Shown: positions 1-22,389 of the stretch, in pieces | Position numbering within the stretch: the stretch's first letter is position 1 | Layout: each line of letters starts with the position of its first letter | Virus record (IMG/VR): IMGVR_UViG_3300031974_004092 | Coordinates: 1-22,389 of that record | Direction: 5' to 3' (one strand) | Source: a virus | Length of the DNA: 22,389 bases | The notes under the pieces: model-generated | What the model was told of the DNA's origin: nothing | Databases searched by the model: none | Seen by the model: only the letters and a program-made list of their open reading frames with translations | Position numbers and translations under genes: made by a program

Positions 1-1135
1 TAAGCTCTGCAGGATCCAAGAGCTGTGACGGTAAGTCCTTGTCAATGCTTCTGAATAAATCTTCCCAGTCGCGCTGAATTTTTCGTGCAGAGTCGTATTC
101 TGCATTGTTTCGTTTAATTTCTTGTATTCTTCGCTCAATTTCATCTTGCTGTTCTCTCGCTTCTTCGACTTTCTGAGATTCTGTATCAATTAATCCTTGC
201 TTAAAAGAACTATCAACAGATTGCTCGCAAGTCGGACAATGATCTCCTAATTTCTCTAATTTATCTAATAGGCGTTTTGACCCCGTTGCGGATTGTTGTA
301 ACTTACCCATCTCTGCCTGCAAGCTATCATAAGATTCTTTTGCAGTAATTTCACAAGATCTCGCCTCATCAATTTTTATCTTACTTAATAAATCTTTGAA
401 AGTATTATTCTGAGAAATCTTTTTATTTTTCTCAGAGATATTTTTAATTTCAATCATAAGAGTGGCGAGCTCTTGTTCGTCTTCTACCGTTTCAATAGAA
501 ATATTTTCTATTGGCAGTATGGATGTATCACTCAATTTGTTATCATGCAACCATTTTTCTATCGTTGCTGTTTTGGACTCAATTGAGTTTAAATTGAAAG
601 AAGACTTTCTTGCTTCCTCTTTAAACAACTCAAAAAGTTTTACATAGTGCTCTAGATGGAGAAGATCAATAAGAAACTTTTTGCGGTTCGTATCTGTTGC
701 AGTAAGAAATTGTAAACTGCTATTTGTGTTTTGGTATACCAACTGAGAGAAGGTTTTAAAGTCGATTCCAATAATATCTTGGAGTGTCTTGTATGTATTG
801 GTCGCTGTATGAGAACTAATATCTTCTCCATTTTCCAACAAGCGAAGCTTAATACTAGACTTGCGATCAATAATGACATCATAGCGTTTCTCATCTTTTG
901 TAAACTCAAGGTGTATATGATAACCGTCATTTACATATCTGTTTGGTATATCTGCTTTTTTGATTCCTTTGGAATTTTTGTTATACAGAGCTTCTTCTAT
1001 AATTAACGGTATGGAAGATTTACCCATGCCGTTAGTGCCAATAAGTTGAGTTACTGTGTTACTTTGTAAATCTAGCTCATTGTCTGCTCCGTAGCTGAAA
1101 CAATTACTCCATTTCAATTTTTGAAGCGTAATCAT
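1..1135 (-). CDS. sbcC: SbcC/Rad50-like recombination nuclease ATPase subunit (T4 gp46-like), 3' end cut by window edge
   Basis: Reading from ATG at 1135 the frame stays open to the left edge, giving 378 codons of a longer protein. Walker A is GTNGMGKS at residues 33-40, inside the usual SMC/Rad50 N-terminal start (KWSNCFSYG). A long charged coiled-coil-like stretch follows and contains a CPTC zinc hook at residues 300-303, where Rad50/SbcC proteins dimerise. The C-terminal Walker B/signature lobe lies outside the window. The start overlaps the end of the gp47-like gene by 32 bases, the classic 47-46 arrangement. The family pairs with SbcD/Mre11 to process DNA ends during recombination and replication, and in T4 also helps degrade host DNA. 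Family assignment is firm; host-DNA degradation here is inference. Confidence 0.93.
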   Translation of the reverse strand, partial: MITLQKLKWSNCFSYGADNELDLQSNTVTQLIGTNGMGKSSIPLIIEEALYNKNSKGIKKADIPNRYVNDGYHIHLEFTKDEKRYDVIIDRKSSIKLRLLENGEDISSHTATNTYKTLQDIIGIDFKTFSQLVYQNTNSSLQFLTATDTNRKKFLIDLLHLEHYVKLFELFKEEARKSSFNLNSIESKTATIEKWLHDNKLSDTSILPIENISIETVEDEQELATLMIEIKNISEKNKKISQNNTFKDLLSKIKIDEARSCEITAKESYDSLQAEMGKLQQSATGSKRLLDKLEKLGDHCPTCEQSVDSSFKQGLIDTESQKVEEAREQQDEIERRIQEIKRNNAEYDSARKIQRDWEDLFRSIDKDLPSQLLDPAEL

Positions 1136-2063
1136 TAAATATTCCTACTATATCCTTCACTTTTGGCTCAGGTATTTCTAAAATGTAAGTTAGATACTCT
1201 ATAAGCTCTTCAGCAATAGTCATTTCTTTTGCTAATTCTAGCACTGATTCAGAACTTCTTTTTACTACTTTTTTGTCAAGTAATTCGCTGTTCTTTACAG
1301 TAGCAAGCTCTTGAATATCCCCTTCTATTTCATAAATCGTATGATGGTAGTCTGTGGGCAACATCTCACTTGGGTCTGTTACTGTCTTACGAATAAGCTG
1401 TGGTAGTTCAAAAGCATCCCACATCCAAGACCAATCATTTGGATTTATTAAAAGGTAGCCGGTGCTGACCTCATTTCTATGAAACGAAGTTGTCATAGGG
1501 CTGCCTGGGTATACGATATTACGTTGAGTATTGCTATGAGCGTGAAGATCGCCTGCAAACACTACGGGGAAGTCCTCAAATCTGTCTAAGTCCACCTCTG
1601 GCTTGACGTGTGGAGGTATTTCGCCGCGAACGTGTGTAAACAATGGCTTCTTCGGATCAAACAATTCAATGGAGTTCTTTCGATGCAAATCTGCATATGG
1701 AAGCACTCCAAACCCAAAATCATTATCGTAATATGACATATCGACTACTTTTACTAGCGGATTAATGTCTCTTGTTACTTGCTTTAATTGTGTAAAAAAT
1801 GTTTTGTTTTTCTTAGTAGCTTCGTGATTACCGTCATAGATGAGTGTGGGAATCTGCACTTTACGAATAAACGCAAAGTACAGTTCCAACTCTTCCATGT
1901 TCGGCAGACGGTCAAATAAATCACCACCAATAACGTGCATATTACACTGCTTTTCGAGACTATGAACTTGCTCGAAAAACATTTTGTAGCGATTAGTAGC
2001 CCACTCACGAGGTACATTCTTTTGCCCTAGCTTAATGTGCCAGTCTGCCGTAAATAAGATCAT
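1104..2063 (-). CDS. sbcD: SbcD/Mre11-like metallophosphoesterase nuclease subunit (T4 gp47-like)
   Basis: A 319-residue protein with the calcineurin-like phosphoesterase motifs in order: DWH (D7, H9), GGDLFD (D48, D51), GNHE (N79, H80), TH (H144) and GDLHAH (171-176), which bind the two catalytic metals. The C-terminal part (after about 230) is helical and charged, as expected for the Rad50-binding region. Its ATG overlaps the stop of the ssDNA-binding protein gene as ATGA, so translation is probably coupled, and its 3' end overlaps the gp46-like gene by 32 bases. It should act with that subunit as an ATP-dependent end-processing nuclease in recombination-dependent replication. Length and motifs fit a complete gene. 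Confidence 0.94.
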   Translation of the reverse strand: MILFTADWHIKLGQKNVPREWATNRYKMFFEQVHSLEKQCNMHVIGGDLFDRLPNMEELELYFAFIRKVQIPTLIYDGNHEATKKNKTFFTQLKQVTRDINPLVKVVDMSYYDNDFGFGVLPYADLHRKNSIELFDPKKPLFTHVRGEIPPHVKPEVDLDRFEDFPVVFAGDLHAHSNTQRNIVYPGSPMTTSFHRNEVSTGYLLINPNDWSWMWDAFELPQLIRKTVTDPSEMLPTDYHHTIYEIEGDIQELATVKNSELLDKKVVKRSSESVLELAKEMTIAEELIEYLTYILEIPEPKVKDIVGIFNDYASKIEME

Positions 2064-2686
2064 CCGATGTTGAACTCATCTTCCAAGGATTCATCAATAT
2101 CGCCCGCTGCATCTTCACGAATCTCATCGAGAAGAGTCTTCTGGGCGTCTGGTGTAGGACGAGGCATAACATCGTCCATTGACTTTAAGTCTGCAATAGC
2201 TGACATCTCGCTTTCGCTCAAAGCACGCTGCTTGCACTTCAATACTTGTAGCTGATACTCTACATTGTAAGGTAAAGGTCCAGTCTTTACACGCTTGAAC
2301 TTAACGTCCCAGCCTGTCTCTGGATCAGTAGGATCACCCAGATCTTCTGCTGCTGTAAGAATTGCTTCAAACAACTTCTTCTTGAGGTTGATGATTTTTA
2401 CTTCACCACCATCAATGCACTGCATAGCGTAGCTCCAGCCACACTTGAGGTCGGGGTAGTACTCACGAACCCAATCTTTTTCAAGATTGTTAAAACGCTC
2501 TTCGTTACGATCAAACGATAAACACTCAAAGGGAATGTTCTTACCGTTTTTGCCTTCGAGCCAGTAAACGTATCGAGCGAGAACATCTCCTACGAGACGA
2601 ACTTCGTTGTCTCCGTCACGATATGAGTATGAAGTAATAGATGATTTTTTAGCGCCACCTGCCGCTTTGTTAAATGATAATGCCAT
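2060..2686 (-). CDS. Probable single-stranded DNA-binding protein (gp32-like)
   Basis: A 208-residue protein with a basic, flexible N-terminus (KAAGGAKKSS), a central core with Cys and aromatic residues (WLEGKNGK, CLSFDR, YPDLKC) and a beta-rich stretch (WDVKFKRVKTG, EYQLQVLKC), ending in a very acidic tail (DIDESLEDEFNIG). A basic N-terminus, OB-like core and acidic C-terminal tail are typical of replicative SSBs such as T4 gp32, whose tail recruits partner proteins. I recognise the sequence style from SSBs annotated in marine phages, but have no alignment. The start overlaps the preceding stop by one base (TAATG) and its stop overlaps the gp47 start, placing it in a recombination operon. 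SSB is inference from architecture and context. Confidence 0.75.
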   Translation of the reverse strand: MALSFNKAAGGAKKSSITSYSYRDGDNEVRLVGDVLARYVYWLEGKNGKNIPFECLSFDRNEERFNNLEKDWVREYYPDLKCGWSYAMQCIDGGEVKIINLKKKLFEAILTAAEDLGDPTDPETGWDVKFKRVKTGPLPYNVEYQLQVLKCKQRALSESEMSAIADLKSMDDVMPRPTPDAQKTLLDEIREDAAGDIDESLEDEFNIG

Positions 2687-3087
2687 TAGTGTATATCCTT
2701 TTTATTGACTTCTTCATACTTAAAGTATAATCTATCCTTTTTAATATGAAGTAGGCTGTTGTCTTTAAATAATTCTCGATCTAGTTCACAAAGAAGAAGG
2801 TCAAGAGTTTTGTCCCCAGTTGCTAAATAGTCCGCAAGCGAACGTAAAGAAGCCAACGCAACATACTGGGCTATGTCGCGAAAGCTGTGTTTATATGAGT
2901 GGTATAGAAGTATATCAGGATGAACTAAGAAACAGCTCCCCGAGAAGTCAAGATTAGCAAACTTAAAGATTTTATCGTGTTTATTACGCGGTATTTCTTT
3001 GTTTACTAATAATTTTATGACAAGATATATGGACGAAGGTGTTCCCTTAGTTACTTCAAATATCTTATTCCAATCATATAACAACAT
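2686..3087 (-). CDS. Hypothetical protein, first gene of the SSB-gp47-gp46 unit
   Basis: An unrecognised protein of up to 133 residues: a first half with hydrophobic segments (SSIYLVIKLLV, GSCFLVHPDILLYH), a helical middle (QYVALASLRSLADYLATG) and a charged C-terminus (YFKYEEVNKKDIH). No catalytic motif is evident. The 3' end is fused to the SSB start by TAATG. The 5' end is odd: the ATG at 3087 directly abuts the -10 hexamer of the promoter at 3088-3127, so a transcript from that promoter would begin inside or after the start codon. Either this gene is translated from read-through mRNA, or a start farther in is used; no good Shine-Dalgarno site was seen for a later start. By position it may take part in recombination or replication. 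Confidence 0.7.
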   Translation of the reverse strand: MLLYDWNKIFEVTKGTPSSIYLVIKLLVNKEIPRNKHDKIFKFANLDFSGSCFLVHPDILLYHSYKHSFRDIAQYVALASLRSLADYLATGDKTLDLLLCELDRELFKDNSLLHIKKDRLYFKYEEVNKKDIH

Positions 3088-3127
3088 ATTATACTCTACT
3101 TTTAACCATTTGTCAAGAACTGTTTTT
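3088..3127 (-). promoter_or_regulatory. Sigma70-type promoter with A-tract (family member 1)
   Basis: On the minus strand: an AAAAAC A-rich block and GTTC lead into TTGACA (3116-3111), 17 bases of spacer, then TATAAT (3093-3088). It matches seven other junction promoters in this window. It would drive the recombination unit (unknown gene, SSB, gp47, gp46). The -10 touches the ATG of the downstream gene. Confidence 0.85.
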
Positions 3128-3134
3128 CTACGCT

Positions 3135-4430
3135 TCAGAGCTGTTGAATGGAATAACCTTGTTTCATATAGTATCCCATTCTGTTAGAAGCCTGTCGTTG
3201 GGCTGTTTTGCCTTTTAAGTGAATATCAATAATCACCGGATCGCGTTTATTATCATGTTTCCTAACAACCCTTCCGATAAGCTGGGTAAGTAGTGGTTCA
3301 TTATTAATAGGAGTGGCCAAGATAAGGCAAGAAAGAGTGTTAACCGATATTCCCTCACTAAAAATAGCTTGAGTTCCGTAAAGTATGTTTTTAGTTCCAT
3401 GTAAAATCTCGTCTATTAGTGTTTCTCTGTCTTCATGCGCTACTTCACCCGTAACACATATGGAATTTTCACCAGTCAGTTCGGCGCAGCTTTTCAAAAA
3501 GTGAACTCGATCGGACACAACGAGCACTTTATGTCCTTTCGCTGCATATGCAGACGCCAACATTGCTACGGAGTGTCGATATTCGTCATTATTTGCGATT
3601 GCATTGACTCGTTTAGCCCAAGGAATATTTGCCCCGTCTGGAAAGCGCACTTCTGACCGATAAATGTGTATTTTCGGCGTTAAAAAGTTTTCTTTTGGCG
3701 GTTTGAAAATATTCGGACTGAAGTAGTCACGAAAAACTACGTGCTTTCCATCTTTGCGCTCAATTGTCCCAGACAAGCCAATCTTATATCGAGCATGGCT
3801 GGTATCAATAATTTTAGCGAAAGTGGGAGAGGAGACGTGATGCATTTCATCTAAAATAATCGTGCCAAACTCTTTCCGAATTTTATCAATGTTTCTATAA
3901 AGAGTTTGGGTATTACCAATACAAATAGGGCTATCGGTGTCAAAACTCCCGCTACCAATAATACCAGGTCTAATTCCATAAACTTTTTCCACTTCTTTTG
4001 CCCACTGATTTCGTAGTGGGACTGTGTGTGTAACCACAAGTGTTTTCTGTCCGAGTTTTCCCGCAATTGCGAGACCTGTAAATGTTTTACCCCAGCTCAC
4101 CCAAGCGTTGATAATACAGTTATCATCCAAGCTGTCATAGACCTCTTGTTGACTTGGCCGTAGCTCAAACGCAAATTTTGGAAAATCGGCAGGAATATTC
4201 AGACGCTTCTCTACGATATCGTAGCCGTCTGGAATAAGGTCTGTTCGTCCGATTGGTATGGATACCAGATTTTCGCGCACCCGTTGCAGATTCTTGATGA
4301 TCTGTGGAGGGTCGTTTGGGTTTTGTGTTGGTATTTTATAGGTGAGTTCGTCCGCGAGCTTTTTCTTCAACTCTGGAGTCACTTCCATAAAAATACGATT
4401 ACTTAATACCGCTTTCATAATTGTCTGCAT
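3135..4430 (-). CDS. uvsW: UvsW-like superfamily 2 DNA helicase
   Basis: A 431-residue SF2 helicase. RPSQQE (91-96) is the Q-like motif, AWVSWGKT (109-116) motif I, DEMHH (194-198) motif II (DExH), SGT (220-222) motif III, and QLIGRVVR near the C-terminus motif VI with arginine fingers. The ATP-binding loop is unusual, with Ala for the first Gly and SWGKT in place of GSGKT. Order, length and N-terminal extension fit the T4 UvsW/RecG-like helicases that remodel forks, unwind R-loops and help switch replication from origin- to recombination-dependent. The start at 4430 overlaps the alternative oxidase gene by 32 bases; an ATG at 4418 is an alternative. It is the last gene of the long block starting at the 11575 promoter. 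Confidence 0.9.
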   Translation of the reverse strand: MQTIMKAVLSNRIFMEVTPELKKKLADELTYKIPTQNPNDPPQIIKNLQRVRENLVSIPIGRTDLIPDGYDIVEKRLNIPADFPKFAFELRPSQQEVYDSLDDNCIINAWVSWGKTFTGLAIAGKLGQKTLVVTHTVPLRNQWAKEVEKVYGIRPGIIGSGSFDTDSPICIGNTQTLYRNIDKIRKEFGTIILDEMHHVSSPTFAKIIDTSHARYKIGLSGTIERKDGKHVVFRDYFSPNIFKPPKENFLTPKIHIYRSEVRFPDGANIPWAKRVNAIANNDEYRHSVAMLASAYAAKGHKVLVVSDRVHFLKSCAELTGENSICVTGEVAHEDRETLIDEILHGTKNILYGTQAIFSEGISVNTLSCLILATPINNEPLLTQLIGRVVRKHDNKRDPVIIDIHLKGKTAQRQASNRMGYYMKQGYSIQQL

Positions 4431-4983
4431 ACCTATGGTTTAAAATACTGTGAGTGCGTTCATCTTCGCGAATACAATGCAACATATCTCGTAGTGTTGC
4501 AGTGCCTGGTAGCCGGTAATATTCAATGGCAGCAAGAGGTGCTCGCACATTCTCTATATGCCCTTCGTCTATTTGTTTAATATAGTCTGTGTAGCTTATT
4601 ACGGCCTCTTCCTCAAAGTAGCCAATCATGCGATGTGCAGTTGTCTGCGAAATCATGTAAAGTGTAAAGTAAAATATTGAAAACAATATCTGTGCTACAA
4701 GAATTATGCCTTTTTCTACTGTAGTAGGCTTCGTTATGTGTAGCACAAATATTAAATGTTTTCGTTCGTTTTCTGCTTCTTCAAGCATATGGTGTATTTT
4801 AGTCCCGTAACCCTTTTTGAGAGTACGAAGACTTGCAAAATGAGTGAGCATTCCCGCAATCATGCCGGGCACACCCGCTACGGTCTCCAGAACTACTGCT
4901 CGATGACCATATCTCTCACGAAAGAACATATCGGCTGTAAACCGAAAGAACTTTGTCATAAATTTTGCAAAAAAATCACTCAT
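4399..4983 (-). CDS. aox: Alternative oxidase (diiron ubiquinol:oxygen oxidoreductase)
   Basis: A 194-residue protein with the signature set of the alternative oxidase family: LETVAGVPGM (E33), AENERKHL (E73, H76), FEEEAVISYT (E124-126, Tyr131) and REDERTH (E175, H178). These provide the four Glu and two His that hold the diiron site, plus the conserved Tyr. The AENER and VPGM forms resemble mitochondrial/proteobacterial AOX rather than the plastid/cyanophage PTOX form. The family oxidises ubiquinol and reduces oxygen to water without pumping protons, lying on the inner face of the cytoplasmic membrane. I chose ATG 4983 over 5007 because GAGGAAA lies just upstream of it and it overlaps the lipoprotein stop by only 8 bases. 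It is complete but N-terminally short. Neighbours are a lipoprotein and isocitrate lyase upstream and a helicase downstream. Confidence 0.93.
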   Translation of the reverse strand: MSDFFAKFMTKFFRFTADMFFRERYGHRAVVLETVAGVPGMIAGMLTHFASLRTLKKGYGTKIHHMLEEAENERKHLIFVLHITKPTTVEKGIILVAQILFSIFYFTLYMISQTTAHRMIGYFEEEAVISYTDYIKQIDEGHIENVRAPLAAIEYYRLPGTATLRDMLHCIREDERTHSILNHRYADNYESGIK

Positions 4984-5173
4984 TAGTTTCCTCATTGTAT
5001 AGGACACACCATAGTCGGGTTCTGTCCTCTGTGTAACATATCATACTACCATAGTACGGCCTACATACGTCTACAGGCTCTATTGTTGATTTATATTCTA
5101 TACAATCTTTATCTTCTTGCGTTGTAACACATCCCCCAAGAAGAATTACCGTTAATAATACATTAAGTTTCAT
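4976..5173 (-). CDS. Small lipoprotein between isocitrate lyase and alternative oxidase
   Basis: A 65-residue protein beginning with Lys, a hydrophobic stretch and the lipobox LGGC (Cys15), so it should be exported, lipidated and anchored to a membrane. The mature part is about 50 residues and holds four more Cys, which could form disulfides in the periplasm. GGAG lies just upstream of the ATG, in the 10-base gap after the isocitrate lyase stop, and the 3' end overlaps the alternative oxidase start. I do not recognise a family. Placement between two metabolic genes suggests it arrived with them or supports their function at the membrane; a spanin-like lysis role is possible but no partner is visible. 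Confidence 0.8.
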   Translation of the reverse strand: MKLNVLLTVILLGGCVTTQEDKDCIEYKSTIEPVDVCRPYYGSMICYTEDRTRLWCVLYNEETNE

Positions 5174-5183
5174 TCTCCAAGTC

Positions 5184-6413
5184 CTAGAACTGTGCTGTTT
5201 CTGTTGAACCCTTGAGCGCTTCGGTAGAACTCCCTAACGCCTTGGTAATTTCGTCAAAATACCCCACACCTACTTCTCGCTGGTGGCGAGTTGAAGTGTA
5301 TCCGTATTGTTCTGCTGCAAACTCCGCTTCTTGCAGGGTTGAGTATGCCAACATTCCGTCACTTTTATATTTACGTGCAAAATCAAATACTGCCATATTA
5401 GTCGAATGAAAGCCTCCAAGAGTGATAAACTGGAACTTGAACCCCATTTTACCTAACTCATGTTGAAAATCACGAAGTTCCGCATCTCCAGGAATGGACT
5501 GTCTCCAGTTAAAGCTCGGAGAGCAGTTATACGCTAACATTGCGTCGGGATTAGACCCTTTGACTGAATCAGCAAAACGCCGGGCGTCTTTGAGACATGG
5601 GGTGCTGGTTTCGCACCACACGAGGTCTGCGTATTGGGCATAGGCGGCACCTCGCTCACATCCCATTTCAAGACCCCCGTGGATTTGCCAGAACCCGTCA
5701 GATGTTCTGTTTTTGATGCTTGCTCCTGCCTGAGAGCTTCTACGTATCCACTTGGTATCCGCTGAACAATGATCGCTGCTGAGTAGCTGTGCGCTCTCTG
5801 CGTCTGTTCTCGCAATGATGAGTGTCTCTGTTCCACAAACGTCAGCAGCGAGACGAGCAGCGTTAAGATTCCTAATGGCATCACTAAGAGGAATAAGAAC
5901 TTTCCCTCCGAGATGTCCACACTTTTTGGCGGAGGCGAGTTGGTCTTCAAAGTGGACTCCTGCCGCTCCTGCTTCGATGAGATTTCGTGCCAGCTCATAG
6001 CTATTTAATACTCCCCCAAACCCTGCTTCCGCATCTGCCACGATAGGCGCGAAATCAAAGCCGTTCTCCGTCTCTGCATATTCGATCTGGTCTTGTCTGC
6101 GAAATGCGTTATTGATGTTACGCACCACAGACGGAACCGAATCGACTGGATAGAGAGATTGATCTGGATATACTTCATTAGACGAGTTGGCCGCAGCAGC
6201 AACTTGCCAACCTGAGCAATAGATAGCTTGAAGGCCGGCTTTAACGTGCTGCACAGCTTGCTGTCCATTGTAAGCGCCAAAGGTGTTAATGTATAAGTTT
6301 TCACTAAACAACTTCCTTAGCTTTACAGCCATGTCTCGAGCAATAGTGTGCTCAATTTTTTGTGTCCCCTGCAACTTTCTTACGGTCTCGGGGGTGTAGT
6401 CTCGTTTTTTCAT
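5184..6413 (-). CDS. aceA: Isocitrate lyase
   Basis: A 409-residue protein closely matching bacterial isocitrate lyase along its whole length. It cleaves isocitrate to glyoxylate and succinate, the first step of the glyoxylate shunt. Visible motifs: SGWQVA (67-72), VADAEAGFGG with Mg-site Asp127 and Glu129, the active-site loop KKCGHLGGK (163-171, catalytic Cys165), ARTDAE (R202), WCETSTP (266-272), YNCSPSFNW (295-303), FITLGGFH (Thr331) and the C-terminal ending ALKGSTETAQF that closes over the site. All catalytic residues I can place are intact. Compared with the roughly 430-residue bacterial enzymes it lacks about 25-30 N-terminal residues. Its ATG overlaps the PhoH stop (ATGA). No malate synthase is in the window. 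Expected in the host cytoplasm as a tetramer. Confidence 0.97.
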   Translation of the reverse strand: MKKRDYTPETVRKLQGTQKIEHTIARDMAVKLRKLFSENLYINTFGAYNGQQAVQHVKAGLQAIYCSGWQVAAAANSSNEVYPDQSLYPVDSVPSVVRNINNAFRRQDQIEYAETENGFDFAPIVADAEAGFGGVLNSYELARNLIEAGAAGVHFEDQLASAKKCGHLGGKVLIPLSDAIRNLNAARLAADVCGTETLIIARTDAESAQLLSSDHCSADTKWIRRSSQAGASIKNRTSDGFWQIHGGLEMGCERGAAYAQYADLVWCETSTPCLKDARRFADSVKGSNPDAMLAYNCSPSFNWRQSIPGDAELRDFQHELGKMGFKFQFITLGGFHSTNMAVFDFARKYKSDGMLAYSTLQEAEFAAEQYGYTSTRHQREVGVGYFDEITKALGSSTEALKGSTETAQF

Positions 6414-7069
6414 AAACCTAATTCCGTTTTTGCGGTTATGTAAGATTTAACAAAATTACTGCGAACGATGTCTTGAATCTCAAAGTCTACGAGATCAAAG
6501 TTGTCCATCGCTTTCAGTATCCTAATAAAATCCTTCAGTCCGTTTGTTCGTAGATCAGACTGTCGGAAGTCCCCACAGAAGATTACTCTACAACCTTGGC
6601 CTACTCGAGTAATAATTGAGTCCAACTCATGAAAAGTCATATTCTGGCACTCATCAATAAGTATTGTAGCATTTCGTAGAGTCACACCTCGCACAAACGA
6701 AGTAGTCATAAAATGCACTAAACCTTTGGTTTTAAGTATCTCGTAAGCATCGCCTCGTTGAAACAGCTCAATACAAATATCTTTGTAAGGCTCTTCATAG
6801 ACGTGTGCTTTTTCTTTCTCATTCCCCGGCAGAAAACCGATATCTCGTGTAGAGACGGCACTGCGAATAATTACTAGTTTTTGGTACTCTTGCTTTGCCA
6901 TGTCATCAAATGCTAAATAACATGAGATAAAAGTCTTGCCTGTTCCTGCTACTCCGTGTAGTACCAGGTTTTTCTCGCTCTCAAATGCTTTGAGCTGGTT
7001 TTGTGTTAAAGGGTCAATTTGTTGCAGGTCGAGGTTAGCGCCTGCGAGGGTTTTACTGCGTTTTCCCAT
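6410..7069 (-). CDS. phoH: PhoH-like P-loop ATPase
   Basis: A 219-residue protein with Walker A GVAGTGKT (39-46), the PhoH-type STRDIGFLPG segment (73-82), Walker B ILIDE (136-140), and a GDFRQSDL motif that corresponds to the sensor region. PhoH proteins are RNA/DNA-associated ATPases, very common in marine phages; their exact role during infection is unsettled. The gene is full length for the phage type. It lies 6 bases after the preceding gene's stop and shares ATGA with isocitrate lyase, so the metabolic enzyme is probably translationally coupled to it. In some bacteria phoH responds to phosphate starvation, but no Pho box is evident here. Confidence 0.95.
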   Translation of the reverse strand: MGKRSKTLAGANLDLQQIDPLTQNQLKAFESEKNLVLHGVAGTGKTFISCYLAFDDMAKQEYQKLVIIRSAVSTRDIGFLPGNEKEKAHVYEEPYKDICIELFQRGDAYEILKTKGLVHFMTTSFVRGVTLRNATILIDECQNMTFHELDSIITRVGQGCRVIFCGDFRQSDLRTNGLKDFIRILKAMDNFDLVDFEIQDIVRSNFVKSYITAKTELGL

Positions 7070-7075
7070 AATTCC

Positions 7076-7570
7076 TTATACCTTTCTGCGAGTGTCCTTT
7101 AAAGGTTCTTCAGAGTACTCGTATAATGTCCACGGTTGTGCTCCATAGTATAAAATGCCAGCATACCGTATTTCGTCGGCGGGAGGTCGAGGAACCTTAA
7201 AAGGAAACCGAACTCCCTGCAAGTAAAGAAGACTAAAGCCCTCTTTTAAACTTACATTTTTGATACGATGATATTTCAAAGAGCACCACTGAGTTTTCTC
7301 ATAGGTGAATGGTATACCGTTTGTATCAATAAAACATTTATCTGAATTTTTTATAAGACCACTAAAACTATCATACTGCTTCTTTAGCGCAAGCAAATTA
7401 CGATGAGGTGTTTGTAGTCTGCGGAGACCTAGTGTATCCCCGCTCTGATTTTTGTCGTCTACAATCTGGCCGTCTAAAAAGAGAAGACCGTCGGCCTTGC
7501 TCCAGTTATCAGACGGCATTTCATAGATTGGAAACTGTATCCTATTGAGTTTTCTATACGTCAGTGCCAT
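7076..7570 (-). CDS. Conserved hypothetical protein downstream of DNA polymerase
   Basis: I take ATG 7570 (MALTYRK) as the start, overlapping the polymerase stop by 17 bases; upstream codons in this frame run antisense-like through polymerase sequence and look non-native. The result is about 164 residues. Features seen: a motif-like core KADGLLFLDGQIVDDKNQ and GDTLGLRRLQTP, then YHRIKNVSL and RFPFKVPRPPADEIRY, and a basic tail (KDTRRKV). I have seen similar wording in unnamed marine-phage proteins, but know no function. Its fixed position between polymerase and PhoH suggests a replication-linked role. The start has no strong Shine-Dalgarno, consistent with coupling to the polymerase gene. Confidence 0.78.
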   Translation of the reverse strand: MALTYRKLNRIQFPIYEMPSDNWSKADGLLFLDGQIVDDKNQSGDTLGLRRLQTPHRNLLALKKQYDSFSGLIKNSDKCFIDTNGIPFTYEKTQWCSLKYHRIKNVSLKEGFSLLYLQGVRFPFKVPRPPADEIRYAGILYYGAQPWTLYEYSEEPLKDTRRKV

Positions 7571-9821
7571 ACATTTTAACGAACTTGCCCATGGAGTAGT
7601 CTTCATCAATTTCAAAGTCACATCCAACGGGAGCACCTGGTATAATAAGTCCCCTGTCCATCTGGACAAAGTGTAGTAGCTTTTCGCAATAATGGTCAAT
7701 TTCCTCCTCTGGAACTTCTGCAAGAATCGAGTCGTGCACAAGTGCAAAGATTCGAGACTTCATTTTATTCGCTTTGAGATATTCACCCATATCTATTGCG
7801 CCAAGTAGGTTAATATCACTAGCAGCGGACTGAACCAAAAAATTAAGACCAGAACGAATGCTATGCGAGCGGATCGCCGCGTCGGAACTTGCAACATTTG
7901 GGAGCCTTCTTTTCCTACCAAAGCTCGAATAAACGAACCCATTATGTTCAATAAATTTTTGATTATCATCAATCCATGCCTTTAACTTATGAAACGCTTT
8001 GAAGTAGTCTGAAATAACTTCACTAGCTTCTTGCTTAGAGAAAAATTTTCCGCTGTCTTTTGTAACTTGCTCACTGATCTTTGCAGGACCAGCACCATAC
8101 ATAATACCAAAAGTTACTGCTTTTGCTGCTTGACGACGATCAGGATAAAGTTCGGCTACTTCTTCTAATTCACAAGGCAGTTTGAATACCTTATGAGCAA
8201 TTGTGCTGTGAAAATTACCACCACTACGAAACACGTCCATAAGTGCTTCATCTTTTGCTAGAACTGCTGCAACATATACTTCTGCTGTAGTCAAGTCCAT
8301 AGCAACGATCTTGTGTCCTGGAGCTGCTTTGATACACCCTTTTACTGTAGGGTTATCACGAGGCAGCTGTTGCATATTGAGTTTACCACTAGAGCTAAGA
8401 CGGCCACTAGTAGTGCCATGGAGGTTAAAACCCGTCCTAAGTCGAGAATCTCGATCCAATTGAGGTATGATCTTGTCCAGATAAGTATTTTTGATTTTAG
8501 ATTTTTGTCGGATATCCAATATCCGTTTTGGTACATCCGATTGAAGGCTGAGTTCCTTAAGCACTTCCGCATCAGTAGAATCCGCACCCGTACCTGTCTT
8601 CTTTCCAGTTGGTCGCAGGCCCAAGTAATCAAACATAAGGCTACGAAGCTGAACAGTGCTATTAGGATTAAAAGATTTTCCATTTAATTCTTCAAACCTC
8701 CTTATATTGTCGTTTTCATATAAGGCAGTAATGGCTTCATCAATATCATCTTGCATAGCGCTTTGGGCTAAGTATAGACGCTTTTTATCAAAGGGAACGC
8801 CATTATCTTGCGTATCAATTAGAAAACGAGTGCCTGGTATAAGAATATTATCATATACCCACTTAAGTTTTGGATTCTGCTTAATCTTTACAAATTTTTC
8901 GTATAACAGAAAAGTTGCTAAAGCATCCATAGCAGCGTAAGTCTTCATTACATCAAAGGGAATATCTCCCCAGTTAAATTGATCTTTGAGTATGCCATGC
9001 TCTTTACGATAGTTATCAATCCACTCATACATTGGCTTCTCGTAGTCGCCAAATGGAGTGAACTTGAGTGTAAGTTGCTTGAGGCCATGCCCTCCGGGAT
9101 TCTCGTCTATGAGGTAATGGAGCAACATGGTGTCTTCGAAGTTTGGAAACTTGAATCCAAAGTGATACTCAAAGAACGCCATATCGAACTTCGCATTGTG
9201 AAAGACTACTGATTTCTTTGTAAATAGTTCCTGAAGGAGCCCTTCAGTAGTCTCATCAAAACAGTCAGTGTCGATATAAGCACCGCGCTTATCATTATAG
9301 GCAAGACTAATGCCAAGCATATAACCGTCGCGAGGGTAGAGCCCAGTTGTCTCAGAATCGAGTGCAACATATCCACATTCTTCTGCGATGGCAGCCCGAA
9401 TAAACTCATTTGCTTCCTCCGTGTCTTGTATTCCGAAAGCAACGCTGTCGTCGATGACTACATCTTCAATCTCGCCAGCAATATACTTGTGAATACTTTC
9501 TACGCTTTGCTCCCACGTCTTGCGTGCTTCAGGTTTGAATGCGAGCATAGCAGGGTTGATAACAGGCAAAAACTTGCCATCTACTTTCTTCCCAGAGAAC
9601 TCTGTAACAGAGTTTTGCTTTGTATAGTATTTCATAGCGTCAGACCCTACAAGAATAATCCAGTCATACTCGTCTGGATCCATCTGCAAGTCTACATCTC
9701 GCTTTAATACTTTTGTAATTGTAGGGTCAGAGCACAACTGAAACTGGTCAAATTCAAAATCGAACTCTTTCTTAAAATTGGTTTTACTACTTTTCGTTTC
9801 TACTAGGGCAACGTTAGCCAT
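7554..9821 (-). CDS. polA: Family A DNA polymerase with 3'-5' exonuclease domain
   Basis: A 755-residue replicative polymerase. The exonuclease has DSETTG (D155, E157), HNAKFD (N209, D213) and YAAMD (Y295, D299). The polymerase domain has motif A as MDLTTAEVY (D509) instead of DYSQIELR, motif B R563-K567-F571 with GIMYG (matching E. coli R754/K758/F762, so a Phe762 type), and motif C VHDS (H696, D697) with Ser replacing the usual Glu. No 5'-3' exonuclease domain is present. The first about 120 residues include ILVGSDAMKYYT and FLPVINPAML, which resemble the second half of a family 4-like uracil-DNA glycosylase fold (see findings). The start overlaps the primase stop by 8 bases. It should be the phage replicase. 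Confidence 0.96.
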   Translation of the reverse strand: MANVALVETKSSKTNFKKEFDFEFDQFQLCSDPTITKVLKRDVDLQMDPDEYDWIILVGSDAMKYYTKQNSVTEFSGKKVDGKFLPVINPAMLAFKPEARKTWEQSVESIHKYIAGEIEDVVIDDSVAFGIQDTEEANEFIRAAIAEECGYVALDSETTGLYPRDGYMLGISLAYNDKRGAYIDTDCFDETTEGLLQELFTKKSVVFHNAKFDMAFFEYHFGFKFPNFEDTMLLHYLIDENPGGHGLKQLTLKFTPFGDYEKPMYEWIDNYRKEHGILKDQFNWGDIPFDVMKTYAAMDALATFLLYEKFVKIKQNPKLKWVYDNILIPGTRFLIDTQDNGVPFDKKRLYLAQSAMQDDIDEAITALYENDNIRRFEELNGKSFNPNSTVQLRSLMFDYLGLRPTGKKTGTGADSTDAEVLKELSLQSDVPKRILDIRQKSKIKNTYLDKIIPQLDRDSRLRTGFNLHGTTSGRLSSSGKLNMQQLPRDNPTVKGCIKAAPGHKIVAMDLTTAEVYVAAVLAKDEALMDVFRSGGNFHSTIAHKVFKLPCELEEVAELYPDRRQAAKAVTFGIMYGAGPAKISEQVTKDSGKFFSKQEASEVISDYFKAFHKLKAWIDDNQKFIEHNGFVYSSFGRKRRLPNVASSDAAIRSHSIRSGLNFLVQSAASDINLLGAIDMGEYLKANKMKSRIFALVHDSILAEVPEEEIDHYCEKLLHFVQMDRGLIIPGAPVGCDFEIDEDYSMGKFVKMYGTDV

Positions 9822-10647
9822 ATAATTTATTCCTCAGTTTATCTACTTGAGTTTGAGCCAGTGCTCCCGCATCTAAGTTTTTGTCGCCAAAAGCAATATT
9901 GCGAGTTTGAAGTCCTACTGCTTCGCACAGCTCTTTTATTCTCTCAGAACCTTTGCGTCCTGCTTCATCATTATCAAGAAATACATCAATAGTATCAATG
10001 CCCTGCACTGATAATACCTGTAGTTTCTCTTCTGTTACATTCTTCACTCCAAAACAACACACAGCGTTTGTGAGTCCTTTGTCGTGTAAATTAATTACGT
10101 CAAAAATACCTTCTACCAGAATAATACTACTTTGTAGTGGTTCTACAACAGGAAACAAGGGTAGCTTTGCTCCAGGAGGAGAGTTTAGATACTTTGGTAT
10201 TTGGTCTGTCTGTGTGCGGGACTGAAATGCTATTATGCGCCCAGTGCGGTCGCGAATAGGAAAGCATATTCTTCCCACAAAGTCTTTTCCATGGTGCAGA
10301 AACGCTTCAAAACTACGATAAGTCTCGGGGCGAATGTTTCTCCAGTTACCTACGTATGGAGTTGCTTTTTCTGGTAGTTGTAGTCCCACGCTTTCTGCTT
10401 TCTTCTCTCTTATTTTCTTTTGCAACATCTGCTTACGAAGTTGCATCTTATTTGCTTTTTCACCAAAGTGAGTGAATAAGTTTCCTTTATACTCACAAGA
10501 GAAGCAGTTAAATATTCCGGTAATTTGGTCTACCCGCATACTTGGATTACGGTCAGGATGTTCTGGATTGAAACAACTGACTACGAAGTCTTTGCCTTTG
10601 GGTATATAAGGAACATTTTTAGATATTAATAAATCTTCTACGTTCAA
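9814..10647 (-). CDS. dnaG: DnaG-type primase (zinc finger plus TOPRIM)
   Basis: A 277-residue primase. The N-terminal zinc-binding set is C25, H30, C48, C51 (CFNPEH, CFSC), used for template recognition. The catalytic TOPRIM domain carries LVEGIFDV (E179) and FLDNDEAG (D225, D227), which bind metal. It lacks the helicase domain found in T7 gp4; the helicase is a separate gene at 11616-12968. It is shorter than bacterial DnaG, lacking the helicase-binding C-terminal domain, as is usual in phages. Its ATG overlaps the stop of the acidic upstream protein by 4 bases, and its stop overlaps the polymerase start, so primase and polymerase are expressed together. Confidence 0.94.
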   Translation of the reverse strand: MNVEDLLISKNVPYIPKGKDFVVSCFNPEHPDRNPSMRVDQITGIFNCFSCEYKGNLFTHFGEKANKMQLRKQMLQKKIREKKAESVGLQLPEKATPYVGNWRNIRPETYRSFEAFLHHGKDFVGRICFPIRDRTGRIIAFQSRTQTDQIPKYLNSPPGAKLPLFPVVEPLQSSIILVEGIFDVINLHDKGLTNAVCCFGVKNVTEEKLQVLSVQGIDTIDVFLDNDEAGRKGSERIKELCEAVGLQTRNIAFGDKNLDAGALAQTQVDKLRNKLYG

Positions 10648-10949
10648 TAGTCTTCATCCACGCCAAAGCCAGCAGACGCAAGAGCGTCTCCGTCCCAATC
10701 GGTGAGAAAGTCATCTCCATCATCGTAGTCATCAAAGTAATCTGGCACTTCTTCACCAGAGCCATGCAATACTTCTTCTACTACAGTTTGAGTATACTGG
10801 TAGTAATCTGCATGTTCGTCATCAAAGAGATGAAAGTATTTTGACAGACGAGCAAGAGTAACGTCTGCGGCTTGGTAATCGCCTACATCCATATCTCGCT
10901 CAAGTATATCAAATAACTGTGTAATCTTTGGTAGTAATCTGCTGTTCAT
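10644..10949 (-). CDS. Acidic hypothetical protein between cytochrome c and primase
   Basis: About 101 residues from the ATG at 10949, which overlaps the cytochrome stop as ATGA; an upstream in-frame start at 11021 would run inside the cytochrome gene and looks non-native. The N-terminal part is helical (LLPKITQLFDILERD, ADVTLARLSKYF), and the C-terminal third is extremely acidic (DYFDDYDDGDDF and a final GVDEDY). Acidic tails like this occur in DNA-mimic or SSB-like proteins, but no family is recognised. It is coupled at both ends, to the cytochrome upstream and the primase downstream, and so is part of the replication operon. Confidence 0.8.
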   Translation of the reverse strand: MNSRLLPKITQLFDILERDMDVGDYQAADVTLARLSKYFHLFDDEHADYYQYTQTVVEEVLHGSGEEVPDYFDDYDDGDDFLTDWDGDALASAGFGVDEDY

Positions 10950-11254
10950 TTTGCTGGAAATCCCTCTTGAACAAAGACTCCTATAGTTCCAATTTGGCCG
11001 TCTGTTAAGCTCTGCGCCCAAGGAATCATCATAGCAGCTTGAGGGCCATCTTTGTGTCCCATCTTGTAGTGGAGTAGCTTGTTAATGATGTCGTCGGCAG
11101 ACTGGCCTGCAAGAGTTGGTCCAACCCCGCCTTGGCCCATAGCACCATGACAAGTGCTACACATAGCCCAAGGCTGTCGAATATTCTCAAAGCGGTCTTC
11201 TGCAGTAGCCACGGAAGTGGCGACAAGTAGTGTTGTTAATAATAGTGTTTTCAT
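10946..11254 (-). CDS. Exported monohaem class I c-type cytochrome
   Basis: A 102-residue protein with a Sec signal peptide (hydrophobic run LLLTTLLVATSVATA, predicted cleavage before EDRF) and one CxxCH haem site, CSTCH (C32, C35, H36). GVGPTLAGQS (44-52) and an AAMMIPWAQSLTDGQI segment with Met75/Met76 supply the usual class I Gly-Pro loop and axial Met, similar to c4/c5/c553-type domains. Haem would be attached in the periplasm by the host maturation system, and the protein would shuttle electrons to a terminal oxidase or other acceptor. Its ATG shares ATGA with the upstream small gene, and its stop shares ATGA with the acidic gene. A c-type cytochrome inside a phage replication operon is unusual. 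Confidence 0.93.
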   Translation of the reverse strand: MKTLLLTTLLVATSVATAEDRFENIRQPWAMCSTCHGAMGQGGVGPTLAGQSADDIINKLLHYKMGHKDGPQAAMMIPWAQSLTDGQIGTIGVFVQEGFPAK

Positions 11255-11544
11255 CGTCTCATCCTTGCAATATCTTTCATGTGTTGTTCGTCGATAACCG
11301 GGACGGCATTACTTTTATGCATTGTTCCGATTCCTTTAACCAGTCTTCCGGTATACTGCATCGGGTCCACCCGAGGGGCAACTCCAACTGTGTCGGGGGC
11401 ACTTCGGTACTCATGCTCGGAGTCTCGTCGATAAGGTTTTGGAGAGTTTGATCGAACTCCCTTGAAAGTTGGTCTAGTGCGGCGAGTAGTCTCTTTCTTT
11501 CGGCCACACGCTGTGTGATTGATTGATCCATATATCATTCCCAT
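11251..11544 (-). CDS. Conserved small phage protein (TMHKSNAVPV family)
   Basis: About 97 residues from ATG 11544 (MGMIYGSINH); an ATG two codons later is equally possible. GGGGA lies 10 bases upstream. The protein is basic in the middle (GRKKETTRRTR) and ends with MQYTGRLVKGIGTMHKSNA and a final DIARMRR. I recognise this ending from many unnamed phage proteins, which is why I prefer this frame over an overlapping frame of 84 codons. Function unknown. It is the first gene after the promoter at 11575-11614, with a leader of about 25 bases, and shares ATGA with the cytochrome gene. Confidence 0.8.
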   Translation of the reverse strand: MGMIYGSINHTACGRKKETTRRTRPTFKGVRSNSPKPYRRDSEHEYRSAPDTVGVAPRVDPMQYTGRLVKGIGTMHKSNAVPVIDEQHMKDIARMRR

Positions 11545-11574
11545 AAATAAAAAATCCCCATGAATTGAAGTATA

Positions 11575-11614
11575 ATTATACAGCAATCCACAGGGAATGT
11601 CAAGAACTATTTTT
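11575..11614 (-). promoter_or_regulatory. Sigma70-type promoter with A-tract (family member 2)
   Basis: Minus strand: AAAAATAGTTC then TTGACA (11603-11598), 17-base spacer, TATAAT (11580-11575). Perfect consensus hexamers. It lies directly after the helicase stop and is the only clear promoter before the 8-kb block of cytochrome, primase, polymerase, PhoH, isocitrate lyase, alternative oxidase and UvsW-like genes. Confidence 0.92.
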
Positions 11615-11615
11615 A

Positions 11616-12968
11616 TCAGAGGTCGTCAATATCCTCACCAGTTTTATGGGAAGAAGCCTCTTTCTCGGAAGGTGTCTGAGCTGTGTCAGGACCAATCCTA
11701 AGGGACTCCCAGTCCATAACTGAGGTAAAAGATTTCATACTAGCAGCTCGCATCTTTACACAATTAAATGTGATGCACTCGTCCTCTTGTTCCCAAGTTT
11801 CTAGTGCGTAAGCTGCGTCTGCCGCATCTAATATGCCCTTTGCGAAGCGTGCTTCGCCGGTTGCATCCGTTTGGTAAGGAGAAAATACAGTGCAGTCATA
11901 CTCTTGTGCCATGCTCTTCAATGCTTTTGATACTTCAATCTGCTCCGTCCAGTCGTACTGGCCACCCCTTGAAGGAGCTACAGAACGCTTGACTTGGTTG
12001 ATATAGTCAACAATAATTACCGCTGCGTCAATCTTTCGGACTTTCTTGTCTAACTCTGACCGTATCTTAGCCAGTGTGAGACTTGGATCGTAAATTACAT
12101 CCAACTGCTGAGTCGGGAGAAGCTCGTGAGTTGTAGATAATGTGCGATGAAACTCTGAAAAATTACGATGTTCTCTATATTCTTCCAATCTACGCTGACC
12201 CTCGGTGTAACGGCTCGCCCACCAAGCTGCAACTTTTTCCCATTCGGTCACACTTAGATTTTGTGTTCTCAAACGGGAGAAAGGAACGGCAGTAGCGATC
12301 GAACAACATCGTTGCAATATTGAACGACTATCCATCTCAATAGTGAAATAAATAGCTGAACGGCCAGACTGAAATACATTGTTTGCAATATTTGCACAAG
12401 TTAATGACTTACCACTACCTCTGCGACCCCCGACAAGAACCAAGTCTCGTGGAGAGAACTTAATTTCATAGTCATAGTCTGCGTTGAGTCCAAGACCGAT
12501 ATACTTATCAATCTCTTCCGGTGGCTCGAATAACTCGATACGCTGCATACTCTCTTGTGGAACCTCCAAATCTACTTTGTCCTCGATATCGAGAACGATC
12601 TGATGAAGTTCTTGAACTGACTCTTCCGCAGTCGGAATGAGATCAGATTTGTCAACATACTTATCAAGAGCTGTTAATATCTCTTTCTGAGTATATTCAT
12701 TTTTGAGATACTCAAGCAGAACACCCGCATCTACATCCACATCATCCTGGGACTCTATGGCATAGATTTTATCACGCGTTGGAGCGTGGCGAGTGCTGAG
12801 CTTGAGATCGTCGAACGAAGGGAAGCTGTGAAAATTCTCACAATGTGAGTCAATGGCTTCATAAAGCAGGTGATACTCAGCGGGAAGATACTCTTTACGT
12901 AGATAGCTCCACGTTTCAAAGTCTCCCACAAGAACACACTGCTTGATTAAAGCACTAGATAAATTCAA
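11616..12968 (-). CDS. dnaB: DnaB-type replicative DNA helicase
   Basis: A 450-residue protein with a RecA-type C-terminal motor. Walker A is GGRRGSGKS (180-188), followed by AIYFTIEMDS (motif H1a), IIVDYINQVKR (Walker B/H2 region), QIEVSKALKSMAQEY and SPYQTD (H3), and a late QEDECITFNCVKMRAA (H4 region). The N-terminal 160 residues are helical and hold a partner-binding domain like T4 gp41/DnaB. It would form the hexameric 5'-3' helicase that works with the primase. The start is TTG at 12968, supported by GGGGGA a few bases upstream. It begins only 18 bases after a strong terminator, so it must rely on read-through or on processing. Confidence 0.94.
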   Translation of the reverse strand: MNLSSALIKQCVLVGDFETWSYLRKEYLPAEYHLLYEAIDSHCENFHSFPSFDDLKLSTRHAPTRDKIYAIESQDDVDVDAGVLLEYLKNEYTQKEILTALDKYVDKSDLIPTAEESVQELHQIVLDIEDKVDLEVPQESMQRIELFEPPEEIDKYIGLGLNADYDYEIKFSPRDLVLVGGRRGSGKSLTCANIANNVFQSGRSAIYFTIEMDSRSILQRCCSIATAVPFSRLRTQNLSVTEWEKVAAWWASRYTEGQRRLEEYREHRNFSEFHRTLSTTHELLPTQQLDVIYDPSLTLAKIRSELDKKVRKIDAAVIIVDYINQVKRSVAPSRGGQYDWTEQIEVSKALKSMAQEYDCTVFSPYQTDATGEARFAKGILDAADAAYALETWEQEDECITFNCVKMRAASMKSFTSVMDWESLRIGPDTAQTPSEKEASSHKTGEDIDDL

Positions 12969-12986
12969 CAGTTCCCCCGAACATTA

Positions 12987-13019
12987 AAAAGTCTGACCAC
13001 TACTAGAGTAGCCAGACTA
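12987..13019 (-). terminator. Intrinsic terminator after the SANT-like protein gene
   Basis: Minus-strand RNA folds into a 12-bp stem (AGTCTGGCTACT with AGTAGTGGTCAGACT, two G-U pairs) with a 5-base loop, followed by TTTTT. This is a textbook Rho-independent terminator, placed 20 bases after the stop of the multi-repeat protein gene and just ahead of the helicase gene. Confidence 0.9.
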
Positions 13020-13038
13020 CTTTACACACTAAGTGTGA

Positions 13039-13758
13039 TTACTGAGCTTTTGCGGCCTTTGCAGCACCATCGTAGTCAGAAGCAGTCAAGCCACGGCGAG
13101 TCAACATAGTCTTCACGCCACGGGCAGTCTTGCCAATTGATTCTGCGATAGCTTCAACAGTCATGCCAGACACGTCGATGTCTGCCAAAGGATCTGCGTT
13201 AGACGCACCCTTGGTGTTCTCTTGACGAGGGATAGCTTGAATGTCGCCAGAACGAAGCAGGCTGAGAGCCTTACCACGAACTGAATTTACTGAACGGCCC
13301 ATCGCTTCAGCGATAGCTTCAACGAACGCACCGTCGTTTACCATAGAAACGAAAGTAGCTTCTTCGTCAGCAGAATAAGTGCGAACACTCTCTGGAACAG
13401 GTGCAGGGGCAACATGATCCGTCAGCTCCATGGATAGAATCTTACCTTGAATTGACTTGGGAGAGAAGTTTCCGCCTTCGAAGTGCTCAGCGATTTGAGC
13501 ATAAGTATACTGACCAGAATTGTCAGTAACGAAAGCTCGGAGTGTAGCTTCTTGATCTTCGCTAAAAGAACGGCCAGAAGCCGCAGAAGCTAGCTCTACA
13601 TCGTAGCCCATCTTGCGAAGTTTGCTAGATACAGAACGAGTAGAAGTTTCGAGATTGTCTGCTGCTTCAGCAACAGTTGCCTGAGAGACGGGGCTTTCGC
13701 CACCGACAAAGTTTGTAAGCGCCTCAGTGCGCTCATCGGTCCACTTGGGAAGTGCCAT
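13039..13758 (-). CDS. Multi-repeat SANT/Myb-like DNA-binding protein
   Basis: A 239-residue protein made of at least three and a half similar helical units: residues 5-50 (KWTDERTEAL to VSSKLRKMG), 64-110 (SFSEDQEATL to IQGKILSM), 127-169 (TYSADEEATF to VRGKALSLL) and a partial one at 199-223 (TVEAIAESIGK to MLTRRG). Each opens with an aromatic-S/T-x-D/E start and closes on a helix of the form S-V-x-x-K-L, as in SANT/Myb or HTH domains that touch DNA. Linkers are Ala/Pro-rich and the tail is GAAKAAKAQ. GGAG precedes the ATG by 8 bases and a strong terminator follows, so it may be abundant. The 16243 gene product is a single-unit relative. A nucleoid-like or regulatory role is inference. Confidence 0.85.
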   Translation of the reverse strand: MALPKWTDERTEALTNFVGGESPVSQATVAEAADNLETSTRSVSSKLRKMGYDVELASAASGRSFSEDQEATLRAFVTDNSGQYTYAQIAEHFEGGNFSPKSIQGKILSMELTDHVAPAPVPESVRTYSADEEATFVSMVNDGAFVEAIAEAMGRSVNSVRGKALSLLRSGDIQAIPRQENTKGASNADPLADIDVSGMTVEAIAESIGKTARGVKTMLTRRGLTASDYDGAAKAAKAQ

Positions 13759-13760
13759 AA

Positions 13761-14516
13761 TTAGTTCTCCAAAAAAGATTTGAGATTTGTTACTATTGTA
13801 ACGCCAGTGTCTCTGGCTTGTCTAGTTTTAGCAGATTCAGTCCCACCTTCATTGATGAGAAAACCTACCTGTTTAGTAAGGCTGGATTTTACTTCGTAGC
13901 CCGCCATATTCAAGGCGTTAGTAGCATCAGCTTTGCTCTTGAAACTCTTCAAGCGTCCACTAATGCACACTGTGCCCTTACTCACAGTGGGCGGAGTTGT
14001 TTCAGAAAAATACCAACCATGAGGCATTACGCCTGCAAAAAAGCTAAGATTAGTGTCTAACCACTCTAATAAATTAGCTGTAGCCTTTGGCCCTAATCCG
14101 GCACGCTCACAAGTGTCTGCATTTATTTCATATATAGTTTTAACAGTATCAGACAGCTTCAGTGTTGCCGTTTTTCCGATTAATGGAATACCAAAAGCGG
14201 GTAAAAGTAGCTCAAGAGGAGCGTTAAATGAATTAACAATCTCGCTCCTGAGCTTGGAGGTCACTCTCTCGGAACCCAACGATGCTAAGATACTCTCGTC
14301 TGATGCGAGGTAAATTTCGGACGGGCAAGTCCAACCCAGCTTCCGAATAGAAGCAGGACCAAGACCTTTTATCTTCATAGTTTTTGCAAAGTGCTCCACA
14401 GACTTGTAAGCCTGCTCGCCGCAAAACGAAGACACGCAGTATAGTAAATCGTTCTTCCACACAAGTTCGCTGTCACAAGAAGGACAATGACTTGGGGCAA
14501 AGATAGATTGAAACAT
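13761..14516 (-). CDS. ligA: NAD+-dependent DNA ligase, C-terminal half (zinc finger, HhH, BRCT)
   Basis: A 251-residue protein matching the C-terminal part of bacterial LigA: a four-Cys zinc finger at the start (CPSC at 11-14, then C27 and C32), helix-hairpin-helix repeats (KIKGLGPASIRKLG, GIPLIGKTATLKL, AGLGPKATANLL) and a BRCT domain in the last 80 residues (TVCISGRLKSF, GYEVKSS, VTIVTNLKSFL). It has no catalytic lysine and must work with the separate adenylation half encoded upstream. The two are separated by 52 bases holding a complete promoter (14543-14583), so the break is not a sequencing frameshift. Split LigA subunits are known in some large phages. It seals nicks during replication. 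Confidence 0.92.
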   Translation of the reverse strand: MFQSIFAPSHCPSCDSELVWKNDLLYCVSSFCGEQAYKSVEHFAKTMKIKGLGPASIRKLGWTCPSEIYLASDESILASLGSERVTSKLRSEIVNSFNAPLELLLPAFGIPLIGKTATLKLSDTVKTIYEINADTCERAGLGPKATANLLEWLDTNLSFFAGVMPHGWYFSETTPPTVSKGTVCISGRLKSFKSKADATNALNMAGYEVKSSLTKQVGFLINEGGTESAKTRQARDTGVTIVTNLKSFLEN

Positions 14517-14542
14517 GAACTACTCCGATTAAGTGAAAGGAT

Positions 14543-14583
14543 ATTATACGACAGATCTGACCTAAATGTCAAGAACTATTTTT
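14543..14583 (-). promoter_or_regulatory. Sigma70-type promoter between the two ligase halves (family member 3)
   Basis: Minus strand: AAAAATAGTTC, TTGACA (14572-14567), 18-base spacer, TATAAT (14548-14543). The TGA inside the -35 hexamer is the stop codon of the ligase N-terminal half. It drives the ligase C-terminal half and the SANT-like gene. Confidence 0.92.
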
Positions 14584-15519
14584 CTCGACGTCCACTCGTC
14601 GAACGATTCGTGGAATGATCTCACCACTACGTATAACTTCAACTTGACAACCTATTTCTAGGTTAAGGGAGCGAATATACTCGATGTTGTGTAGAGTTGC
14701 GCGGCTCACTAGCGCATCTCCCACTTCGACTGGGCGTAAGATAGCAACAGGGCTCACGACCCCTGACTTGCCTACCTGCCACTCAACATCAAGCAATTCT
14801 GTAATAACCCCATCTTTCTGCTCCTTGAGAGCGAAAGCCCCTCGGGGGTGATGAGCTGTATACCCCATTTTATAGAAGGCAGAATAGCTATCGACTCTAA
14901 ACACCTCGCCATCCGTAGGATAGCCAGTTGCATCGAAGTGAGTAATAGTATTAAAACCTTCCTGGGTCAAACGGTCCATTGCTTCGGAAAGACGATCAAA
15001 GTCTACAAAGTCACCCTGAATATCGTATGCTACAAAAACAAGGTCTTTGCAACGAAAACGAAACTCATTCATGTCTTTGAGATTGAGCGACCCCGCCGCA
15101 AAGTTGCGAGCGTTTGTGATCGTATTGGGCGCTACGACCTCACCAGTAATCTGTATCTTAGACCGAATACCGATGTGAACAGGTGCCAGCTCTTCAAGCT
15201 TCAACGTAATATCTCTACCGAGATTACCGTCTCCACGAGTCAAAGCCTGTGCAAGATGTCCATTGATATACATCAAAGACACTGCGGCACCATCCAACTT
15301 AGGAGTTCGCACCATAGGCGATGCGACACCTTCTATAGCATTTAAATCAAAAACCTTCTGTAGAGAATACATCTTATATAGGTGTGGAATACCGTCAGTA
15401 ACAGTATGCCCTACCGTATCGTAGTTGTATATTCTAGCTAATGAATCAAACTCTGCATCCGAGAGTATCGGAGTGCCAGAGTAATACATTGCCGAAGCCT
15501 TTTCAAGAAAATGTTGCAT
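14569..15519 (-). CDS. ligA: NAD+-dependent DNA ligase, N-terminal half (adenylation and OB domains)
   Basis: A 316-residue protein. Residues 12-27 (YYSGTPILSDAEFDSL) match the Ia region that binds NMN. The catalytic motif is KLDG (Lys74, Asp76) in the nucleotidyltransferase domain, with LTRGDGNLGRDIT shortly after. The C-terminal part (KSGVVSPVAILRPVEV, VSRATLHN, IGCQVEVIRSGEIIPRI) is the OB fold. It stops at NSS and a TGA that is part of the next promoter, where normal LigA would run into its zinc finger. The N-terminus is shorter than bacterial LigA. It uses NAD+ to adenylate itself and then DNA 5'-phosphates. The promoter at 15545-15583 precedes it by 25 bases. Confidence 0.94.
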   Translation of the reverse strand: MQHFLEKASAMYYSGTPILSDAEFDSLARIYNYDTVGHTVTDGIPHLYKMYSLQKVFDLNAIEGVASPMVRTPKLDGAAVSLMYINGHLAQALTRGDGNLGRDITLKLEELAPVHIGIRSKIQITGEVVAPNTITNARNFAAGSLNLKDMNEFRFRCKDLVFVAYDIQGDFVDFDRLSEAMDRLTQEGFNTITHFDATGYPTDGEVFRVDSYSAFYKMGYTAHHPRGAFALKEQKDGVITELLDVEWQVGKSGVVSPVAILRPVEVGDALVSRATLHNIEYIRSLNLEIGCQVEVIRSGEIIPRIVRRVDVEKNSS

Positions 15520-15544
15520 ATAGATCCCTCATTGAATAAAGAAT

Positions 15545-15583
15545 ATTATACAGAAAACAACAACAAAAGTCAAGAACTATTTT
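15545..15583 (-). promoter_or_regulatory. Sigma70-type promoter (family member 4)
   Basis: Minus strand: AAAATAGTTC, TTGACT (15573-15568), 17-base spacer, TATAAT (15550-15545). The TAG within the upstream block is the stop codon of the PC4-like gene. It drives the ligase N-terminal half. Confidence 0.9.
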
Positions 15584-15879
15584 AAGTATAGGTCCTTTAA
15601 CAAATCAGAAAAATGCTCCTCTATCACTTCTTTACTTTCTGCTAATGATAGAATCTCTGTCAAACCTATAAACATGTTTCGTGAGTTATCAAAATCAAGA
15701 GGCATAGATATTCCTTCATTTGAAGGTTTCCACTCCTCATTAAAATCTTGATAATATTTTCGCAGATGCAAGTATTCGATCCCTCTAAATTCTTTTATAG
15801 AGAGACGCACTTGTATATGCTTATCTTCATCATAGTGGATAAGTTTTTCATATATCTCAGGGGCTTGGTAGAGTTCCAT
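15577..15879 (-). CDS. PC4/p15-like transcription coactivator-type ssDNA-binding protein
   Basis: A 100-residue protein whose centre reads like the PC4 (transcriptional coactivator p15) fold: VRLSIKEFRGIEYLHLRKYY (24-43), then EEWKPSNEGISMPLD (48-62). The family pattern is strand-EF-G-strand-R-YY, then a W-KP-x-x-x-GIS turn and a closing helix, all seen here. PC4 proteins bind single-stranded DNA as dimers and occur in eukaryotic transcription and in some bacteria and phages (e.g. the T5 type). The gene follows the 88-codon gene by 2 bases and ends inside the promoter of the ligase gene. A role in transcription or in ssDNA handling at forks is inference; the fold call is from motif reading alone. 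Confidence 0.72.
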   Translation of the reverse strand: MELYQAPEIYEKLIHYDEDKHIQVRLSIKEFRGIEYLHLRKYYQDFNEEWKPSNEGISMPLDFDNSRNMFIGLTEILSLAESKEVIEEHFSDLLKDLYLK

Positions 15880-15881
15880 TC

Positions 15882-16148
15882 CTAGTCTCCGTTCTTAAGA
15901 ACAGAAGATAAAGGCATTACACTCGTGACGTTATTTGGCTTTAAAAGCCGAAAACTATCGGTATCCCAACAAAAAAGCAAAAGAGTTTCATTAGTCTCTT
16001 TTGCCCTGTTTTTCTTACCCTGAATATAAGGCGTGCTAAAATCCAACGTGCAAACATTGTATTTTAACTTATTACTATTTTCACTACGATAGGTAATTAC
16101 AGCATCGCCGTAATCATCCACAAGATGAGCTAGTTCTTCTTTTTTCAC
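15882..16148 (-). CDS. Conserved hypothetical protein with a hairpin-masked start
   Basis: An 88-residue protein starting at GTG 16148 with AGGAG a few bases upstream. Visible segments: NVCTLDFSTPYIQ and TLLLFCWDTDSFRLLKP, then VTSVMPLSSVLKNGD. I know similar unnamed proteins from marine phages; function unknown. It sits between a small HTH-like protein and the PC4-like protein, so a role in transcription or translation control is possible. The notable point is upstream: its Shine-Dalgarno sequence can pair with CTCCTA about 45 bases earlier (see 16154-16206), which suggests controlled translation. Confidence 0.82.
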   Translation of the reverse strand: MKKEELAHLVDDYGDAVITYRSENSNKLKYNVCTLDFSTPYIQGKKNRAKETNETLLLFCWDTDSFRLLKPNNVTSVMPLSSVLKNGD

Positions 16149-16153
16149 AAATA

Positions 16154-16206
16154 CTCCTAGTGAAGCAGGTTAGCAGAATCTTCTACTGTGCTGTCTTGCT
16201 TAGGAG
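16154..16206 (-). promoter_or_regulatory. Predicted RNA hairpin that hides a ribosome binding site
   Basis: In the minus-strand transcript CTCCTA (16206-16201) plus AGCA pairs with TGCT and TAGGAG (16159-16154), with a 4-base bulge. Inside lies a second arm, AGTAGAA and TTCTGCT. The last strand contains the Shine-Dalgarno of the 88-codon gene starting at 16148. The 94-base gap 16149-16242 holds no gene. Fold is read by eye. Confidence 0.5.
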
Positions 16207-16242
16207 AATGGAGGACTTACAGCTACGCACGCCTCCCAAAGA

Positions 16243-16602
16243 TTAACTATTTACTGCTGCGAGCACACCTGCAAAATACATTGCTGCTTTGCCAGTCAAC
16301 TTGCTGACGATCTCTTCATCAACTTCTTGACCTGCATCAGTCAATGCTGCTGAGAGAGCTTCGATAGCTGCTGCTTTGGATACTCGAGTGCTAGCTGCTC
16401 CACTCGCTTTTGATGTCCCACCAGAGGCGGGGGCTTTTTTTACATATACGCCTGCTTTTGTAAGCACCATGCGAACCCCGTTGGGGCTTTCTTCGAACTC
16501 GTCTGCGATGTCTTTTACGATCTCCATAGAGTTCTCTGGAGTTGGGTTTTGTGACTCGTAGGCTTCGATAACTTCAGCCTTCTTTTCGTCTGTCCACGCC
16601 AT
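16243..16602 (-). CDS. Small HTH/SANT-like protein, relative of the multi-repeat protein
   Basis: I choose ATG 16602 (MAWTDEKKAEV) with AAGGAAG upstream, giving 119 residues; an in-frame TTG at 16689, also with a good GAGGAAG, would add 29 basic residues. The N-terminal 60 residues form one helical unit (WTDEKKAEVIEAY, MEIVKDIADEFEESPNGVR, MVLTKAGVYV) resembling the WTDE-starting repeat of the 13039 gene product. A Ser/Ala/Gly-rich linker (around 65-82) leads to a second helical segment (AAAIEALSAALTDAGQEV, AMYFAGVLAAV). Likely DNA-binding; the exact role is unknown. It has its own promoter (16719-16758). Confidence 0.8.
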   Translation of the reverse strand: MAWTDEKKAEVIEAYESQNPTPENSMEIVKDIADEFEESPNGVRMVLTKAGVYVKKAPASGGTSKASGAASTRVSKAAAIEALSAALTDAGQEVDEEIVSKLTGKAAMYFAGVLAAVNS

Positions 16603-16638
16603 GCGTTTCTTCCTTCTAGTTTGTGATTGAGTTGCACC

Positions 16639-16652
16639 CGGGCAATTGCCCG
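16639..16652. repeat. Perfect 14-base palindrome upstream of the small HTH-like gene
   Basis: CGGGCAATTGCCCG reads the same on both strands. It lies between the alternative TTG (16689) and ATG (16602) starts, within the transcribed leader or N-terminal codons. It could be an operator for a dimeric regulator or an RNA hairpin with an AATT loop. No U-tract follows, so it is not a terminator. Confidence 0.5.
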
Positions 16653-16718
16653 TGGCTTGTAGTTGTTCTTGGTAAAACCGTTCTGACAAAGTATTACTTC
16701 CTCATTTCAATAATACAT

Positions 16719-16758
16719 ATTATACCGACATAAGCAAAGAAAGTCAAGAAGTATTTTT
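16719..16758 (-). promoter_or_regulatory. Sigma70-type promoter (family member 5)
   Basis: Minus strand: AAAAATACTTC, TTGACT (16747-16742), 17-base spacer, TATAAT (16724-16719). It lies directly after the HNH gene stop and drives the small HTH-like gene and followers. Confidence 0.9.
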
Positions 16759-16760
16759 GA

Positions 16761-17369
16761 TTACGTAATAAAAGAATTGGCTTTTTTACGGTTTTCCTCC
16801 GCAGGTAGGTATTGTAGGTTAGCTTCAACGTGGAGTCCTGAGACAAGTTTTCCTTGAAGCGGTATGATATGGTCTACTTCGTGCCCTTCAGGACAATTTA
16901 CATACATTTCTTTTATAGCATCCAGGTTAGCCCAAGCCATTGTTCTTTGTATTTTTGCAGCCCTTCTTTTTGCTTCTAATGCTGCTCTGATAGCTTTGCC
17001 TTCTTTTGTGCTTCTATACTCTTTATTGACTTTCCTTTTTTTATCTGACGTGTTTTTTACGCTCATACAAGATTTACACTCTTTTGCAAGACCGTTCTTG
17101 CTATATTTATTGGCATGATAGTTGCTATGGGGATGAACTTCTCCGCACACATAGCACTTCATCTTACCTTCTAAATGAAGTAGTTTATAGCCTATAGGGG
17201 TTCGTGTTTGTAGAGGTAAATCTGGAAAAGCCTCTCTCACTTTATTTCGTATTGTGGACGCAGAACAGCCATAATGCTTGGCAATACCTTCTGCAGTATA
17301 GAAAGAGATACACGCATCCTTGAACTCTTCAATAGATACCATATTATTTTTGATTCTGATATTTTTCAT
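16761..17369 (-). CDS. HNH endonuclease with N-terminal helix-turn-helix (homing-type)
   Basis: Up to 202 residues. An N-terminal helix-turn-helix is visible (TAEGIAKHYGCSASTIRNKV). A paired-Cys zinc site (CYVC and CKSC) precedes a very basic linker (KKRKVNKEYRSTKEGKAIR), and the C-terminus holds the HNH core: EVDHIIPLQGK, GLHVEANLQYLP and EENRKKAN. Proteins of this layout are free-standing homing endonucleases or HNH nickases common in phages. It has its own promoter, whose -10 ends about 7 bases before the ATG at 17369, so transcripts may be leaderless; an alternative ATG is at 17342. No Shine-Dalgarno is seen at either. It looks like a mobile insertion between the methyltransferase and the small HTH-like gene. 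Confidence 0.9.
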   Translation of the reverse strand: MKNIRIKNNMVSIEEFKDACISFYTAEGIAKHYGCSASTIRNKVREAFPDLPLQTRTPIGYKLLHLEGKMKCYVCGEVHPHSNYHANKYSKNGLAKECKSCMSVKNTSDKKRKVNKEYRSTKEGKAIRAALEAKRRAAKIQRTMAWANLDAIKEMYVNCPEGHEVDHIIPLQGKLVSGLHVEANLQYLPAEENRKKANSFIT

Positions 17370-17375
17370 ACGATT

Positions 17376-17415
17376 ATAATATCAAAAATAACCAAAATTG
17401 TCAAGAAGTATTTTT
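17376..17415 (-). promoter_or_regulatory. Sigma70-type promoter (family member 6)
   Basis: Minus strand: AAAAATACTTC, TTGACA (17404-17399), 17-base spacer, TATTAT (17381-17376); an overlapping TATAAT would need a 20-base spacer. The TGA inside the -35 is the methyltransferase stop codon. It drives the HNH gene with almost no leader. Confidence 0.8.
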
Positions 17416-18180
17416 AGATATGTGACCAAATGCTTTACTGTATAAATAAATTAACTCCCCTTTAGATAGGCTAGGGTTTCCTGCGGTGTTTTTTGCAGCG
17501 CTTCTAAACTCTTGCTCTAGGCTTATAAAGTTTGACTCTACATCACCTTGTATAAAGTAATTTGAAGCAGCTGCAAAGTTGTTGTGTTCATTTACTTTAC
17601 CGGCATTTCCTCCCACTCGTCGAATACTAAAGTCTGCATTTTCTTTATCTACGAACTTAAAGTGTGGGTGTGTGGTGGGAAGAGTTACTTTTTTCCGTGG
17701 CGTTTCTTGATACTCCCACACCTGGAATACGCAAGGAACTGAATATGGTTTGCCGTCCAGGGTAAAACTCTTTTCGGGAATTTCTAACTCCTCATTTAAA
17801 TGAAAATGTAGATCCAAAGAGTTTTGTATAGATACTTTTCTAAAGGTTTTAGGAACAATAAATCCTATCACGCCCTTTCCCTTTGCGGCATGATTAAAAA
17901 ACTTTTTAGCAAGTGAACTATTCTTTCCGAAAGGAGGATTGCCTAGAAAATACTTATCAGTAATACTTACAGAAAGAAAATCTGCTTGCTCAATTCCATC
18001 TGCTTCGGGCAGAATATCATACATTTTTGTTACGTATGGAGCGAAGGCTCCTGCACCCGCCGCTGGTTCTACTACTTCTGAACCGTGATCTACGTATTTA
18101 TAGAATACAGATGCACAAAGATCCGCTACTTGCGGATCTGTATAAAACTTATCTAGGTCTTTACTCTGCGAAGAGGACAT
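17401..18180 (-). CDS. DNA adenine-N6 methyltransferase
   Basis: A 259-residue protein with SAM-binding motif I EPAAGAGAF (38-46) and catalytic motif IV NPPFG (81-85), the form used by N6-adenine methyltransferases. FNHAAKGKGVIGFIVPKTFRK continues the usual fold, and the C-terminal 110 residues could hold the target recognition part. It transfers a methyl group to adenine in a specific DNA sequence, unknown here. The start overlaps the preceding gene by 20 bases, and together they look like a restriction-modification-type pair. Its stop TGA forms part of the next promoter. It could also simply shield phage DNA from host enzymes. Confidence 0.9.
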   Translation of the reverse strand: MSSSQSKDLDKFYTDPQVADLCASVFYKYVDHGSEVVEPAAGAGAFAPYVTKMYDILPEADGIEQADFLSVSITDKYFLGNPPFGKNSSLAKKFFNHAAKGKGVIGFIVPKTFRKVSIQNSLDLHFHLNEELEIPEKSFTLDGKPYSVPCVFQVWEYQETPRKKVTLPTTHPHFKFVDKENADFSIRRVGGNAGKVNEHNNFAAASNYFIQGDVESNFISLEQEFRSAAKNTAGNPSLSKGELIYLYSKAFGHISKNTS

Positions 18181-18613
18181 CTCGTTTGCCTTTTGGTATA
18201 CTGCATTTTGGAAAATCTTTTATAAGATCCGAACCTTTTTTAAAGATGAGACGGACCTTAGGAAAATCAATAATCTCGTGTATGATGTATATAAGTTCTT
18301 GAGCGTGTTCCTGAGCCTCCTCTACATCAAAGGCTCTGCCTACGCCCAGCATACGACTGGGCATGAACTTACACCCACCATTAGTAAATCCTTTTGCATC
18401 GTAACAGACTCCGTTTGCATCTACGTGGTCAAACCCTTTCTTATCTACAAATGTAAGTTCAGGAAACCACTTAGGAATCTGTCGCTCAAAGAAAGGAGCC
18501 GCAACTCTACCATCTCGAAACAATTCTACGCACTCTTCCCCTTTAAGGTCTGCAAACTGTAGATTCTCTACAGGAATATTGAAGTGGTAGGTTTTATTGA
18601 GTTCGTGTTTCAT
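18161..18613 (-). CDS. Candidate PD-(D/E)xK nuclease paired with the adenine methyltransferase
   Basis: A 150-residue protein. Residues 58-74 read KKGFDHVDANGVCYDAK: an Asp (D62), a beta-hairpin spacing, then D72-A-K74, which fits the PD-(D/E)xK nuclease core, with an acidic residue E43 upstream as a possible extra ligand. GGCKFMPSRMLGVGRAFD (79-96) is a conserved-looking segment that may contact DNA, and the C-terminus returns to short beta-like stretches (KVRLIFKKG). GGAG precedes the ATG by about 6 bases. The 3' end overlaps the adenine methyltransferase by 20 bases, the layout of a type II restriction-modification pair. The gene is clear; the nuclease role is inference. Confidence 0.8.
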   Translation of the reverse strand: MKHELNKTYHFNIPVENLQFADLKGEECVELFRDGRVAAPFFERQIPKWFPELTFVDKKGFDHVDANGVCYDAKGFTNGGCKFMPSRMLGVGRAFDVEEAQEHAQELIYIIHEIIDFPKVRLIFKKGSDLIKDFPKCSIPKGKRDVLFAE

Positions 18614-18638
18614 TTCGTCTCCTATTTAATATTCTATT

Positions 18639-18676
18639 ATTATAGATGCTATAGGGAAAAATGTCAAGAACTTTTT
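18639..18676 (-). promoter_or_regulatory. Sigma70-type promoter (family member 7)
   Basis: Minus strand: AGAAAAAGTTC, TTGACA (18667-18662), 17-base spacer, TATAAT (18644-18639). The TGA inside the -35 hexamer is the stop codon of the upstream 231-codon gene. It drives the nuclease-methyltransferase pair. Confidence 0.9.
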
Positions 18677-19359
18677 CTAAGGTTTACACCATATTGTGTT
18701 AAGTGTTGTAGCTTGCCCAGGTCATAAGCAAGAGCTGAAGCATAAAAGCCTCCAGTCTTTACACGAGCCCACGTATCCTCAGCGTCTTCGTCGTGAGATT
18801 GCAAAACCCAGATTGTATAACACTTACTACTGTATTTCTTTTCGTAGTTTACATCTGAGAAGCCCATATTTTCGGCTTGATAATTTACAGACAGCTCTCG
18901 CTCTACTATCGCAGGCGCTGAATAACGAGCGGACCACACGAGTTCGCCATCTTCAAAATCTTCTGCGTAACACTCCTCTGGAAGGTAGTCGTAAGTGCCC
19001 TCTTGCTTTTGAGGCACCCCTACTCTTTCGATGATGCTTCTGACGAATCCTGAGGATCTGTAGAGTCCGCTTGCAATTTCTGCGATGGAGTCTCCGGAAA
19101 GGAAGCGTTCAACTGCCTCAGCAATTTCTGCGCTTGTAGCTCCTCGTCCGCGATTTTGCTTTTTACGTATCTCTCGATAATTGACTTTATCTTCGAAATC
19201 ATCTATGATTCTCTGGAGGCGGGCTGTATTGTATGCTATATTCAGCATATCGCAAGCAACCTTCTTGGAAATGGGAGTTTTGTCGTTCAGCAAGCTTATC
19301 ACTTTCTGAATATTGGTGTCTGATAAGTTCTCGTGTTCTCTCTTTTTTAGTCTTGCCAT
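18664..19359 (-). CDS. Conserved phage DNA-binding-like protein (two HTH-like segments)
   Basis: I take ATG 19359 (MARLKKREHEN), with GGGA 9 bases upstream, giving 231 residues; an in-frame TTG at 19383 is weaker. The first 60 residues form a helical domain (NIQKVISLLNDKTPISKKVA, DMLNIAYNTARLQRII) and residues near 75-110 form a second HTH-like segment (TSAEIAEAVERFLSG, SIAEIASGLYRSSGFVR). The C-terminal half is acidic and beta-rich (ELVWSARYSAP, YTIWVLQS). Similar unnamed proteins occur in marine phages. A regulatory or DNA-binding role is inference. The start lies inside the preceding small gene in another frame (160 bases shared), and its last codons form part of a promoter. Confidence 0.85.
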   Translation of the reverse strand: MARLKKREHENLSDTNIQKVISLLNDKTPISKKVACDMLNIAYNTARLQRIIDDFEDKVNYREIRKKQNRGRGATSAEIAEAVERFLSGDSIAEIASGLYRSSGFVRSIIERVGVPQKQEGTYDYLPEECYAEDFEDGELVWSARYSAPAIVERELSVNYQAENMGFSDVNYEKKYSSKCYTIWVLQSHDEDAEDTWARVKTGGFYASALAYDLGKLQHLTQYGVNLRKSS

Positions 19360-19435
19360 AAATTCTGTCCCAATTGTCCTCAAATACTTTACGTTCTATT
19401 TCTGCTCGTCTGCGTCTACTTCCTTTACCTGCCAT
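19199..19435 (-). CDS. MAGKGS-type small basic phage protein overlapping the next gene
   Basis: A 78-codon gene with a strong AAGGAG 6 bases before the ATG at 19435. The first about 30 residues (MAGKGSRRRRAEIERK then FEDNWDRIYGKTKK) match the style of very short phage proteins that begin MAGKGS and contain a WDRIFGK-like motif. Beyond that the frame runs out of phase through the start of the 231-codon gene until a stop at 19199, and this tail looks non-native. So the N-terminus is well supported and the 160-base overlap is either true dual coding or a lost stop codon. Function unknown; the basic N-terminus could bind nucleic acid. Confidence 0.7.
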   Translation of the reverse strand: MAGKGSRRRRAEIERKVFEDNWDRIYGKTKKERTRELIRHQYSESDKLAERQNSHFQEGCLRYAEYSIQYSPPPENHR

Positions 19436-19438
19436 ACA

Positions 19439-20068
19439 TTACTCCTTAAATATTATGTAATGTGTATCATAATCCATTTGGTTGACTTGATAGCCTTCGG
19501 TATTATACACGACATAACCGAACTCTAAAAAATACTCTTGAAGGCGGTCTCGTTCTTTTTGATCCTTTTCCCAGTTGCTTACTTGGTGAGTTTCTAGCAG
19601 TATTGTAAGGTTATTTGCGGCGAGAGTTTCCGACGCAGAGTAAAAAATCTCGTATTCACCGCCCTCAATATCACACTTCATCAGTGATATATTTTTACCT
19701 ATACAAAACGCATCTAAAGTAGTAGAAGGCACAACAATAGTATTTTCTAATGAGTGTCCCCAAGTTCCATGAGTAGCTAAATCCCCCATTATCGAGTGGC
19801 CTCCAGAGTCATAGCCATTTCCTATGAGAGTGCAAGGCTGTCCGTTTTGGCTCAAAGCTAAAGGAACTACCACAACATTATTCAATGTAGAAGTGTTCTC
19901 ATTTAAAACAGCAATGTTTTCTGGGTGTGGCTCAAACGCATATACTTTTTGAAATTTTTGACTCATAGTTTGAGTGTATATACCATAATTTGCACCAATA
20001 TCTAAAGCACACCCATAGGATCTAGGCAAGGATTTTAGATACGTGCTAATGAACTCTTCTTGTCTCAT
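19439..20068 (-). CDS. FkbM-family SAM-dependent methyltransferase
   Basis: A 209-residue protein with motif I ALDIGANYGIYTQ (17-29), VYAFEPHPEN (43-52, the acidic residue that binds the SAM ribose), TLDAF and the FkbM hallmark KCDIEGGEYEIF. The family O-methylates sugars or small molecules; in phages and their hosts it is often found with surface-glycan genes. The start overlaps the DUF3310 stop by 4 bases and the next gene starts 4 bases after the stop, so it lies inside the early-type unit driven from 20961-20992. What it methylates here (host surface sugar, phage capsid glycan, modified base) cannot be told from sequence. Confidence 0.9.
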   Translation of the reverse strand: MRQEEFISTYLKSLPRSYGCALDIGANYGIYTQTMSQKFQKVYAFEPHPENIAVLNENTSTLNNVVVVPLALSQNGQPCTLIGNGYDSGGHSIMGDLATHGTWGHSLENTIVVPSTTLDAFCIGKNISLMKCDIEGGEYEIFYSASETLAANNLTILLETHQVSNWEKDQKERDRLQEYFLEFGYVVYNTEGYQVNQMDYDTHYIIFKE

Positions 20069-20358
20069 CCATCCATCCTAGGGTCATCCCCTATCATCAT
20101 GCGAAGATACCAAATTGCTTTCTGCACATCTTGTTTTTTATTCTGCTTGTTCTTGCAGCGCCAAATATATTTAAATGCGTTGAGGTGGCAATACTCTTCA
20201 AAGCCCTCTGCAGAAGTAATTTGCTTCATAGCATCAATACATTCTACATCATCACGCTTATAGTGTGCAGGACTATTTACTGGGTCATGCACTACGCGGG
20301 CAGGGCCTTTAAAGCTGAGTCCATCCCCTTCTTCTGATCTAGTCCAACCTTCTTTCAT
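20065..20358 (-). CDS. DUF3310 domain protein
   Basis: A 97-residue protein with the whole DUF3310 pattern: PVNSPAHYKRDDVECIDAM, NAFKYIWRCKNKQNKKQDVQ and KAIWYLRMMIG. This small domain is widespread in phages of many hosts, often near replication or nucleotide genes, and has no settled function; some database names call it nucleotide kinase-like without proof. The N-terminal about 25 residues are specific to this protein. Its ATG overlaps the stop of the upstream gene by 4 bases and its stop overlaps the FkbM start, indicating a coupled operon. Confidence 0.92.
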   Translation of the reverse strand: MKEGWTRSEEGDGLSFKGPARVVHDPVNSPAHYKRDDVECIDAMKQITSAEGFEEYCHLNAFKYIWRCKNKQNKKQDVQKAIWYLRMMIGDDPRMDG

Positions 20359-20954
20359 TGTGCTGTAATCCTCTGTTCGTAGTCAGCAAGAGACTCATCC
20401 CACCAATCGGGAGTTGGTCGATGAGACCAGCTGGCGAAAGTAGCCTTGTCGAGGTGATAATAATCACGATAAGACTGAATTGGATCATCATAGTTTTTGA
20501 GTATCTCAGGCATTGCAAGTCCAAACGTGGTGAACCCCACTCGTTCAAGGTTAACTGGGTCGGGCAACTTGTTGATAACTTGCCAGAAGGACTTGTGTTC
20601 TTTGCCGTAGCGATATCTAAATTCCTCTGCGAGTGCATGAGCATAGCACCATGTCCACTCGTAATTGTCTAGTGATGATCTTGTCCATATTGTGCAGGGA
20701 TGATTATACATCATACCAAGGTATGGGGTGAGTTGTCTTTCTTCGGGCTTGAGAGGCTTCTCAAGCTTTTTGTATTCGTTGAGCACTGCTGCTTCGTCTT
20801 TTTCAAGAGCACGAGGAACAAACCCGAGTAGAGTATCTACCCATATGGCAGTGCATAGTAATTGTGCGGCCTCGAGTATCATCTTGTTGACGTGCTTATC
20901 AACATGATACTCGGCGCACTTATCTAAATCATTATCTAAGTAAAATAAATTCAT
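20355..20954 (-). CDS. Conserved phage protein (HVDKHVxKM family)
   Basis: A 199-residue protein opening with FYLDNDLDKCAEYHVDKH and VNKMILEAAQLLCTA, followed by YNHPCTIWTRSS, NYEWTWCYAHALAEE and RYGKEHKSFW. I recognise this pattern from many tailed phages, mostly annotated as hypothetical. His, Asp and Trp residues are spaced as in a small enzyme, but I know no demonstrated reaction. It is the first gene after the promoter at 20961-20992; that -10 lies just 6-7 bases before the ATG, so the leader is very short. No other domain seen. Confidence 0.87.
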   Translation of the reverse strand: MNLFYLDNDLDKCAEYHVDKHVNKMILEAAQLLCTAIWVDTLLGFVPRALEKDEAAVLNEYKKLEKPLKPEERQLTPYLGMMYNHPCTIWTRSSLDNYEWTWCYAHALAEEFRYRYGKEHKSFWQVINKLPDPVNLERVGFTTFGLAMPEILKNYDDPIQSYRDYYHLDKATFASWSHRPTPDWWDESLADYEQRITAQ

Positions 20955-20960
20955 GAGAGT

Positions 20961-20992
20961 ATTATACCGGTTTTAGCAATAAAAGTCAAGTA
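20961..20992 (-). promoter_or_regulatory. Sigma70-type promoter (family member 8, divergent upstream block)
   Basis: Minus strand: TTAATAC, TTGACT (20989-20984), 17-base spacer, TATAAT (20966-20961). The upstream A-block is less conserved than in the other seven. It lies just after the peroxiredoxin stop and drives the HVDKHVxKM protein, DUF3310, FkbM and followers. Confidence 0.82.
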
Positions 20993-21571
20993 TTAATTGC
21001 CACGTATCCTATCAAGTATATACTCTGGGTTTGTGTAGAGGTAAGGATCCTCTTTACAATTGTCTTCACGACCTTCTTCGATGAACCAGTCTTCGATGCT
21101 ACCATTGTCTACGATACAGGCGTATCTCCATGAACGACGACCAAAGCCAAGATTGTCTTTGTCTACAGTCATATTCATAGCATCTGTGAACTTGCAAGCA
21201 CCGTCAGGAATTACTTGAACGTGCTCAAGGTTATTTGCTTTCGCCCAAGCATTACATACAAATGCATCATTGACTGTCATACATACGATGCCAGTAATGC
21301 CTTCGTCGTAAAATACTCGTGCAAGTTGCTCAAAGGTAGGTAGTTGGTAGGTTGAACAGGTTGGCGTGAAAGCGCCTGGCAGGGAGAACATAAGAATACG
21401 CTCACCTGCAAAAATATCCCATGTATTTACGTCAAGCCACTCATACTGCTTTGTCTCTGGGTTAAATATTCGAGTGTGGAAAGTTACGGATGGAACCATC
21501 TCGGGCAATGCTCTCCAATACCCTGTTTCTTCATACTGATGTCGTTCGTGCTGCGTGCAATAAATTGCCAT
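20993..21571 (-). CDS. Peroxiredoxin (Prx5/AhpE-like thiol peroxidase)
   Basis: A 192-residue protein from ATG 21571, two bases after the lysozyme stop; the in-frame extension to 21670 lies within the lysozyme gene and looks non-native. The catalytic motif PGAFTPTC gives Pro65, Thr69 and peroxidatic Cys72, and RSWRY (146-150) supplies the conserved Arg. SVTFHTRIF, IVCMTVNDAFVCNAW and NMTVDKDNLGFG complete the Prx5-type fold. It should reduce hydrogen and organic peroxides in the cytoplasm using host glutathione/glutaredoxin or thioredoxin. No fused glutaredoxin domain is present. It may protect the cell against oxidants late in infection. It is an auxiliary metabolic gene next to lysis genes. 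Confidence 0.93.
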   Translation of the reverse strand: MAIYCTQHERHQYEETGYWRALPEMVPSVTFHTRIFNPETKQYEWLDVNTWDIFAGERILMFSLPGAFTPTCSTYQLPTFEQLARVFYDEGITGIVCMTVNDAFVCNAWAKANNLEHVQVIPDGACKFTDAMNMTVDKDNLGFGRRSWRYACIVDNGSIEDWFIEEGREDNCKEDPYLYTNPEYILDRIRGN

Positions 21572-21573
21572 TA

Positions 21574-22020
21574 CTATACTTCCTCTAGTCTTACCATTAA
21601 TCTTTCTGCTCGGTTGCCAACTTGCTTGTGCCAACGAGAGTCTCGGCCTTCTACAGCCGCAGATGCCCACTCACCACATTCAAGGTGTGCGTTCATCTTT
21701 TTAAATTTTCCTAGACGTGGACGTCCAAGATTAAACATCATATTTACTAAAATTTCTTGAACTTTTCCAGGAAATCCTTCCCAGATGTCTGCACCATAAA
21801 GAGCTACGCACTCGCTCAAAGCCACGTCGAGATCGCTGTTAAAACACTCAAGTGTGCGCTCGACTGATACGGGCTGTCCGACTTCGTATCCGTGCTCTGG
21901 ATCTGACTCACGCACGAGATGTCCAACTCCGAAGGTTTTATACCCAAGATGGTCCAAATAAATTTCATAGACGACTCCTTCGTCAATTTTCAGTTGCTCA
22001 TAAACTGCTTTTCTATTCAT
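21574..22020 (-). CDS. T4-type lysozyme (GH24 endolysin)
   Basis: A 148-residue protein whose first 35 residues align with T4 lysozyme: KIDEGVVYEIYLDHLGYKTFGVGHL. Catalytic residues are Glu14, Asp23 and Thr29, with the same spacing as T4 E11, D20 and T26. LVNMMFNLGRPRLGKFKKM and AERLMVRLEEV match the C-terminal lobe. There is no signal peptide, so release to the peptidoglycan would need a holin, not seen in this window. GGAG precedes the ATG by about 6 bases, after a GC-rich hairpin. It cleaves the peptidoglycan glycan strand to lyse the host. It could also be a virion-associated lysozyme, but the short length fits a free endolysin. Confidence 0.95.
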   Translation of the reverse strand: MNRKAVYEQLKIDEGVVYEIYLDHLGYKTFGVGHLVRESDPEHGYEVGQPVSVERTLECFNSDLDVALSECVALYGADIWEGFPGKVQEILVNMMFNLGRPRLGKFKKMNAHLECGEWASAAVEGRDSRWHKQVGNRAERLMVRLEEV

Positions 22021-22036
22021 AATTTCTCCAAAGAAT

Positions 22037-22056
22037 GCGGGGCGCGATGACCCCGC
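22037..22056 (-). promoter_or_regulatory. GC-rich stem-loop between the exported protein and lysozyme genes
   Basis: Minus-strand RNA GCGGGG, 8-base loop, CCCCGC forms a 6-bp all-GC stem. Only a weak ATTCTTT follows, so it is at best a leaky terminator; it may instead stabilise the mRNA or set lysozyme expression, since the lysozyme ribosome binding site comes directly after. Confidence 0.5.
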
Positions 22057-22061
22057 TGAGA

Positions 22062-22316
22062 TTATGATTCTTTACTCAAGTCCTTTGATCCTTTATAGAT
22101 CCAAGCGTCTTTTCTTTCATCATATGTGTGCAAAAGCACAGTGTTAGTTAGGCCGACCCGGAAAGCCATTTGTTTTGATAAATCTACTCCTATGACTTTA
22201 ACTTCTTCTAGTTTTTCGTGTCGTCGACCCTGACCGTTTTCTTTTTTCTCTTCTGCGAAAATCACATTAGAGAATGTCACAGCTGCAATTGCTGTGAATA
22301 CTGCCAGTGTTTTCAT
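22062..22316 (-). CDS. Small exported protein of unknown function
   Basis: An 84-residue protein with a Sec signal peptide (MKTLAVFTAIAAVTFSNVIF, predicted cleavage after Ala21 before EEKK) and no lipobox, so it should be periplasmic. The mature part of about 63 residues starts with a charged, disordered-looking stretch (KENGQGRRHEKLEE) followed by a compact beta-like region (VKVIGVDLSKQMAFRVGL, TVLLHTYDERKDAWIY). No Cys and no family recognised. TAGGAG lies 6 bases before the ATG. It is just upstream of the lysozyme gene, so a lysis or envelope role is possible; it lacks the transmembrane or lipid anchor expected of a spanin. Confidence 0.8.
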   Translation of the reverse strand: MKTLAVFTAIAAVTFSNVIFAEEKKENGQGRRHEKLEEVKVIGVDLSKQMAFRVGLTNTVLLHTYDERKDAWIYKGSKDLSKES

Positions 22317-22323
22317 ATATCTC

Positions 22324-22389
22324 CTATGAAATAGTAACCTTTACTGGTTGCAATTCCTTAGGGATTTCTTCATGCAAGTCTATGCATAG
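22324..22389 (-). CDS. C-terminal end of a gene entering from the right edge
   Basis: The last 21 codons of a minus-strand frame (LHEEIPKELQPVKVTIS then TAG) run up to the edge, and the following gene starts 8 bases later with its ribosome binding site in the gap. This fits the tight packing of neighbours, but the piece is too short to identify. Confidence 0.5.
   Translation of the reverse strand, partial: LCIDLHEEIPKELQPVKVTIS

Follow-up and report, generated by a model that had tools for sequence, protein, structure and literature searches.

A mobile isocitrate lyase and alternative oxidase cassette in aquatic phages that may rewire host respiration

Why a phage should carry an isocitrate lyase and an alternative oxidase side by side among its replication genes, and whether the two enzymes act together on host respiration, is the question raised by a locus in IMG/VR virus record IMGVR_UViG_3300031974_004092, of which we analysed positions 1 to 22,389 (the window, 22,389 nucleotides in full length). 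All features described here lie on its minus strand. Between an upstream PhoH-like ATPase (6410..7069; Pfam PhoH, phrog_170) and a downstream UvsW-like DNA helicase (3135..4430; phrog_16 DNA helicase, ResIII/Helicase_C) are an aceA-like isocitrate lyase of 409 aa (ICL, 5184..6413), a putative small lipoprotein of 65 aa (4976..5173) and an alternative oxidase, or ubiquinol oxidase, of 194 aa (AOX, 4399..4983). The PhoH gene (7069-6410) and the ICL start (ATG 6413) share an ATGA, the ICL end at 5184 is followed by a 10-base gap, GACTTGGAGA, that contains a ribosome-binding site before the lipoprotein start at 5173, and AOX (ATG 4983, with GAGGA upstream of the ATG) has an 8-base overlap with the end of the lipoprotein gene. 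An earlier sequence-only reading had described this order, strand and spacing, which we confirm; it did not include the overlap of AOX with the start of the UvsW-like helicase gene (ATG 4430 or 4418). The arrangement is more than chance because homologues under purifying selection occupy the same site in independent IMG/VR contigs, with protein identities of 81-93% for ICL and 84-87% for AOX.

The overlapping genes suggest that the cassette may be co-transcribed. A promoter scan gave 21 sites versus 17.3 in shuffled sequences, which is no excess, and terminator-like sites were in excess (12 versus 5.7), one of them falling inside AOX (4945-4931, minus strand) with a weak T tail. The window is a virus record with phage replication genes, which places the metabolic genes on a genuine phage genome. 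A nucleotide search with the whole window found no match among phage records, and PHROGs contain no family for its ICL, AOX, cytochrome or lipoprotein.

The ICL is an AceA-type isocitrate lyase by its equivalog-level profile and KKCGH catalytic motif, with activity predicted. It scored 600.8 bits against NCBIfam PRK15063, passing the cut-off of 562, also matched Pfam PF00463, and contains the motifs SGW, YPDQSLYP, KKCGH (residue 163) and NCSPSFNW. It aligns to solved ICLs from residue 4 through the C-terminal end, the solved enzymes having ∼20-30 extra N-terminal residues. The AOX is a PF01786 alternative oxidase by profile (216.8 bits, cut-off 22.7) and diiron ligands, and is predicted to perform cyanide-resistant quinol oxidation. 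The phage AOX profile matches chains of solved mitochondrial AOX, the diiron motifs LET, NERxH, EEE and RxDExxH are conserved in the phage AOX alignment, and residues E33, E73, H76, E124, E175 and H178 are invariant in alignment A1. With dN/dS values of 0.055-0.12 for ICL and 0.066-0.10 for AOX (∼0.05-0.12 for the two together), purifying selection on these genes is comparable to that on the phage's own polymerase. Both enzyme identities proposed earlier are thus real, with profiles above cut-off, intact motifs and constrained sequences. An alternative oxidase is also reportedly mentioned in a paper on prasinoviruses, which are eukaryotic algal viruses (PMC12584671).

In the ICL tree, the phage ICLs nearest the window form one clade separate from bacteria, and close ICLs are 62-100% identical among viral contigs versus ≤62% in sampled alpha/gammaproteobacteria. 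The AOX tree places every ICL-linked AOX on one 48-row phage-only side (SH-aLRT 94). A clade of ICL-bearing AOX rows alone was rejected (p-AU 3.6e-43) because contig fragments and a few ICL-less AOX phages are interspersed, so that support is confined to the wider phage-only group of 48 rows. AOXs from SAR86, SAR92/Porticoccaceae and Limnobacter are 54-60% identical to that of the window.

The sequence-only reading had named a lack of co-occurrence in related phages as one refuting result, and this refutation clearly fails. We found AOX in 24 of the 45 records with a close ICL, 17 of these 24 having the pair within 1.4 kb, and AOX density was 8.4 per 100 kb at ≤2.5 kb from ICL versus 7 AOX in ∼1,330 kb farther away; many of the contigs counted are fragmentary, and the lineages do not represent independent samples. 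None of 48 other viral AOX contigs carried ICL, in a set chosen for having no ICL nearby, and AOX was found in none of five records of a more distant ICL group (62-65%). These AOX-only contigs and the AOX-less ICL group indicate that neither gene strictly needs the other.

The pair occurs at differing genomic sites and on unrelated backbones. In close relatives of the window (clade C; L013/L014) the order is lysozyme, AOX, peroxiredoxin, g199, ICL, g97, and the interval from PhoH to UvsW contains neither ICL nor AOX. The window shows the reverse arrangement, its lysozyme-peroxiredoxin-g199-g97 stretch (20065..22020) being empty of the cassette. Location in the replication operon is hence true of the window but not conserved. 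A second comparison separates cassette from backbone: L022 and L004 are only 50-66% identical across polA, DnaB, UvsW, SSB and primase, whereas their cassettes share 85-91% (ICL), 80-82% (AOX) and 91% (cytochrome c) identity, so that L022 carries on a distant backbone an ICL-lipoprotein-cytochrome c-AOX cassette almost identical to that of L004. The cassette is found both in T4-type phages, which have polymerase B and a clamp loader, and in phages with polymerase A; terminase, portal or T4 replication genes occur on relatives' contigs, and structural genes are present in the records. In the T4-like C48C1 group, ICL and AOX lie 16-20 kb apart. The 80 closest bacterial AOX loci gave no sign of an inherited aceA-aox operon; ICL lay near AOX only in L232, a short, phage-like contig from a MAG bin, and, as a distant 31% match, in L223. 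Because both site and backbone vary, and a near-identical cassette is present on a distant backbone, ICL-AOX is a mobile, selected metabolic cassette. We observe directly that the two genes are present, intact, constrained, co-occurring and mobile.

Which other genes belong to the cassette differs from the three-gene unit described earlier. The lipoprotein was called from a signal peptide and a cysteine at the lipobox position that is invariant in 13 homologues. It evolves fast (dN/dS ∼0.5), has no Pfam or PHROG match, and is modeled as a two-strand hairpin. In L006 AOX directly follows ICL without it, and we conclude that the lipoprotein is a dispensable, replaceable accessory and not part of the core. 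The three-gene boundary is also too narrow, as a c-type cytochrome, a two-helix membrane protein, PsiE and peroxiredoxin recur as partners. AOX has ICL, lipoprotein and cytochrome c as cassette neighbors. The cytochrome c of the window (10946..11254; Pfam Cytochrom_C, 25.7 bits versus 21.3) has a signal peptide and a CSTCH haem site (CxxCH at residue 32); homologues lie inside the ICL-AOX cassette in L004 and L022, and cytochrome c was detected in 11 of 20 records. PsiE (PF06146) is immediately upstream of ICL in several phages, and the peroxiredoxin (20993..21670 in the window; Pfam Redoxin, phrog_2281) is a recurrent AOX or ICL neighbor in relatives. The two-helix membrane protein gave no Pfam match and no fold match (model pLDDT 77). 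An IscU/NifU-like Fe-S gene adjoins AOX in L046, and another is present in C48C1.

The closest parallel to this cassette is the cyanophage petE-PTOX-gnd-zwf cassette, carried for example by Synechococcus phage Syn9 (Sullivan et al. 2010, PMC3037559). Both are mobile phage cassettes that combine a PF01786 quinol oxidase, a soluble electron carrier and central-carbon enzymes at varied genome positions. Unlike its cyanophage counterpart, the window oxidase is of the proteobacterial AOX type rather than the PTOX type (the AOX profile gives Syn9 PTOX 44 bits versus 233 for C48C1 AOX, and tblastn found no match to cyanophage PTOX), the carrier is a c-type cytochrome rather than plastocyanin, the carbon enzyme is isocitrate lyase rather than pentose-phosphate dehydrogenases, and the hosts are presumably heterotrophs. 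Isocitrate lyase in marine phages is itself familiar from aceA/aceB in Pacific viromes (Hurwitz 2013, PMC4053976), an aceBA operon in a 179-kb viral genome (Nishimura 2017, PMC5332604) and Ross Ice Shelf viruses (PMC10721903). Those reports leave alternative oxidase unmentioned, while here the ICL partners are AOX and cytochrome c, and malate synthase (PF01274) is encoded by none of the 50 ICL phage records, including genomes of 137-160 kb. A complete phage glyoxylate shunt (aceBA, with malate synthase encoded alongside ICL) was accordingly not found. Within the annotated phage collection, the two genes occur together only in phage C48C1 (OQ984149.1), whose ICL and AOX are 75% and 55% identical to those of the window; unlike in the window they lie 17 kb apart, and both are annotated as hypothetical proteins. 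Bacterial AOX loci in SAR86 and one Cellvibrionales genome resemble the cassette in having a two-helix membrane protein homologue near AOX, but a window-family ICL was near AOX only in L232 among the 80 closest loci, besides L223's distant match. In the literature that we searched, no paper reported an ICL-AOX module in phages or named phage C48C1.

Taken together, we favor with moderate confidence a mobile auxiliary metabolic cassette, present in several unrelated tailed-phage lineages, that would rewire respiration in hosts that are probably heterotrophic proteobacteria. Its core is ICL plus AOX, with the c-type cytochrome, two-helix membrane protein, PsiE, peroxiredoxin and small lipoprotein recurring. 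We infer host, expression timing, flux direction and the coupling of the two enzymes as follows. Phage ICL would divert isocitrate from the two decarboxylating steps to succinate and glyoxylate, the latter being consumed by host malate synthase or by transamination to glycine, so that carbon skeletons for nucleotides would be kept and NADH output lowered. Host succinate dehydrogenase would deliver electrons from succinate to the quinone pool, avoiding complex I, and phage AOX would oxidize the quinol directly with oxygen, allowing carbon flow to go on when the host bc1/terminal-oxidase branch or ATP synthesis is limiting. A shunt sending electrons via succinate dehydrogenase past complex I has been proposed for Fe-limited marine bacteria (PMC11069385). 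The sequence-only reading, which spoke of carbon-conserving flow and a short circuit, is partly supported: ICL is intact, but none of the 50 records encodes malate synthase, which must come from the host for the full carbon-conserving shunt, and the short circuit is plausible from the predicted activities. Because AOX drains quinol from any source, that electrons from ICL-made succinate specifically reach it is something we only infer. A wider proposal, which we hold tentatively and with less than even confidence, is that ICL, AOX, cytochrome c and the two-helix membrane protein, as a new AOX partner, form one mobile respiratory island of aquatic heterotroph phages. Acting as a unit, it would reshape the infected cell's TCA cycle and electron chain as a carbon-saving and proton-decoupled route, and would be a separately evolved counterpart of the cyanophage PTOX/plastocyanin cassette.

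ICL and AOX might instead have no functional pairing and merely land in the same accessory-gene hot spots, ICL serving biosynthesis (glyoxylate to glycine for purines, and succinate) and AOX acting as an independent redox valve. The same two sites do also take small ORFs, PhoH and, in L244, peroxiredoxin, some phages have AOX or ICL alone, and malate synthase is lacking; yet the two genes move jointly between sites and backbones, and independent landings would not readily place the ICL-linked AOXs in one phage-only group, and we consider this account rather unlikely. Host contamination or a functionless decayed moron is refuted on present evidence and highly improbable. Despite bacterial AOX relatives at 54-61% identity in SAR86 and others, the phage replication operon context recurs in many contigs, relatives carry terminase/portal or T4 genes, close ICLs reach 62-100% identity within viral contigs but ≤62% in the sampled alpha/gammaproteobacteria, and dN/dS is ∼0.1.

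Two further explanations concern the selective reason. An iron-sparing cassette, a special case of the mechanism that we favor, would mainly cut the iron cost of respiration during infection, with ICL reducing the NADH that reaches iron-rich complex I, and with AOX, which has two Fe, replacing the haem/copper branch. Glyoxylate shunt genes are up in Fe-limited marine heterotrophs (PMC11069385), Fe limitation has been linked to cyanobacterial PTOX-related flow (PMC3037559), and the Fe-S genes of L046 and C48C1 fit as well. Set against this, cytochrome c, itself a haem protein, often comes with the cassette, and the route still uses succinate dehydrogenase, an Fe-S/haem enzyme, leaving iron sparing a doubtful main cause. 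Somewhat less probable is phosphate-limitation overflow, whereby AOX would keep carbon moving when ATP synthase is short of phosphate, and PhoH and PsiE would mark a phosphate-stress programme. PsiE does stand just before ICL in several phages and PhoH flanks the window cassette, but PhoH is a common phage gene that stays put when the cassette is elsewhere (L243), and PsiE function is itself uncertain.

That phages control host respiration has been argued well where hosts are photosynthetic, but is little described for heterotrophs, the source of most aquatic respiration. In our preferred reading of a mobile respiratory cassette, aquatic phages with ICL and AOX probably rewire host respiration much as cyanophages do photosynthesis. 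If the cassette is recurrent and transferable, infection would alter both the amount of organic carbon respired and the use of oxygen without ATP yield. The question of respiratory rewiring becomes testable, with cyanide-resistant respiration and succinate and glyoxylate pools being measurable in infected cells.

The window is a virus record of 22,389 bases. Its minus strand encodes, in reading order, DNA polymerase A (9821-7554), a short ORF, PhoH (7069-6410), isocitrate lyase (ICL, 6413-5184), a 65-aa lipoprotein-like ORF (5173-4976), alternative oxidase (AOX, 4983-4399, with ATG as its start codon) and, last, a UvsW-like helicase (4430-3135). The sequence-only reading had reported this order from PhoH to the helicase, joined by an ATGA overlap, a 10-base gap and an 8-base overlap, and all three junctions proved exact on re-reading the sequence. 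The gap GACTTGGAGA between ICL and the lipoprotein-like ORF provides the ribosome-binding site of the latter, and the end of AOX overlaps the helicase start. A perfect TTGACA-17-TATAAT promoter match at 3116-3088 (minus strand), immediately 5' of an ORF at 3087, separates the helicase from the SSB/SbcD-like end of the operon. Elsewhere, an NAD-dependent DNA ligase is apparently split into two ORFs (13761-15519, minus strand); that at 14569-15519 holds the adenylation and OB domains and is followed by one at 13761-14516 with no match in Pfam, and both co-occur in relatives.

The window ICL scores 600.8 bits against an NCBIfam equivalog cut-off of 562 for isocitrate lyase. Solved ICLs, which have ∼20-30 extra N-terminal residues, align with it from residue 4 to its end, and its active-site blocks, KKCGH among them, are all present. 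AOX matches PF01786 with 216.8 bits and has diiron-ligand motifs that are invariant in 15 viral AOXs; solved AOX chains are also hit by the phage AOX profile. When the window is compared with related contigs, ICL has a dN/dS of 0.055-0.12 and AOX one of 0.066-0.10, similar to the phage polymerase (0.046-0.093), versus ∼0.5 for the fast-evolving lipoprotein. On these values, ICL and AOX are maintained by selection and the lipoprotein is a loose accessory. Of the proposed three-gene unit, the constrained ICL and AOX stand, while the lipoprotein, which is missing from the related locus L006, drops out of the core.

Among 2.9 million IMG/VR contigs, relatives of the window ICL are encoded by 361 stretches and relatives of the phage AOX by 538. 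The sequence-only reading had suggested seeking the aceA-lipoprotein-aox order in other viral contigs; the ICL-AOX pairing recurs there, with AOX in 24 of 45 long records bearing a close ICL (71% or more identical). The two genes lie at most 1.4 kb apart in 17 of the 24 pairs, 9-10 kb apart in 2 and 16-20 kb apart in 5, the last being the group of the T4-like phage C48C1 (OQ984149.1) or its likely relatives. Up to 2.5 kb from ICL, AOX occurs at 8.4 per 100 kb; farther out, 7 AOXs were counted in ∼1,330 kb. The lineages cannot be treated as independent samples, so these numbers indicate a strong tendency and not a p-value. L075, a 139-kb T4-like contig, belongs to an ICL group that is more remote (63% identical); in it, ICL immediately follows a ribonucleotide-reductase-like small subunit and AOX is absent. 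The pair is also present on L232, a 6-kb contig binned in the gammaproteobacterial MAG Nau_16, whose ICL-AOX-membrane protein genes resemble a phage fragment; bacterial AOX and ICL counts from metagenomes may include phage genes.

The 66 ICLs at least 65% identical to that of the window, every one from a phage or phage-like contig, form one clade separate from bacterial ICLs, the best of which is 62% identical (658 sampled alpha- and gammaproteobacterial genomes). All ICL-linked AOXs fall inside a bacteria-free group of 48 rows (SH-aLRT 94), and a clade of the ICL-bearing rows alone was rejected. The other side of the AOX tree holds SAR86, Porticoccaceae, other bacteria and AOX contigs lacking ICL, some of which may be bacterial or prophage.

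Several partners recur. Six loci (L004, L022, L028, L030, L053 and L054) have, within the cassette, homologues of a small c-type cytochrome that the window encodes at 10946-11254; of 20 records tested, 11 had a cytochrome c. An uncharacterised protein of ∼110 aa, predicted to have two membrane helices, comes after ICL or adjoins AOX in many phages, and SAR86 and a Cellvibrionales genome have homologues close to AOX; members of this phage and bacterial family include L049:9209-9538, L023:2566-2901, L164:1485-1736, L194:3275-3571 and L231:7020-7346. The protein has neither a Pfam nor a fold match and is a candidate AOX partner. PsiE is directly 5' of ICL in one T4-like group, and peroxiredoxin adjoins AOX in clade C, the close relatives that include L013 and L014. 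IscU/NifU-like Fe-S assembly genes occur in ICL-AOX phages (OQ984149.1 40804-41175; L046:4442-4822, adjoining AOX). None of 50 ICL records yielded a malate synthase.

That the cassette genes move together is shown by three comparisons. L013 and L014 have the same backbone as the window (polymerase 81-87%, UvsW 90-93%) and read lysozyme-AOX-peroxiredoxin-g199-ICL-g97, where the window has lysozyme-peroxiredoxin-g199-g97 with no insert; neither has ICL or AOX upstream of UvsW, and PhoH was detected there only in L014. L006 and L014 have nearly identical backbones (polymerase 93%), with AOXs only 63% alike and at different sites. In L022 the backbone is remote (polymerase 64-66%, DnaB 52-59%, UvsW 56-61%), yet the ICL-lipoprotein-cytochrome c-AOX cassette matches that of L004 at 91% for ICL, 91% for cytochrome c and 81% for AOX; the L022 ICL nests within the window's ICL clade. 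Carriers include polymerase-A phages and T4-type phages with polymerase B and a clamp loader. At the PhoH-UvsW junction, where the window has ICL-AOX, contig L244 (G011) of clade B has a peroxiredoxin gene (5016-5591), making this junction a hot spot for redox genes.

The cassette probably works as follows, with flux, timing and host all inferred. Phage ICL would divert isocitrate to succinate and glyoxylate, host succinate dehydrogenase would pass electrons from succinate to quinol, and AOX would deliver them to oxygen, without proton pumping by bc1 and terminal oxidase. The carbon side would rely on host malate synthase or glyoxylate-to-glycine conversion. The respiratory short circuit put forward by the sequence-only reading is partly supported: its logic has a host-side precedent, since the glyoxylate shunt of iron-limited marine bacteria has been proposed as a route by which electrons enter via succinate dehydrogenase and by-pass complex I (PMC11069385), but feeding from ICL would be one use of AOX and not the sole one because AOX would take quinol from any dehydrogenase.

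Phage aceA and aceBA have already been reported (PMC4053976, PMC5332604, PMC10721903). A literature search that did not cover most subscription journals and bioRxiv preprints found no paper joining ICL and AOX in phages; the C48C1 annotation calls both of them "hypothetical protein". Among known designs, the closest is a cyanophage cassette with plastocyanin, PTOX, gnd and zwf, possibly mobile and varying in genome position (PMC3037559). We read it directly in Syn9, whose PTOX is a PF01786 member. The functional layout is alike (carbon enzyme, soluble electron carrier, quinol oxidase), whereas the parts differ. The initial observation as a whole is confirmed, and the genes constitute a mobile cassette of auxiliary metabolic genes for respiration, carried by phages whose hosts are presumably heterotrophs.

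What the first reader, a model, noticed from the sequence alone, without database searches (positions are those of the whole stretch)
3135..11614. Energy-metabolism and DNA-replication genes share one apparent 8-kb transcription unit
After the promoter at 11575-11614 I see no other clear promoter or terminator until 3127, and most junctions overlap. Cytochrome c, primase, polymerase, PhoH, isocitrate lyase, lipoprotein, AOX and UvsW-like helicase would be made together. This suggests the metabolic genes serve the genome-replication phase, when demand for nucleotides and energy is highest.
Basis: inference. Interest (0 to 1): 0.8.

Follow-up and report, generated by a model that had tools for sequence, protein, structure and literature searches.

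The report
Phage replication operon carrying respiration genes
A marine virus of bacteria appears to make three respiration and carbon-metabolism enzymes from the same message as its DNA-copying machinery, and related viruses show that the start of this message is fixed and shielded while the metabolic genes come and go.

Summary
The minus-strand sigma70 consensus promoter at 11603-11575 (12/12) is followed by no site of >=11/12 until 3116-3088, and by no convincing terminator. Relatives strengthen it: the start promoter is present in 50 of 52 contig clusters, the promoter after the helicase in 49 of 49, and junctions between them carry none (one exception in 51 at one junction).

The backbone is the T5-type replication array (D5, DnaB, primase, PolA, D10, SSB, SbcD, flap nuclease, RNR). 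ICL, AOX and cytochrome c are insertions without promoters of their own, placed into slots that most relatives leave empty.

Two corrections. First, the start promoter lies inside a conserved terminator hairpin whose 3' arm carries a Shine-Dalgarno-like motif for the first gene, so the unit looks insulated from upstream transcription. Second, nothing closes the unit at 3127: there is a booster promoter but no terminator, and in a near-identical longer contig the array runs about 16.9 kb to a strong hairpin after RNR beta.

Co-expression with early genes is likely, but sister phages carry ICL/AOX in other promoter units. The link to nucleotide and energy demand is untested. No transcript was measured.

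The parts
11545..11603 (-). Composite element: -35 11603-11598, hairpin 5' arm 11596-11584, -10 11580-11575 in the loop, 3' arm 11567-11555, U-run from 11554; 3' arm carries GGGGA (11559-11555), 10 nt before ATG 11544
   Evidence: (MFE -20.5 kcal/mol, z -5.5)
11251..11544 (-). first gene of the unit, small protein of unknown function (phrog_27048)
10946..11254 (-). periplasmic-type class I cytochrome c, CSTCH haem motif, signal peptide by eye
10644..10949 (-). small acidic protein, unknown
   Evidence: no family
9814..10647 (-). DNA primase (CHC2 zinc finger, Toprim)
7554..9821 (-). family A DNA polymerase, closest named relatives T5-like Vibrio, Enterobacter and Aeromonas phages (about 43-45% identity)
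7076..7570 (-). conserved T5-type gene between polymerase and D10 (phrog_4386)
6410..7069 (-). PhoH-like ATPase; present in only part of the relatives at this slot
5184..6413 (-). isocitrate lyase, full length, KKCGH motif
4976..5173 (-). 65-aa cysteine-rich lipoprotein-like protein, recurrent between ICL and AOX
4399..4983 (-). alternative oxidase, conserved di-iron motif residues
3135..4430 (-). T5 D10-type branch-migration helicase by position and family
3088..3116 (-). second promoter (12/12), same junction as T5 P31A/P31B; no terminator before it
2686..3087 (-). conserved T5-type gene (phrog_4258) whose ATG abuts the -10
2060..2686 (-). single-strand DNA-binding protein, D11 position
1104..2063 (-). 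SbcD-like (T5 D12) phosphoesterase
12988..13020 (-). terminator-like hairpin between D5 and DnaB
   Evidence: 42 of 43 clusters
11616..12968 (-). DnaB-like helicase, upstream neighbour of the unit, without a promoter of its own

Best explanation
The region is the middle of a T5-type early replication array. Host RNA polymerase with its main sigma factor starts at 11603-11575 and reads g11251, cytochrome c, a small gene, primase, PolA, g7076, PhoH, ICL, lipoprotein, AOX and the D10 helicase. It most likely runs on past a booster promoter at 3116-3088 into the SSB, SbcD, flap-nuclease and RNR genes. The start promoter lies inside a terminator hairpin. RNA arriving from the upstream lig-D5-DnaB unit would contain both arms and stop. 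RNA begun at the promoter contains only the 3' arm, passes, and exposes the GGGGA/GGGAG/AGGAG motif in front of the first gene. ICL, AOX, cytochrome c and the lipoprotein are promoterless cargo inserted with overlaps or short gaps, so they inherit early expression from this unit. Shown: sequence elements, their conservation, their covariation, and the insertion pattern. Inferred: actual transcripts, termination efficiency, timing, and any metabolic benefit.
For: Start promoter in 50 of 52 clusters; misses are L014 and the L057 cluster. Promoter after D10 in 49 of 49; PC4|LigA 28 of 28; LigA|LigB 33 of 33; internal junctions primase|PolA 0 of 62, PolA|g7076 0 of 66, g7076|PhoH 0 of 32, PhoH|D10 0 of 25, g7076|D10 1 of 51. 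Hairpin at the start: window z -5.5, 0 of 200 shuffles as good; 47 of 48 distinct sequences fold to <= -12 kcal/mol; own arms average -21.3, arms swapped between phages -13.4; the promoters after D10 and LigA show no such effect. Many different standard pairs occur per stem level. None of the other 7 window promoters has such a hairpin. An SD-like motif in the 3' arm followed by ATG within 12 nt occurs in 43 of 50 clusters, my count over one search's rows (48 rows matched, 5 of them only to TTG). Insertion pattern: PolA-g7076-(PhoH)-D10 in most relatives versus PhoH-ICL-(lipo)-(cytC)-AOX-D10. T5 has annotated promoters upstream of ligA, between ligA and ligB, before pol and after D10, and Ppol is early in vivo (PMC7472727). 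Contig L005 (3 mismatches in 13,631 bp) shows flap nuclease, RNR alpha and beta downstream and a -21.0 kcal/mol hairpin after RNR beta.
Against: No RNA data. Promoter strength and termination are judged by E. coli rules although the host is unknown. T5 keeps its promoter between primase and pol and has no embedded hairpin with U-run there, so timing is carried over from a non-identical promoter. The more distant relative L014 lacks the start element and keeps ICL-lipo-cytC-AOX in another unit. The -10 after D10 abuts the next ATG in 33 of 49 clusters (my count), which a simple leader model does not explain. The clusters share ancestry and are not independent trials.
Confidence: 0.8

Rival explanations
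1. Ordinary read-through: the unit has no real 5' border, and DnaB and upstream genes are cotranscribed with it; the hairpin is only a promoter-proximal coincidence.
For: DnaB has no promoter of its own (sigHTH|DnaB 0 of 43), so polymerase must enter DnaB by read-through past a terminator-like hairpin (42 of 43 clusters) and may also pass the next one.
Against: The hairpin is kept with compensating arms and a U-run in nearly all relatives, which chance overlap would not keep.
Confidence: 0.12
2. The metabolic genes are expressed from weak internal or non-sigma70 promoters and have timing of their own.
For: A phage-type promoter with another consensus would not be seen; the host is unknown; two 10/12 sites lie inside genes.
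Against: Those two sites are not conserved; gaps around the inserted genes are overlaps or 0-27 bp in most cases, up to 265 bp in some; no promoter of >=11/12 in any relative at these junctions.
Confidence: 0.08
3. Position in the replication unit has no functional meaning: the genes land wherever insertion is tolerated in early units. This is compatible with the transcription unit itself being real.
For: The same genes sit in two or three other places in sister phages; most of the AOX there belongs to a separate branch.
Against: T4-like contigs repeatedly show ICL beside replication genes, though the label T4-like was itself given by those genes.
Confidence: 0.4

Closest known systems
T5 early replication region (AY543070; ligA-ligB-D5-D6-pri-pol-T5.123-D10-D11-D12-D13-D14-D15)
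   Same: Gene order, strong sigma70 promoters before ligA, between ligA and ligB, and directly after D10; no terminator annotated between pol and D10
   Different: T5 has its unit promoter between primase and pol, no hairpin with U-run around it, a terminator after D11, and no ICL, AOX or cytochrome c among the annotated genes of the stretches read
PeSL, composite promoter-terminator motifs of T4-like phages (Arbiol 2010, Comeau 2014)
   Same: Early promoter combined with a stem-loop terminator, associated with gene shuffling (known here only from titles and a citing passage, PMC4503421, and recall; the two papers are not held)
   Different: T5-type phage; one fixed place instead of many mobile copies; 3' arm also carries an SD-like motif
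Cyanophage auxiliary metabolic genes expressed with nucleotide-synthesis genes (P-HM2, PMC5082946, passages read)
   Same: Metabolic genes alongside nrdA/nrdB, which are in the middle expression class there; a quinol oxidase (PTOX, of the AOX superfamily by recall) is discussed
   Different: Here a non-photosynthetic set: isocitrate lyase, AOX, cytochrome c
aceBA operon in a marine T4-like genome (PMC5332604, section 17 read)
   Same: Phage-borne isocitrate lyase
   Different: There with malate synthase and proposed for lysogeny; here with AOX, lipoprotein and cytochrome c inside a replication unit

Membership tests
T5-type (Demerecviridae-like) replication module | LigA-LigB-D5-DnaB-primase-PolA-D10-D11-D12 order | tested here: met
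T5-type (Demerecviridae-like) replication module | D5-like regulator | tested here: met
   phrog_323, 5.8e-47
T5-type (Demerecviridae-like) replication module | two-step DNA transfer with pre-early genes in terminal repeats | not testable with these tools
   record is a 22-kb stretch without the genome ends
PeSL-like composite promoter-terminator | consensus early promoter overlapping a stem-loop with U-run | tested here: met
PeSL-like composite promoter-terminator | many copies per genome that mediate shuffling (as recalled and as cited in PMC4503421) | tested here: not met
   only 1 of 8 window promoters; 77 of 117 embedded hits are at this junction (74 labelled, plus window, L122, L170), the rest mostly weak
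isocitrate lyase | full length with KKCGH signature and equivalog score | tested here: met
   NF011645 600.8 against cut-off 562; alignment
alternative oxidase | conserved E and ExxH di-iron motif residues | tested here: met
   PF01786 217.9 bits; invariant E33, E73/H76, E124-126, E175/H178; ligand roles recalled
class I cytochrome c | CxxCH motif and family score | tested here: met
   PF00034 25.7 against 21.3; c-type structures matched
polycistronic transcription unit | one RNA across the genes | not testable with these tools
   no RNA data

The most novel reading that the evidence does not exclude
Isocitrate lyase, a small lipoprotein, cytochrome c and AOX form a respiratory bypass cassette, exchanged between T5-like and T4-like marine phages. 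It is placed without promoters behind replication genes, so that succinate-driven quinol oxidation is switched on exactly with DNA and dNTP synthesis. A 60-nt element that is at once terminator, promoter and ribosome-binding site makes this switch depend on fresh initiation.
Probability: 0.35. Interest if true: 0.8.

Novelty: new variant of a known kind. Interest (0 to 1): 0.6.

Why it matters
It shows how a phage adds host-like respiration genes without building new regulation: it drops them into a promoter-defined unit that has been stable across a large marine phage group. The insulated start element is short, conserved and easy to test. If confirmed, it ties the timing of metabolic takeover to genome replication and gives a clear place to look for further cargo genes.

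Tried and rejected
Internal promoters: two 10/12 sites were checked in relatives and rejected as unconserved.

Structure counting on a MAFFT alignment of the start element (38 of the 46 distinct sequences; the 8 with other stems were left out) was dropped, because the two stem subfamilies align one base out of register; stem levels were counted from each sequence's own fold instead and arms were swapped as a control.

Megablast of the region against named phages gave no match. Cytochrome c has no match in named phages at 1e-3.

Viral contigs L015-L027 and L029 with AOX were not used as phage evidence: their AOX groups with bacterial (Porticoccaceae) AOX, so they may be host DNA. The promoter and hairpin counts use only clusters in which the named genes were found.

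The AOX tree is the quick tree; the careful one did not finish.

The host of the phage was not determined.

The claim that ICL in T4-like contigs lies near replication genes is partly circular, since those genes gave the label.

Literature: ten searches listed no paper that I recognised as describing ICL, AOX and cytochrome c together in a phage replication unit; the library is open-access only and most listed papers were seen as listing only.
Full report
WHAT IS THERE. The window is the whole of a 22,389-base virus record. All genes discussed lie on the minus strand. Pfam, PHROGs and NCBIfam give, in transcription order: PC4-like protein, LigA, LigB, D5-like regulator, DnaB, g11251, cytochrome c, g10644, primase, PolA, g7076, PhoH, isocitrate lyase, a 65-aa lipoprotein-like protein (no family), alternative oxidase, a D10-type helicase, g2686, an SSB and an SbcD-like phosphoesterase. 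Apart from the metabolic genes and PhoH this is the T5 order. Vibrio phage VspSw_1 and T5 itself show LigA-LigB-D5-DnaB-primase-pol-hypothetical-D10-hypothetical-D11-D12-D13-D14-flap nuclease, and PolA is about 43-45% identical to T5-like phages.

THE OBSERVATION. The minus strand has eight sites of at least 11/12 to TTGACA-N16..18-TATAAT and the plus strand none; Markov shuffles give 0.38 on average. The two that bound the claimed unit are perfect (3116-3088 and 11603-11575). Nothing of this quality lies between them over 8.5 kb. Two 10/12 sites inside genes are not kept in relatives. Terminator-like hits between them are weak and intragenic. Eight of ten junctions overlap (my reading of coordinates).

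COMPARATIVE TEST. 31 window proteins were searched in 180 loci, which fall into 118 clusters of non-overlapping contigs. Promoters of at least 11/12 occur at DnaB|g11251 in 44 of 44 clusters, D10|g2686 in 49 of 49, LigA|LigB in 33 of 33 and PC4|LigA in 28 of 28. They occur at primase|PolA in 0 of 62, PolA|g7076 0 of 66, g7076|PhoH 0 of 32, PhoH|D10 0 of 25, PhoH|ICL 0 of 7, ICL|AOX 0 of 13, AOX|D10 0 of 7, g11251|cytC 0 of 6, g10644|primase 0 of 32, sigHTH|DnaB 0 of 43 and g7076|D10 1 of 51. A few sites of this quality also lie inside genes of relatives, most often PolA (7 clusters). Taking every cluster with DnaB and enough downstream DNA, 50 of 52 have the start promoter; the misses are the distant relative L014 and the L057 cluster. 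Clusters are related to one another, so these are not independent trials.

THE START ELEMENT. The start promoter lies inside an inverted repeat followed by a U-run: 5' arm between -35 and -10, -10 in the loop, 3' arm and U-run after it. The window sequence folds at -20.5 kcal/mol, z -5.5. Of 48 distinct relatives 47 fold to -12 or lower, with mean -21.3; swapping arms between phages gives -13.4, whereas promoters after D10 and after LigA give no such difference. Two further junctions in that call lie in between: PC4|LigA -10.4 against -9.2, and g18664|g16243 -13.0 against -10.1, the latter without a U-run. Stem levels show many different standard pairs. The other seven window promoters have no such hairpin. 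In 43 of 50 clusters the 3' arm contains GGGGA, GGGAG, AGGAG or a similar motif with an ATG within 12 nt, the U-run being the spacer (five further rows match only to TTG and two have no match). In the short transcript the motif is still partly paired in many rows, but with weak energies of -0.9 to -5.7 kcal/mol. The simplest reading is an insulator: RNA from upstream has both arms and terminates, and its SD-like motif would be paired in any case; RNA begun here has only the 3' arm. This is inference from sequence.

THE END IS OPEN. At D10|g2686 a terminator-like hairpin was found in none of 49 clusters. Contig L005 is the same virus population (3 mismatches in 13,631 bases) and extends further: a 598-aa protein in the D13 position without a Pfam hit, a nuclease, a flap nuclease, RNR alpha and RNR beta, no further promoter of 11/12, and a 14-bp hairpin of -21.0 kcal/mol after RNR beta. 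So the insulated array is about 16.9 kb (L005 2029-18904) with one booster promoter. The downstream gene set is conserved in relatives. In 33 of 49 clusters the -10 of the booster promoter directly abuts the ATG of g2686 (my count over). Such a start would lie inside that gene, so RNA from this promoter probably serves the SSB gene onwards while g2686 is read from the longer RNA.

THE METABOLIC GENES ARE CARGO. Relatives have PolA-g7076-D10 or PolA-g7076-PhoH-D10; only the window group has ICL and AOX in this slot. Cytochrome c is present or absent between g11251 and g10644, and in L006 it sits between the lipoprotein and AOX. Sister T5-like phages have ICL after g20355 and AOX after lysozyme; L014 has ICL-lipo-cytC-AOX as a block in that early region. 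With at least 4.5 kb downstream of ICL available, AOX follows within 4.5 kb in 7 of 12 T5-like, 2 of 10 T4-like and 3 of 16 unassigned clusters. Phage AOX proteins of both backbones form one branch (SH-aLRT 98, quick tree, 25 rows) apart from 78 bacterial ones; L014 falls with the window group, the lysozyme-slot AOX elsewhere. The proteins look intact: ICL passes the equivalog cut-off, AOX keeps its motif residues, cytochrome c has CSTCH. Among named phage records AOX is found only in C48C1, which also has the closest ICL, 75% identical (the other ICL matches are at most 56% identical); there AOX lies between clamp and clamp-loader genes.

TIMING. In T5 all classes use host sigma70 RNA polymerase, and the promoter in front of pol is early: transcripts appear at 20 min and are gone after 30 min (PMC7472727, abstract passages and section 18). 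By homology of gene order the unit here is early. Whether the host behaves likewise is unknown.

MECHANISM OF THE ENZYMES (inference). ICL feeds succinate to succinate dehydrogenase and glyoxylate to glycine; AOX would re-oxidise quinol without proton pumping and so keep carbon flux going when membrane potential would limit it; the cytochrome may supplement a host oxidase. None of this was tested.

KNOWN RELATIVES. Composite promoter-terminator motifs are named for T4-like phages (PeSLs; seen only in a citing passage). Phage isocitrate lyase is in print (PMC5332604 section 17; PMC4053976 passages). Expression of metabolic genes with RNR is in print for cyanophages (PMC5082946 passages). The combination found here is a new variant of known kinds.

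Noticed in passing
window 13020-12988 and 12968-11616: DnaB has no promoter of its own and lies between two conserved terminator-like elements (42 of 43 clusters upstream, composite element downstream), so its expression must depend on read-through or antitermination.
   Followed up: partly
window 3093-3075: The -10 of the promoter after D10 directly abuts the ATG of g2686 in 33 of 49 clusters, so the predicted RNA start lies inside the gene.
   Followed up: partly
L040, L046, L073/L087, L081 downstream of ICL: Contigs without T5 replication genes also carry a lipoprotein-like gene just after ICL, followed by AOX or cytochrome c, as in the window: a possible shared cassette across phage types.
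   Followed up: partly
L163, L164, L168, L180 between PolA and helD10: The same slot carries other insertions (gaps of 1.7-2.3 kb; redoxin-like in L168, g20355-like in L180), suggesting a general cargo site.
   Followed up: no
L015-L027, L029: AOX contigs listed as viral whose AOX groups with Porticoccaceae; some may be bacterial DNA in the viral collection.
   Followed up: partly
L073:3627: A second well-formed terminator-embedded promoter (17-pair stem with U-run) upstream of ICL on a contig without T5-type replication genes.
   Followed up: no
window 20993-21670: Redoxin-family protein beside lysozyme; in sister phages AOX sits between these two genes.
   Followed up: no

Follow-up and report, generated by a model that had tools for sequence, protein, structure and literature searches.

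Overlap between a stop codon and a promoter occurs in compact genomes. One such case, found in the present analysis, lies in the cultured Vibrio phage pVp-1, where the annotated gene F404_gp124 ends at the TGA of a promoter-like TTGACA site. In the account given in PMC7472727, T5 early promoters are served by the sigma70 RNA polymerase of the host (Gentz and Bujard 1985) and carry an ATATT discriminator. The proximal UP element of sigma70 promoters is given as AAAAAARNR at −46 to −38 (Estrem 1999, cited via PMC2801614), and putative mobile promoters have been described in prokaryotes (Matus-Garcia 2012, cited via PMC8049555).

The DNA analysed here (hereafter the window) comprises the 22,389 nucleotides of IMG/VR record IMGVR_UViG_3300031974_004092 (positions 1 to 22,389). 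It represents part of the genome of a marine T5-like phage, and its T5-like gene set includes a split NAD+ ligase, a D2-like protein and a DnaB-like helicase. Since identities to T5-like phages are below 60%, it is assigned to a distant Demerecviridae-related phage outside the known genera. Megablast of the window against cultured phages gave 0 matches; a host search with LigA in bacterial genomes gave as its best a 30% match in Paenibacillus, and the host is left unnamed.

Eight promoters are predicted in the window, all on the minus strand, with the consensus AAAAATARTTC-TTGACW-N17/18-TATAAT (Table 1). TATAAT stands at a spacing of 17–18 in seven of the eight; the site at 17404 has TATTAT at 17 and TATAAT at 20. 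The bare 9-mer TTCTTGACA, with one mismatch allowed, occurs 13 times in the window (9.2 expected; no enrichment) and was dropped as evidence on its own because its frequency is near expectation. A pattern combining the end of the block with the −35 and −10 hexamers gave 5 reverse-strand matches in the window and 0 with a reversed-pattern control. We class these sites as putative early promoters of the sigma70 type, belonging to a group of marine T5-like phages. With T5 early promoters they share the sigma70-type hexamers and the T5-like gene set, and many read TATAATAT followed by A or T, which is similar to the ATATT discriminator. They differ from the T5-like phages sampled in their fixed AAAAATARTTC block with a near-invariant C before TTGAC, which was not seen there as such; also, the LigA stop of T5-like NBEco002 lies ~50 nt ahead of a promoter-like site, unlike that of the window. 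The idea that the promoter between the ligase halves had split the ligase was discarded: T5-like phages of Escherichia, Vibrio and Aeromonas likewise encode LigA and LigB separately, so the split probably predates the present promoter type.

Table 1. Predicted promoters and neighbouring genes of the window
Feature	Coordinates	Strand	Promoter elements or gene end	Matches
Promoter 3′ of ResIII-type helicase gene	3088..3127	−	stop 3137-3135 ahead of block	
Promoter 3′ of DnaB-like helicase	11575..11614	−	stop TGA 11618-11616 just ahead of block	
LigB ligase half, 3′ of LigA-LigB promoter	13761..14516	−		phrog_3498
Promoter between LigA and LigB halves	14543..14583	−	block AAAAATAGTTC, TTGACA, N18, TATAAT	
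LigA half, split NAD+-dependent DNA ligase (adenylation and OB)	14569..15519	−	KNSS-stop	Pfam PF01653/PF03120, phrog_3359
Promoter before LigA	15545..15584	−	block TTAAAATAGTTC, TTGACT, N17, TATAAT	
PC4-like ssDNA-binding protein	15577..15879	−	K-stop at block TAG	Pfam PF02229 8e-11
Promoter 3′ of endonuclease gene	16719..16758	−	block AAAAATACTTC, TTGACT, N17, TATAAT	
HNH / endonuclease-VII-like gene, cassette	16761..17369	−		phrog_1035 4.5e-19
Promoter-like site 3′ of methyltransferase	17376..17415	−	block AAAAATACTTC, TTGACA, TATTAT spacing 17, TATAAT spacing 20	
DNA methyltransferase-like protein	17401..18180	−	KNTS-stop	phrog_5172, phrog_799; N6-adenine methyltransferase homologues
Promoter 3′ of D2-like gene	18639..18678	−	block AGAAAAAGTTC, TTGACA, N17, TATAAT	
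T5 D2-like protein, 231 codons	18664..19359	−	RKSS-stop	phrog_3611 6e-40; D2 protein homologues
Promoter 3′ of peroxiredoxin gene	20961..21000	−	stop TAA 20995-20993 at block position of TAR stops (−6)	

The initial annotation held that the TGA of TTGACA serves as the stop codon at 14569, 17401 and 18664, with the last Ser supplied by TTCT, and that the stop at 15577 is the TAG of the upstream block. All four coordinates proved right and the codons agree: LigA reads AAA AAT AGT TCT TGA (KNSS; stop 14571-14569), the methyltransferase AAA AAT ACT TCT TGA (KNTS; 17403-17401) and the 231-codon D2-like gene AGA AAA AGT TCT TGA (RKSS; 18666-18664), while the PC4-like gene (100 codons) ends AAA TAG, its stop (15579-15577) lying inside AAAATAGTTC. 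At the other four window promoters the upstream stop is in the block (20993, TAA) or shortly before it (16761, 11616 and 3135). The three window genes with TGA stops resemble F404_gp124 of pVp-1 in ending in the TGA of TTGACA; the difference is that here the overlap follows a frame rule throughout an entire family of promoters, and the KNxS ending recurs. No report of a phage-wide rule placing stop codons in −35 hexamers turned up in the literature searched, though this does not prove that none exists.

The overlap was then followed in 301 distinct promoters from related viral contigs. The −35 TGA is the stop of 43 upstream genes belonging to ~30 families, and the TAR of the block (at −6) is the stop of 48. 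Only 4 genes were found to read past or through a promoter by the simple ORF caller used, which may overlook some such genes, and all 4 do so in the sole frame that has no built-in stop (binomial P = 7e-12, with sites counted as independent despite their relatedness). About half of the loci were retrieved by the block pattern; those retrieved by LigA yield the same consensus. The small number of third-frame read-past genes may be due in part to selection that disfavours coding sequence running through the promoter.

The claim that the promoter encodes the shared C-termini was borne out, the endings vanishing in homologues without the promoter. A KN[SNTIK][ST] ending is found in 93 genes at promoter TGA stops versus 1 of 2,113 promoter-free genes; in other words, 93 of 94 such endings belong to genes with their stop at the −35 TGA. 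The endings could instead be a conserved protein feature, for example a C-terminal signal, with the resemblance to a promoter secondary, and KNSS is indeed kept throughout the LigA clade around the window. However, an unrelated gene that replaces LigA before the LigB promoter also ends KNSS-stop, whereas LigA set apart from that promoter ends without Ser. KNSS-stop therefore goes with the position before the LigB promoter and not with LigA, and the C-terminus is promoter-encoded. Given also that the ending is nearly missing where there is no promoter and that the DNA block is conserved at non-coding sites, we consider a protein feature hardly credible.

Conservation of the block was analysed in 87 sites selected independently of it. 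A is present at −9 to −7 in 93–99%, T at −6 in 91%, A at −5 in 97% and C at −1 in 97%. Across −11 to −7 relative to the −35 hexamer, A occurs in 66–99%; this position and the A-tract fit an UP element, but the match to its consensus is only partial. The A-tract is as far from the predicted start site as that of the proximal UP element; unlike the latter, the present block runs on as TARTTC to the −35 hexamer with near-invariant bases, and may constitute an alpha-CTD site.

The stops might themselves have been selected, as a combined stop-promoter element that bars translation from the promoter or acts as a safeguard when the A-run shifts the frame. Slippage in that run is caught by stops in two different frames, 7 nt from each other; among 78 genes with an upstream stop, 41 would, on losing it, next meet a stop in the block or −35 hexamer and 17 would meet one earlier. 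Against this, TAR at −6 is present in 21 of 35 divergent promoters, where there is no gene to stop, and in 77 of 107 promoters in which it is unused (P = 0.21), as well as in 30 of 43 TGA-stop promoters. R at −4 is equally frequent in the three sets (21/26, 77/97 and 30/37), and the TGA belongs to the general −35 consensus. Selection on the stops is thus improbable. Where the block serves no upstream gene as a stop it is conserved to the same degree, which makes the built-in stops appear to be a side effect of the promoter sequence.

The initial annotation further proposed that promoters had landed on gene ends and trimmed the old C-termini, in which case promoter-free homologues were expected to have longer tails. 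The opposite was observed for LigA, with 7 residues (7–8) past the last conserved position where the stop is in the promoter versus 1 (0–2) where it is not, and for the methyltransferase, with 12 versus 5 and 4–9 residues (the latter in close relatives). Tails were also longer with a promoter stop in PC4 (4–8 versus 1–2) and the helicase (5 versus 0), and in the D2-like proteins the difference is a single residue; the exception is two promoter-free PC4 genes with tails of 7 and 9 residues. It appears from these comparisons that a promoter stop lengthens protein tails slightly and that no trimming occurs. The direction from short to long would be that indicated by long-branch outgroups and a quick tree, parsimony counts being directionless.

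The promoters stand at the same junctions across the group (PC4-LigA in 112/119, LigA-LigB in 99/110 and DnaB in 61/79), and the junction is kept even in relatives whose gene stop lies 10–28 nt ahead of the promoter. Judging from close pairs, it is the stop that changes position, through small indels: an 8-nt indel (L050/L055) and a 1-nt indel (L087/L088) shifted the stop with the promoter in place, and in L025/L022 a single nucleotide in the A-run switches the block stop to the TGA stop. Mobile units inserted into gene 3′ ends, with new stops cutting off old C-termini, would account for the same promoter unit beside many unrelated genes (a likeness to putative mobile promoters) and for hybrid junctions in the D2-f5 interval (18667-16747), where breakpoints fall at the block. 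However, the fixed junctions, the shifting of stops beside stationary promoters and the shorter or similar tails of promoter-free homologues all speak against it, trimming being contradicted for LigA and the methyltransferase, and we regard it as very improbable. Unlike putative mobile promoters, those studied here have positions fixed group-wide, with no copy-and-insert event seen beyond the gene exchange of one interval, so that landing on gene ends survives in a limited form in that interval. General mobility of the promoter junctions was also rejected, since gene neighbours stay together across promoters as consistently as they do elsewhere, the D2-f5 interval excepted.

In that interval gene cassettes have been exchanged. 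The endonuclease cassette (16761-17369) is bordered on either side by AAAAATACTTCTTGAC and is missing from L086; its stop (TAA 16763-16761) lies just ahead of the block of the promoter at 16719..16758, whose downstream half matches the L106 and L086 promoters. The hybrid junction of L106 has D2-type sequence up to the −35 hexamer, followed by a match to window 16747 (20/20 and 19/20). L086 and L087, both of which are without the inserted cassette, nevertheless have a methyltransferase with the KNTS end. Tentatively, and with more doubt than confidence, the stop-bearing block may be viewed as a joint for gene exchange by recombination between its near-identical copies. Genes between promoters would then be swapped, upstream genes keeping a stop and downstream genes a promoter, and the cassette and the L106 junction would be products of such events.

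The most satisfactory explanation, and in our opinion a very probable one, is that promoters with an UP-like block dictate the stops of the genes packed upstream, adding a few residues, with no arrival and trimming. The block (AAAAATARTTC, at about −46 to −36, immediately 5′ of the −35 TTGACW) is similar to the proximal UP element, to which alpha-CTD binds, and would be retained for transcription. Block and −35 hexamer hold stops in two of three frames (TAR 6 bases before the −35 hexamer and the TGA of TTGACA), probably by accident of sequence. When a gene packed against such a promoter loses its own stop, or is frame-shifted by a small indel, reading would run into the promoter and end at TAR (...K-stop) or at TGA (...KNxS-stop), with a gain of a few promoter-encoded residues.

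This would be a clean case of a DNA-binding constraint writing protein sequence, since the last residues of ~30 unrelated gene families are fixed by a promoter. The family provides a natural set for measuring the movement of stop codons, and comparisons of C-termini must allow for promoter-encoded tails. In uncultured T5-like phages, KNxS-stop may serve as a sequence signature for calling early promoters.

The window, a virus record of 22,389 bases, carries nearly all of its genes on the minus strand, and T5-like phages are the relatives of these genes (identity <60%); no match to cultured phages was found at the DNA level. Eight minus-strand sites match (A)AAAATA[G/C]TTC-TTGAC[A/T]-N17/18-TATAAT exactly or nearly, site 17404 having TATTAT as its -10 at the correct spacing. 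The initial annotation had noted that stop codons overlap these promoters, and that observation is correct and real. TTGACA supplies the stop codon, through its TGA, at 14569, 17401 and 18664, each time preceded by AGT or ACT and then TCT; the stop at 15577 is the TAG of AAAATAG, in the block (AAAAATARTTC) ahead of the -35. At the remaining four promoters the upstream stop lies at the block position in one (20993) and just before the block in three.

Positions of promoters and genes in the window
Feature	Position	Strand	Remarks
Promoters (first -35 base)	20989, 18667, 17404, 16747, 15573, 14572, 11603, 3116	-	
Split NAD+-dependent DNA ligase, both halves	13761-15519	-	LigA and LigB; split at the OB/zinc-finger linker, promoter between the halves
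T5 D2-like protein, DnaB-like helicase, PC4-like protein			also T5-like-related
Endonuclease-VII/HNH-like gene	16761-17369	-	identical 16-nt block copies, AAAAATACTTCTTGAC, on both sides
Apparent cassette with this endonuclease gene	16719-17415	-	
Alternative oxidase near isocitrate lyase	4399-6413	-	Pfam AOX 1.7e-64; Pfam ICL 3e-90
Small cytochrome-c-like protein	10946-11254	-	CxxCH motif, likely signal peptide; among replication genes

The split of the ligase is common to T5-like phages; the LigA tail (10 residues) and LigB head (10 residues) together roughly equal the linker of intact E. coli LigA. The only match to the oxidase in the phage collection was in Phage C48C1 (OQ984149), whose genome also has an isocitrate lyase (75% identity); the two are possible respiratory and glyoxylate-shunt auxiliary genes.

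Conservation of the block was analysed in the LigA loci, at 87 clustered sites picked only by TTGAC[AT] and TATAAT. The bases preceding the -35 were A at -9 to -7 (93–99%), T at -6 (91%), A at -5 (97%), A/G at -4 (76%), T at -3 (85%) and -2 (94%) and C at -1 (97%), and they were equally kept where the gene ends well upstream or where no codirectional upstream gene was found. The block thus appears to be a promoter element rather than a coding element. TAA or TAG (TAR) at -6 was present in 21/35 divergent promoters versus 77/107 codirectional ones with an upstream stop (P = 0.21, equal within error); therefore, there is no sign of selection on the stop itself. The block occupies the expected place of the proximal UP element, quoted in PMC2801614 as AAAAAARNR at -46 to -38. 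T5 relies on the sigma70 RNA polymerase of its host for transcription, and an ATATT discriminator is common to its early promoters (PMC7472727); many promoters of the window group contain TATAATAT, which may be compared with it.

Approximately 240 loci were assembled from LigA, methyltransferase and D2 relatives and by scanning viral contigs for the pattern, giving 301 distinct promoters after clustering at >14 of 75 mismatches. Gene calls placed a codirectional gene upstream of 259 and a divergent one upstream of 35; only 2 of the 301 lay inside a same-strand ORF. Counted from the T that opens TTGAC, stop positions peaked at +1 (TGA, 43), -6 (TAA/TAG, 48–49), -12 (29) and -13 (21). The TGA is used by ~30 gene families and the TAR by 21. 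The frame without either stop was used by 4 genes, which read past or through the promoter, versus 91 genes in the two stop-bearing frames (binomial P = 7e-12, a value that treats promoters of shared ancestry as independent). There were 93 occurrences of the C-terminal pattern KN[SNTIK][ST] at TGA stops, against a single one in 2,113 promoter-free genes.

The initial annotation had proposed that promoters landed on gene ends and possibly trimmed the proteins, in which case promoter-free homologues should have longer tails. Tail length was measured in aligned families as the residues past the last conserved column. LigA tails were of 7–8 residues (TGA), 2–8 (TAR), 1–3 (stop upstream) and 0–2 (no promoter), and short LigA ends also occur in cultured T5-like phages (ERVYD*, GKV*, EAF*, GRAD*). 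PC4 tails were of 4–8 (TGA), 1–2 (TAR) and otherwise mostly 1–2 residues, except for two promoter-free genes with 7 and 9. Helicase tails were of 5 versus 0–2 residues and D2-like tails of 7 versus 6. Methyltransferase tails were of 12 (TGA) and 5 (stop upstream) residues, with 4–9 in promoter-free relatives at 58–63% identity and up to 13 in remoter ones. Promoter-free tails being mostly shorter, and those at promoter stops longer, the comparison speaks against trimming; on this point the initial annotation was wrong. In the LigA tree the TGA state requires 2 changes and all states 9; short tails are found in outgroups and basal groups, a placement that favours, without proving, a change from short to long.

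Small indels move the stop. An 8-nt indel ahead of an unchanged block distinguishes two sister LigA genes, L050 and L055 (support 100), one ending at the block TAA and the other 10 nt earlier. PC4 of two related contigs (L025, L026) is 1 nt short at the A-run and uses the TGA in place of the block stop, with the end VNSS*. The methyltransferases of L088 and L087 differ in length by 1 nt, and the L088 stop lies 21 nt ahead of the -35 rather than inside it. In one lineage, extra genes separate LigA from LigB and LigA lacks the terminal Ser. An unrelated 121-residue family adjoining the LigB promoter there ends at the same TGA as LigA elsewhere, with PKN[SNK]S* in nearly all members and KNIS* in L190. 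This gene swap shows that the KNxS-type ending belongs to the promoter site, as the initial annotation had held in making the promoter set the C-terminus. The family (L242, L176, L184 and others) always ends at this TGA; it is GIY-YIG-like by eye, and a Pfam search gave no hit.

The junctions that carry a promoter are stable, as seen in 112/119 for PC4 with LigA or another gene, 99/110 for LigA with LigB, 61/79 for DnaB and 23/25 for helicase. The exception is the interval after the D2-like gene. There, the related contig L106 agrees with D2-type sequence as far as the -35 (16–20 of 20 in each bin), and beyond it with the window promoter 16747 (20/20, 19/20). The endonuclease gene has the look of a cassette inserted recently; it is missing from L086, where a 16747-type promoter directly follows the methyltransferase. 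Because of the L106 hybrid and the absence from L086 of the AAAAATACTTCTTGAC-flanked gene, gene exchange at the block is likely in this interval. L086 and L087 have no cassette, yet have the KNTS/KKTS end, so endonuclease insertion was ruled out as its origin.

The exact block was absent from sampled Demerecviridae. The annotated gene F404_gp124 of Vibrio phage pVp-1 takes its stop exactly from the TGA of a promoter-like site, TTGACA-N17-TATAAT, and stops lie at -11 or -3 in Vibrio phage VCPH and Aeromonas phage AhSzw-1; therefore, the overlap itself is not unique to the window group. In contigs of a different phage lineage (L097–L099), a methyltransferase (38% identity) likewise has Ser-TGA as its end, inside TTCTTGACT, and a -10-like GATAAT comes after it; this may be an independent case. 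No description of this stop/promoter regularity was found in the literature searched. What is distinctive is the strict block together with the frame rule, and ordinary compaction around a conserved promoter would account for the shared endings.
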